Shown here: positions 1-64,000 of the stretch, one piece after another
Numbering within the stretch: position 1 is the stretch's first letter
How the letters are laid out: every line of letters starts with the position of its first letter
DNA from: Cheilinus undulatus
Lineage: Eukaryota > Chordata > Actinopteri > Labriformes > Labridae
DNA length: 64,000 bases
Assembly: GCF_018320785.1 (NCBI RefSeq)
Contig: NC_054888.1
Location: forward strand, 27,100,287 to 27,164,286
Direction of reading: 5' to 3'
Notes under the pieces: model-generated
The model's input: only the letters and a program-made list of their open reading frames with translations
Databases searched by the model: none
What the model was told of the DNA's origin: nothing
Program-made: the position numbers and the translations under genes

Positions 1-46
1 CATGTGAAAGGAGATTTTTAAAGTGATAAAAAGATTTTATTTTAAT

Positions 47-435
47 TATGAAGGCAGCAGGAGAAGAAATAATCAGGCAGCAGTTATATAAGATAATCTG
101 TAAAGAAAGTCCCTAAAATATGAACCACTGATCCAAAATTTAAATTAAATATTAGTATTTAAACTAAAAAGCTGGTAAGTATTTTTACTTTATTATTGTT
201 CCTCTTTTGGATTTTGTTTTCAGGTAACTGTTCTGCATTGTGAAGAGTTGAAAGTACCACTGAAATGTAAAATCAATATAAAAATATGAATAATGCTGAT
301 ATCTAGTTCACTAAAACTTTCTATCAGATGCTGCTGTAAGAATTATTGTAAATGAAAAACACTCAGATATGCTGAGGCAGCAAGGGCAGAAATAATCAGG
401 CAGCAGTTTATTAAAAAATGATCTGCAGTGAGTCT
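47..435. repeat. Short direct duplication in AT-rich flank
   Basis: A segment of about 60 bp occurs twice, at about 47-110 and 371-435. Both copies share the core AATAATCAGGCAGCAGTT and a diverged flank (GGCAGCA before, ATCTG after). No coding frame or known transposon end is visible. The rest of 1-1224 is AT-rich non-coding sequence upstream of gene A in which I recognise nothing else. Confidence 0.6.
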
Positions 436-1224
436 GTTAGCAAAGAAATGAAGGTGAACAAAGAGACGAATGAATTCTTTATAGAACAATAGCACAGGTT
501 ATGTAATATTACAGTTATGCTCCTTTCTGCATCAAAATCAATTAAATCTACCTAAAAACATTTCATCATTCATCTGTTATGTAGTTCAGTTAAACTTCAT
601 GTCAGTGCGTGTGTTAGACTCTACGTTTAAAGGAAAAAAGTGAGATCTCAGACGGAAAAATCGGACAGTTGTTCCTTTAAAATAATGTGCAGTAAAACTT
701 TCTAAATATGACTTTTAAAACATAAAACTGTTTAAACTGGCTCCAAAGATAAAAGTTGCTGCGTTGGAAATTTTCCTTTCTAAAATCCACACATTTCAAA
801 TAAATTTGCTCAAATTTCTGTGAAAATTGTCAAACATATTTTTAAAGTATTCCATTTAAATTTGAATGAAAATACTGAACAGTATCTACACAATTCCCCT
901 AAATATTCAAACAGTAAATTCTCCCTACAGTTCAAGGAGGTTTCTCAACCTTAAAGCACATTTATGTCAAAGATTCTAACAGTAGAAATGATTCTGTGTT
1001 AAAGCCATAAAATCCTGTTTTTAATAATGAAATATTTATGACTGAAAGAACAAAAGTCAGTTTTCCTCTTTTAAATATAATTCAGTTAATTCAGACTCTA
1101 CTACACTGCTCTTATCAAACACGTTTACTTTGTAGAAGCTGAGTTTAAAACATATGTGTTTAAATGTATAGAAACAGGTGTTTTTAAAGTGAAATAAGAA
1201 GCATTGGTAGAAATGTTTCTGTAA

Positions 1225-1446
1225 ATGCTGTTACTCTTTTCCACCTTCATTCACCTGATGGGTGGAGAATAAAACCACAGCAGCTTATCTGCCCCTCCCA
1301 GCTGTCTTCATCCAACCAAGTCTGATATGGAAGAGGAAGTGAAATTAGATCTTTAAATCTGTGAATGACTGATGATTAAAGGAGGGCTTTAAGGTGAATG
1401 TGGTGTTTTTCTGCAGATTAAAGTCTGTGTGAGCTAAATCAGCAGC
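1225..1446 (+). promoter_or_regulatory. Conserved upstream module and 5' UTR of NLR gene A
   Basis: This stretch resembles the sequence before the start codons of genes B and C: an ACAGCAGCTTATC-like block, an AGCTGTCT block, GATATGRAG, then AAGGTGAATGTG and a pyrimidine tract ending CTGCAG at 1416. CTGCAG or TCTGCAG after a T/C tract is kept in all three genes (ends 1416, 33266, 53845), so it is probably the acceptor of a 5' UTR intron, making 1417-1446 untranslated exon. The true promoter of gene A would then lie outside the window. Confidence 0.45.
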
Positions 1447-4400
1447 ATGGATCCCAGCATGGAAGAAGAGATGGAACAGGAAGCTCAGAGGTGAGACAGG
1501 AAGTCATGAAACCAGTGAATGTAGATTCAGTAGTGATGGCTTTACATTCATTTATATAATCACACCTAAAAGCTGTCCAGGATGGTCCTCTCTAGCCCTT
1601 TAACAGCAGCTGTGGGGGTCAGCATGTAGCTTAGTTAGGACATGAAGGCCTGCAGAGTAAAAACTCAATCTAATGCTTCAGTACTGAAACATGCAACTCC
1701 TCTAATGTCCACTAGGGGCTGCTTACGTCAGTGAGTAAAGCCTCTTAGAGACTCATGTTAAATGTCTGATATTAGAGCCCGACCGATTTATTGGTGGGCC
1801 GATTAATCGGGCCGATTATAGCGTTCACAGATCAATCAACATCGGTCAAAATGTGGCCGATATATGAACTTTTCTTCTCCGTGGTGATTGTCTCCTGTCG
1901 CTCTGTGTTGTGTCTCCATGCTGAACTCAGCCCCAGGGCCTGGCCCCTCCCCCTCAGATGCAGAGTGCAGCAGCAGCTCTCCCTCACTCAGTGTTGCCAA
2001 CTTAACTACTTTGTTACTATACTTAGCGAGTTTTCAGACCCCTCTGGCGACACTTTTTCAAAAAAGCAACTAGCGACAAATCTGCCGACTTTTTCTGGTG
2101 TTACCGGAGAGTTTTGGAGACTTTGACGTGAAAGCACATATCGTTGTTGTCCCTCTAACTGAGCAGTGCTGCCGTGGGCCTCTCTCCGTCCCTAAGCACT
2201 CACAGGCAGCCTCGTCCTCGCGCAGTTCGACTGCAGCAGAGTAGGGGACTAACGCTCGTTTCAGACTGGGATCGTGTTTTGCTGCTTGCGTGTCAGCTCC
2301 GGTTCCTGCCAGTGCGGCTTTCACACAGGGCGCGAGTTTTCTGCCTGTCAGCCGCATCTCCCTGCTCTCAAAGCCCTGTCCTTCTTCATAAGTTTTACCT
2401 CAGTAAACACCGCTAAAAGCTACTTGATTTAGTGTACAGAGGAAGTGTGTCAGAACTTTTCAAAATAAAAGCATTCTGTACAAGTGAACGGAGTTTCTCT
2501 ATAGAAATGCTAAACCAGGCTTTTACTTTGAAAAGCACAAACCAGAAAAGCATTCATATGGTGTTTATCTTTCCTGTGACATATTCTACCAGTGTGGAGA
2601 CAGAAAGTTTCACTAACAGTAGATCTTTAGAGAACAACTTTATAAAACAGGCACATTTTTGGATTTTACTGTGTAGATGTAAAATAACAAACAAAGATAG
2701 AGCCGTATGTCGCCTCTGTATCAAGCAGCTCTCATACTCAAATCTACGGGCACCCCTGCAGGCTAGTAGATACCCGCAGCTCTCTGAGCTGGCTCATAAA
2801 TATTTGTGTGTACCAGGAACCTCCGTGCGCTCTAAGCGGGTGTTCTTGTTAGCAGGTAATATTGTAAATAAAAAGAGAGCAGCACTCGACAGATCAAGTC
2901 GACAGGCTTGTCTTCTTAGCAAATAACCTAAAAAAAATAACTACGACCATACGGGATGCACCAAGTTGAATGTTTAATGCCTAAAGAGCAGACACATCAG
3001 TTTTGTTCCCAAACTTTAGAAATCTACCCTGTCCTCTTCAATTTGACATTTTGAACACTGGTAAATGTTTTCATTTAAACTGTTACAAGGCGGACACTGA
3101 TGTTGTGTTGTACTACTGTTGAGTGCAGCTTAATCAAAGATCAAAATGAATGAAGAGGATGGTTTTTTTTACGTGTGTTCGGTCGGGGGGGGGGGGTATA
3201 TTCGAACATCATGTTGTCATATTCTAAATTCGTTCGAAGTTGTTTTTTATAAAAGGTGACAGCCCTAGTCTAAGTTGCATCTTTGTGAACACATTTGTGT
3301 TCATGTACAGTATATATCCTGTGTATATCAATGTTCTTCTTTCATATATCGACCAAAATATATATATATCGGATCTGCCAATATATCTGATATCGACTTT
3401 TCTTTAACCCCCAATATCGGTATCGGCATCGGCCCCAAAAATCCCATATCGGTTGGGCTCTATCTGATATGTTGATGTTTTTCTGCCTCGCCTGGGTGAA
3501 AAGGTAGAATGTCTTATTACAGACTTGGAAGAAGATCATGTAACTTTGTAATTTCTAACAAAGAACTGATTTTTTACAACTCTGCCATGGTTTCTCTGGT
3601 GTCTTAAAGACCTTTGAGGGTTCGGCACTTTATGTGCATGACTTGTAAATAGTCAGTCAGTCTTTCCCTGTCCACATTGTTCAGGCAAGATGCTCTCTTG
3701 CCAAAGACATGGCCATGCAGCCACGCCTCTGCTGTATCAGACCTGGACCAGTGCGCTTTAAATGTAAACCCTCATCCCCAGACTGAAACCAGGTCTGCTT
3801 TAAATGTAAACCCTCATCCCCAGACTGAAACCAGGTCCGCTTTGAATGTAATCCCTCATCCCCAGACTGAAACCAGGTCCGCTTTAAATGTAAACCTTCA
3901 TCCCCAGACTGAAACCAGGTCCATTTTAAAGTAACCCCTGATCCCCTGACTGAGACCAGGTCCACTTTGAACGTAAACCCTGATCAGACTGAAACCAGTG
4001 AAGTAACATTGATCATTGGTCTTTGACCCATGGATCCTTCTCTGTGTGATAGCTGATGCAGCGTCTGTAGGAGTCCTTTCTCATGGTCTTTCTCATTGTT
4101 AACCTCCAACAGGAAGAGACCAGCCTCCTCTGGACCTGGACCTGGACCCAGCCAAGTCCCATTAAGGAGATCTAATTCCAAGGGTGAAATGCCTTATTTC
4201 CAACCAGATGAGTAAGTCAACATCGAGCGATTGGACACAATAGAAAACATCTAAAGTAGAGTCTTTACAGAGGACTTTTAAGATTAAAGCGACAGAATGA
4301 AAATTTAGAAAAATATCTAGAAAATTTAGCGCAGAAGTTGCTGTGGGTTTTAGTCTTTATTCCAGTATTTTTGGTAAGTATAAGAAAATGAAATATTTTA

Positions 4401-7400
4401 AGAGTGTTGAAACAGTGAAACCCCTTCACCTTTAATCTTGCTGACATTCTTCCAGTGTCTCCTTCTTTGTCTTGTCAATGACTGTGTTCAGATGGACTTG
4501 AGTATCCTGGTCATTAGTCATATCATGTCTTTTTTTTTATCATATTTATGATTCTTTGTTTACATGTGCACAGACAAACCTGGATATTCATATATGGGAC
4601 AAACTAGTATCCTGGTTTCTGATCCCTGAATCATCTGTGGTGTTATATTACAACACAAAACGAGACAAGTTTAAAATTTGAAATAAATTAGATCACTGTC
4701 AGTTATTTTGGGTTGAACACAATTAAATGCCAACCTCACGTTGCAGACATGGAGCCCACCTCGCTCCAACAACATGAGAAAACCAAATTAATCTCATTTA
4801 TTTGAAGAATGTGCTTACAGGAAAAAAGACTGAGAGCATGGCGAGCAGTGAAAGAGAGATCTCAAATGAATAAGCTTAATATAACCTGATATTCTGAATT
4901 ATTAAGACTATTGGATGATTAGAATTATTAACATTAATCACTAAGAAAGTTTGGCAGAGATGCTGAGAAAGAGCGAAGCAACTTGGCGTTGACTGACTTG
5001 ACTAAATAGCTGGACACTAACACTAAAGAGAGGGGAAGGAGCCGTAGGCCGGACACGGGGCATGACCTAGTTTCTAGGCCATCTGTGCCCGAGGCCAGGA
5101 GGCGTCAACACATCCATGTTCCTTCAGTCTCAGGCTGTGGTGAAGTTAAAGCCTCATACTGGGCACCATTCCCTCCCTGAACTGCTGCTCTTGTTGGGCC
5201 TTTATCTTCTCTTGTAAAACTTCACAAAATTTTGATTGCACACTGCAACCCACTGAGATCTTCTGAGGACTTTAGGACTCTATGATGTAAAGTTCTGTCC
5301 ACTCAGCAGGTCCTGGCAGATATGTCCTACTTTTATGGAAAGAAAATCCTTGCTACGGTTTAATCCTGAAAGATCCGTGTTGCACAAAGCAGAGTGGAAA
5401 TGAACATACCTTACTGAGCCCACAAATCTCAGAAATCTTAACCCAAACCCAGCTGACTGTCTTTCTCTTTTGAACCAGGATCATTCAGAGACCGGCCTCC
5501 CCTGTACACTCACCAAGCGCTCACTCAGCTGTGAGTGACTCTTCAATGGTTGAACCACTTTACTTCAAAAAACCTGCATCAGCAGATCAGTAAGTCAACA
5601 TCAGTCTAAGAATCTCAGAAAGATTAGCACACATCTGACATCGGTAAGAATCTCTGAAATTTAGTAAATACAAGAGTGGCAAACAAGGTGGTACAGGTTC
5701 TTCTCCATTCTTTTGGTAAATAAAAAGATAACAAATATTCAAACAGTACTTTTTCCAAACACAGCCAATAAGCTTTCTCCTTTTTAACCAGGATCGGTAC
5801 AGGACCGGCCTCAACCAGTGGATACTCATCCATGAGTGACAATTCCATGGACCCACCGCTTTATTTCCGGGGCTCTCATCCATCACAGAAGTAAGACCAT
5901 TTCAGATTACTTTATATGTTAGAAACATCAGAAAACATCCAAATGAGCAAACTCCTCCAGAGGACTATTTCTGCTAAAATTCAGACCGACCTGAGGAGAA
6001 AACTGAGTCGCTTCTTTTGTAGAAAAGTGGTATAGAACTTGTCCCTGATTGTGACGAGTCTTGGTTCCAGTATGTTTTGAAAAGTTGGTGTATGCCAAAG
6101 AAAGAAGCAGCCTAACCATGTACTATAAGTAGTGCAGAGCTGGTCAATGACCACAGGGGCACAGAGAATCCTAATCCTCATATGTGACTTTAAAGATGGT
6201 GGACATACAACAAAGAAAGCTCCCTGGCATGGCTGAAGAGTCTGCCATCTCAGGATGGTCTCTTCATGGCTCAGAAACCCAGCAAACGGACTTTAATTCT
6301 GACATCAGTCACAAATGTTCGTGTGGGTGAAGGCACTGTACTGATATAAACGGGCACAGCAAAGCAAATCAACAACACATAAGCAGAGGCAGAAAGAAAA
6401 TGTATCTTTTAATGAGCACACATGAAACAGGTCCCACAGCGAGTTCTGCCCAGATAAAACCTCTTACGTGTGATCACAGTATGTGATTAGAGTCTGATGT
6501 CTAACGGATCCAGGTGTGAGCAGAGGTCAGTTCATTGATTTTACTTCCATGGTTCCAGCAAGTTAAAAGTCTAGTCAGATTCAGCTTTAGTAGAAGAGTA
6601 GGGCTTGTATCATCCTTCAGGCAGTGATAGACTCGTTTCATGTCCTTTTCTGCAGGAGTCCTGTCCAGATGAAGTCAAAGGAAGAAACTCTTTATACTTG
6701 ACCAGCCAATCGCAGATTTTCTGCTGGCGGTGGAATGGCCCTTGAGGAAAGGCCATAGGACTTTTTTCACCTTGGACCTTCTGCAGAGTCATAAGGGCTT
6801 GTGCGCCGCGGTGCAGCGCTCTAGACTCGCTTCCAGTGGGCGAGGTAGCTTGCCTTTCTGTAGGAGCAAACCCGTGGCGCTTCGGTGCACGGCACGCACG
6901 CTGTATATGGAAATTCGGGGTTAGGTCTCCTATCAGAGAGGTCAACGTGTCTTCTCTGTAGATCCTGGGATTGTGAGACCCTCTCAGGCTTTAAAACTGG
7001 CTTGTAGGCTGAGTCTTTGTTTGCGAACTACAAAATGTAGTGGCAGGGCTAAGTGGGGGATTGGGATTGAGCCTTTAACACTGTTAGTTTCTCAAGCTGT
7101 GCTCTACAACTTTAAAGTAGATGTCACTATTTTGAGGTTTTTCTCTTCGTTAAACAGGATCCAAGGGAGAGAGGACTATCCAGAATCTGAGCTCAGCGGT
7201 GTGTCCTTCAAGAGTGACCTCTCCATGGAACAGCCCCTGTATTTCAGGGATCAGACTCTACCATTGGCTGGGTAAGACAACCTCTAGTTACTTAACATCT
7301 ACTTAAGAAAAGAAAAACACAAAGTCTGAGAAAAAACAAAGTCTGAGACCACATAGGCAACCCTGGTGGGCAGGAAGTGCCTGGACGCCAATGAGGTTAT

Positions 7401-10400
7401 CAAAAGGGAACCTCCCTGCATATGCATGGCATATTCTAGGATTGATGCTGCAGCTCCCTTGTGGCTGTTATAATGTAAAAAGTGACTTTAATCTCCAGAG
7501 AGGCGTCCAGACAGTTCAGTGGGTGTTTTAAGGGTTTTGACAGGGCTCCAGCAGTGATGGTGACCAGGTCTCTATCATTTCTCCACAGAGGCGGTGCTTC
7601 TAAACAACAGCATCAAACCAAACTGAAGGACATATTCAAGGTCTGTACATGTCCAACAACACTGACATTTATTCTGTTCTCACTATGCACGCTTTAACTG
7701 GACTGTGTTGTGCCTGAAATATGCTGTTCCAGGAAGTGGATCAGAAAATCGTCACTTTTGTGAGGAAAGAGCTGGAGAAGATGTTTCAGAGTTTGCTTGA
7801 CCCAGAAAGCTCTGAGAGTCAGAAAGAAGATGAGGAAGACAGACAGAGGGGTGACAGCAGAGAGGCCCTACTGAAGATCACGGTGGACTTCCTGAGAAGC
7901 ATGAACCAGGAGGAGGTGGCTGACCTTCTGCTGAGCAGTAAGAGGATGTCTAAAAAGAGTTAACACGCTGACTAAATGAGACATTTGCCGAAGTCAGTCA
8001 GTGATGATATTGATGTGAGGATCCTTGGTCTGAATAAAATATGCTCCTGTGTTTTGCCTTTCCTTCAGAACCTCCATCTTCAGTTTGTCAGCGCAAACTA
8101 AAATCCAACCTGAAGGAGAAGTTCCAGTGTGTCTTTGAGGGCATCGCTAAAGAAGGGAACCCAATCCTCCTGAATGAGATCTACACAGAGCTCTACATCA
8201 CTGAGGGAGGGACTGGAGAGGTCAACCAGGAACACGAGGTCAAAGAAATCGAAAATGCATCCAGAAAACCATACACACCTGAAACAACCATCAGACAGGA
8301 GGACATCTTCAAAGCTGTGGCTGGAAGAAAAGAACCAATCAGGACAGTGATGACGAAGGGCGTGGCTGGCATTGGGAAAACAGTCTTAACACAGAAGTTC
8401 ACTCTGGACTGGGCTGAAGGCAAAGCCAACCAGGACATCCAGTTCACATTTCCATTCACTTTCAGAGAGCTGAATGTGCTGAAAGAGAAAGAGTTCAGCT
8501 TGGTGGAGCTCCTTCATCACTTCTTTACTGAAACCAAAGAAGCAGGACTCTGCAGGTTTGAGGACTTCCAGGTGGTCTTCATCTTTGACGGTCTGGATGA
8601 GTGTCGGCTTCCTCTGGACTTCACCAACAATGAGATCCTGACTGATATCACCAAACCTGTCCCAGTGGATGTCCTGCTCACTAACCTCATCACCGGACAA
8701 CTGCTCAGATCTGCTCGCCTCTGGATAACCACACGACCTGCAGCAGCCAATCAGATCCCTGCTAAGTGTGTTGACATGGTGACAGAGGTCAGAGGGTTCA
8801 CTGACCCTCAGAAGGAGGAGTACTTCAGGAAGAGGTTCAAAGATGAGAGGCAGGCCAGCAGAATCATCTCCCACATCAAGACCTCCAGAAGCCTCCACAT
8901 CATGTGCCACATCCCGGTCTTCTGCTGGATCACTGCTACAGTTCTGGAGGATCTGCTGAAGACCACCAAGAGAGGAGAGCTGCCCAAGACCCTGACTGAG
9001 ATGTACATCTACTACCTGGTGGTACAGACCAAACTGAAGAACATCAAGTATGATGGAGGAGCTGAGACTGATCCACACTGGAATGAAGAGAGCATGAAGA
9101 TGATCCGGTCTCTGGGTAAGCTGGCTTTTGAGCAGCTGCAGAAAGGAAACCTGATCTTCTATGAACCAGACCTGATGGAGTGTGGCATCGATATCAGAGA
9201 AGCCTCAACATACTCAGGAGTGTTCACACAGGTCTTCAGGGTGGAGAGAGGACTGTACCAGGAAAAAGTGTATTGCTTCATCCATCTGAGTGTTCAGGAG
9301 TTTCTGGCTGCTCTTCATGTCCATCAGACCTTCACCAACTCTGGAGTCAATCTGCTGTCAGAAGAACCATCAACCTCCCAGACACAGTTCTACCAAACAG
9401 CCGTGGACCAGGCCCTGCAGAGTCCAAATGGACACCTGGACCTGTTCCTCCGCTTCCTCCTGGGTCTTTCACTGCAGACCAACCAGGATCTCCTGCGAGG
9501 TCTGGTGAAACCGACAGGAAGTAGCTCAGAGACTGATCAAGACAAAGTGGAGTACATCAAGAAGAAGGTTGAGGAAAAGATCTCACCAGAAAGGAGCATC
9601 AATCTGTTCCACTGTCTGAACGAGCTGAAGGACTATTCTCTAGAAAAGCAGATCCAGCAGTACCTTGGTTCAGGAAAACTTGCCAGAGAGAAACTGTCTC
9701 CTGCTCAGTGGTCAGCTCTGGACTTCATCTTGCTCTCATCAGATAATGATCTGGATGTCTTTGACCTGAAGAACTACTCTGCATCTGAAGAGGCTCTCCT
9801 GAGGCTGCTGCCAGTGGTCAGAGCCTCCAAGAAAGCTGTGTATGTAAAACGTAATCATTAATACTTTCTAAGCCTGTCACTGTCTGAATAAATAACTGTT
9901 AACTAGCTTTCTTACTGCTGTCTCTCCAGGCTGAGTGGATGTAATCTCTCAGAAGAAAGCTGTAAAGCTCTGTCATCAGTCATCAGCTCCCAGTCCTCCA
10001 ATCTGAGGGAGCTGGACCTGAGTAACAACAACCTGCAGGACTCAGGAGTGGAGATCTTGTCTGAGGGACTGGGGAGTCCGAACTGTTTACTGGAAACCCT
10101 CAGGTCAGCAGTCCCAGTTTGTACTTATTGATAGACTGGATATGTCTGGATATGACTGGAACAGCAATGCCCTCATATTTGTTGTTCTGTGTCTTTGCAG
10201 GCTGTCAGGCTGTCTGATCACAGACAAAGGCTGCTCTTTTCTAGTCTCAGCTCTGACATCCAACCCCTCCCACCTCAGAGAGCTTGACCTGCGCTACAAT
10301 CATCTGACTAATTCAGAAGTGGCCAAACTGGAAAATCCAAACTGGGAACTTTGGTATGGCAAAGCCTGCTGCAATCACTGAAAATCAGCTAGTAAACCAA

Positions 10401-11756
10401 AGAGATTGAAGCGTGCAACACTGCAGCTTTTTGCACTGTTTCTAGGGTTGTTCAATCACTCAGAGAGTCCTCATCAGAAAGAATGAATTTTCTCAGCTGT
10501 ATGTGACAGAGGGGCTGCCTAGCCACCCCATCCTCCTTAGGGTGTGACCCTGATTGTCTCCATCTTAAATCCACACTTAGCCTTGATCAATTTCGTTGGG
10601 AAACCAAAATACCTCCAGACGTCAGATTTTTAAAGTTGCTGGAGCCTCCACTAACTCTAAAACCTCGTCACTCGGTCCCACCCCCCCAGCAACTCGTAGC
10701 ATTTTTGTGCAGTTAGATCAAAGGATGATGGATACTCAAGGGTCATGATAACTGTAGTTCATCTTACCAGACAACAAACCCTTGGACATGCCAGAGTTTC
10801 CTTACAGAACATCTTAAATCAGATGGAAGGACAGCTTGATCTGAAACTGTCGAGGCATGAGCTATGTTTGGGGTTTCCATTGCAATCATTCATATCCTGT
10901 GGGTACCTGACGCAAACCCTTGAATTACCCATCTGGTTTTGCAGGAATCGGATGAAAAGTTTGTCATGTTGTGCCTCTCCTTACAGGGTGGAGCCTACTG
11001 GACCTGAATGGTTGAGACCAGGTCTGAGGAAGTGTAAGTATTGTTTTAAGATCTCTGTAGCCATGGCTCCTGGTCATACCAATACTAATCCATCATTCTA
11101 ATCAATAACCAAAGGATCAATTATAACTACTGCTGCTGATCTCTTCATCAGATTCCTGTGAACTCACACTCGACCTAAACACTGTGTACAAAAAGATCCA
11201 ACTGTCCGACAACAACAGGAAGATGACCTATGTGGAGGAGGACCAGCCGTATCCTGATCATCCAGACAGGTTTGAGGAGTGGCGTCAGGTGCTGTGTAGA
11301 GATGGTCTGACTGGTCGCTGTTACTGGGAGGTGGACTGCCTTTGGTACGTTGACGTTGGGTTGAGTTACAGAGGAATCAGCAGGAGAGGAAACAGAGATG
11401 ACTGTTCGTTTGGAAGGAACGATCAGTCCTGGAGTCTCCACTGCACCAGTGATGGTCGCTTTTGTGTGTGGCACAACAACAAAGGAACCATCTCCTACTC
11501 CTCCGCCTCCTCGGCCTCATCCGCTCCTGCTCATACCTTAGGCCCTGTTCGAAACAGAGTAGCCGTGTATGTGGACCATCCTGCTGGCATCTTGTCCTTC
11601 TATGTAGTCTCCCCTGACACAGGCAAACTGATCCACGTCCACACCTCCAACACCAGATTCACTGAGCCGGTCTATCCTGCCTTTAGTTTTGGGTTCAGCA
11701 ATGTTGGTTCCACGGTGTCTCTGTGCTCCCTTAAGGAGGAACATCCTCAGGTATGA
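1447..11756 (+). CDS. NLR gene A: NLRC3-like FISNA-NACHT-LRR-B30.2 receptor (12 coding exons)
   Basis: Predicted cytosolic innate immune sensor of the fish NLR-C class. Coding exons: 1447-1490, 4113-4211, 5479-5589, 5792-5890, 7158-7271, 7589-7640, 7733-7937, 8069-9839, 9930-10103, 10201-10353, 10987-11033, 11152-11756. They total 3474 nt, exactly in frame, giving 1157 residues with GT/AG junctions throughout. Order: acidic start ([14 protein letters not shown]), four cassettes of 33-38 residues, a linker, a helical domain (about 174-241), FISNA (about 245-320), NACHT with Walker A GVAGIGKT at 339-346 and Walker [11 protein letters not shown] at 410-419, winged-helix and HD2 regions, two LRR exons, and PRY-SPRY from about 957. 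The start ATG is supported by the same short acidic exon in genes B and C. Oddities: a hAT element in intron 1 and a degenerate second LRR exon. Ligand and partners are unknown. Exon calls are by eye and paralogue comparison. Confidence 0.88.
1773..3462 (+). mobile_element. Non-autonomous hAT transposon in intron 1 of gene A
   Basis: Terminal inverted repeats are TAGAGCCCGACCGAT at the left and ATCGGTTGGGCTCTA at the right (one mismatch as reverse complements). They are flanked by an exact 8-bp target duplication TCTGATAT at 1765-1772 and 3463-3470, the hallmark of hAT elements. CGATAT-rich subterminal sequence lies inside both ends. The interior holds a remnant transposase frame (2432-2926). 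At 1690 bp and with a collapsed ORF it cannot be autonomous. Confidence 0.88.
2432..2926 (+). pseudogene. Remnant hAT (ZBED-type) transposase, internal deletion
   Basis: A 164-codon open frame inside the hAT element. Around residues 90-100 a [12 protein letters not shown] stretch resembles the first half of a BED zinc finger, with its Cys-x2-Cys pair. About 20 residues later the frame runs into [19 protein letters not shown] followed by [13 protein letters not shown], which matches the C-terminal hAT dimerisation region. The catalytic core that should lie between is absent, so the element is an internally deleted derivative. The N-terminal 80 residues have no recognisable match and may be only an open frame. 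Confidence 0.7.
3750..3997. repeat. 42-bp minisatellite, about six copies
   Basis: Tandem units of about 42 bp with the core CCCCAGACTGAAACCAGGTC followed by YGCTTTAAATGTAA. The last two copies are diverged or shortened. The array lies in intron 1 of gene A. Because 42 is a multiple of three, both strands show open frames, which are not genes. Confidence 0.9.
4113..7640 (+). CDS. Gene A N-terminal cassette exons (four) and linker exon
   Basis: Exons 4113-4211, 5479-5589, 5792-5890 and 7158-7271 each encode one copy of a 33-38 residue peptide, Ser/Pro-rich first and ending in a conserved (P)LYF or PYF box: [25 protein letters not shown] and EQPLYFRD. All four are 99, 111, 99 or 114 nt and phase 2 at both ends, so any can be skipped in frame. 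Exon 7589-7640 (phase 2 to 0) encodes a short [14 protein letters not shown] linker. Comparable repeats occur at the N terminus of many fish NLR-C proteins; their role is not established. Introns here (4212-5478, 5890-7157) contain nothing else I recognise. Confidence 0.8.
7733..7937 (+). CDS. Gene A helical N-terminal domain exon
   Basis: Phase 0 start after TGTTCCAG, phase 1 end at AGCA|GTAAGA. It encodes about 68 residues that are predicted to be helical and strongly charged, starting [18 protein letters not shown] and ending [15 protein letters not shown], with an acidic stretch (EDEEDRQ) between. This block precedes FISNA in many fish NLRC3-like proteins. It may be a death-fold-like adaptor domain, but no diagnostic residue proves this. 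Gene C has an equivalent 223-nt exon at 61431-61653 and gene B has lost it. Confidence 0.8.
8069..9839 (+). CDS. Gene A FISNA-NACHT-winged helix-HD2 exon
   Basis: One 1771-nt exon, as is usual for fish NLRs, encodes the ATPase core. FISNA begins [24 protein letters not shown] holds Walker A GVAGIGKT (8359-8382) and Walker B with the acidic [16 protein letters not shown] marks the sensor 1 arginine region, and [14 protein letters not shown] carries the conserved winged-helix histidine. The 3' part, with [11 protein letters not shown], is the HD2-like region. The expected role is nucleotide-dependent oligomerisation. The exon is the same length as that of gene C and nearly identical over long blocks. 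The donor is GTATGT at 9840. Confidence 0.93.
9930..10353 (+). CDS. Gene A two LRR exons, second degenerate
   Basis: Exon 9930-10103 is the standard 174-nt fish NLR leucine-rich repeat exon ([19 protein letters not shown], then [15 protein letters not shown]). Exon 10201-10353 starts normally ([22 protein letters not shown]) but is only 153 nt. Its end reads [12 protein letters not shown] instead of the longer [16 protein letters not shown] ending of gene B, a net loss of 21 nt with no frameshift. Only two LRR exons are present. The intron between 10354 and 10986 contains nothing I recognise. Confidence 0.85.
10987..11756 (+). CDS. Gene A linker exon and PRY-SPRY (B30.2) exon
   Basis: Exon 10987-11033 (47 nt, [15 protein letters not shown]) joins in phase 1 to the last exon, 11152-11756. 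The latter encodes a full B30.2 domain: PRY part with [15 protein letters not shown] and [14 protein letters not shown], then SPRY signatures [14 protein letters not shown] and [18 protein letters not shown], and a [12 protein letters not shown] end. B30.2 domains usually bind protein ligands through variable loops. The reading frame continues seven residues (KEEHPQV) beyond the SLCSL end seen in gene B. Confidence 0.92.
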
Positions 11757-13825
11757 GCAGGTCATGTGGGTCGGTACCACTGACTGTATGTAAAGATTGA
11801 CTCCATTTTCCCCTTTTGTACAAAAGAGAAGCCAAAATATCCTACGCAACTGGTGCTGACAAATGTGCTCATGGGCCAAGTAGGCCTGTGCCTAGAAATC
11901 AAAATAGCAACATGTCGACACTTCCTCCTAAAGCCTGATTTATGCTTCCGCCGTCATTGACCATTCCAAGATCTGCATCAAGGGAACCCGCCGCTCTGCA
12001 GTTCACCGCCACACCACTAGGGGGGTGTGGCTGTGTGTGTGTGTGGTTTCAGAGGGGTTACATCCAAATCCTTGTTTATCTTCCGGTCACAGTAAACAAT
12101 GGTGACCGAGGTGAAGATGAAGACTTCGGGCCCTGTTCTGCTCTGGCCTCCTTATGGCCATCCTCCAGACCTGCTTCAGGCCCATGTCCCATCTCTCCAG
12201 GTACCCCCTGCCCCCCTCCACAACGCACATGGCACATGGCCGCCACAGACAACTGGTCCAATCTACCAGGTCCTGGGTACCCAGTATGCTGTGAGCTGAT
12301 TCAGGGAAAGGGTGCCACAGCTGCTGTTCCTGAATCCATCAGCGGACTCTCCCCATCCCTGCTCTCCTGAGTACATCAGCATTAAACACACGGTCTAACA
12401 ACGATACCCAAAGAGAAGTCACAAAGGGGTCCGGTCAGTACCTCAGTCCATCAGTCAATGTCCAGGCCTCACTAGAGTAAGACCAGGAGGACCGAGGACT
12501 GAAGACTTTCATCTGCAGACTCAGATAGCCAGAACACCACACCAGGTTGCCCAGTGAACCCTTCGCCCCCTCGCTGGTTAGGATCAGCTTCACTAGTCCA
12601 AGTAGGCTAATAGTAAAGAGAGACCAGAATACTGAATAAGAACAAAAGCAATAAAACGCAGCAGAGAGTTTCAAGTTTAAAAAAGTAAAGATCATTGTTT
12701 TGGTATTTAGTCATAGCTCAGAGATTATATAGAGCGGTGTTGATCAACTCTGCTCAACCAGAGAGCCACATTGTTGAAACTTACCTTCGCAAGAGCCACA
12801 ATCTAAGAGGTCGAAAGTGGCAAAAACAGCTTTAAGTAGCAATAACAATAAGTTAAGATGGCAAAAATTGTCCAAATGTGGCAAAAAAAATGAGAGAAAA
12901 GTGGCAAAAAAAGGGAAACAAGTGGTATTTAATGGCAAAGATAGCTTAACTGGGTGAAAGTGGCAACAAATTGAGAAAAAGGGCAAAAATAGGATAAATG
13001 GGACAGATAAGTTTGACAAAGCTTTCTGTATCAGTCTGGAAACAAACTGATTAATGTGAATAATTTCTGAAGTCAAAGTTTCCCTTTCTCAGGTTTTCTG
13101 GGGGGGCCACACACTGAGTATCAGTGATGTGGAGGATATTTTCGTTTATTTCTGGATCCTTGAAGCATCGCCTTCTCTGTTACCCTCTAGAAGATAAAGC
13201 TAACTATCAGTAGGGACCAGCTGGGATAGCAGTGCCCCCCCCCCCAGACTAACCCCCTCAGGTGGGGGGTTCATGTGTCAGTTTGGCGCTGATAAGCTGT
13301 GGAAAGTTCCCATCAGTTAACATGGAGAGGAGTAATGACCTGTGCTGTAGCCAGTCAGTAGACGCTCGAATGTTTTGGCTTCACTTCTGGGTGCTGACGT
13401 GTTGTCCATCTTTTTATTCAGGCTGTGGTATGTGAAGGATGACTGTTAGAGAACTTCAGCAGACTTTGTAAATAAATAAAAATGTGAATGAACACATCTG
13501 TTACAGCTTCTGTCCACATATAATCTTCAGCATGTGAACTTTGACCTTTGTTCAGCTTTAGTGTGGATGTTAGGATAGAAAGCGTTCCTGTCGGTGTGTT
13601 TATGGACTTTATATTTTCTAATGAAGCTCAGACGTAGTTTACACAGTAGAGCTAATGTAATGAACTTTATTAACGCACCAGGAGCCTGAAGCTAAGCCCC
13701 GCCCCCTCTGATGGGACCTGCTCAGCGCTGAAGCTGTTCTTATTTTTATTGAACCAGAATGTTTCTTACTGTAGCTGTGAATGTTTACTGGCTGTTGAAT
13801 AAAGACTTTAAATATAATCAGAGTC
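11757..13825 (+). other. Probable 3' UTR of gene A with repeat debris
   Basis: About 2 kb without a convincing coding frame follows the stop codon. It contains a segment near 11930 (AAGCCTGATTTATGCTTCCG) that resembles the end of a common fish DNA transposon. At 12810-13030 there is a degenerate array of GTGGCAAAAA-type units. Two AATAAA signals occur, at 13471 and 13798. Splicing within this stretch cannot be excluded. Confidence 0.5.
13798..13803 (+). terminator. Candidate poly(A) signal of gene A
   Basis: AATAAA followed after about 20 nt by the GT-rich run GTCTGTGTGGTTTTGGGT, the arrangement expected of a cleavage and polyadenylation site. A second AATAAATAAA at 13471-13480 lacks so clear a GT-rich element and may be an alternative site. 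Confidence 0.55.
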
Positions 13826-14369
13826 TGTGTGGTTTTGGGTATATTGTACCGGTCTATACCTGTGACTTTGATGCAGATTAGGTCAGATTAGCCATAGTCC
13901 AAATAACAGATAAGAAGAACTGTGCAGCATATTTAGAAAAAATGCAAATTCAAAGGACAAAAATGCAGCAGAAACAAGCTGCAGCGTGCTGCCAGTCCCG
14001 TGAATGTAAAAGTGAACCTTAAATATATAAATGACTGAAAATCAAACACGGGTTCAGAGGACGACTGATACTATCAAGGCTGGAACAGCTGAGCCTGGTT
14101 CTTCTCAGATGCTAGAGTTTAAAATTACTCCTTTCATCGTGTGCTAACTTTAAGATCCACCAGACCCAGCCTGACACGTTAGGTCTTTCTGGAGTCCAGG
14201 GTCCAGGTCTAGCCTCATTACGTTGTTTATCGCCCGGTAAACAGTTGGACATGTTATCTCCAGAGCTGTTTATAGATCAGTGGTCTGATCTTAAATTCAC
14301 TTCCTCCTGCATGTTTGAGTTTCCATCACCAGAAACCTGAGTCAGGCTTCAGTGAGAGCAGCCGGGAGA

Positions 14370-14896
14370 CACAGCTACAGGAAAATCTTTCTCCAGTTTA
14401 TCTACAGCTACAGGAGAATCTTTCTCCAGTTTATCTACAGCTACAGAAAAATCTTTCTCCAGTTTATCCACAGCTACAGGAAAATCTTTCTCCAGTTTAT
14501 CTACAGCTACAGGAGAATCTTTCTCCAGTTTATCTACAGCTACAGGAAAATCTTTCTCCAGTTTATCTACAGCTACAGGAGAATCTTTCTCCAGTTTATC
14601 TACAGCTACAGGAGAATCTTTCTCCAGTTTATCTACAGCTACAGAAAAATCTTTCTCCAGTTTATCTACAGCTACAGAAAAATCTTTCTCCAGTTTATCC
14701 ACAGCTACAGGAAAATCTTTCTCCAGTTTATCTACAGCTACAGGAGAATCTTTCTCCAGTTTATCTACAGCTACAGGAAAATCTTTCTCCAGTTTATCTA
14801 CAGCTACAGGAGAATCTTTCTCCAGTTTATCTACAGCTACAGGAGAATCTTTCTCCAGTTTATCTACAGCTACAGGAGAATCTTTCTCCAGTTTAT
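14370..14896. repeat. 33-bp minisatellite, 16 copies
   Basis: Sixteen tandem 33-bp units with the core CTACAGGARAATCTTTCTCC and then AGTTTATCTACAG, with a few single-base variants (GAAAA/GGAAA/GGAGA, TCT/TCC) and no indels. The unit length is a multiple of three, so repeats read open in several frames on both strands. Flanks 13826-14369 and 14897-15224 show nothing else recognisable. Confidence 0.95.
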
Positions 14897-15224
14897 TTCA
14901 TGTAACTGGACTCATTTATTATGAGGGTTACTGAATTATCGTCCTTTCTCTCCACAGGCCTCATGTCTCTACTCTCCTGTTCAACAAAGACCAGACTCTC
15001 TCAGTTCAGGATTTCTAACAGTGTTTGAGTAAAAGTTAACAGATTATTAGAGCAATCACATACGAGGTGATGCGTTTTACCACAGAGAGCTTTATATAGT
15101 GTTTGTGTTGTATAAAATAGATTTATTAGTGACGTGTGTGTATCTAAGGTGAGGTTTTATTTAGTATTTAGTCTCCACATACTGAGGTGTTCAAGCAGTG
15201 CTGCAGTCCAGTCTGGGCTTCATG

Positions 15225-15313
15225 CTTTCTCTATTTTTAGAATTTACTCAAGGCCAATTAAAAAGGAACCACAGGCCGTATTTGGCCCTAGGGCCATAGT
15301 TTGGACACCCCTG
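15225..15313 (-). mobile_element. Terminal fragment of a hAT-like element
   Basis: Read on the minus strand this starts CAGGGGTGTCCAAACTATGG and continues CCCTAGGGCCAAATACGGCC, the typical terminus of an abundant vertebrate DNA transposon type. Only one end is evident, so it is a fragment. Confidence 0.5.
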
Positions 15314-15348
15314 CTCTAACTGGTTAACATAGAGGAAGTCATCCAGAC

Positions 15349-16212
15349 CAAGGTTATAATAGTTTTGGATTTTTCATTAGTTTTTATTTTTACTTTATTT
15401 TTTTACTTTTTGTTTTAAATTTCAGTTTAATTTTTATTAGTTTTTCTTCTGGTTTGTTAGTTTAGTCTAGTTTTTATTTTGCAAAAATACTTTTTACATT
15501 TAAATTTAGTTTTTATTAGTTTTTCTTCTGGTTTGTTAGTTTAGTCTAGTTTTTATTTTGCAAAAATACTTTTTACATTTAAATTTAGTTTTTATTAGTT
15601 TTTCTTCTGGTTTGTTAGTTTAGTCTAGTTTTTATTTTGCAAAAATACTTTTTACATTTAAATTTAGTTTTTATTAGTTTTTCTTCTGGTTTGTTAGTTT
15701 AGTCTAGTTTTTATTTTGCAAAAATACTTTTTACATTTAAATTTAGTTTTTATTAGTTTTTCTTCTGGTTTGTTAGTTTAGTCTAGTTTTTATTTTGCAA
15801 AAATACTTTTTACATTTAAATTTAGTTTTTATTAGTTTTTCTTCTGGTTTGTTAGTTTAGTCTAGTTTTTATTTTGCAAAAATGCTTTTTACATTTAAAT
15901 TTAGTTTTTATTAGTTTTTCTTCTGGTTTGTTAGTTTAGTCTAGTTTTTATTTTGCAAAAATGCTTTTTACATTTAAATTTAGTTTTTATTAGTTTCTGT
16001 TTTCAAACAACTCCAGACCCAAAATTCCCTCTGTTTAATCAAAATCAGGAGATTTTACTCTCCAGGCAGCTGAAAAGACTAAATTAAGGGGATTTTCTCT
16101 CTTATTTTATTGTATTTTAGTTTGTCAGCACAGAATGAACTCTCAGTTATTTATTTTGTAAAGCGTAGTTTTTATTTAGTTTCAGTCAACTCAAAGATTG
16201 ATGATAACCTTG
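15349..16212. mobile_element. MITE-like element with CAAGGTTAT termini
   Basis: The left end CAAGGTTATAATAG and right end GATGATAACCTTG give inverted termini of 9 bp. TCCAGAC occurs just outside both ends (15342-15348 and 16214-16220), which fits an imperfect 8-bp hAT-like target duplication. The interior is T-rich on the + strand, non-coding, and carries a 79-bp tandem array. Confidence 0.7.
15410..15995. repeat. 79-bp tandem array inside the MITE
   Basis: About seven units of exactly 79 bp, each with TTTTTACATTTAAATTTAG and TTCTTCTGGTTTGTTAG. Unit starts step by 79 from 15491. The only clear variant is AATAC to AATGC in the last units. The array is confined within the transposon termini. 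Confidence 0.92.
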
Positions 16213-16225
16213 GTCCAGACTCACC

Positions 16226-16600
16226 AGCAGGGGGCGCCACCTCCTCACCCGTCACTGAGGGGAAAGGCTTAGTCCAGTATTTTCACTGAACCCTCCTGAT
16301 GTTTAACAGGAAATTAACAGGAGCTCTCAGAGAAGGGTTTCAGCCCTGCGCTCTGTCTGTCAGGCTGCAGCCTACCTAGAGCTCACATGAGCGCCAGGCT
16401 GCCTGAGAGGAGTGCAGAGGGAAACAGAGCTCCTTGTGTGGATGTATGGTCCCATACATGCCAGCACATATGAACCACTGATCCGTACTCCAGCTGTCCC
16501 TGTCACGCGGCCCTAGGCGGGCATTTCCGGTCAAAGTTTAGTTTCGCTTTTAAAGCAGCAGTGACGCAGATTATTTTCTCCACCGAGCTTTCTCCTGCAG
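16226..16600 (+). promoter_or_regulatory. Candidate promoter and untranslated first exon of gene B
   Basis: A GC-richer, CpG-containing segment is related to 43286-43641. Both have GGGCGCCAC, a CCCTGCGCTCTG block, CAGGCTGCAGCC, and a final block with GCAGA, TTTCTCC and GAGC ending at a donor (GCAG|GTAAAGT here, donor at 16601). Each copy lies between the preceding NLR gene and the next NLR start codon. Upstream of the donor are an ETS-like ATTTCCGG (16523-16530) and an interferon-response-like AGTTTCGCTTTT (16540-16551). The link to the ATG exon at 33267 is inferred; no transcript is available. Confidence 0.4.
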
Positions 16601-17179
16601 GTAAAGTACCGATTTAAACCGTTTTAGTTCTCATTAACATGCACCGATCTAGGTGTAGACCAGCTCTCTATCCAGACCCAGAACCCAGAGTTCACCGGAA
16701 CCCCGGGATGACTGAGGCATGGTGGGTAAGGGTCTGGGATCCTCCGCCATGTTTGTTCACTTCTGTGGTCTCTGAGGGTCTGAGGAGGGAGTTTATCTGA
16801 GCTGAGGAGTCTTTGGGTCGTTGCTGCAGAGGAAATACCCCTCTGTTCCTGCTAGAGCAGGAGGAAGAGGAGGAGGAGGAGGAGGGTCAGCAGCAGACAG
16901 TCAGACCAAACTTTATATTCACAGCAGTGGTTTTTATTCTCAGAGCAGATTAAACATATTTAGAGAGACCAGCGGGAATCAAACAATATTTAAACATATT
17001 TAAACATCTGTGAAATCCTCATTTCTTCAGGAGTCTACAGCTGGGAATGGATGAACTATAAATAGAGGGACAGGTGGATTTTTAGGGTTTTAAATATTTT
17101 TAAAATCAATTATTTAACTTCAAATAACATCAAACTGAACCTCTGCACATTAATACTCAACAACATCTATAATCTATAA
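16601..17179. other. Non-coding flank before the 52-bp array
   Basis: No gene is supported. It contains a short GGA-rich microsatellite at about 16860-16886 and becomes AT-rich to the right. The open frame at 16821-17003 crosses the microsatellite and has no recognisable product. Confidence 0.5.
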
Positions 17180-20100
17180 TTAAATTTAATTATCTATATA
17201 CAAATAAACTAGCATTTTTTCCTCCCTATTATTTTTATTAATTATCTATATAAAAATAAACTAGCATTTTTTCCTCCCTATTATTTTTATTAATTATCTA
17301 TATAAAAATAAACTAGCATTTTTTCCTCCCTATTATTTTTATTGATTATCTATATAAAAATAAACTAGCATTTTTTCCTCCCCTATTATTTTTATTTATT
17401 ATTTATATAAAAATTAACTAGCATTTTTACTCCCCTATTATTTTTATTTATTATTTATATAAAAATAAACTAGCATTTTTACTCCCCTATTATTTTTATT
17501 TATTATTTATATAAAAATTAACTAGCATTTTTACTCCCCTATTATTTTTATTTATTATTTATATAAAAATCAACTAGCATTTTTACTCCCCTATTATTTT
17601 TATTTATTATTTATATAAAAATTAACTAGCATTTTTTACTCCCCTATTATTTTTATTTATTATTTATATAAAAATTAACTAGCATTTTTACTCCCCTATT
17701 ATCTTTATTTATTATCTATATAAAAATAAATTAGCATTCCCCCCCCATTATTTTTATTAATTATCTATATAAAAATAAACTAGCATTTTTCCTCCCCTAT
17801 TATTTTTATTAATTATCTATATAAAAATAAACTAGCATTTTTCCCTCCCTATTATTTTTATTAATTATCTATATAAAAATAAACTAGCATTTTTCCCTCC
17901 CTATTATTTTTATTAATTATCTATATAAAAATAAACTAGCATTTTTCCCTCCCTATTATTTTTATTAATTATCTATATAAAAATAAACTAGCATTTTTCC
18001 CTCCCTATTATTTTTATTAATTATCTATATAAAAATAAACTAGCATTTTTCCTCCCCTATTATTTTTATTAATTATCTATATAAAAATAAACTAGCATTT
18101 TTCCTCCCCTATTATTTTTATTAATTATCTATATAAAAATAAACTAGCATTTTTCCCTCCCTATTATTTTTATTAATTATCTATATAAAAATAAACTAGC
18201 ATTTTCCTCTATTATTTTTATTAATTATCTATATAAAAATAAACTAGCATTTTTACTCCCTATTATTTTTATTAATTATCTATATAAAAATAAACTAGCA
18301 TTTTTACTCCCTATTATTTTTATTAATTATCTATATAAAAATAAACTAGCATTTTCCTTCCCTATTATTTTTATTAATTATCTATATAAAAATAAACTAG
18401 CATTTTACTCCCTATTATTTTTATTATTTATATAAAAATAAACTAGCATTTTTCCCTCCCTATTATTTTTATTAATTATCTATATAAAAATAAACTAGCA
18501 TTTTTCCTCCCCTATTATTTTTATTAATTATCTATATAAAAATAAACTAGCATTTTTCCTCCCCTATTATTTTTATTTATTATTTATATAAAAATAAACT
18601 AGCATTTTTACTCCCCTATTATTTTTATTGATTATCTATATAAAATAAACTAGCATTTTTCCTCCCTATTATTTTTATTTATTATTTATATAAAAATTAA
18701 CTAGCATTTTACTCCCTATTATTTTTATTTATTATTTATATAAAAATCAACTAGCATTTTTACTCCCCTATTATTTTTATTTATTATTTATATAAAAATT
18801 AACTAGCATTTTTACTCCCCTATTATTTTTATTTATTATTTATATAAAAATTAACTAGCATTTTTTACTCCCCTATTATTTTTATTTATTATTTATATAA
18901 AAATTAACTAGCATTTTTACTCCCCTATTATCTTTATTTATTATCTATATAAAAATAAATTAGCATTCCCCCCCCATTATTTTTATTAATTATCTATATA
19001 AAAATAAACTAGCATTTTTCCTCTCCTATTATTTTTATTGATTATCTATATAAAAATAAACTAGCATTTTTCCTCTCCTATTATTTTTATTAATTATCTA
19101 TATAAAAATAAACTAGCATTTTTCCCTCCCTATTATTTTTATTAATTATCTATATAAAAATAAACTAGCATTTTTCCCTCCCTATTATTTTTATTAATTA
19201 TCTATATAAAAATAAACTAGCATTTTTCCTCCCCTATTATTTTTATTAATTATCTATATAAAAATAAACTAGCATTTTCCTCCTATTATTTTTATTAATT
19301 ATCTATATAAAAATAAACTATCATAATTCCCTCCCTATTATTTTTATTAATTATCTATATAAAAATAAACTAGCATTTTTCCTCCCCTATTATTTTTATT
19401 AATTATCTATATAAAAATAAACTAGCATTTTTCCTCCCCTATTATTTTTATTTATTATTTATATAAAAATAAACTAGCATTTTTACTCCCCTATTATTTT
19501 TATTTATTATTTATATAAAAAGTAACTAGCATTTTTACTCCCCTATTATTTTTATTTATTATTTATATAAAAATCAACTAGCATTTTTACTCCCCTATTA
19601 TTTTTATTTATTATTTATATAAAAATTAACTAGCATTTTTACTCCCCTATTATTTTTATTTATTATTTATATAAAAATAAACTAGCATTTTTCCTCCCCT
19701 ATTATTTTTATTTATTATTTATATAAAAATTAACTAGCATTTTTACTCCCCTATTATCTTTATTTATTATCTATATAAAAATAAATTAGCATTCCCCCCC
19801 CATTATTTTTATTAATTATCTATATAAAAATAAACTAGCATTTTTCCTCTCCTATTATTTTTATTGATTATCTATATAAAAATAAACTAGCATTTTTCCT
19901 CTCCTATTATTTTTATTGATTATCTATATAAAAATAAACTAGCATTTTTCCTCTCCTATTATTTTTATTAATTATCTATATAAAAATAAACTAGCATTTT
20001 TCCCTCCCTATTATTTTTATTAATTATCTATATAAAAATAAACTAGCATTTTTCCCTCCCTATTATTTTTATTAATTATCTATATAAAAATAAACTAGCA

Positions 20101-23100
20101 TTTTTCCTCCCCTATTATTTTTATTAATTATCTATATAAAAATAAACTAGCATTTTTCCCTCCCTATTATTTTTATTAATTATCTATATAAAAATAAACT
20201 AGCATTTTTCCCTCCCTATTATTTTTATTAATTATCTATATAAAAATAAACTAGCATTTTTTCCTCCCCTATTATTTTTATCTATTATCTATATAAAAAT
20301 AAACTAGCATTTTTTCCTCCCCTATTATTTTTATTAATTATCTATATAAAAATAAACTAGCATTTTTCCCTCCCCTATTATTTTTATCTATTATCTATAT
20401 AAAAATAAACTAGCATTTTTCCTCCCCTATTATTTTTATTAATTATCTATATAAAAATAAACTAGCATTTTTCCCTCCCTATTATTTTTATTAATTATCT
20501 ATATAAAAATAAACTAGCATTTTTCCTCCCCTATTATTTTTATTAATTATCTATATAAAAATAAACTAGCATTTTTCCTCCCCTATTATTTTTATTAATT
20601 ATCTATATAAAAATAAACTAGCATTTTTCCCTCCCTATTATTTTTATTAATTATCTATATAAAAATAAACTAGCATTTTTCCCTCCCTATTATTTTTATT
20701 AATTATCTATATAAAAATAAACTAGCATTTTTCCCTCCCTATTATTTTTATTAATTATCTATATAAAAATAAACTAGCATTTTTCCTCCCCTATTATTTT
20801 TATTAATTATCTATATAAAAATAAACTAGCATTTTTCCCTCCCTATTATTTTTATTAATTATCTATATAAAAATAAACTAGCATTTTTCCTTCCCTATTA
20901 TTTTTATTAATTATCTATATAAAAATAAACTAGCATTTTTCCCTCCCTATTATTTTTATTAATTATCTATATAAAAATAAACTAGCATTTTTCCTTCCCT
21001 ATTATTTTTATTAATTATCTATATAAAAATAAACTAGCATTTTTCCTCCCCTATTATTTTTATTAATTATCTATATAAAAATAAACTAGCATTTTTCCCT
21101 CCCTATTATTTTTATTAATTATCTATATAAAAATAAACTAGCATTTTTCCCTCCCTATTATTTTAATTAATTATCTATATAAAAATAAACTAGCATTTTT
21201 TCCTCCCCTATTATTTTTATCTATTATCTATATAAAAATAAACTAGCATTTTTTCCTCTCCTATTATTTTTATTAATTATCCATATAAAAATAAACTAGC
21301 ATTTTTCCTCCCCTATTATTTTTATCTATTATCTATATAAAAATAAACTAGCATTTTTCCTCCCCTATTATTTTTATTAATTATCTATATAAAAATAAAC
21401 TAGCATTTTTCCTCCCCTATTATTTTTATTAATTATCTATATAAAAATAAACTAGCATTTTTCCTCCCCTATTATTTTTATTAATTATCTATATAAAAAT
21501 AAACTAGCATTTTTCCTCTCCTATTATTTTTATTAATTATCTATATAAAAATAAACTAGCATTTTTCCTCCCCTATTATTTTTATTAATTATCTATATAA
21601 AAATAAACTAGCATTTTTCCTCCCCTATTATTTTTATTAATTATCTATATAAAAATAAACTAGCATTTTTCCTCCCCTATTATTTTTATCTATTATCTAT
21701 ATAAAAATAAACTAGCATTTTTCCTCTCCTATTATTTTTATTAATTATCCATATAAAAATAAACTAGCATTTTTTCCTCCCCTATTATTTTTATTAATTA
21801 TCTATATAAAAATAAACTAGCATTTTTCCCTCCCTATTATTTTTATTAATTATCTATATAAAAATAAACTAGCATTTTTCCAACCCTATTATTTTTATTA
21901 ATTATCTATATAAAAATAAACTAGCATTTTTCCTCACCTATTATTTTTATTAATTATCTATATAAAAATAAACTAGCATTTTTCCCTCCCTATTATTTTT
22001 ATTAATTATCTATATAAAAATAAACTAGCATTTTTCCTCCCCTATTATTTTTATTAATTATCTATATAAAAATAAACTAGCATTTTTCCTCCCCTATTAT
22101 TTTTATTAATTATCTATATAAAAATAAACTAGCATTTTTACTCCCCTATTATTTTTATTAATCTATCTATAAAAATAAACTAGCATTTTCCCTCCCTATT
22201 ATTTTTATTAATTATCTATAAAAATAAACTAGCATTTTTCCTCCCCTATTATTTTTATTAATTATCTATATAAAAATAAACTAGCATTTTTCCTCCCCTA
22301 TTATTTTTATTAATTATCTATATAAAAATAAACTAGCATTTTTCCTCCCCTATTATTTTTATCTATTATCTATATAAAAATAAACTAGCATTTTTCCTCT
22401 CCTATTATTTTTATTAATTATCCATATAAAAATAAACTAGCATTTTTTCCTCCCCTATTATTTTTATTAATTATCTATATAAAAATAAACTAGCATTTTT
22501 TCCTCCCCTATTATTTTTATTAATTATCTATATAAAAATAAACTAGCATTTTTCCCTCCCCTATTATTTTTATTAATTATCTATATAAAAATAAACTAGC
22601 ATTTTTCCTCCCCTATTATTTTTATTAATTATCTATATAAAAATAAACTAGCATTTTTCCCTCCCTATTATTTTTATTAATTATCTATATAAAAATAAAC
22701 TAGCATTTTTCCTCCCCTATTATTTTTATTAATTATCTATATAAAAATAAACTAGCATTTTCCTCCTATTATTTTTATTAATTATCTATATAAAAATAAA
22801 CTAGCATTTTTCCCTCCCTATTATTTTTATTAATTATCTATATAAAAATAAACTAGCATTTTTCCTCCCCTATTATTTTTATTAATTATCTATATAAAAA
22901 TAAACTAGCATTTTTCCTCTCCTATTATTTTTATTAATTATCTATATAAAAATAAACTAGCATTTTTCCTCCCCTATTATTTTTATTAATTATCTATATA
23001 AAAATAAACTAGCATTTTTCCTCTCCTATTATTTTTATTAATTATCTATATAAAAATAAACTAGCATTTTTTCCTCCCCTATTATTTTTATCTATTATCT

Positions 23101-24028
23101 ATATAAAAATAAACTAGCATTTTTCCCTCCCCTATTATTTTTATTAATTATCTATATAAAAATAAACTAGCATTTTTCCTCCCCTATTATTTTTATCTAT
23201 TATCTATATAAAAATAAACTAGCATTTTTCCTCCCCTATTATTTTTATCTATTATCTATATAAAAATAAACTAGCATTTTTTCCTCTCCTATTATTTTTA
23301 TTAATTATCCATATAAAAATAAACTAGCATTTTTTCCTCCCCTATTATTTTTATTAATTATCTATATAAAAATAAACTAGCATTTTTCCTCCCCTATTAT
23401 TTTTATCTATTATCTATATAAAAATAAACTAGCATTTTTCCTCCCCTATTATTTTTATCTATTATCTATATAAAAATAAACTAGCATTTTTTCCTCTCCT
23501 ATTATTTTTATTAATTATCCATATAAAAATAAACTAGCATTTTTCCTCCCCTATTATTTTTATCTATTATCTATATAAAAATAAACTAGCATTTTTCCTC
23601 CCCTATTATTTTTATCTATTATCTATATAAAAATAAACTAGCATTTTTTCCTCCCCTATTATTTTTATTAATTATCTATATAAAAATAAACTAGCATTTT
23701 TCCTCCCCTATTATTTTTATTAATTATCTATATAAAAATAAACTAGCATTTTTCCTCCCCTATTATTTTTATCTATTATCTATATAAAAATAAACTAGCA
23801 TTTTTCCTCTCCTATTTTTTTTATTAATTATCCATATAAAAATAAACTAGCATTTTTTCCTCCCCTATTATTTTTATTAATTATCTATATAAAAATAAAC
23901 TAGCATTTTTTCCTCCCCTATTATTTTTATTAATTATCTATATAAAAATAAACTAGCATTTTCCCTCCCCTATTATTTTTATTAATTATCTATATAAAAA
24001 TAAACTAGCATTTTTCCTCCCCTATTAT
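17180..24028. repeat. 52-bp AT-rich satellite array, about 130 copies
   Basis: Units of 52 bp (some 47-54) contain ATTATCTATATAAAAATAAA, CTAGCATTTTT, a C/T-rich spacer and CTATTATTTTTATT. Variant classes cluster: the AATTAACTAGC type at 17400-17700 and 18660-18930, and a C-run type (TTAGCATTCCCCCCCC) at about 17731, 18960 and 19786. This shows higher-order blocks. Most units carry AATAAA on the + strand. An ATTC microsatellite (24026-24050) abuts the right end. Confidence 0.97.
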
Positions 24029-24389
24029 TCATTCATTCATTCATTATTTATTTATTCAATCATTAGAATTTTTGAGGGACTTTAAACGTTCAAATCTCAG
24101 TTTGACTAGGAGAAGTCGCTGTTGTTTTTATTCAAAAGTCATAGAAATTATTTATCTTCTAATTTATTTATTCTAGTTGTCACAGCTGACTGGGTTTTTT
24201 TTTTTTGAATGAAGTTCTGGCTTTAAAAAAAACTAACTATAGACAGATAAGGAGCTGTGACTGTAGATTTATTTATTTATTCACCTTTTTAAAAACAACA
24301 TTTCTGTAAATATGTAGGTTAGTTTCCATCTGCAGCTCCTGGTCAAACGTTCAATTTACCAAAAAGAAAAAGAAAATATTAGAAGAAAA

Positions 24390-27300
24390 GGTCTGGACTG
24401 TAGTGGCCTGGACTCTGTAGCGGTCTGGACTCTGTAGCGGTCTGGACTGTAGCGGTCTGGACTCTGTAGTGGTCTGGACTCTGTAGTGGTCTGGACTCTG
24501 TAGTGGTCTGGACTGTAGCGGTCTGGACTCTGTAGCGGTCTGGACTGTAGCGGTCTGGACTCTGTAGTGGTCTGGACTCTGTAGTGGTCTGGACTGTAGC
24601 GGTCTGGACTCTGTAGCGGTCTGGACTGTAGCGGTCTGGACTCTGTAGCGGTCTGGACTCTGTAGCGGTCTGGACTGTAGCGGTCTGGACTCTGTAGTGG
24701 TCTGGACTCTGTAGTGGTCTGGACTCTGTAGTGGTCTGGACTGTAGCGGTCTGGACTCTGTAGCGGTCTGGACTGTAGCGGTCTGGACTCTGTAGTGGTC
24801 TGGACTCTGTAGTGGTCTGGACTGTAGCGGTCTGGACTCTGTAGTGGTCTGGACTGTAGCGGTCTGGACTGTAGTGGTCTGGACTCTGTAGTGGTCTGGA
24901 CTGTAGCGGTCTGGACTGTAGTGGTCTGGACTGTAGTGGTCTGGACTCTGTAGTGGTCTGGACTCTGTAGTGGTCTGGACTGTAGCGGTCTGGACTGTGG
25001 TCTGGACCCTGTAGCGGTCTGGACTCTGTAGCGGTCTGGACTCTGTAGCGGTCTGGACTGTAGCGGTCTGGACTCTGTAGCGGTCTGGACTCTGTAGCGG
25101 TCTGGACTCTGTAGCGGTCTGGACTCTGTAGCGGTCTGGACTGTAGTGGTCTGGACTGTAGCGGTCTGGACTCTGTAGCGGTCTGGACTGTAGTGGTCTG
25201 GACTGTAGCGGTCTGGACTCTGTAGTGGTCTGGACTCTGTAGTGGTCTGGACTCTGTAGCGGTCTGGACTCTGTAGCGGTCTGGACTGTAGCGGTCTGGA
25301 CTCTGTAGTGGTCTGGACTGTAGCGGTCTGGACTGTAGTGGTCTGGACTGTAGCGGTCTGGACTCTGTAGTGGTCTGGACTGTAGCGGTCTGGACTCTGT
25401 AGTGGTCTGGACTGTAGCGGTCTGGACTGTAGTGGTCTGGACTGTAGCGGTCTGGACTCTGTAGTGGTCTGGACTCTGTAGTGGTCTGGACTCTGTAGCG
25501 GTCTGGACTCTGTAGTGGTCTGGACTGTAGCGGTCTGGACTCTGTAGTGGTCTGGACTGTAGTGGTCTGGACTGTAGTGGTCTGGACTCTGTAGCGGTCT
25601 GGACTCTGTAGCGGTCTGGACTGTAGCGGTCTGGACTCTGTAGTGGTCTGGACTCTGTAGTGGTCTGGACTCTGTAGTGGTCTGGACTGTAGCGGTCTGG
25701 ACTCTGTAGCGGTCTGGACTGTAGCGGTCTGGACTCTGTAGTGGTCTGGACTCTGTAGTGGTCTGGACTGTAGCGGTCTGGACTCTGTAGTGGTCTGGAC
25801 TGTAGCGGTCTGGACTGTAGTGGTCTGGACTCTGTAGTGGTCTGGACTGTAGCGGTCTGGACTGTAGTGGTCTGGACTGTAGTGGTCTGGACTCTGTAGT
25901 GGTCTGGACTCTGTAGTGGTCTGGACTGTAGCGGTCTGGACTGTGGTCTGGACCCTGTAGCGGTCTGGACTCTGTAGCGGTCTGGACTCTGTAGCGGTCT
26001 GGACTGTAGCGGTCTGGACTCTGTAGCGGTCTGGACTCTGTAGCGGTCTGGACTCTGTAGCGGTCTGGACTCTGTAGCGGTCTGGACTGTAGTGGTCTGG
26101 ACTGTAGCGGTCTGGACTCTGTAGCGGTCTGGACTGTAGTGGTCTGGACTGTAGCGGTCTGGACTCTGTAGTGGTCTGGACTCTGTAGTGGTCTGGACTC
26201 TGTAGCGGTCTGGACTCTGTAGCGGTCTGGACTGTAGCGGTCTGGACTCTGTAGTGGTCTGGACTGTAGCGGTCTGGACTGTAGTGGTCTGGACTGTAGC
26301 GGTCTGGACTCTGTAGTGGTCTGGACTCTGTAGCGGTCTGGACTCTGTAGCGGTCTGGACTGTAGCGGTCTGGACTCTGTAGTGGTCTGGACTGTAGCGG
26401 TCTGGACTGTAGTGGTCTGGACTGTAGCGGTCTGGACTCTGTAGTGGTCTGGACTCTGTAGTGGTCTGGACTCTGTAGCGGTCTGGACTCTGTAGTGGTC
26501 TGGACTGTAGCGGTCTGGACTCTGTAGTGGTCTGGACTGTAGTGGTCTGGACTGTAGTGGTCTGGACTCTGTAGCGGTCTGGACTCTGTAGCGGTCTGGA
26601 CTGTAGCGGTCTGGACTCTGTAGTGGTCTGGACTCTGTAGTGGTCTGGACTGTAGCGGTCTGGACTCTGTAGTGGTCTGGACTGTAGCGGTCTGGACTGT
26701 AGTGGTCTGGACTCTGTAGTGGTCTGGACTGTAGCGGTCTGGACTCTGTAGTGGTCTGGACTCTGTAGTGGTCTGGACTCTGTAGCGGTCTGGACTCTGT
26801 AGCGGTCTGGACTGTAGCGGTCTGGACTCTGTAGTGGTCTGGACTCTGTAGTGGTCTGGACTGTAGCGGTCTGGACTCTGTAGCGGTCTGGACTGTAGCG
26901 GTCTGGACTCTGTAGTGGTCTGGACTCTGTAGTGGTCTGGACTGTAGCGGTCTGGACTCTGTAGCGGTCTGGACTCTGTAGCGGTCTGGACTGTAGCGGT
27001 CTGGACTCTGTAGTGGTCTGGACTCTGTAGTGGTCTGGACTCTGTAGTGGTCTGGACTGTAGCGGTCTGGACTCTGTAGCGGTCTGGACTGTAGCGGTCT
27101 GGACTCTGTAGTGGTCTGGACTCTGTAGTGGTCTGGACTGTAGCGGTCTGGACTCTGTAGTGGTCTGGACTGTAGCGGTCTGGACTGTAGTGGTCTGGAC
27201 TCTGTAGTGGTCTGGACTGTAGCGGTCTGGACTGTAGTGGTCTGGACTGTAGTGGTCTGGACTCTGTAGTGGTCTGGACTCTGTAGTGGTCTGGACTGTA

Positions 27301-30300
27301 GCGGTCTGGACTGTGGTCTGGACCCTGTAGCGGTCTGGACTCTGTAGCGGTCTGGACTCTGTAGCGGTCTGGACTGTAGCGGTCTGGACTCTGTAGCGGT
27401 CTGGACTCTGTAGCGGTCTGGACTCTGTAGCGGTCTGGACTCTGTAGTGGTCTGGACTGTAGCGGTCTGGACTCTGTAGCGGTCTGGACTGTAGTGGTCT
27501 GGACTGTAGCGGTCTGGACTCTGTAGTGGTCTGGACTCTGTAGTGGTCTGGACTCTGTAGCGGTCTGGACTCTGTAGCGGTCTGGACTGTAGCGGTCTGG
27601 ACTCTGTAGTGGTCTGGACTGTAGCGGTCTGGACTGTAGTGGTCTGGACTGTAGCGGTCTGGACTCTGTAGTGGTCTGGACTCTGTAGCGGTCTGGACTC
27701 TGTAGCGGTCTGGACTGTAGCGGTCTGGACTCTGTAGTGGTCTGGACTGTAGCGGTCTGGACTGTAGTGGTCTGGACTGTAGCGGTCTGGACTCTGTAGT
27801 GGTCTGGACTCTGTAGTGGTCTGGACTCTGTAGCGGTCTGGACTCTGTAGTGGTCTGGACTGTAGCGGTCTGGACTCTGTAGTGGTCTGGACTGTAGTGG
27901 TCTGGACTGTAGTGGTCTGGACTCTGTAGCGGTCTGGACTCTGTAGCGGTCTGGACTGTAGCGGTCTGGACTCTGTAGTGGTCTGGACTCTGTAGTGGTC
28001 TGGACTCTGTAGTGGTCTGGACTGTAGCGGTCTGGACTCTGTAGCGGTCTGGACTGTAGCGGTCTGGACTCTGTAGTGGTCTGGACTCTGTAGTGGTCTG
28101 GACTGTAGCGGTCTGGACTCTGTAGTGGTCTGGACTGTAGCGGTCTGGACTGTAGTGGTCTGGACTCTGTAGTGGTCTGGACTGTAGCGGTCTGGACTGT
28201 AGTGGTCTGGACTGTAGTGGTCTGGACTCTGTAGTGGTCTGGACTCTGTAGTGGTCTGGACTGTAGCGGTCTGGACTGTGGTCTGGACCCTGTAGCGGTC
28301 TGGACTCTGTAGCGGTCTGGACTCTGTAGCGGTCTGGACTGTAGCGGTCTGGACTCTGTAGCGGTCTGGACTCTGTAGCGGTCTGGACTCTGTAGCGGTC
28401 TGGACTCTGTAGCGGTCTGGACTGTAGTGGTCTGGACTGTAGCGGTCTGGACTCTGTAGCGGTCTGGACTGTAGCGGTCTGGACTCTGTAGTGGTCTGGA
28501 CTCTGTAGTGGTCTGGACTGTAGCGGTCTGGACTCTGTAGTGGTCTGGACTGTAGCGGTCTGGACTATAGTGGTCTGGACTCTGTAGTGGTCTGGACTGT
28601 AGCGGTCTGGACTGTAGTGGTCTGGACTGTAGTGGTCTGGACTCTGTAGTGGTCTGGACTCTGTAGTGGTCTGGACTGTAGCGGTCTGGACTGTGGTCTG
28701 GACCCTGTAGCGGTCTGGACTCTGTAGCGGTCTGGACTCTGTAGCGGTCTGGACTGTAGCGGTCTGGACTCTGTAGCGGTCTGGACTCTGTAGCGGTCTG
28801 GACTCTGTAGCGGTCTGGACTCTGTAGCGGTCTGGACTGTAGTGGTCTGGACTGTAGCGGTCTGGACTCTGTAGCGGTCTGGACTGTAGTGGTCTGGACT
28901 GTAGCGGTCTGGACTCTGTAGTGGTCTGGACTCTGTAGTGGTCTGGACTCTGTAGCGGTCTGGACTCTGTAGCGGTCTGGACTGTAGCGGTCTGGACTCT
29001 GTAGTGGTCTGGACTGTAGCGGTCTGGACTGTAGTGGTCTGGACTGTAGCGGTCTGGACTCTGTAGTGGTCTGGACTCTGTAGCGGTCTGGACTCTGTAG
29101 CGGTCTGGACTGTAGCGGTCTGGACTCTGTAGTGGTCTGGACTGTAGCGGTCTGGACTGTAGCGGTCTGGACTGTAGCGGTCTGGACTCTGTAGTGGTCT
29201 GGACTCTGTAGCGGTCTGGACTCTGTAGCGGTCTGGACTCTGTAGTGGTCTGGACTGTAGTGGTCTGGACTCTGTAGTGGTCTGGACTGTAGTGGTCTGG
29301 ACTGTAGTGGTCTGGACTCTGTAGCGGTCTGGACTCTGTAGCGGTCTGGTCTGTAGCGGTCTGGACTCTGTAGTGGTCTGGACTCTGTAGTGGTCTGGAC
29401 TCTGTAGCGGTCTGGACTGTAGTGGTCTGGACTGTAGCGGTCTGGACTGTAGCGGTCTGGACTCTGTAGTGGTCTGGACTCTGTAGTGGTCTGGACTCTG
29501 TAGCGGTCTGGACTGTAGTGGTCTGGACTGTAGCGGTCTGGACTGTAGTGGTCTGGACTCTGTAGTGGTCTGGACTGTAGCGGTCTGGACTGTAGTGGTC
29601 TGGACTGTAGTGGTCTGGACTCTGTAGTGGTCTGGACTCTGTAGTGGTCTGGACTGTAGCGGTCTGGACTGTGGTCTGGACCCTGTAGCGGTCTGGACTC
29701 TGTAGCGGTCTGGACTCTGTAGCGGTCTGGACTGTAGCGGTCTGGACTCTGTAGCGGTCTGGACTCTGTAGCGGTCTGGACTCTGTAGCGGTCTGGACTC
29801 TGTAGCGGTCTGGACTGTAGTGGTCTGGACTGGAGCGGTCTGCACTCTGGAGCGGTCTGGACTGTAGTGGTCTGGTCTGTAGCGGTCTGGACTCTGTAGT
29901 GGTCTGGACTCTGTAGCGGTCTGGACTCTGTAGCGGTCTGGACTCTGTAGCGGTCTGGACTGTAGCGGTCTGGACTCTGTAGTGGTCTGGACTGTAGCGG
30001 TCTGGACTGTAGTGGTCTGGACTCTCTCGCGGTCTGGACTCTGTAGAGGTCTGGACTCTGTAGCGGTCTGGACTCTGTAGCGGTCTGGACTGTAGCGGTC
30101 TGGACTCTGTAGTGGTCTGGACTGTAGCGGTCTGGACTGTAGTGGTCTGGACTGTAGCGGTCTGGACTCTGTAGTGGTCTGGACTCTGTAGTGGTCTGGA
30201 CTCTGTAGCGGTCTGGACTCTGTAGTGGTCTGGACTGTAGCGGTCTGGACTCTGTAGTGGTCTGGACTGTAGTGGTCTGGACTGTAGTGGTCTGGACTCT

Positions 30301-33039
30301 GTAGCGGTCTGGACTCTGTAGCGGTCTGGACTGTAGCGGTCTGGACTCTGTAGTGGTCTGGACTCTGTAGTGGTCTGGACTGTAGCGGTCTGGACTCTGT
30401 AGTGGTCTGGACTGTAGCGGTCTGGACTGTAGCGGTCTGGACTCTGTAGCGGTCTGGACTGTAGCGGTCTGGACTCTGTAGTGGTCTGGACTCTGTAGTG
30501 GTCTGGACTCTGTAGCGGTCTGGACTCTGTAGCGGTCTGGACTGTAGCGGTCTGGACTCTGTAGTGGTCTGGACTGTAGTGGTCTGGACTGTAGTGGTCT
30601 GGACTCTGTAGTGGTCTGGACTGTAGTGGTCTGGACTGTAGCGGTCTGGACTCTGTAGTGGTCTGGACTCTGTAGTGGTCTGGACTGTAGCGGTCTGGAC
30701 TCTGTAGTGGTCTGGACTCTGTAGTGGTCTGGACTGTAGTGGTCTGGACTGTAGCGGTCTGGACTCTGTAGCGGTCTGGACTGTAGTGGTCTGGACTGTA
30801 GCGGTCTGGACTGTAGCGGTCTGGACTGTGGTCTGGACTGTAGTGGTCTGGACTCTGTAGCGGTCTGGACTGTAGCGGTCTGGACTCTGTAGTGGTCTGG
30901 ACTGTAGCGGTCTGGACTGTAGTGGTCTGGACTGTAGCGGTCTGGACTCTGTAGTGGTCTGGACTCTGTAGTGGTCTGGACTCTGTAGCGGTCTGGACTC
31001 TGTAGTGGTCTGGACTGTAGCGGTCTGGACTCTGTAGTGGTCTGGACTGTAGTGGTCTGGACTGTAGTGGTCTGGACTCTGTAGAGGTCTCGACTCTCTA
31101 GCGCTCTGGTCTGTAGCGGTCTGGACTCTGTAGTGGTCTGGACTCTGTAGTGGTCTGGACTGTAGCGGTCTGGACTCTGTAGTGGTCTGGACTGTAGCGG
31201 TCTGGACTGTAGCGGTCTGGACTCTGTAGTGGTCTGGACTGTAGCGGTCTGGACTCTGTAGTGGTCTGGACTCTGTAGTGGTCTGGACTCTGTAGCGGTC
31301 TGGACTCTGTAGCGGTCTGGACTGTAGCGGTCTGGACTCTGTAGTGGTCTGGACTGTAGTGGTCTGGACTGTAGTGGTCTGGACTCTGTAGTGGTCTGGA
31401 CTGTAGTGGTCTGGACTGTAGTGGTCTGGACTCTGTAGTGGTCTGGACTGTAGTGGTCTGGACTGTAGCGGTCTGGACTGTAGCGGTCTGGACTCTGTAG
31501 CGGTCTGGACTGTAGCGGTCTGGACTCTGTAGTGGTCTGGACTGTAGCGGTCTGGACTGTAGTGGTCTGGACTCTGTAGTGGTCTGGACTCTGTAGCGGT
31601 CTGGACTGTAGCGGTCTGGACTCTGTAGCGGTCTGGACTGTAGCGGTCTGGACTCTGTAGTGGTCTGGACTGTAGTGGTCTGGACTGTAGCGGTCTGGAC
31701 TCTGTAGCGGTCTGGACTGTAGCGGTCTGGACTCTGTAGTGGTCTGGACTGTAGCGGTCTGGACTGTAGCGGTCTGGACTCTGTAGTGGTCTGGACTGTA
31801 GCGGTCTGGACTCTGTAGTGGTCTGGACTCTGTAGTGGTCTGGACTCTGTAGCGGTCTGGACTCTGTAGTCCGGACTGTAGAGGTCTGGACTCTGTAGTG
31901 GTCTGGACTGTAGTGGTCTGGACTGTAGTGGTCTGGACTCTGTAGTGGTCTGGACTGTAGTGGTCTGGACTGTAGCGGTCTGGACTCTGTAGCGGTCTGG
32001 ACTCTGTAGTGGTCTGGACTCTGTAGTGGTCTGGACTGTAGTGGTCTGGACTGTAGCGGTCTGGACTCTGTAGTGGTCTGGACTGTAGCGGTCTGGACTC
32101 TGTAGTGGTCTGGACTGTAGTGGTCTGGACTGTAGCGGTCTGGACTCTGTAGCGGTCTGGACTGTAGTGGTCTGGACTGTAGAGGTCTGGACTCTGGTCT
32201 GGACTCTGTATCTGGACTGTAGTCTGGACTCTGTAGTGGTCTGGACTGTAGTGGTCTGGACTGTAGTGGTCTGGACTGTAGTGGTCTGGACTGTGGTCTG
32301 GACTGTAGTGGTCTGGACTCTGTAGCGGTCTGGACTGTAGCGGTCTGGACTCTGTAGTGGTCTGGACTGTAGCGGTCTGGACTGTAGTGGTCTGGACTCT
32401 GTAGTGGTCTGGACTGTAGCGGTCTGGACTCTGTAGTGGTCTGGACTCTGTAGTGGTCTGGACTGTAGTGGTCTGGACTGTAGCGGTCTGGACTGTAGCG
32501 GTCTGGACTCTGTAGCGGTCTGGACTGTAGCGGTCTGGACTCTGTAGTGGTCTGGACTGTAGCGGTCTGGACTGTAGTGGTCTGGACTGTAGCGGTCTGG
32601 ACTCTGTAGCGGTCTGGACTGTAGTGGTCTGGACTGTAGCGGTCTGGACTGTAGCGGTCTGGACTCTGTAGCGGTCTGGACTGTAGCGGTCTGGACTCTG
32701 TAGTGGTCTGGACTGTAGCGGTCTGGACTGTAGTGGTCTGGACTGTAGCGGTCTGGACTGTAGCGGTCTGGACTCTGTAGCGGTCTGGACTGTAGCGGTC
32801 TGGACTCTGTAGTGGTCTGGACTGTAGTGGTCTGGACTGTAGTGGTCTGGACTGTAGTGGTCTGGACTGTGGTCTGGACTGTAGTGGTCTGGACTCTGTA
32901 GCGGTCTGGACTGTAGCGGTCTGGACTCTGTAGTGGTCTGGACTGTAGCGGTCTGGACTGTAGTGGTCTGGACTGTAGCGGTCTGGACTCTGTAGTGGTC
33001 TGGACTGTAGCGGTCTGGACTGTAGTGGTCTGGACTCTG
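24390..33039. repeat. 15/17-bp satellite array, roughly 540 copies
   Basis: Built from a 15-bp unit (GTAGYGGTCTGGACT) and a 17-bp unit (the same plus CT). The main variation is C or T at one CpG position (GTAGCGG or GTAGTGG). A rare marker, CTGTGGTCTGGACCCTG, recurs near 24994, 25941, 27311, 28276, 28691 and 29670, showing higher-order amplification of about 0.4-1.4 kb. The right third (after about 29820) has more irregular units. No stop codon exists in the unit on the minus strand, which explains long spurious frames there. Confidence 0.97.
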
Positions 33040-33103
33040 ATTAAATCCTATTCATCCAGGTTAAAAATGCTCTGAACTGAAATAAAGTGAGGCGTCTCTC
33101 CAG

Positions 33104-33293
33104 GTTAGACCTGTGGCCGTCAGAGTGCTCCATCTAGTGGCCTGATGGTTGAACTACAGCAGCAGGTCTCTGCCTGAGTCTGCTCTGAAACATCCAGGCT
33201 GTAGATTTTCTGGCTGCAGAGCTGAAATAACAGGATTAGCTGTAATGTTCAGGTCTCTCTCTGCAGATAAAGAGTGTGAGCAGAACCAGCAGC
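33104..33293 (+). promoter_or_regulatory. Conserved upstream module and 5' UTR of gene B
   Basis: CTCCATCTAGTGGCCTGATG and TTGAACTACAGCAGC match the upstream block of gene C (CTGCCGCCTAGTGGACTGAT, AGAACTACAGCAGC at 53665-53712). A CT-rich tract ending CTCTGCAG at 33266 is the probable acceptor of the 5' UTR intron. Then 27 nt of untranslated exon, including AACCAGCAGC, lead to the ATG at 33294. Confidence 0.45.
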
Positions 33294-36200
33294 ATGGACC
33301 AGCGAGAGGACAAAGAGAGGGAAGGAGCTCAGAGGTAAGAGAAGGTTTTCACTTATTCATTTATTTATTGTGAGTTTTGGCCCTTTATTTCTGCTGTAGA
33401 GGCACTAAGCCTGCGTGAAGCAGGGATGGGAACTCAGGTTTGAGACTCAGTCCTGAGTCTCACTAAGGTCCAGGATTTAGAGCCGCCCTTCAGAAGTGGA
33501 AATACTCAGGTTTGTGGCTGCAGTGAAGTCCTCTGTGTTTAATATCAGTGGGCTCAGATCTACTGATTATGTCACCAAATCAATCCCTCCCAACAACACG
33601 TCACGGTTGTAACCCCCGTGAATACAGGGGCTGTTGTTACGGCGATAACTGGAGAGTTTTAACTCAGAGAAGTGTTTTTGGGTCTGTTAGCATCTTAGCT
33701 GGACTTTAGCCCCGCCCTCTCAACAGGTGAGATTTATGAGCTGCTGTAGTTCTTCATCAGGCATTTCTAAGTAATCCTTCCTTCATAGAAAGTCCACATG
33801 ACTTTATCCTGAGGTGCAGAACTGTACTGAAAGGCGCTGCGGCGATGTCCAATGAAACACATCCTTCTACTTAGCGAGCACCTACGGCGAACGTAACGCT
33901 TGTTTAAAGGTCAAAGGTCACCACAGGTCACACATGATTACAGACGCTGAGCCAGAGCGGGGCGGAACGGGCTACGAAAGCAAACAGGAGAGCCTCATGA
34001 ACTGATCTCTAGCGTTAAGACCGGTCCAAAGACCGGTTCATGCTGCATTTTCACCGATCCAGGACTCGGCGTACCGATGCACTCAGACCGCTGAGGTCAA
34101 GATCAGGTAACCGATCCATATCGGATTATCTTTCCACCACTAGTCTTAATAATTCCTCCATGCTCTGATAGATAGTTCATGTTCATCTCCTACCTTTAAA
34201 TGATGCCCTTCTGTCCTGGACCACATAACCGACTGTGTTTCCAGGACTGAGTCGATGACGGGACACTAGACGGTACCACAGAGAATACTTCCTGTCCCTG
34301 TCCTTGGTCCTGACTGATAGACCTTCCTGTTGAAGGTCGAATCCTTAATCCAGCCTTTGCTGTGCCTTATTGCCTCTTCATTCAGACTGTTCACACTCCT
34401 GCTCTGTCACTTCCTGTTCTGTTGTCGACTTCCTCAGTCGTCTGTAGTGTCCTCTGCTGTTGTTTAGCAGATACTTCCTTGTACATGGCGAACCACAAAA
34501 CAGCCGCTGTTAAGAATGGCCGTTCATTGTCCTGCATGTGTCCCAGGGTTTCTGGGTTCATGGGTCAGTGCTGTGGTCTAACTCTCCAGGATTCTTCCAC
34601 AGAGTCGAGCGGGAGACCTCAGATGTTCCCAGTGGTCCGTCGGCCCAGCAGCATCAAGCAGAACTGGACTCCATATTCATGGTGTGTACATCTACAACAA
34701 TAGTCTCCATGTCCATGATCTCAGAGCTCTACATCACTGAGGGAGGGACTGAAGAGGTCAACCAGGAACACGAGGTCGGGCAGATTGAAGCAACATCCAG
34801 GAAACCACACAGACCAGAGACTACCATCAGACAGGAGGACATCTTTAAAGCTATAGCTGGTGGAGATGAACCAATCAGGACAGTGATGACGAAGGGCGTG
34901 GCTGGCATTGGGAAAACAGTCTTAACACAGAAGTTCACTCTGGACTGGGCTGAAGGCAAAGCCAACCAGGACATCCAGTTCACATTTCCATTCACTTTCA
35001 GAGAGCTGAATGTGCTGAAAGAGAAAGAGTTCAGCTTGGTGGAGCTCCTTCATCACTTCTTTACTGAAACCAAAGAAGCAGGACTCTGCAGGTTTGAGGA
35101 CTTCCAGGTGGTCTTCATCTTTGACGGTCTGGATGAGTGTCGGCTTCCTCTGGACTTCACCAACAATGAGATCCTGACTGATGTTAGCCAGTCCACCTCG
35201 GTGGATGTGCTGCTGACTAACCTCATCAGAGGAAACCTGCTTCCATCTGCTCGCCTCTGGATAACCACACGACCTGCAGCAGCCAATCAGATCCCTCCTG
35301 GGTGTGTTGACATGGTGACAGAAGTCCGAGGGTTTACTGATGCCCAGGAGGAGGAGTACTTCAGGAAGAGATTCAGAGATGAGAGGCAGGCCAGCAGAAT
35401 CATCTCCCACATCAAGACCTCCAGAAGCCTCCAGATCATGTGCCACATCCCGGTCTTCTGCTGGATCACTGCTACAGTTCTGGAGGATCTGCTGAACACT
35501 GATGATGAAGGGGAGCTACCAAAGACCCTGACTGAGATGTTCATCCACTTCCTGGTGGTTCAGACCAAACTGAAGAACATCAAGTATGATGGAGGAGCTG
35601 AGACTGATCCAAACTGGAGTCCAGAGAGCATGAAGATGATCCGGTCTCTGGGTAAGCTGGCTTTTGAGCAGCTGCAGAAAGGAAACCTGATCTTCTATGA
35701 ACCAGACCTGATGGAGTGTGGCATCGATATCAGAGAAGCCTCCTGGTACTCAGGAGTGTTCACACAGGTCTTCATAGAGGAGAAAGGACTGTTTCAGGAC
35801 CAGGTTTATTGTTTCGTCCATCTGAGCTTTCAGGAGTTTCTGGCTGCTCTTCATGTCCATCTGACCTTCACCAACTCTGGAGTCAATCTGCTGTCAGAAG
35901 AACCATCAACCTCCCAGACACAGTTCTACCAAACAGCCGTGGACCAGGCCCTGCAGAGTCCAAATGGACACCTGGACCTGTTCCTCCGCTTCCTCCTGGG
36001 TCTTTCACTGCAGACCAACCAGGATCTTCTGAGAGGTCTGCGGATGCAGACAGGAAGTAGCTCAGAGACTGATCAGGACAACGTGGAGTACATCAGGGAG
36101 AAGATTGAAGAGAGCCTCAGTCCAGAAAAAAGCATCAATCTTCTTCACTGCCTGAACGAGCTGAAGGACCATTCTCTGGTGGACCAGATCCAGCAGTACC

Positions 36201-38238
36201 TTGGTTCAGGAAAACTTCATCGACAGAAACTGTCTCCTGGTCAGTGGTCAGCTCTGGTCTTCATCTTGCTCTCATCAGAGAAAGATCTGGATGTCTTTGA
36301 CCTGAGGAAGTACTATGCTTCTGAGGAGGCTCTCCTGAGGCTGCTGCCAGTGGTCAGAGCCTCCAAGAAAGCTGTGTATGTAAAACGTAATCATTAATAC
36401 TTTCTAAGCCTGTCACTGTCTGAATAAATAACTGTTAACTAGCTTTCTTACTGCTGTCTCTCCAGGCTGAGTGGATGTAATCTCTCAGAAGAAAGCTGTA
36501 AAGCTCTGTCATCAGTCATCAGCTCCCAGTCCTCCAATCTGAGGGAGCTGGACCTGAGTAACAACGACCTGCAGGACTCAGGAGTGGAGATCTTGTCTGA
36601 GGGACTGGGGAGTCCAAACTGTTTACTGGAAACCCTCAGGTCAGAGCCCCACTCTTGGTGTTTCTTCTTCTCTTGTGGGTCTTTTCTTATTCAAACATGA
36701 TCCGCTATGTTTGTTGTTCGGTGTCTTTTTTAGGCTGTCAGGCTGTCTGATCAGTGATGATGCGTGTTCCTTTCTGGCGGCAACTCTGACGTCCAACCCC
36801 TCCCACCTGAGAGAACTAGATCTGAGCTACAACCACCTGAGTGAATCAGGAGTGGAGCAGCTGTCACAGAAACGAGAGGATCCACGCTGGAGACTGGACA
36901 CTCTCAGGTATGTAGAGGCCTGCTGCAATCAGGAACATCAGTCTGGTTAGAAAATAAGCGCTGAAGAACTTAGAGTAAACGCCACTGCAGCTTCTCTCAC
37001 CTTTCTGAGTCCAGTAACCCGTGACTTACCAACCACTGACTGGGTGACAAGGTTGACTTGCTCCACCTGATAATGAGCCTTAAATGACTGAATGAATGCA
37101 TGATTGTAAGTCAAGCCCACTGAGTAGCACTCAGGCATGATGGGGGAGGCTCTTCCTGAGTCTCAGGATGTGTGGCCTGCCGTCGGCAAACAATCCATTG
37201 CTGAGGTGGATCACCCTCGCTGGAAAGACCAGACTCCATCTTCAGCATATCAGCAGGTCAACCCAGACATCCCTCTTCCCCGAAACGTTTTCCAGTTCCT
37301 CCTGAGGGATTCCCAGGCATTCCCAGGCCAGATGGAATACATAGTCCCTCCAGCGAGTTCTGGGTCTGCCTCAGGGTCTTCTCCCATGCCCAGAAGTCCT
37401 GTCCTGTGTCGTGTTACGTAGGATATCAGCTGGCTAAGATCTGAAAGAGTTTAACTTGATGTGTCTGAACCCTCTTCTCCATCCAGGTTGGAGCCTGCTG
37501 GAGTCCAGTGGTTGAGACCAGGTCTAAGGAAATGTAAGTGTGTTTTAATCTGATTCATGATGATAAAGTGGATCAGTAATAGTCGTACTTAAAGCCTAGG
37601 CATTCAGACTAATCAGTGACCAAAATATGAGTGTGTAACTGCTGCTGATCTCTTCATCAGATTCTTGTGAACTCCAGCTCGACCCAAACACCATGTACAG
37701 ACAGATCCAACTGTCCGACAACAACAGGAAGATGACCTATGTGGAGGAGGACCAGCCGTATCCTGATCATCCAGACAGGTTTGAGGAGTGGCGTCAGGTG
37801 CTGTGTAGAGATGGTCTGACTGGTCGCTGTTACTGGGAGGCGGACTGCCTCGGATACGTGGATGTGTCGGTGAGTTACAGAGGAATCAGCAGGAGAGGAA
37901 ACAGAGACGACTGTTCGTTTGGAAGGAACGATCAGTCCTGGAGTCTCCACTGCACCAGTGATGGTCGCTTTTGTGTGTGGCACAACAACAAAGGAACCAT
38001 CTCCTACTCCTCCGCCTCCCTGGCCTCATCCGCCCCCTTCCACTCCTTAGGCCCGGTCTCTAACAGAGTAGCCGTGTATGTGGACCATCCTGCTGGCATC
38101 TTGTCCTTCTACATCGTCTCCTCTGACACACTGGTCCACATCCACACCTTCAACACCACATTCACTGAGCCGGTCTATCCTGGGTTTAGTTTTGGGTTCA
38201 GTCTTCCTGGTTCATCAATGTCTCTGTGTTCCCTGTAG
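33294..38238 (+). CDS. NLR gene B: N-terminally reduced FISNA-NACHT-LRR-B30.2 receptor
   Basis: Coding exons 33294-33334, 34603-36375, 36466-36639, 36734-36907, 37487-37533 and 37661-38238 total 2787 nt, in frame, 928 residues. The first exon ([13 protein letters not shown], phase 2) joins the linker of the second exon directly; no cassette exon is visible in intron 33335-34602. The helical domain exon and the first half of FISNA are missing because of a deletion that fused linker exon, a scrap of intron and the NACHT exon in one frame. Walker A is at residues 112-119. NACHT, HD2, two full LRR exons and B30.2 are intact, so the product could still bind nucleotide and ligand while lacking an N-terminal effector part. 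That suggests a decoy or a regulatory receptor, but this is inference. A pseudogene is not favoured because every frame is open. Confidence 0.83.
33335..34602 (+). other. Intron 1 of the gene B coding region
   Basis: No cassette exon can be found: acceptor-like sites (for example TTTCCAG at about 34243) lead to early stops in phase. It contains a palindromic GACTCAGTCCTGAGTC near 33450, typical of fish repeat debris, and GATCCATATCGGATTATC near 34120. Nothing else is recognised. Confidence 0.5.
34603..36375 (+). CDS. Gene B fused linker-FISNA-NACHT exon
   Basis: 34603-34681 is the linker exon ([18 protein letters not shown]) found as a separate exon in gene C at 59897-59975. Where gene C has donor GTAAGT, gene B has GTGTGT and reads on through about 37 nt related to the start of the intron ([12 protein letters not shown]). 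It then enters the middle of FISNA at [12 protein letters not shown]. Relative to gene C about 1.9 kb is missing, including the 223-nt helical exon. The frame stays open and in phase. Walker A is at 34895-34918. Local differences from A and C include [10 protein letters not shown] and [14 protein letters not shown]. Confidence 0.85.
36466..36907 (+). CDS. Gene B two LRR exons
   Basis: Exons 36466-36639 and 36734-36907 are each exactly 174 nt, phase 2 to 2. The first is nearly identical to that of A and C ([24 protein letters not shown]). The second ([31 protein letters not shown], ending [10 protein letters not shown]) is a full-length repeat, unlike gene A. The intervening intron differs from the A/C version, so the A/C resemblance stops here. 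Intron 36908-37486 shows nothing recognisable. Confidence 0.9.
37487..38238 (+). CDS. Gene B linker exon and PRY-SPRY (B30.2) exon
   Basis: Exon 37487-37533 ([14 protein letters not shown]) and last exon 37661-38238. The latter encodes [54 protein letters not shown] and [12 protein letters not shown], ending SLCSL and a TAG stop. It keeps the family LDPNT motif that gene A has changed to LDLNT. A three-codon loss (no TGK after the SSDT turn) shortens one loop relative to gene A. Confidence 0.92.
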
Positions 38239-38331
38239 GAGGACCGTCCCAAAGCTAAGCAGGACAGCCAACTGTATGTAAAGACTGACCACACGTTTCC
38301 ACCTTCTTCTAGAAGCTCAGACTCAGACTGG

Positions 38332-38929
38332 AGGGGGCACAGAGTCCTGGAGTGATGGGGGGTGGGGGGCACAGAGTCCTGGAGTGATGGGGGGCACAGA
38401 GTCCTGGAGTGATGGGGGGGTGGACGGGGGCACAGAGTCCTGGAGTGATGGGGGGGCGGTGGGGGGCACAGAGTCCTGGAGTGATGGGGGTGGGGGCACA
38501 GAGTCCTGGAGTGATGGGGGCACAGAGTCCTGGAGTGATGGGGTGGACGGGGCACAGAGTCCTGGAGTGATGGGGGGGAGGTGGGGGGCACAGAGTCCTG
38601 GAGTGATGGGGGGGCGGACCGGGGCACAGAGTCCTGGAGTGATGGGGGGGAGGTGGGGGGCACAGAGTCCTGGAGTGATGGGGGGGCGGACGGGGGCACA
38701 GAGTCCTGGAGTGATGGGGGGGAGGTGGGGGGCACAGAGTCCTGGAGTGATGGGGGGGCAGACGGGGGCACAGAGTCCTGGAGTGATGGGGGGTGGGGGG
38801 CACAGAGTCCTGGAGTGATGGGGGGGCAGACGGGGGCACAGAGTCCTGGAGTGATGGGGGGGCAGACGGGGGCACAGAGTCCTGGAGTGATGGGGGGGCA
38901 GACGGGGGCACAGAGTCCTGGAGTGATGG
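38332..38929. repeat. G-rich minisatellite in gene B 3' UTR, about 18 copies
   Basis: About 18 units of 25-38 bp share CACAGAGTCCTGGAGTGATG followed by a run of 5-8 G and a variable GGTGGGGGG, CGGACGGGGG or CAGACGGGGG spacer. It starts about 95 nt after the gene B stop codon, so it is probably in the 3' UTR. Each unit has two or more G-runs, so G-quadruplex formation in DNA or RNA is plausible. Open frames on both strands are by-products of the repeat. Confidence 0.95.
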
Positions 38930-40899
38930 CTGGAGTCTGGAGATGTAGAACGTAGATTTGATGGATCTGAGCAGTGATGGAGTAGCCGTCATCCAGAGAA
39001 AGTCTAAATATTCACAGCAGTGCCTTGGACGCCACAAAAACACGTTCTTTCTTCTTCCGGCTCTGCTGCATGGCGGATGTTTGTCTGTTGGCGAATGAAC
39101 AGAACTAAAGTATGTCTGGATGTCGTCAGCGTAGCGGTGGAAGCTCAGACTGTAGTGGCAGCGATCTGACTGAGGCGGAGCCTGTCGATAACGGAGGTCA
39201 GGTGGAGACCGCTTCCTGTCGGAGGTTGACCTGAAGGTTTCAGACGGTTGAGGAGGAGTGTGAGGGAGACTGTGTCGGAGGCTGAGGGTTGATTTGCAAA
39301 GTTGAAGCTAATCAGTGTACTTACTGTCACAGATGAAGAAATTCAGTGGTGTTTTGTATGAATGTGATATTCCTGTCTTTATTATTTCTAATATTAAATT
39401 ACTGAGAGTGTAAATCAGGATTCTGAGTCTTAGTGAGAGGAATATGGATGCTTTTATGTTAGAAATATTCAACTAAAATTACATCCTGCATCCAAAGCTG
39501 AGGTCCTGGTGTGTTCCTGTTTATAAAACCATCAGAGAGTTGGACTCCAGAGACTCCTGCTGAACTGAGGTCAATGTTAGGACAATGGTTCCCAACCAGG
39601 GGTCCGGGTACCCCTAAGGAGCGCCAAAGATCTGGGGGGGCACACCCTGTCTCCTATGGCTGTAGACGTGCATACAGTTGTTTTATTTTTATTTTTGCTT
39701 CTTTTGTTTAATCACGGTTAGACTCCTGAACTACAAGAGCACGTTAAAGCCAGCCTAAAATATTAAAAAAATAAATAAGAAAGGATAATCTGGGACTTTT
39801 TGAACTAAGAAGTCACATTTTTGTAGGATTATTGTATATTATAAAGTTAAATATTTACAGGAAAACAAACTTAAAATTTCAGGGTTTTAAAAAAATGAAA
39901 ATGACAGAAGAAAAACCCTGAAAATTCTTGAGTTTTGACATTAGAAAATAAAATTTAAACAACATCGTAAAGTCAAAAATGTACAAGAACCTGGAATAAC
40001 CCGGGTTCAGACCAGTTCTCTCTGATTTATCACCAGAATGACAGAGTTTATTTACCCGGCCACAAACAGACCTACGCCCTGTGACGGGAGGTGACTGTCC
40101 GACTGTGTCCATGATGGTCGTCATGTGGTGGAGCAGCAGCCAATCACGTGGCAGAACACGAGCTAACAGAGTAGACCTAGGATGAGTGAAACCAGACTGA
40201 AAACACTGGTTTTATTTAGGATTTTTTTACTTCATAATCTCAGAAATTCTACATTTTTGTTAATGTACCTTTAAAACATTTTAATTGAAACATTTGTTTT
40301 TATTTTTTCTGATAAATTACTGACTTTTGAAACTGAAGAATTTCAGGGTTATTTTCTTTAAAATGAACATATAATCTTCCTTTTCTTTAATGTGGCGCTG
40401 ATACACCGTCATTATAGTGGTCAATTCATCAGTGTTTGAGTAACAGCGCATGGGGGGGCGGGGCCTAAGGACAAAGGTTGGTAAACCCTCTGACCCTTGA
40501 CCTGTTGGAAGTCTGTTATCATCTAAACCCAACAACACCAGCAGCTGGACTCAGACTTTTTACCACGCGTTTTAGGCCAAAATACTCCAAATATGGTCGC
40601 TTGGATTCTGGGTCCAGTCCTGACCTCTGACCTCGTCAGCTCACTTATTCATTGATTAAATCTGTTCCTGCTGTAGATCATCCTGTTGTTGTAATTTCCT
40701 CTCACTGACTCAGAGTTTGGTTGTTAACGTTAGTCTACTCTGCTCTAATGTTTCTCTATTACCACCTGATTCCTCTTTAATAAAAACCACAGCTGAAGCC
40801 TCCCTCCTGTTTTTATGTCGGTATTTTTCTGTCATATTTAGGGGGAAATGTTGATCCACACCTTCACAGAAATATATGAGAAAGACAGTCACAATCATG
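38930..40899. other. Intergenic sequence after gene B
   Basis: No gene is supported. ATTAAA at 39393-39398 is a weak candidate poly(A) signal for gene B. 39583-40492 has ends (CAATGGTTCCCAACCAGG and AAGGTTGGTAAACCCTCTG) that resemble hAT-type termini, but no target duplication was found. The remainder is AT-rich without recognisable content. Confidence 0.45.
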
Positions 40900-43162
40900 T
40901 GTTTAAGGCAAAAGGATGACTTAAAATTTGAAATGGTGCACCTAAAATATCTAAATGTGAGATAAAGGTCGAAATAAGGAGTTGAAAAGGTCAAACTATT
41001 AGATAAAAAGCCAAAATTATACATTGAAAAGGTCAAACAATTAGATAATAAATCGAAATTATACACCGTAAAGGTCAAACTATGAGTTAAAAACAAATAA
41101 AATAAATTGACGGCGAAAAAATGAAACAAAAAGTCAGAATAATACATTGAAAATGGGCAAAATATGAAAAAGAAGTCAAAATAATGAATGTAAAAGGTTA
41201 AAATATGAAATAAAAGTCTAAATAATGAATGTAAAAGGTTAAAATATGAAATAAAAGTCCAAATAATGAATGTAAAAGGTTAAAATATGAAATAAAAGTC
41301 CAAATTATGAATGTAAAAGGTTAAAATGTGAAATAAAAGTCTAAATAATGAATGTAAAAGGTTAAAATATGAAATAAAAGTCCAAATAATGAATGTAAAA
41401 GGTTAAAATATGAAATAAAAGTCCAAATAATTAATGTAAAAGGTTAAAATATGAAATAAAAGTCCAAATTATTAATGTAAAAAGTTAAAATATGAAATAA
41501 AAGTCTAAATAATGAATGTAAAAGATTAAAATATGAAATAAAAGTCCAAATAATGAATGTAAAAGGTTAAAATATGAAATAAAAGTCCAAATAATGAATG
41601 TAAAAGGTTAAAATATGAAATAAAAGTCCAAATAATTAATGTAAAAGGTTAAAATATGAAATAGAAGTCAAAATAATTAATGTAAAAGGTTAAAATATGA
41701 AATAAAAGTCCAAATAATTAATGTAAAAAGTTAAAATATGAAATAAAAGTCCAAATAATGAATGTAAAGGTTAAAATATGAAATAAAAGTCCAAATAATG
41801 AATGTAAAAGGTTAAAATATGAAATAAAAGTCCAAATAATGAATGTAAAAGGTTACAATATGAAATAAAAGTCTAAATAATGAATGCAAAAGGTTAAAAT
41901 ATGAAATAAAAGTCCAAATAATGAATGTAAAAGGTTTAAATATGAAATAAAAGTCCAAATAATGAATGTAAAAGGTTAAAATATGAAATAAAAGTCCAAA
42001 TAATTAATGTAAAAGGTTAAAATATGAAATAAAAGTCTAAATAATGAATGTAAAAGGTTAAAATATGAAATAAAAGTCCAAATAATTAATGTAAAAGGTT
42101 AAAATATGAAATAAAAGTCCAAATAATGAATATAAAAGGTTAAAATATGAAATAAAAGTCTAAATAATTAATGTAAAAGGTTAAAATATGAAATAAAAGT
42201 CCAAATAATTAATGTAAAAGGTTAAAATATGAAATAAAAGTCCAAATAATTAATGTAAAAGGTTAAAATATGAAATAAAAGTCCAAATAATTAATGTAAA
42301 AGGTTAAAATATGAAATAAAAGTCTAAATAATGAATGTAAAAGGTTAAGATATGAAATAAAAGTCAGAATAATTAATGTAAAAGGTTAAAATATGAAATA
42401 AAAGTCTAAATAATGAATGTAAAAGGCTAAAATATGAAATAAAAGTCTAAATAATGAATGTAAAAGGTTACAATATGAAATAAAAGTCTAAATAATGAAT
42501 GTAAAAGGCTAAAATATGAAATAAAAGTCTAAATAATGAATGTAAAAGGCTAAAATGTGAAATGAAAGTCTAAATAATGAATGTAAAAGGCTAAAATGTG
42601 AAATAAAAGTCTAAATAATGAATGTAAAAGGCTAAAATGTGAAATAAAAGTCTAAATAATGAATGTAAAAGGCTAAAATGTGAAATAAAAGTCTAAATAA
42701 TGAATGTAAAAGGCTAAAATGTGAAATAAAAGTCTAAATAATGAATGTAAAAGGCTAAAATATGAAATAAAAGTCTAAATAATGAATGTAAAAGGCTAAA
42801 ATGTGAAATAAAAGTCTAAATAATGAATGTAAAAGGTTAAAATATGAAATAAAAGTCTAAATAATGAATGTAAAAGGCTAAAATGTGAAATAAAAGTCCA
42901 CAGAATAGATTGAAGTTATAATTGTCCCATGAAAAATGAAAATATGAAATGAAAAGACAAATTAACTTCTTTTTCTCTGATTATTTTTACTCTTCATTCC
43001 TATGAATGAAGGATGATAACATCAGGGTTACCTTTACATTTTTAAACTGGAGGAAATCTGCTGACCTCATATTTTAGGGCCAGTTATAATAATAGGATAT
43101 GACCGGGTGTAACTGTACCACGGGCCGGATTTGGCCCACGGGCCATGAGTTTGACACCCGTG
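40900..43162 (-). mobile_element. hAT-like non-autonomous element containing the 41-bp array
   Basis: On the minus strand the element starts at 43162 with CACGGGTGTCAAACTCATGG, then CCCGTGGGCCAAATCCGGCC. Subterminal sequence (AGGAATGAAGAGTAAAAATA, TTAATTTGTCTTTTCATTTC) matches the copy at 50850-52105 in the opposite orientation. The interior is an expanded 41-bp array. The far end is not recognised, so the left boundary is approximate. Confidence 0.55.
41155..42900. repeat. 41-bp minisatellite, about 42 copies
   Basis: Tandem units of 41 bp: GAAATAAAAGTCYAAATAAT then KAATGTAAAAGGTTAAAATAT. The right part is dominated by a GGCTAAAATGTG variant, the left by GGTTAAAATATG, indicating block-wise spread. 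More diverged relatives of the unit occur at 40915-41154. Most units carry AATAAA on the + strand. Confidence 0.95.
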
Positions 43163-43285
43163 GTTTAACCTGATCCGGTTCTGCTGGTCCCAGATGAGGG
43201 AGGAACTAAGAGTTCAGGTTTCAGGAGGTTAAATACTGTCAGTCATACTAAGGATTATTCATTTGTTTAACATTGAAGGATCCGA

Positions 43286-43641
43286 ACACTAGAGGGCGCC
43301 ACTCCGCCGTCAGTGAGGAGAAATGCTGCTGGAATAAGAGCCCCTCTATGCATCCATGCCCGGGCTTTCTGCCCTGCGCTCTGCCTGCCAGGCTGCAGCC
43401 GTGTGCCAGCTCGCTGTTTAGTTCTGTTTTACAGTTTAAGAGGAAGACTGCTGATGAAGCGGGGCTGCCTGTCTGAGCAGAAACCACCACATGTAGAGAA
43501 AATGAGTCGTAAACACAGAGAACAGGCAGAGGAAGTGATTCTAATCAGGCGCCCTCTCTGGGTGTGACTTCCTCTGAAGTTTGGTTCCACTCTCCCCCAG
43601 GCTGTGGCGCAGAGTTTCTCCCTCTGAGGCTCCATCTGAAG
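43286..43641 (+). promoter_or_regulatory. Candidate promoter and untranslated first exon of gene C
   Basis: A GC-richer segment related to 16226-16600, with GGGCGCCACTCCGCCGTCA, CCCTGCGCTCTGCCTGCCAG, then GTGGCGCAGAGTTTCTCC and a donor-like GAAG|GTAAAAT at 43641/43642. An ETS-like ACTTCCT and AAGTTTGGTTCCAC stand where the 16.5-kb copy has ATTTCCGG and AGTTTAGTTTCGC. The segment precedes the 23-bp array and gene C. Assignment as first exon is inference from position and conservation. Confidence 0.4.
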
Positions 43642-44127
43642 GTAAAATAACCTTTTTAAAGGTTTTTAACCGCGCTTTCCTCCTGAATACTACAGTATGG
43701 CTGATAATGACGGAGGGAGCAGTCAAACTCCGGGGCTTACACCGTCGCAGGGTTCTCTGCTTCACGGGAACTCGACGGCAGGAACCTCGGAGCCATGGCG
43801 GTTGTTTATCTACCGTAGTCAGGGACAAGACTGGATCCTGGTCTACAGGATTCAGAGACAAGACTGGGTCCTGGTCTAGAGGATTCAGGGGCATTTTCAG
43901 TGTTAAACCCGGGTTTCTAACGAGGTCCAGTTTAGCTAACCCTGACTAACTTTAACTGGACTAAATGTAAACAGAGACAAAGGCCAGGCTGTCTCAGGGT
44001 TGGGGAGTCACGGGGCATCATGGGAGCTGAACCGGATCAGAGTTTATGTAACATGTGAACAGGAAACCCCCGGAACCGGTTTACCTTCAGAGAAAGGTAG
44101 AGACTAGCAGGACACCTCAGAGAGCTG
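43642..44127. other. GC-richer flank between the candidate first exon and the 23-bp array
   Basis: No supported gene. Two tandem copies of a CAAGACTGGRTCCTGGTCTA unit occur at about 43827-43880. A short open frame from 43697 has no recognisable product. Confidence 0.4.
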
Positions 44128-47100
44128 ATAAACCAGTGTAAATATATGTAATAAACCAGTGTAAATATATGTAATAAACCAGTGTAAATATATTTAATAA
44201 ACCAGTGTAAATATATTTAATAAACCAGTGTAAATATATTTAATAAACCAGTGTAAATATATTAAATAAACCAGTGTAAATATATTAAATAAACCAGTGT
44301 AAATATATTTAATAAACCAGTGTAAATATATTTAATAAACCAGTGTAAATATATTTAATAAACAAGTGTAAATATATGTAATAAACCAGTGTAAATATAT
44401 TTAATAAACCAGTGTAAATATATTTAATAAACCAGTGTAAATATATTTAATAAACCAGTGTAAATATATTTAATAAACCAGTGTAAATATATTTAATAAA
44501 CCAGTGTAAATATATTTAATAAACCAGTGTAAATATATTAAATAAACCAGTGTAAATATATTTAATAAACCAGTGTAAATATATTTAATAAACCAGTGTA
44601 AATATATTTAATAAACAAGTGTAAATATATGTAATAAACCAGTGTAAATATATTTAATAAACCAGTGTAAATATATTTAATAAACCAGTGTAAATATATT
44701 TAATAAACCAGTGTAAATATATTTAATAAACAAGTGTAAATATATGTAATAAACCAGTGTAAATATATTTAATAAACAAGTGTAAATATATGTAATAAAC
44801 CAGTGTAAATATATTTAATAAACCAGTGTAAATATATTTAATAAACCAGTGTAAATATATTTAATAAACCAGTGTAAATATATTTAATAAACAAGTGTAA
44901 ATATATGTAATAAACCAGTGTAAATATATTTAATAAACAAGTGTAAATATATTTAATAAACAAGTGTAAATATATTTAATAAACCAGTGTAAATATATTT
45001 AATAAACCAGTGTAAATATATTTAATAAACCAGTGTAAATATATTTAATAAACAAGTGTAAATATATTAAATAAACCAGTGTAAATATATTTAATAAACC
45101 AGTGTAAATACATTAATTAAACAAGTGTAAATATATTTAATAAACCAGTGTAAATATATTTAATAAACCAGTGTAAATATATTTAATAAACCAGTGTAAA
45201 TATATTTAATAAACCAGTGTAAATATATTTAATAAACAAGTGTAAATATATTAAATAAACCAGTGTAAATATATTTAATAAACCAGTGTAAATATATTAA
45301 ATAAACCAGTGTAAATATATTTAATAAACCAGTGTAAATATATTTAATAAACCAGTGTAAATATATTTAATAAACCAGTGTAAATATATTTAATAAACCA
45401 GTGTCAATATAATTAATAAACCAGTTTAAATATATTTAATAAACCAGTGTCAATATTTTTAATAAACCAGTGTAAATATTTTCAATAAACCAGTGTAAAT
45501 ATATTTAATAAACCAGTGTAAGAATATTAAATAAACCAGTGTAAATATATTAAATAAACCAGTGTAAATATATTTAATAAACCAGTGTAAATATATTTAA
45601 TAAACCAGTGTAAATATATTTAATAAACCAGTGTCAATATAATTAATAAACAAGTGTAAATATATTTAATAAACCAGTGTAAATATATTTAATAAACCAG
45701 TGTCAATATAATTAATAAACCAGTTTAAATATATTAAATAAACCAGTGTCAATATATTAAATAAACCAGTGTAAAAATATTTAATAAACCAGTGTAAATA
45801 TATTAAATAAACCAGTGTAAATATATTAAATAAACCAGTGTAAAAATATTTAATAAACCAGTGTAAATATATTAAATAAACCAGTGTAAATATATTTAAT
45901 AAACCAGTGTAAATATATTAAATAAACCAGTGTAAATATATTTAATAAACCAGTGTAAATATATTAAATAAACCAGTGTAAATATATTAAATATACCAGT
46001 GTAAATATATTAAATAAACCAGTGTAAATATATTAAATAAACCAGTGTAAATATATTAAATATACCAGTGTAAATATATTAAATAAACCAGTGTAAATAT
46101 ATTAAATAAACCAGTGTAAATATATTAAATAAACCAGTGTAAATATATTAAATAAACCAGTGTAAATATATTAAATAAACCAGTGTAAATATATTTAATA
46201 AACCAGTGTAAATATATTAAATAAACCAGTGTAAATATATTAAATAAACCAGTGTAAATATATTAAATAAACCAGTGTAAATATAATTAATAAACAAGTG
46301 TAAATATATTTAATAAACAAGTGTCAATATATTTAATAAACCAGTGTCAATATTTTTAATAAACCAGTGTAAATATTTTCAATAAACCAGTGTTAATATA
46401 TTTAATAAACCAGTGTAAATATATTAAATAAACCAGTGTATATATATTGAATAAACCAGTGTCAATATATTTAATAAACCAGTTTCAATATATTTAATAA
46501 ACCAGTGTATATATATTGAATAAACCAGTGTAAATATATTGAATAAACCAGTGTCAATATATTTAATAAACCAGTTTCAATATATTTAATAAACCAGTGT
46601 CAATATATTTAATAAACCAGTGTAAATATATTTAATAAACCAGTGTAAATATATTAAATAAACCAGTGTAAATATATTAAATAAACCAGTGTAAAAATAT
46701 TTAATAAACCAGTGTAAATATATTAAATAAACCAGTTTCAATATATTTAATAAACCAGTGTCAATATATTTAATAAACCAGTGTAAATATATTGAATAAA
46801 CCAGTGTCAATATATTTAATAAACCAGTTTCAATATATTTAATAAACCAGTGTCAATATATTTAATAAACCAGTGTAAATATATTTAATAAACCAGTGTA
46901 AATATATTTAATAAACCAGTTTCAATATATTTAATAAAACAGTTTAAATATTTAATAATAGTGTAAATATACCAATAAACCAGTGTAAATATATTTAATA
47001 AACCAGTGTAAATATATTAAATAAACCAGTGTAAATATATTTAATAAACCAGTGTAAATATATTAAATAAACCAGTGTAAATATATTTAATAAACCAGTG

Positions 47101-50100
47101 TAAATATATTAAATAAACCAGTGTAAATATATTGAATAAACCAGTGTCAATATATTTAATAAACCAGTTTCAATATATTTAATAAACCAGTGTCAATATA
47201 TTTAATAAACCAGTGTAAATATATTTAATAAACCAGTGTAAATATATTAAATAAACCAGTGTAAATATATTAAATAAACCAGTGTAAATATATTTAATAA
47301 ACCAGTGTAAATATATTAAATAAACCAGTGTAAATATATTTAATAAACCAGTGTAAATATATTGAATAAACCAGTGTTAATATATTTAATAAACCAGTGT
47401 AAATATAATTAATAAACCAGTTTAAATATATTTAATAAACCAGTGTAAATATATTTAATAAACCAGTGTAAATATATTAAATAAACCAGTGTAAATATAT
47501 TAAATAAACCAGTGTAAATATATTTAATAAACCAGTGTAAATATATTAAATAAACCAGTGTAAATATATTTAATAAACCAGTGTAAATATATTAAATAAA
47601 CCAGTGTAAATATATTTAATAAACCAGTGTAAATATATTGAATAAACCAGTGTTAATATATAATAAAAATAAACCAGTGTAAATATATTAATAAACCAGT
47701 TTAAATATATTTAATAAACCAGTGTAAATATATTTAATAAACCAGTGTAAATATATTTAATAAACCAGTGTAAATATATTTAATAAACCAGTGTATCAAT
47801 ATATTTAATAAACCAGTGTTAAATATATTTAATAAACCAGTGTTCAAATATATTTAATAAACCAGTGTAAATATATTTAATAAACCAATAAAGCTGTAAA
47901 TATATTAAATAAACCAGTGTAAATATATTTAATAAACCAGTGTAAATATATTAAATAAACCAGTGTAAATATATTTAATAAACCAGTGTTAAATATATTT
48001 AATAAACCAGTGTTCAATATATTTAATAAACCAATAAAGTGTAAATATATTAATAAACCAGTGTTCAATATATTTAATAAACCAGTGTAAATATATTTAA
48101 TAAACCAGTGTAAATATATTTAATAAACCAGTGTAAATATATTAAATAAACCAGTGTAAATATATTTAATAAACAGTGTAATATATTTAATAAACCAGTG
48201 TAAATATATTAATAAACCAGTGTTAAATATATTTAATAAACCAGTGTAAATATATTAAATAAACCAGTGTAAATATATTTAATAAACCAGTGTAAATATA
48301 TTAAATAAACCAGTGTAAATATATTTAATAAACCAGTGTAAATATATTAAATAAACCAGTGTAAATATATTTAATAAACCAGTGTAAATATATTAAATAA
48401 ACCAGTGTAAATATATTTAATAAACCAGTGTAAATATATTGAATAAACCAGTGTTAATATATTTAATAAACAAGTGTAAATATAATTAATAAACAAGTGT
48501 CAATATATTTAATAAACCAGTGTCAATATTTTTAATAAACCAGTGTAAATATTTTCAATAAACCAGTGTTAATATATTTAATAAACCAGTGTAAATATAT
48601 TAAATAAACCAGTGTATATATATTGAATAAACCAGTGTCAATATATTTAATAAACCAGTTTCAATATATTTAATAAACCAGTGTCAATATATTTAATAAA
48701 CCAGTGTAAATATATTTAATCAATAGTGTAAATATATTTAATAAACCAGTGTAAATATATTGAATAAACCAGTGTTAATATATTTAATAAACCAGTGTAA
48801 ATATAATTAATAAACCAGTTTAAATATATTTAATAAACCAGTGTCAATATTTGTAATAAACCAGTGTAAATATTTTCAATAAACCAGTGTAAATATATTA
48901 AATAAACCAGTGTATATATATTGAATAAACCAGTGTTAATATATTTAATAAACCAGTGTAAATATATTTAATAAACCAGTGTAAATATATTTAATAAACC
49001 AGTGTAAAAATATTAAATAAACCAGTGTAAATATATTTAATAAACCAGTGTAAATATATTAAATAAACCAGTGTAAAAATATTAAATAAACCAGTTTCAA
49101 TATATTTAATAAACCAGTGTAAATATATTTAATAAACCAGTGTAAATATATTTAATAAACCAGTGTAAATATATTAAATAAACCAGTGTAAATATATTTA
49201 ATAAACCAGTGTAAATATATTAAATAAACCAGTGTAAATATATTTAATAAACCAGTGTAAATATATTAAATAAACCAGTGTAAATATATTAAATATACCA
49301 GTGTAAATATATTAAATAAACCAGTGTAAATATATTAAATAAACCAGTGTAAATATATTAAATAAACCAGTGTAAATATATTTAATAAACCAGTGTAAAT
49401 ATATTAAATAAACCAGTGTAAATATATTAAATAAACCAGTGTAAAAATATTTAATAAACCAGTGTAAATATATTAAATAAACCAGTGTAAATATATTTAA
49501 TAAACCAGTGTAAATATATTAAATAAACCAGTGTAAATATATTTAATAAACCAGTGTAAATATATTAAATAAACCAGTGTAAATATATTAAATAAACCAG
49601 TGTAAATATATTAAATAAACCAGTGTAAATATATTTAATAAACCAGTGTAAATATATTAAATAAACCAGTGTAAATATATTAAATAAACCAGTGTAAATA
49701 TATTTAATAAACCAGTGTAAATATATTAAATAAACCAGTGTAAATATATTAAATATACCAGTGTAAATATATTAAATAAACCAGTGTAAATATATTAAAT
49801 AAACCAGTGTAAATATATTTAATAAACCAGTGTAAATATATTAAATAAACCAGTGTAAATATATTTAATAAACCAGTGTAAATATATTAAATAAACCAGT
49901 GTAAATATATTTAATAAACCAGTGTAAATATATTAAATAAACCAGTGTAAATATATTGAATAAACCAGTGTCAATATATTTAATAAACCAGTTTCAATAT
50001 ATTTAATAAACCAGTGTCAATATATTTAATAAACCAGTGTAAATATATTTAATAAACCAGTGTAAATATATTTAATAAACCAGTGTAAATATATTAAATA

Positions 50101-50704
50101 AACCAGTGTAAATATATTTAATAAACCAGTGTAAATATATTAAATAAACCAGTGTAAATATATTTAATAAACCAGTGTAAATATATTAAATAAACCAGTG
50201 TAAATATATTAAATATACCAGTGTAAATATATTAAATAAACCAGTGTAAATATATTAAATAAACCAGTGTAAATATATTAAATATACCAGTGTAAATATA
50301 TTAAATAAACCAGTGTAAATATATTAAATATACCAGTGTAAATATATTAAATAAACCAGTGTAAATATATTAAATAAACCAGTGTAAATATATTTAATAA
50401 ACCAGTGTAAATATATTAAATAAACCAGTGTAAATATATTAAATATACCAGTGTAAATATATTAAATAAACCAGTGTAAATATATTAAATAAACCAGTGT
50501 AAATATATTAAATATACCAGTGTAAATATATTAAATAAACCAGTGTAAATATATTAAATAAACCAGTGTAAATATATTTAATAAACCAGTGTAAATATAT
50601 TAAATAAACCAGTGTAAATATATTAAATAAACCAGTGTAAATATATTTAATAAACCAGTGTAAATATATTAAATAAACCAGTGTAAATATATTAAATATA
50701 CCAG
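44128..50704. repeat. 23-bp AT-rich satellite array, about 285 copies
   Basis: Units of 23 bp, AATAAACCAGTGTAAATATA plus TTT, TTA, TTG or TGT. Variant units (GTGTCAATATA, GTTTCAATATA, AATATACCAG) recur in ordered groups, showing higher-order duplication. A more irregular zone with indels lies at about 46930-48240. Most units carry AATAAA and TGTAAATA on the + strand. The array lies between the candidate first exon of gene C and its start codon. Confidence 0.97.
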
Positions 50705-50849
50705 TCTTAGTGGCCTATTTTATAGTATTAAATATTTTCAGTCTCTCTTAAATCTCCTCAACGTCAGAGTCCTGCTGTGTTCAGTAAAGACATTTTTGGA
50801 GTCTTTAGTCTCTAAACTAACACTAGAACTGATCAGTAATATTCTAGTT

Positions 50850-52105
50850 CATGGGTGTCAAACTCAGGCCCGGGGGCCAAATCCGGCCCCTGGAACAGTT
50901 AAATCCGTCCCTAGAGATGATCTGATATTTCTGTCCCGTCAGTCTGAGGTCTGCAGATTTACTCAGGTTTAAAATGTGAACTTATCCTGATGATTTAAGA
51001 TTTCTTTGTTAAAAACTGAAACAGTAAGGAGTAAAAATATTTAGAGAAGAAGTCAGGAATGTGGGAAAGGAAAATAATTTGTTTTAATTTCACATCTCAA
51101 ACTGAGCATTCTGACTTTTATTTGCATACTTTGAGCATTTCAACTCATAATTTTGACTTTTTAGAATATTTTAAGTTTTAAGATTCATTATTCTAATTTT
51201 TAAGTGATATTTTGAGCTTTTTAACCAATTCTTTTGTTTTTTATCTTATATTTTCAGCTCCAGACTTTGACTTCATAATCCCATAGTTTGAACTTTTAGA
51301 CTCACAATTTAAAATCTGAATCATATTTGACTTTTAAATTCATGATTACAAATTTTATTTCTTGTTTTGTCCTTTTAAACTCGTGATTTTGACCCTCTAA
51401 TATATTTGCCCTTTAAAAAACCTCAATTTCATGATTTCACCTTTTTGAACTACATTTATTTATACATTTATTTTCTCAGATAGTGAGCCTTTAAACTTCT
51501 CTTTTTTAACTTTTTAAATGTGAAAATCATTTATCAGTAGCGCTGAAAGATTTAGAAAAATAGTCTAACTGATTTTTTTCCCCTCAAAATTGCGATTTGA
51601 TATGTAATCTTTCCTTAACTTTCTTTTATTCCTAAATAAGGGTGGAACAGTTCTTTAAAAATATCACATTCTGATGATTTTGACTCGTACTGCCAGTTGT
51701 TGCATCAAAGGGGTTTTATCTTTTTCATATTTAACAAGAAAAAAGTACAAAAATGAAGAAGGTAGGATTTTTTTCTAGATTATTCTAAAAATAGCACCTG
51801 AATGATTGCATATATGTCCTGCAAAACATCTCTGCTGCAATAAAAAACTTTAAAACTGGTATCTTAACACAAATTTCAGGTCCAATAGATATTCCTTTTG
51901 TGATTTGAGAATTGCAGCGGGCCATATTGTGATTTAATCTGATTTTTGATGAATCGCCCAGCTCTGTTTATCAGTGCTCAGGTTTTTCTCTTATTTCTGG
52001 TGAAACAAGGTAGACAGTCTCTGGTTTAAAGGTGACCCTGTTAAGCCCTCAGGTTAGTCCTGAATCCAGAATCCGGCCCCTGCTGGGACTGAGTCTGACC
52101 CCCTG
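50850..52105 (+). mobile_element. hAT-like element, unexpanded copy, interrupted by a second element
   Basis: The left end CATGGGTGTCAAACTCAGGC and right end GACTGAGTCTGACCCCCTG pair as diverged inverted termini. Flanks TTCTAGTT (50842-50849) and TCCTAGCT (52106-52113) agree at six of eight positions, consistent with an aged 8-bp duplication. Subterminal sequence matches the inverted copy ending at 43162. The interior has loosely periodic GACTTTT/ATTTTGA-type motifs but no array. A 429-bp element is nested at 51538-51966. Confidence 0.65.
51538..51966 (+). mobile_element. Nested small hAT-type element
   Basis: Ends TAGCGCTGAAAGATT and AATCGCCCAGCTCTG are imperfect inverted repeats of a widespread GCTG..CGATT type terminus. 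The exact 8-bp flank TTTATCAG occurs at 51530-51537 and 51967-51974. The interior is non-coding with ATTGCGATTTGATATG and ATTGTGATTTAATCTG near the ends. Confidence 0.8.
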
Positions 52106-53640
52106 TCCTAGCTGTTTATGTTAGATTAATATTTTAATCTTTCCTGCAGAGACTGAGCCTCTGTCTGAGCTGCCGTCGTTAATCCTGGATTAACATTCAC
52201 TCCTTTTTAAATATCTTTATGAATGTTATCCATTATTATTGTTATTGTCTTTTATTGTGAAATTCTGCTCTGACCCAGCTCTTCCTGTCTGTGCAGGTGA
52301 GGCATGTGACTCCAGGAGGCTCACCTGTGTGAGCACCCAGGTGTCTTCTTCTTCTACTCCAGTACTGGGAGCGTCTGGACGAGCTGTGAGTAGAGTTTGA
52401 GTTCAAATCGACTTCTAAGCTTCCAGAACATTCTGCAGATAAATCTGCAGCTTTCAGCTTTTCACTACTCCCCAAAGAAGTATGAGCACAAGTATACCAA
52501 GACTTCCTGTATGCCTTCAAAATAAAAGTCAGGGCTGTGTGTACCATGACTGTAAAGTAGGAGCTTTTATTTTGAGGATGTGGTTTTTGGCCCTCAGAGC
52601 AGAGAAATTGAAAACCTTGAGGTGAAATGTTTAACGTCAGCCTCATCAACTTTTAATTCCACGTCTCTGAATATCCAGAATTTTAAATATTATGATTTAT
52701 CATTCTAAGGAGGTTTCTATACTCTCTGAATTACAGACCGATCCTTTAGGCCCAGCTTCGACTTACAGAAACAGTTTAAATAAAGAGTGTGCAGCACATT
52801 TTAGATTTAAAAAAGTGAGACTTTAAATGAAGAATATTGCTGCAGTTATGATATGAAACCAGCTCTTTACTGGGGTTAAATATCTCCTTATATGTTTAAT
52901 ATTTGGCTCTTATGTGCAGAGATTTCTTCTACAGACTCTGTTTTAGAGCCGTTTCATCCTCAGTCTCTAACCCGTGACCTCGCTGACTGTTCTGTGGATG
53001 TTTTTGAGCAGACTGTAGATAAAAATGTTAAAAGTATGCACACAGTGTCTCTGACTGTGCAGATAAAGCTGTCTTTGAGATGCTAGCAGTGCTAACAGTA
53101 ACAGAGTCTGGGCTAATGTTAAACCAGGTTAAAGCTCCACCACAGCGCTGCTTTAGTTACTAACCCCCGTACTTTAACAGCCTCACCTCCTCCTTCACCC
53201 ACATGCACACAGCTCTGCTCACACTTTATGATTAAATATATGAATGTAATAAACGATCTCCTGGGGGGCCAGGTGGAAGCTGTGGGGGTCTGATGTCTCA
53301 GCTCTACTGAGGACGGTCATGTGCTCAGTGGTAACTGGAGCTGTGGCGTCTCTGACTCTGTTTTTATCTCAGACAGTTTAACCTGAGTGGAATTTACTCT
53401 CCTTATCAGAGTTCAGCCTTTAGAGAGCTCAGTAATGTTGGAGCACAAAGTCTGAGATCTATAACACGCTCCACACGCTGAGATAAACATGTAAATTCAC
53501 TCCTTTAAAGCCTTAAACGTCGTTGACTCACTGAGAACATAACAGTGAAATAAATGTAGACGCCTTGACTGATCGAGGACTATCCTGCTCTAACTGGTGT
53601 TAAATTCACTCAGGAGCTGAAGCTTCTGTTCAGTTATGAG
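52106..53640. other. Non-coding sequence upstream of gene C
   Basis: No gene is supported. A stem-forming inverted pair CTTCAAAATAAAAG (about 52517) and CTTTTATTTTGAGG (about 52562) suggests MITE debris. A minus-strand frame at 52242-52649 spans this region and shows no domain. Elsewhere the sequence is moderately AT-rich with nothing recognised. Confidence 0.4.
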
Positions 53641-53875
53641 TCTGTGTTCCTCCATGTATCCTCCTGCAGCTCTGCTGCCGCCTAGTGGACTGATAGTAGA
53701 ACTACAGCAGCTTATCAGCTTCACCCAGCTGTCTGTCTGCATCCATCTGAACCTGATATGAAGGCAAACAGCCAATCAGCAGACGTTTACTTTAACTGTT
53801 ATTTAAGCTGTTATTTAAGGTGAATGTGTGTTTTTTTATCTGCAGACTGAAGTGGGAGTAAACTGAAACTGCATC
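53641..53875 (+). promoter_or_regulatory. Conserved upstream module and 5' UTR of gene C
   Basis: CTGCCGCCTAGTGGACTGAT, ACTACAGCAGCTTATCAGC and CAGCTGTCTGTCTGCATCC align with blocks before genes A and B. GCCAATCAG (about 53771) is a CCAAT-box-like site. The tract TTTTTTTATCTGCAG ending at 53845 is the conserved probable acceptor of a 5' UTR intron, and 53846-53875 is untranslated. Confidence 0.45.
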
Positions 53876-56800
53876 ATGGATCAGAGGGAGGGCAGAGAGA
53901 AAGAGGAGGAGGCTCGGCGGTAAGAAGAGAAGTCTTTCATAACTCAGATGCTCAGGACAAATGCTTCATTAGCTGCTGCTTCTGTGTTGCAGCACGTTTT
54001 AAAAGTGTAACTTTAAATGAGATAAAATTCTGTTGTTGCAGAAAAAGCATGTGAATGCTGAGATGTAGTGGGAACTCTACTGAAAATAGCTGTAAAAGTA
54101 TAAATAAAAATGTCCTGGTGGTCCCTAACTTTAATCGTTCCATGAAGAGTCTCTGTGTTTAAAGCAAGAATGAAGTAAGCTGAAGCTGTAAGCTTTAGAA
54201 GTTAAAGGAGTTCATTTATGAAGAGTTTTCACATTAAAATAATGTTATTTAGAAAAAGCTGAAGAGTTTAACAGTAGAAGAGTGAAAATATTGTTAAAAT
54301 AGCCAAAGTTATAAACCGTAGAAGAAAGAGCTTTCTGGGGAATTTTCCCGTCTGTTCAACATTGTTTGAATAAAGTTCAATACAAAACAGTGTTAAAGTC
54401 AGCTATGGGAAGTCAGAGCAATCCAACTTAGAGCTCCCCTCCTCTCTACAGAGGGCTTTTATTCTGAAATGTTCCTGCTCAGGTGAACTGAGGACTGATG
54501 AAGACAGGACTGTGACCACAGTCTCAGGGACAGTTCTCTAGTTTCTCTTTCTCTTGTATTTAATAGATTTCTGCTGACATGTGGTGCTCTGAACTGTTTT
54601 AACTCTTTGAACTGCTTCGTGTATGAACGGAGCTCTGATAATAATCTGAATACTTGGACTACATGGTGGTATGTCTCTCTGTAAACCAGGAGCCGTATGA
54701 GATCAGACTCTCCAGGATCTGAACCCAGCATGTGGTCCTTCAGGAGCGACTGGTCCAAGGAGCCGCCGCTTTATTTCCAGAGTGATGATTCTAGAGGGTA
54801 AGTCAGCGTCCCGTTAGAGGGCGGCTTTGGGAGAAGAATCGCCACATTACTGCTCTTACCCTGATGCAGCCGCCATCATTGTGCTACACGAGGAAAAAAC
54901 CTACTAGATAAAGTCTACTCCAACATTAAACAGGGACACAGGGCCGTACCGTCACCCCACCTAGGCCAGTTAGACCACATACCCTGTTTATGTTACCAGC
55001 CTACACCCCCCTCAGGAAAAGAGACCCCCCCCCACCTCAAAAACCATCAAGGCATGGCCTGATGGCGCCTCCTCACAGCTGCAGGACTGTGACAGACTGG
55101 AGCATCTTTGAGTCCCAAGACCTGGTGTACCCAACATCTGTACTCTGGTACATCCAGTACCGCACAGACCAAAAACCCTGGATGACAGGAGAGGTCAGGA
55201 CATTATAGACCAGGATAAACAGAGCTGGTTTATTAGTGAACATTATAGACCAGGATAAACAGAGCTGGTTTATTAGTGAACATTAAAGACCAGGATAAAC
55301 AGAGCTGGTTTATTAGTGAACATTAAAGACCAGGATAAACAGAGCTGGTTTATTAGTGAACATTAAAGACCAGGATAAACAGAGCTGGTTTATTAGTGAA
55401 CATTATAGACCAGGATAAACAGAGCTGGTTTATTAGTGATAATTAAAGACCAGGATAAACAGAGCTGGTTTATTAGTGAACATTATAGACCAGGATAAAC
55501 AGAGCTGGTTTATTAGTGAACATTATAGACCAGGATAAACAGAGCTGGTTTATTAGTGAACATTAAAGACCAGGATAAACAGAGCTGGTTTATTAGTGAA
55601 CATTAAAGACCAGGATAAACAGAGCTGGTTTATTAGTGAACATTAAAGACCAGGATAAACAGAGCTGGTTTATTAGTGAACATTATAGACCAGGATAAAC
55701 AGAGCTGGTTTATTAGTGAACATTATAGACCAGGATAAACAGAGCTGGTTTATTAGTGAACATTAAAGACCAGGATAAACAGAGCTGGTTTATTAGTGAA
55801 CATTATAGACCAGGATAAACAGAGCTGGTTTATTAGTGAACATTATAGACCAGGATAAACAGAGCTGGTTTATTAGTGAACATTATAGACCAGGATAAAC
55901 AGAGCTGGTTTATTAGTGAACATTATAGACCAGGATAAACAGAGCTGGTTTATTAGTGAACATTATAGACCAGGATAAACAGAGCTGGTTTATTAGTGAA
56001 CATTATAGACCAGGATAAACAGAGCTGGTTTATTAGTGAACATTATAGACCAGGATAAACAGAGCTGGTTTATTAGTGAACATTATAGACCAGGATAAAC
56101 AGAGCTGGTTTATTAGTGAACATTATAGACCAGGATAAACAGAGCTGGTTTATTAGTGAACATTATAGACCAGGATAAACAGAGCTGGTTTATTAGTGAT
56201 AATTATAGACCAGGATAAACAGAGCTGGTTTATTAGTGAACATTATAGACCAGGATAAACAGAGCTGGTTTATTAGTGAACATTATAGACCAGGATAAAC
56301 AGAGCTGGTTTATTAGTGAACATTATAGACCAGGATAAACAGAGCTGGTTTATTAGTGAACATTATAGACCAGGATAAACAGAGCTGGTTTATTAGTGAA
56401 CATTATAGACCAGGATAAACAGAGCTGGTTTATTAGTGAACATTATAGACCAGGATAAACAGAGCTGGTTTATTAGTGAACATTATAGACCAGGATAAAC
56501 AGAGCTGGTTTATTAGTGAACATTATAGACCAGGATAAACAGAGCTGGTTTATTAGTGAACATTATAGACCAGGATAAACAGAGCTGGTTTATTAGTGAA
56601 CATTAAAGACCAGGATAAACAGAGCTGGTTTATTAGTGAACATTAAAGACCAGGATAAACAGAGCTGGTTTATTAGTGAACATTATAGACCAGGATAAAC
56701 AGAGCTGGTTTATTAGTGAACATTAAAGACCAGGATAAACAGAGCTGGTTTATTAGTGAACATTATAGACCAGGATAAACAGAGCTGGTTTATTAGTGAA

Positions 56801-59800
56801 CATTATAGACCAGGATAAACAGAGCTGGTTTATTAGTGAACATTATAGACCAGGATAAACAGAGCTGGTTTATTAGTGAACATTATAGACCAGGATAAAC
56901 AGAGCTGGTTTATTAGTGAACATTAAAGACCAGGATAAACAGAGCTGGTTTATTAGTGAACATTATAGACCAGGATAAACAGAGCTGGTTTATTAGTGAA
57001 CATTATAGACCAGGATAAACAGAGCTGGTTTATTAGTGAACATTGTAGACCAGGATAAACAGAGCTGGTTTATTAGTGATAATTATAGACCAGGATAAAC
57101 AGAGCTGGTTTATTAGTGAACATTATAGACCAGGATAAACAGAGCTGGTTTATTAGTGAACATTAAAGACCAGGATAAACAGAGCTGGTTTATTAGTGAA
57201 CATTAAAGACCAGGATAAACAGAGCTGGTTTATTAGTGAACATTATAGACCAGGATAAACAGAGCTGGTTTATTAGTGAACATTATAGACCAGGATAAAC
57301 AGAGCTGGTTTATTAGTGAACATTATAGACCAGGATAAACAGAGCTGGTTTATTAGTGAACATTATAGACCAGGATAAACAGAGCTGGTTTATTAGTGAA
57401 CATTAAAGACCAGGATAAACAGAGCTGGTTTATTAGTGAACATTATAGACCAGGATAAACAGAGCTGGTTTATTAGTGAACATTATAGACCAGGATAAAC
57501 AGAGCTGGTTTATTAGTGAACATTATAGACCAGGATAAACAGAGCTGGTTTATTAGTGAACATTATAGACCAGGATAAACAGAGCTGGTTTATTAGTGAA
57601 CATTATAGACCAGGATAAACAGAGCTGGTTTATTAGTGAACATTATAGACCAGGATAAACAGAGCTGGTTTATTAGTGAACATTAAAGACCAGGATAAAC
57701 AGAGCTGGTTTATTAGTGAACATTAAAGACCAGGATAAACAGAGCTGGTTTATTAGTGAACATTAAAGACCAGGATAAACAGAGCTGGTTTATTAGTGAA
57801 CATTATAGACCAGGATAAACAGAGCTGGTTTATTAGTGAACATTATAGACCAGGATAAACAGAGCTGGTTTATTAGTGAACATTAAAGACCAGGATAAAC
57901 AGAGCTGGTTTATTAGTGAACATTATAGACCAGGATAAACAGAGCTGGTTTATTAGTGAACATTATAGACCAGGATAAACAGAGCTGGTTTATTAGTGAA
58001 CATTATAGACCAGGATAAACAGAGCTGGTTTATTAGTGAACATTATAGACCAGGATAAACAGAGCTGGTTTATTAGTGAACATTATAGACCAGGATAAAC
58101 AGAGCTGGTTTATTAGTGAACATTATAGACCAGGATAAACAGAGCTGGTTTATTAGTGAACATTAAAGACCAGGATAAACAGAGCTGGTTTATTAGTGAA
58201 CATTATAGACCAGGATAAACAGAGCTGGTTTATTAGTGAACATTATAGACCAGGATAAACAGAGCTGGTTTATTAGTGAACATTAAAGACCAGGATAAAC
58301 AGAGCTGGTTTATTAGTGAACATTATAGACCAGGATAAACAGAGCTGGTTTATTAGTGAACATTAAAGACCAGGATAAACAGAGCTGGTTTATTAGTGAA
58401 CATTATAGACCAGGATAAACAGAGCTGGTTTATTAGTGAACATTATAGACCAGGATAAACAGAGCTGGTTTATTAGTGAACATTAAAGACCAGGATAAAC
58501 AGAGCTGGTTTATTAGTGAACATTAAAGACCAGGATAAACAGAGCTGGTTTATTAGTGAACATTATAGACCAGGATAAACAGAGCTGGTTTATTAGTGAA
58601 CATTATAGACCAGGATAAACAGAGCTGGTTTATTAGTGAACATTATAGACCAGGATAAACAGAGCTGGTTTATTAGTGAACATTATAGACCAGGATAAAC
58701 AGAGCTGGTTTATTAGTGAACATTATAGACCAGGATAAACAGAGCTGGTTTATTAGTGAACATTATAGACCAGGATAAACAGAGCTGGTTTATTAGTGAA
58801 CATTAAAGACCAGGATAAACAGAGCTGGTTTATTAGTGAACATTAAAGACCAGGATAAACAGAGCTGGTTTATTAGTGAACATTATAGACCAGGATAAAC
58901 AGAGCTGGTTTATTAGTGAACATTATAGACCAGGATAAACAGAGCTGGTTTATTAGTGAACATTATAGACCAGGATAAACAGAGCTGGTTTATTAGTGAA
59001 CATTATAGACCAGGATAAACAGAGCTGGTTTATTAGTGAACATTAAAGACCAGGATAAACAGAGCTGGTTTATTAGTGAACATTATAGACCAGGATAAAC
59101 AGACGCGCAGTTTTAACCTACATACACGCTTTCCCATCCCTGTCACATCTCTGATGGTCTCTCTCTCTCTGTAAACCAGGTTCCATGGTAGACCAGACTC
59201 TCCTGAACCCAGCCACGTGTCCTTAAAGAGTGACTGGTCCAAGGAGCCGCCGCTGTATTTCAGTGGACCTTTACCAGAGAGGTAAGCCAACATCTGGGTA
59301 CTTTGAAGTGTGGATAACCTTTCAGAGGATGGATTATTCTGGGTTTTTCATGCATGCAGATTGTTTCTGGGATGTTTTTGACGGAGGATGTGGAGTTTAA
59401 TATCCAGCAGAGGCAGCATTGGACAGAAATTATTCCTTGTTAGAAAAAAACGGATTAGACTTCTAGTTGTCAGCTTTTTCCCAACTCAGCATTTAAAGTT
59501 TATTCCAATATCTGATGGACTTCCTCTGTCTGTAAACCAGGTTCCATGGTAGACCAGACTCTCCTGAACCCAGCCACGTGTCCTTAAAGAGTGACTGGTC
59601 CAAGGAGCCGCCGCTGTATTTCAGAAGAGAAAAGTAAGTCAACATTAGATATAAATATTTTAAATATTAAAGGTCATGAGGCAGAACCACTTGTTCTGAG
59701 ACCGTGGTGTGGTTTAAATGTGCTAGAAATGTAAAAACAGATTTAGCTGCTTCCCACTGAGGTGTTCTAATAAACTCAAATAAACGTAGCAGCATAGAGC

Positions 59801-62800
59801 CTTCCTTTGGGATGTGTGTGAATATCAGGACATGAAAGTCAAGAGTTAATGTGAAAGGACTATTATAGGAGCTAACTGGTCATGGTTTCTCCACAGAGTT
59901 GACCAGCAGAACTCAGATGTACCCAGTGGTTCATCTTTGCAGCAGCATCAGACAGGATTGGACTCCATATTTTTGGTAAGTACATGCACAACAACTACAT
60001 CTGGCTACTCTAACTGGTGAGCTGTCTGTCTGGATTTGCAAACCTCCCTGTTGCTCCAGTTTTCATTCATACCTCTCAGAGGACTTCTTGGGTGTACTGG
60101 TTTGAAACTGGAACCATGACAACATCATAAATCTGTATAGATTTTCTATAAAATCCACAATTCTTAGCATCCTTTTCCTCTTTTACCACAACTTAGCCTA
60201 GCTTAGCCTTGGCTGCTTCTGCCTCTAATGCTGGGTTCAGTTTTTCCTCCTCCTCCTTTACTGATAATGGTACGTGTATAAGATGTAGTTCTGGAGGACA
60301 GTGAACTCTTTAGGATTCAGGAACCACTGAATCTCAGTGAGTGGATGGGTGACTGCACAGGGAAAGCAAAGCCATAAACACGAACACCCACTCGACTACA
60401 ACGAATAGCTTCATGTTCCAAAAACAGATTTTCCCAACTCAGCGACACACCCGCTGAGAATAAAACTGACAGACAGACGAACAGTCCCAGGGATTTGGAC
60501 CTGCAACCTTCAGACTGCCAGCCAGACCTCTCTTCCTCTTGGCCACAGAGACAGACGTCTCTAGAAGCTCCCAAAGATTCTTCCTTCTTTCTTTGGACTC
60601 AAATCTTGAAAACAAAGTGTTGTTTAGATTTGAACCTGAACCCTGCAGTTTGCTTGGTAGTCCTCTATCCCTCCAGGCTACAGACGCGTATAGTGCTTTC
60701 AGACAGACATGGTTCTGGTTCTGGTTCTGGTTCTGGCTCTGTTGTGGAGTCTCAGAACCTTGGTGCTTTCTGGCTAACCAGCCTGTGTTTCCAGTTTAAG
60801 AGGAACCAAAGTGGAAGGATGTGATGGACGCTCCACTTTTGCCCAAGTCTTTCTTGTTTAATAAATAAATGCTTCTGGATGAGCATCATTATTTTATATT
60901 ATCAACTGTCTGGAAAATACAGGGGCCCTTGCATACGTGGGGACCCTAGACCACAGCCTTGGCTAGAGCATGAGATGTAATGCCCTTGACCTTTGAGCTC
61001 CAGAGTATAACCAGTCGATTAAGTTTATTAAGTGGACATTCATTTAAAGTTTGAAGAAAAACCCATCAAGCATTCTTGAGACTAGAAATAATACCAACAA
61101 AGGCTTGTACATATCTAAATCTTAATTTTGATATTTTCCAAGTCTATTGTTCTTTTGTGTTACATGTGTAATTCCTGTACACTGAGAGGAAAGCTAACCA
61201 GAGTTGAAGTCTTTGATGCATAAGCGTAGTTGGCCAGTAAAGCTGATTGTGATTTCAAGCCTACTGTTGCCTCAGGACTACACCTGACTATGCCCGCTGA
61301 CTTCTCTAGTATATTTTATTCCCAGTGAGCTCCAGGCTGTCCTAACAATGATTACTCTTAAAAAGAACAGTGTCTTAAATGAGGTTTTATGCCTTCTGTC
61401 AATGTTTGTCTTCGTAATATTCTGTTTCAGCTGCTTGAGGAGAATATTATCCCGTTTGTAAAGCGTGAGCTGAAGAGGATCCACAAGAGTCTGGTTAACC
61501 CAGAAAGTTTCAAGAGTTTGAGGGATGATGAGGAAGTGTTGGATGGTGATGAAGAGGAGGAGCAGAGTAGCAGCAGGGAGGCATTTCTGAAGATCACAGT
61601 GAACTTTCTGAGGAGGATGAAGCAGGAGGAGCTGGCTGACCTTCTGCTGAGCAGTAAGTGTGTTTCTATCACAGTTTGACACGCTGACTACATGGGACAT
61701 CCCTCAAGAAAAAAGGAAGATGATATTTCAATTTTAGAAGGGTTGTTTTAACTCTATCAGCCCCTTACTTGACATGTTTGTCTGTATTTATTCAGGACCT
61801 TCATCTTCAGTTTGTCAGCGTAAACTTAAATCCAACCTGAAGGATAAGTTCCAGTGTGTGTTTGAGGGGATCGCTAAAGAAGGGAACCCAGTCCTCCTGA
61901 ATCAGATCTACACAGAGCTCTACATCACTGAGGGAGGGACTGGAGAGGTCAACGAGGAACACGAGGTCAGACAGATCGAAAATGCATCAAGAAAACCATA
62001 CACACCTGAAACAACCATCAGACAGGAGGACATCTTCAAAGCTGTGGCTGGAAGAAAAGAACCAATCAGGACAGTGATGACGAAGGGCGTGGCTGGCATT
62101 GGGAAAACAGTCTTAACACAGAAGTTCACTCTGGACTGGGCTGAAGGCAGAGCCAACCAGGACATCCAGTTCACATTTCCATTCACTTTCAGAGAGCTGA
62201 ATGTGCTGAAAGAGAAAGAGTTCAGCTTGGTGGAGCTCCTTCATCACTTCTTTACTGAAACCAAAGAAGCAGGACTCTGCAGGTTTGAGGACTTCCAGGT
62301 GGTCTTCATCTTTGACGGTCTGGATGAGTGTCGGCTTCCTCTGGACTTCACCAACAATGAGATCCTGACTGATGTTAGCCAGTCCACCTCGGTGGATGTG
62401 CTGCTGACTAACCTCATCAGGGGGAACCTGCTTCCATCTGCTCGCCTCTGGATAACCACACGACCTGCAGCAGCCAATCAGATCCCTCCTGGGTGTGTTG
62501 ACATGGTGACAGAGGTCAGAGGGTTCACTGACCCTCAGAAGGAGGAGTACTTCAGGAAGAGGTTCAAAGATGAGAGGCAGGCCAGCAGAATCATCTCCCA
62601 CATCAAGACCTCCAGAAGCCTCCAGATCATGTGCCACATCCCGGTCTTCTGCTGGATCACTGCTACAGTTCTGGAGGATCTGCTGAAGACCACCAAGAGA
62701 GGAGAGCTGCCCAAGACCCTGACTGAGATGTTCATCCACTTCCTGGTGGTTCAGACCAAACTGAAGAACATCAAGTATGATGGAGGAGCTGAGACTGATC

Positions 62801-64000
62801 CAAACTGGAGTCCAGAGAGCATGAAGATGATCCGGTCTCTGGGTAAGCTGGCTTTTGAGCAGCTGCAGAAAGGAAACCTGATCTTCTATGAACCAGACCT
62901 GATGGAGTGTGGAATCGATATCAGAGAAGCCTCCTGGTACTCAGGAGTGTTCACACAGGTCTTCAGAGTGGAGAGAGGACTGTACCAGGACCAGGTCTTC
63001 TGCTTCATCCATCTGAGTGTTCAGGAGTTTCTGGCTGCTCTTCATGTCCATCAGACCTTCACCAACTCTGGAGTCAATCTGCTGTCAGAAGAACCATCAA
63101 CCTCCCAGACACAGTTCTACCAAACAGCCGTGGACCAGGCCCTGCAGAGTCCAAATGGACACCTGGACCTGTTCCTCCGCTTCCTCCTGGGTCTTTCACT
63201 GCAGACCAATCAGACTCTCCTACGAGGTCTGGTAGCACCAACAAGAAGTAGCTCAGAGACTGATGAGGACAAAGTGGAGTACATCAAGAAGAAGATTAAT
63301 GAGATGATCTCACCAGAAAGGAGCATCAATCTGTTCCACTGTCTGAACGAGCTGAAGGACTATTCTCTAGAAAAGCAGATCCAGCAGTACCTTGGTTCAG
63401 GAAAACTTGCCAGAGAGAAACTGTCTCCTGCTCAGTGGTCAGCTCTGGTCTTCATCTTGCTCTCATCAGAGAAAGATCTGGATGTCTTTGACCTGAGGAA
63501 GTACTCTGCATCTGAAGAGGCTCTCCTGAGGCTGCTGCCAGTGGTCAGAGCCTCCAAGAAAGCTGTGTATGTAAAACGTAATCATTAATACTTTCTAAGC
63601 CTGTCACTGTCTGAATAAATAACTGTTAACTAGCTTTCTTACTGCTGTCTCTCCAGGCTGAGTGGATGTAATCTCTCAGAAGAAAGCTGTAAAGCTCTGT
63701 CATCAGTCATCAGCTCCCAGTCCTCCAATCTGAGGGAGCTGGACCTGAGTAACAACAACCTGCAGGACTCAGGAGTGGAGATCTTGTCTGAGGGACTGGG
63801 GAGTCCAAACTGTTTACTGGAAACCCTCAGGTCAGCAGTCCCAGTTTGTACTTATTTATAGACCTGTATTTTTTTATATGACTGGAACAGCAATGCCCTC
63901 ATATTTGTTGTTCTGTGTCTTTGCAGGCTGTCAGGCTGTCTGATCACAGACAAAGGCTGCTCTTTTCTAGTCTCAGCTCTGACATCCAACCCCTCCCACC
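53876..64000 (+). CDS. NLR gene C: NLRC3-like FISNA-NACHT-LRR receptor, cut by the window edge
   Basis: Coding exons 53876-53919, 54690-54797, 59180-59281, 59541-59633, 59897-59975, 61431-61653, 61796-63566, 63657-63830 and 63927 onward. Order: acidic start [13 protein letters not shown], three cassettes, the [11 protein letters not shown] linker, helical domain (about 143-216), FISNA, NACHT with Walker A GVAGIGKT at residues 314-321 and the DGLDE Walker B, winged helix, HD2, one complete LRR exon and the start of a second. The intron before the second cassette holds a 3.9-kb 40-bp array. The A-like downstream intron suggests that the remaining exons (linker, B30.2) lie beyond 64000. Predicted role is as for gene A. 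The frame is open throughout. Confidence 0.87.
54690..59975 (+). CDS. Gene C N-terminal cassette exons (three) and linker exon
   Basis: Cassettes 54690-54797 (108 nt), 59180-59281 (102 nt) and 59541-59633 (93 nt), all phase 2 at both ends, encode [20 protein letters not shown] and [19 protein letters not shown], each followed by LYF. The second and third are identical over about 84 nt and then diverge (SGPLPER versus RREK), with the same GTAAACCAG acceptor, so one is a recent tandem copy. Exon 59897-59975 (phase 2 to 0) is the linker [20 protein letters not shown]. Introns 53920-54689 and 59282-59540 hold nothing recognised. Confidence 0.85.
54868..55207 (+). mobile_element. LINE (non-LTR retrotransposon) fragment
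   Basis: A diverged coding fragment reads [23 protein letters not shown], then (after a frame change) [29 protein letters not shown] and [13 protein letters not shown]. This matches the segment between endonuclease and reverse transcriptase in abundant teleost LINEs (L2/Maui-like; clade uncertain). It is 5' and 3' truncated, frameshifted and non-functional. It abuts the 40-bp array directly. Confidence 0.75.
55201..59100. repeat. 40-bp satellite array, 97.5 copies with no indels
   Basis: Every unit is exactly 40 bp: CATTATAGACCAGGATAAAC then AGAGCTGGTTTATTAGTGAA. Variation is almost confined to one site (CATTAT or CATTAA), with three units GATAATTA-type (near 55440, 56200, 57080) and one CATTGT (57041). 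Each unit contains an inverted pair ATAAAC/GTTTAT around AGAGCTG. It lies in a gene C intron. Confidence 0.98.
59976..61430 (+). other. Gene C intron with SINE-like and microsatellite debris
   Basis: On the minus strand about 60550-60487 reads TGGCCAAGAGGAAGAGAGG and GGTTGCAGGTCCAAATCCC, which resemble the A and B boxes of a tRNA-derived SINE head. The possible body extends to about 60300. A GGTTCT microsatellite sits at about 60711-60738. The SINE call is tentative, and no exon is recognised in this intron. Confidence 0.35.
61431..61653 (+). CDS. Gene C helical N-terminal domain exon
   Basis: A 223-nt exon, phase 0 to 1, starting after TGTTTCAG and ending AGCA|GTAAGT. It encodes [19 protein letters not shown], an acidic stretch ([10 protein letters not shown]) and [15 protein letters not shown]. 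It is six codons longer than in gene A because of the acidic stretch. Function is unproven; a death-fold-like adaptor is one possibility. Confidence 0.82.
61796..63566 (+). CDS. Gene C FISNA-NACHT-winged helix-HD2 exon
   Basis: 1771 nt, the same length as in gene A. FISNA is complete ([20 protein letters not shown]). Walker A is at 62086-62109, and Walker B and the [14 protein letters not shown] winged-helix motif are intact. Along its length it alternates between gene A-like blocks ([28 protein letters not shown]) and gene B-like blocks ([49 protein letters not shown]). The donor is GTATGT at 63567. Confidence 0.93.
63657..64000 (+). CDS. Gene C LRR exons (second cut at the window edge)
   Basis: Exon 63657-63830 is the standard 174-nt LRR exon. 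The next begins at 63927 ([20 protein letters not shown]) and is interrupted by the end of the window. The intron 63831-63926 matches that of gene A much better than that of gene B. Confidence 0.9.

Follow-up and report, generated by a model that had tools for sequence, protein, structure and literature searches.

Genes A, B and C of the window (the whole stretch of DNA analysed here, 64,000 nt) are related to each other, and gene B is shorter than its two neighbours between the linker exon and the middle of the FISNA. This raises the questions of how gene B was truncated, whether the rest of it is intact and what its protein might do. The explanation that we favour, with somewhat better than even confidence, is that a deletion of about 0.5-0.7 kb truncated gene B, that the donor of its linker exon is now read through and that the encoded protein would be devoid of signalling of its own.

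Exon structure and reading frame of gene B

The following features were assigned to gene B:

33267-33334, + strand: first coding exon (ATG at 33294; 13 residues; phase 2 at end)
34603-36375, + strand: fused exon of 1773 nt (linker, retained intron, 3' part of the FISNA-NACHT exon)
34603-34681, + strand: former linker exon (ATG/GTGTGT at its end, phase 0)
34682-34700, + strand: retained start of the linker intron, now read as coding (identity 16/19 to the A intron, 15/19 to the C intron)
34701-34723, + strand: junction stretch (weak match to the C FISNA exon, or filler)
34721-34849, + strand: remaining FISNA (profile positions 30-72; 31-72 by Pfam)
34877-35383, + strand: NACHT (Pfam PF05729, E 2.4e-34)
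35633-35815, + strand: winged helix, NOD2_WH (Pfam PF17779, E 4e-17)
35819-36187, + strand: HD2 helical domain (Pfam PF17776, E 3.8e-34)
36466-36639, + strand: LRR exon 1 (open in frame; named by sequence and position, not by family search)
36734-36907, + strand: LRR exon 2 (open in frame; named in the same way)
37487-37533, + strand: short exon before B30.2 (open in frame)
37661-38238, + strand: B30.2 (PRY-SPRY) exon with the stop codon (PF13765, E 1.2e-17; PF00622, E 5.3e-9)

When the segments 33294-33334, 34603-36375, 36466-36639, 36734-36907, 37487-37533 and 37661-38238 were joined, we obtained 928 codons without any internal stop. GT and AG are present at the exon ends used, and neither the frame damage nor the splice damage that would mark a pseudogene was found. 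The fused exon is in phase 2 at both ends and thus in phase with both neighbours, and at the level of the sequence this open join confirms the original prediction that linker and NACHT exon form one 1773-nt exon in a single frame. Gene B shows the traits of a fish NLR-C gene: NACHT, winged helix and HD2 in one exon (Pfam), followed by LRR exons (by frame and sequence) and a B30.2 exon (by Pfam). We regard it as probably a fish NLR-C (NLRC3-like) gene with FISNA, NACHT, LRR and B30.2 parts. Gene C contains, at 53876, a weak counterpart of the first exon (14 residues, E 0.03). No homology at E 1e-4 was detected when 33041-34602 was compared with A, C and 36 loci that extend only a few kb upstream. 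As had been predicted, gene B appears to be free of cassette exons: of four cassette queries, three taken from A and one from C, none matched 33335-34602 at better than E 0.7.

Size of the loss and the linker donor

The missing DNA had originally been put at about 1.9 kb relative to both neighbours. This figure holds against gene C (1.9 kb), but relative to gene A the gap amounts to only about 0.5 kb, and a general 1.9-kb deletion was rejected. In 21 of 33 readable copies the linker donor and the FISNA exon are 563-568 nt apart, whereas this spacing is 431 nt in A and 1823 nt in C; compared with the commonest layout of the family, gene B lacks about 0.66 kb. The distance from linker to effector-type exon is 120-127 nt in 26 of the 33 copies and 1456 nt in gene C.

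Decay of the linker donor from GTAAGT to GTGTGT had also been proposed, and this idea was abandoned because GTGTGT is the usual donor of the family. It is present in 28 of 34 readable linker exons, gene B included (26 of the 28 as ATG/GTGTGT). Gene A carries GTCTGT, and GTAAGT was seen in gene C alone among the readable copies. In every one of the other 27 GTGTGT linkers, an effector-type exon follows downstream. This survey covered 39 loci, of which four had no linker match and one a match that ended early; the 39 copies are those that match B and its neighbours best and do not form a random sample (40 of 199 candidates scored in the search of the own genome for the exon, one copy on C40 being left out of the comparison).

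Sequence of the fusion junction

The linker of gene B shares 65% protein identity with the gene C linker, and its best-scoring DNA matches are two other copies, L025 and L030 (84.6% over 91 nt). When the own genome was searched with 34560-34730 (40 scored of 49 candidates), this query matched in full only itself, and the other 39 of the 40 scored matches ended by query base 143. For the stretch 34701-34723, a shuffle test gave P values of 0.021 against C and 0.11 against A. Random breakpoints were simulated on both neighbours, and 29% (A) and 23% (C) of the joins were in frame and open. With such frequencies an open join alone is weak evidence, and surprise at it was rejected as an argument.

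The lost upstream exon and the truncated FISNA

For comparison only, exons of the kind lost from gene B are found at the following positions of its neighbours:

7733-7938, + strand: gene A exon (53% identical to the gene C exon)
61431-61652, + strand: gene C effector-type exon (weak PYRIN likeness in the family)

The gene C exon found no match in 33335-34602. In the own genome, 98 matches to the effector-type exon were obtained (all 100 candidates scored), two exons each being split in two. Such an exon lies at most 6 kb upstream on the same strand in 90 of 150 FISNA exons and in 70 of the 75 best-scoring ones, and thus the near kin of gene B mostly retain the exon that B has lost. For zebrafish, a PYD exon is reported to precede 101 of 1513 FISNA-NACHT exons, and NLR-C proteins without a recognised effector are described as common in fish (PMC11192531).

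The nature of this exon is less clear-cut than its absence. With the exons of A and C, no Pfam model scored above its cut-off, and a profile search against solved structures gave nothing below E 0.6. Among the sub-threshold Pfam hits of 23 family members, PYRIN was the commonest (10 of 23, best E 0.013), and single members gave slightly lower E values with unrelated families (DUF4763, 0.0076; Npa1, 0.011). These data weakly suggest a PYD-like exon. Thus, of the predicted loss of an N-terminal effector exon, the loss of the upstream exon stands, and its effector identity is weakly indicated by PYRIN hits below threshold.

The predicted loss of part of the FISNA was also seen. Genes A and C match positions 1-72 of the Pfam profile, whereas gene B covers 30/31-72 of 72 (57.6 bits, cut-off 28.1) and lacks the first 29 or 30 positions, that is the first 40%. 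Among 150 scored matches in the own genome (169 candidates), gene B alone starts at profile position 30, the others starting at 1, 2 or 7; 147 of the 150 reach from position 7 or earlier to position 70 or beyond. This arrangement fits an in-frame exon fusion by a deletion that would have taken away the upstream exon together with the initial 40% of the FISNA.

Predicted consequences for signalling

The best solved-structure match of the FISNA-NACHT exon is mammalian NLRP3. Deletion of residues 140-152 is reported to abolish NLRP3 activation, and loop 1 (151-163) to touch the neighbouring subunit (PMC12134225). Since the homologous FISNA stretch is required for NLRP3 activation, the gene B protein is probably signalling-dead, and it may fail to enter, or to poison, an active disc. 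In NLRP6, two FISNA deletions each abolished speck formation on infection, and the larger one is described as impairing autoactivation only in part (PMC12759077). An NLRP3 from which PYD and linker are missing still assembles into a hexamer (PMC13226650), and in view of these two observations oligomerisation need not be lost. The gene B linker has an L-x-x-x-F spacing that resembles the lost FISNA helix and might, for this reason, partly replace it.

Constraint and probable exchange between copies

In the NACHT tree, the set of B, A and C was supported at 100/99, and so was A with C. Stops or frameshifts were present in 4 of the 39 compared NACHT exons (L018, L041, L042, L043), and these were left out of codon counts and tree. 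On the B branch, we counted 50 nonsynonymous and 37 synonymous changes and no stops (ratio 0.40, Fisher P 3e-5); 3.0 stops would be expected with an assumed 4:1 transition weight. The changes private to B were 6 nonsynonymous and 9 synonymous, compared with 156 and 89 summed over 34 other open copies (P 0.0014 against sites, P 0.097 against the other copies). These data show purifying selection on the rest of gene B, and gene conversion and the timing of the deletion blunt the signal, as changes counted on the B branch may predate the deletion. The measure is noisy, since the gene A branch gave no clear constraint with it (36 nonsynonymous, 14 synonymous, P 0.39).

Long identical stretches were seen between A and B (315 nt) and between B and C (270 nt). 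Such tracts suggest recent exchange between the copies, and the intact NACHT exon of gene B may therefore be borrowed rather than selected.

Discussion

In the history that we propose, a deletion of about 0.5-0.7 kb would have taken the PYD-like exon, FISNA positions 1 to 29 or 30 and all but some 19 nt of the two introns of that exon. Since the partner acceptor is missing, reading most likely continues through the linker donor, which still looks normal, and we infer that linker, intron scrap and NACHT exon now form one coding exon. The protein should still bind nucleotide and retain its sensing end. Signalling on its own is not expected of this protein, since it would be without the N-terminal adaptor part and the counterpart of NLRP3 residues ~140-168, which cover loop 1. 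Its likeliest effect, if any, would be passive competition for ligand or partners.

The strongest competitor, although clearly less probable than the proposed history, is that gene B is a recent pseudogene or one in the making, in which a chance deletion hit a member of a fast-turnover family, the NACHT exon was refreshed by gene conversion and too little time has elapsed for stops to gather. The simulated joins, the identical tracts of up to 315 nt and a working-type linker donor without partner acceptor are all consistent with this idea, and broken copies are common: to the four of 39 found here can be added premature stops in nearly 10% of zebrafish sequences (PMC11192531) and frameshifts or a large insertion in most FISNA-NACHT exons described for the round goby (PMC6988351). 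Moreover, the FISNA start is missing in B alone of 150 scored copies, which suggests that this state is rarely kept. The open 928-codon frame, the GT and AG at the borders of its exons and the mostly synonymous private changes of B argue against a dying gene. We consider a fault of assembly, or an allele confined to one haplotype, an improbable source of the deletion. Just upstream there are indeed tandem repeats (6.8 and 8.7 kb), gene B belongs to a family whose copies are closely related, and its contig ends about 0.11 Mb away. However, the window contains no N, and a false join would have only about one chance in four of being open and in frame. Furthermore, the linker (84.6% to L025/L030) and the NACHT exon (at most 93%, gene C) differ from every compared copy, so that a simple join of two of these copies does not account for gene B.

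Splicing from 34682 to a different acceptor, or skipping of the whole fused exon, appears rather unlikely to us. The donor there is the usual one of the family (28/34), a 45-nt in-frame intron (34682-34726, no AG before 34724) can be read from the sequence, and skipping of 34603-36375 would join exon 1 to the LRR exons in frame. However, 45 nt is below the shortest linker-to-effector distance measured (at least 86 nt in 33 copies), and joining 34681 to the LRR exon breaks the frame with a stop at codon 45. That gene B was retained as a decoy or dominant negative that damps its full-length neighbours is possible but in our view unlikely. Walker A, NACHT, LRR exons and B30.2 are retained while the N-terminal part is lost, the rest of the gene bears a signal of purifying selection, NLRP3 can form hexamers without PYD and linker (PMC13226650), and zebrafish nlrc3-like, a protein with NACHT and described as having no LRR, is a negative regulator (PMC9174460). 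On the other hand, the lost FISNA part contacts the neighbour in active NLRP3 (PMC12134225), so co-assembly may fail, and many NLR-C genes are reported to be without a recognised effector (PMC11192531). We give little credence to a more far-reaching version, in which gene B would be a natural half-FISNA receptor favoured by selection. In this version it would be the one copy among the 150 scored in its genome that shed the activation half of the FISNA with its frame still whole, it would restrain its neighbours, and its symmetrical fused exon could be skipped to yield an in-frame LRR-B30.2 protein.

Gene B illustrates how exon-wise NLR-C genes can shed modules by small in-frame deletions. Should it prove to be expressed and retained, nature would have provided a test of the function of the first FISNA part, in the form of a receptor that has its sensing and ATPase portions but is without the piece that becomes ordered on activation in NLRP3. 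If it is not kept, it would be another loss within a fast-turnover family.

Comparison with known systems

Mammalian NLRP3 has a complete FISNA and a PYD, unlike gene B. It is not known to carry a B30.2. Zebrafish nlrc3-like resembles gene B as an incomplete fish NLR with NACHT and proved on testing to be a negative regulator of the Asc pathway; it is described without LRRs (PMC9174460), whereas gene B has LRR and B30.2 exons. With group 5 of the goby NLR-C genes (PMC6988351), gene B shares the Walker A motif GVAG(V/I)GKT (GVAGIGKT at 34895-34918) and the characteristic B30.2. Its exon end comes near LPVVKASxKA (ten residues in B) but has R for K, and it lacks a PYD-like exon, PYD being characteristic of that group. 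A likeness to this group is suggested by motifs and domains. Compared with fish NLR-C/NLR-B30.2 genes in general (Howe et al. 2016, PMC4852459), whose relatives carry N-terminal repeat cassettes, gene B has neither cassettes nor the PYD-like exon, and the linker exon is joined to its large exon, from which the first 29 or 30 FISNA positions are missing. Like them, it has NACHT and helical domains together in a single large exon, here behind a partial FISNA, LRR and B30.2 on exons of their own, and signs of gene conversion between copies.

Organization of the locus

The window (C24:27100287-27164286; genome of 1.17 Gb in 46 contigs) is located near the end of its contig (27249597 bases). Pfam searches indicated that FISNA, NACHT, winged helix and HD2 are encoded by one large exon in each of the three related NLR genes A, B and C and that a PRY-SPRY exon is present in A and B. 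The following features were assigned:

Cassettes from about 5.5 kb, NACHT exon from about 8071, + strand: gene A
17186-24029: tandem array, 52-nt unit
24390-33039: tandem array, 17-nt unit, about 540 copies, 8.7 kb
33.3-38.2 kb, + strand: gene B
34603-34681, + strand: linker exon part, start of the fused exon 34603-36375
41159-42900: tandem array, 41-nt unit
44128-50705: tandem array, 23-nt unit
Start exon about 53876, NACHT exon from about 61798, + strand: gene C, truncated by the window end
55200-59103: tandem array, 40-nt unit, inside gene C between the start exon and the two nearer cassettes

The 17-nt array stops about 230 bp upstream of the first coding exon of gene B. Since this exon is preceded by an acceptor-like AG, a 5' exon or the promoter of the gene may lie beyond the array. 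In gene C, the cassette exons 59180-59282 and 59541-59633 are recently duplicated, being identical over 28 aligned residues, and a third cassette, more distant, lies at about 54700.

The fused exon of gene B

The six coding exons of gene B yield 928 codons without internal stop, and thus the single open frame that the original prediction had proposed for the fused exon was borne out. Behind the linker part, the next 19 nt resemble the linker intron (16/19 identical to A, 15/19 to C), the stretch 34701-34723 weakly resembles the FISNA exon (P = 0.021 against C, 0.11 against A), and 3' of 34723 there is clear FISNA-NACHT sequence. FISNA of B begins at profile position 31 (Pfam) or 30 (genome-wide scan). 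When we scanned the fish's own genome for FISNA, 150 of 169 candidates were scored and only B started at position 30, all others starting at 1, 2 or 7; two other copies showed matches that end early (at 54 and 47). A junction query (40 of 49 candidate matches scored) matched at full length only B itself, and the other 39 matches were linker-type, ending by 34702. The fused exon is real in this assembly, and no other scored copy has one.

To characterize the linker donor, 36 paralogs were fetched and compared with A, B and C. The donor was readable in 34 copies (four loci lacked a linker match and one match ended short) and read GTGTGT in 28, GTATGT in two, GTGAGT in two, GTAAGT in C and GTCTGT in A; ATG/GTGTGT was seen in 26 of the 28 GTGTGT copies, B included. 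Thus, GTGTGT is the ordinary linker donor and not, as had been suggested, a product of decay.

The size of the loss was calculated as the donor-to-FISNA-exon distance plus the roughly 115 nt missing from the FISNA exon minus 19 nt of kept intron. Among 33 copies this distance was 563-568 nt in 21, 425-520 nt in five (A, 431 nt) and 1058-2919 nt in seven (C, 1823 nt). The loss in B amounts to about 0.5 kb relative to A, 0.66 kb relative to the commonest layout and 1.9 kb relative to C, so that the predicted loss of about 1.9 kb holds for C but not for A. The linker-to-effector distance of gene C (59975-61431) is 1456 nt, compared with 120-127 nt in 26 of 33 copies; it probably reflects an insertion, which is probably the source of the 1.9-kb figure.

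Identity of the lost exon

The corresponding exons of A and C matched no Pfam model above cut-off. PYRIN was the commonest weak match (10 of 23 family members, best E 0.013), single members matched unrelated families slightly better, and a profile search against solved structures gave nothing below E 0.6. These sequence matches weakly support the term "effector exon" used before; the exon is called PYD-like here, a putative identity. Exons of this kind gave 98 genome matches at E 0.01 (two exons are each split in two). On the same strand and at a distance of up to 6 kb, they precede 70 of the 75 best FISNA exons and at least 90 of all 150, a lower bound because divergent versions escape the search; in the remaining 60, B included, none was detected. 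At paralog locus L038 the PYD-like exon is reduced to a short remnant upstream of its FISNA exon, and this locus seems to have lost most of it by a second, separate route.

Splicing, chance and ancestry

If the donor at 34682 were joined to the LRR exon, a stop would follow at codon 45. A 45-nt in-frame intron can be read from 34682 to the AG at 34725-34726, but it is shorter than the shortest linker-to-effector distance measured (86 nt). If the fused exon were skipped as a unit, the LRR exons would still be read in frame, and an LRR-B30.2 protein would result.

When breakpoints were placed at random in the initial 60 nt of the linker intron and the initial 150 nt of the FISNA exon (9000 simulated cases each), the join was in frame and open in 2052 cases for C and 2627 for A; the intactness of the rest of B counts more than the open join. 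On the B branch, 87 changes were counted (50N, 37S, pooling inseparably those before and after the deletion). None of them is a stop, against an expectation of 3.0 at a transition weight of 4:1 (P = 0.045 for none). B-private changes were 6N/9S (P = 0.0014 against sites, 0.097 against other copies) and those of 34 other open copies summed to 156N/89S; B is therefore no less constrained than its relatives. The weight of these counts is limited by the gene A branch, for which the same three-way count (36N/14S, P = 0.39) indicated no clear constraint, and by identical tracts of 315 nt (A-B) and 270 nt (B-C), which suggest gene conversion between copies.

A tree built from 35 NACHT exons places B as sister to A+C (100/99 for the three together), and the upstream neighbour L009 comes next. 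The B linker (34603-34700) scored best against paralog loci L025 and L030, which lie on another contig (84.6% identity, 91 nt), compared with 76% over 123 nt for the C linker. Judged from these similarities, B may be a mosaic gene, its linker being nearest L025/L030 and its NACHT exon grouping with A+C, and its join may be a product of recombination rather than of plain deletion.

Functional implications and comparison with known NLRs

FISNA positions 1-29 align with about residues 140-168 of NLRP3. There, activation is lost on deletion of 140-152 or on exchange of V144, F148 and I151; in the active state, loop 1 (151-163) becomes ordered and touches the neighbour (PMC12134225). NLRP6 no longer forms specks on infection when FISNA residues 108-129 or 108-193 are deleted, although the larger deletion impairs autoactivation only partly (PMC12759077). 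The basic residues of this stretch are dispensable according to PMC12134225 but needed according to PMC12759077. NLRP3 tolerates loss of the exon-3 linker in a construct that retains the FISNA polybasic part (PMC13226650). By analogy, lacking the counterpart of NLRP3 residues from about 140 to 168, the B protein should be unable to activate by itself. The proposed dominant-negative role is weakened, since a subunit without the loop 1 contact to its neighbour may fail to enter the active disc; on the other hand, NLRP3 can dispense with PYD and linker and still make a hexamer (PMC13226650). Titration of a ligand or partner by B is possible, and its decoy role is hypothetical. Where the lost FISNA helix would be, the B linker keeps an L-x-x-x-F spacing, which may be chance.

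Titles and abstracts in the partially covered literature did not mention a half-FISNA exon fusion. In zebrafish, a PYD exon precedes 101 of 1513 FISNA-NACHT exons and nearly 10% of the sequences carry premature stops (PMC11192531). For the round goby, 25 PYRIN and 343 FISNA-NACHT sequences are reported, and most of the FISNA-NACHT sequences carry frameshifts or a large insertion (PMC6988351). Fish NLR-C genes without a recognised effector are common, and the gene plan of A, B and C is the fish NLR-C plan known from zebrafish (PMC4852459).
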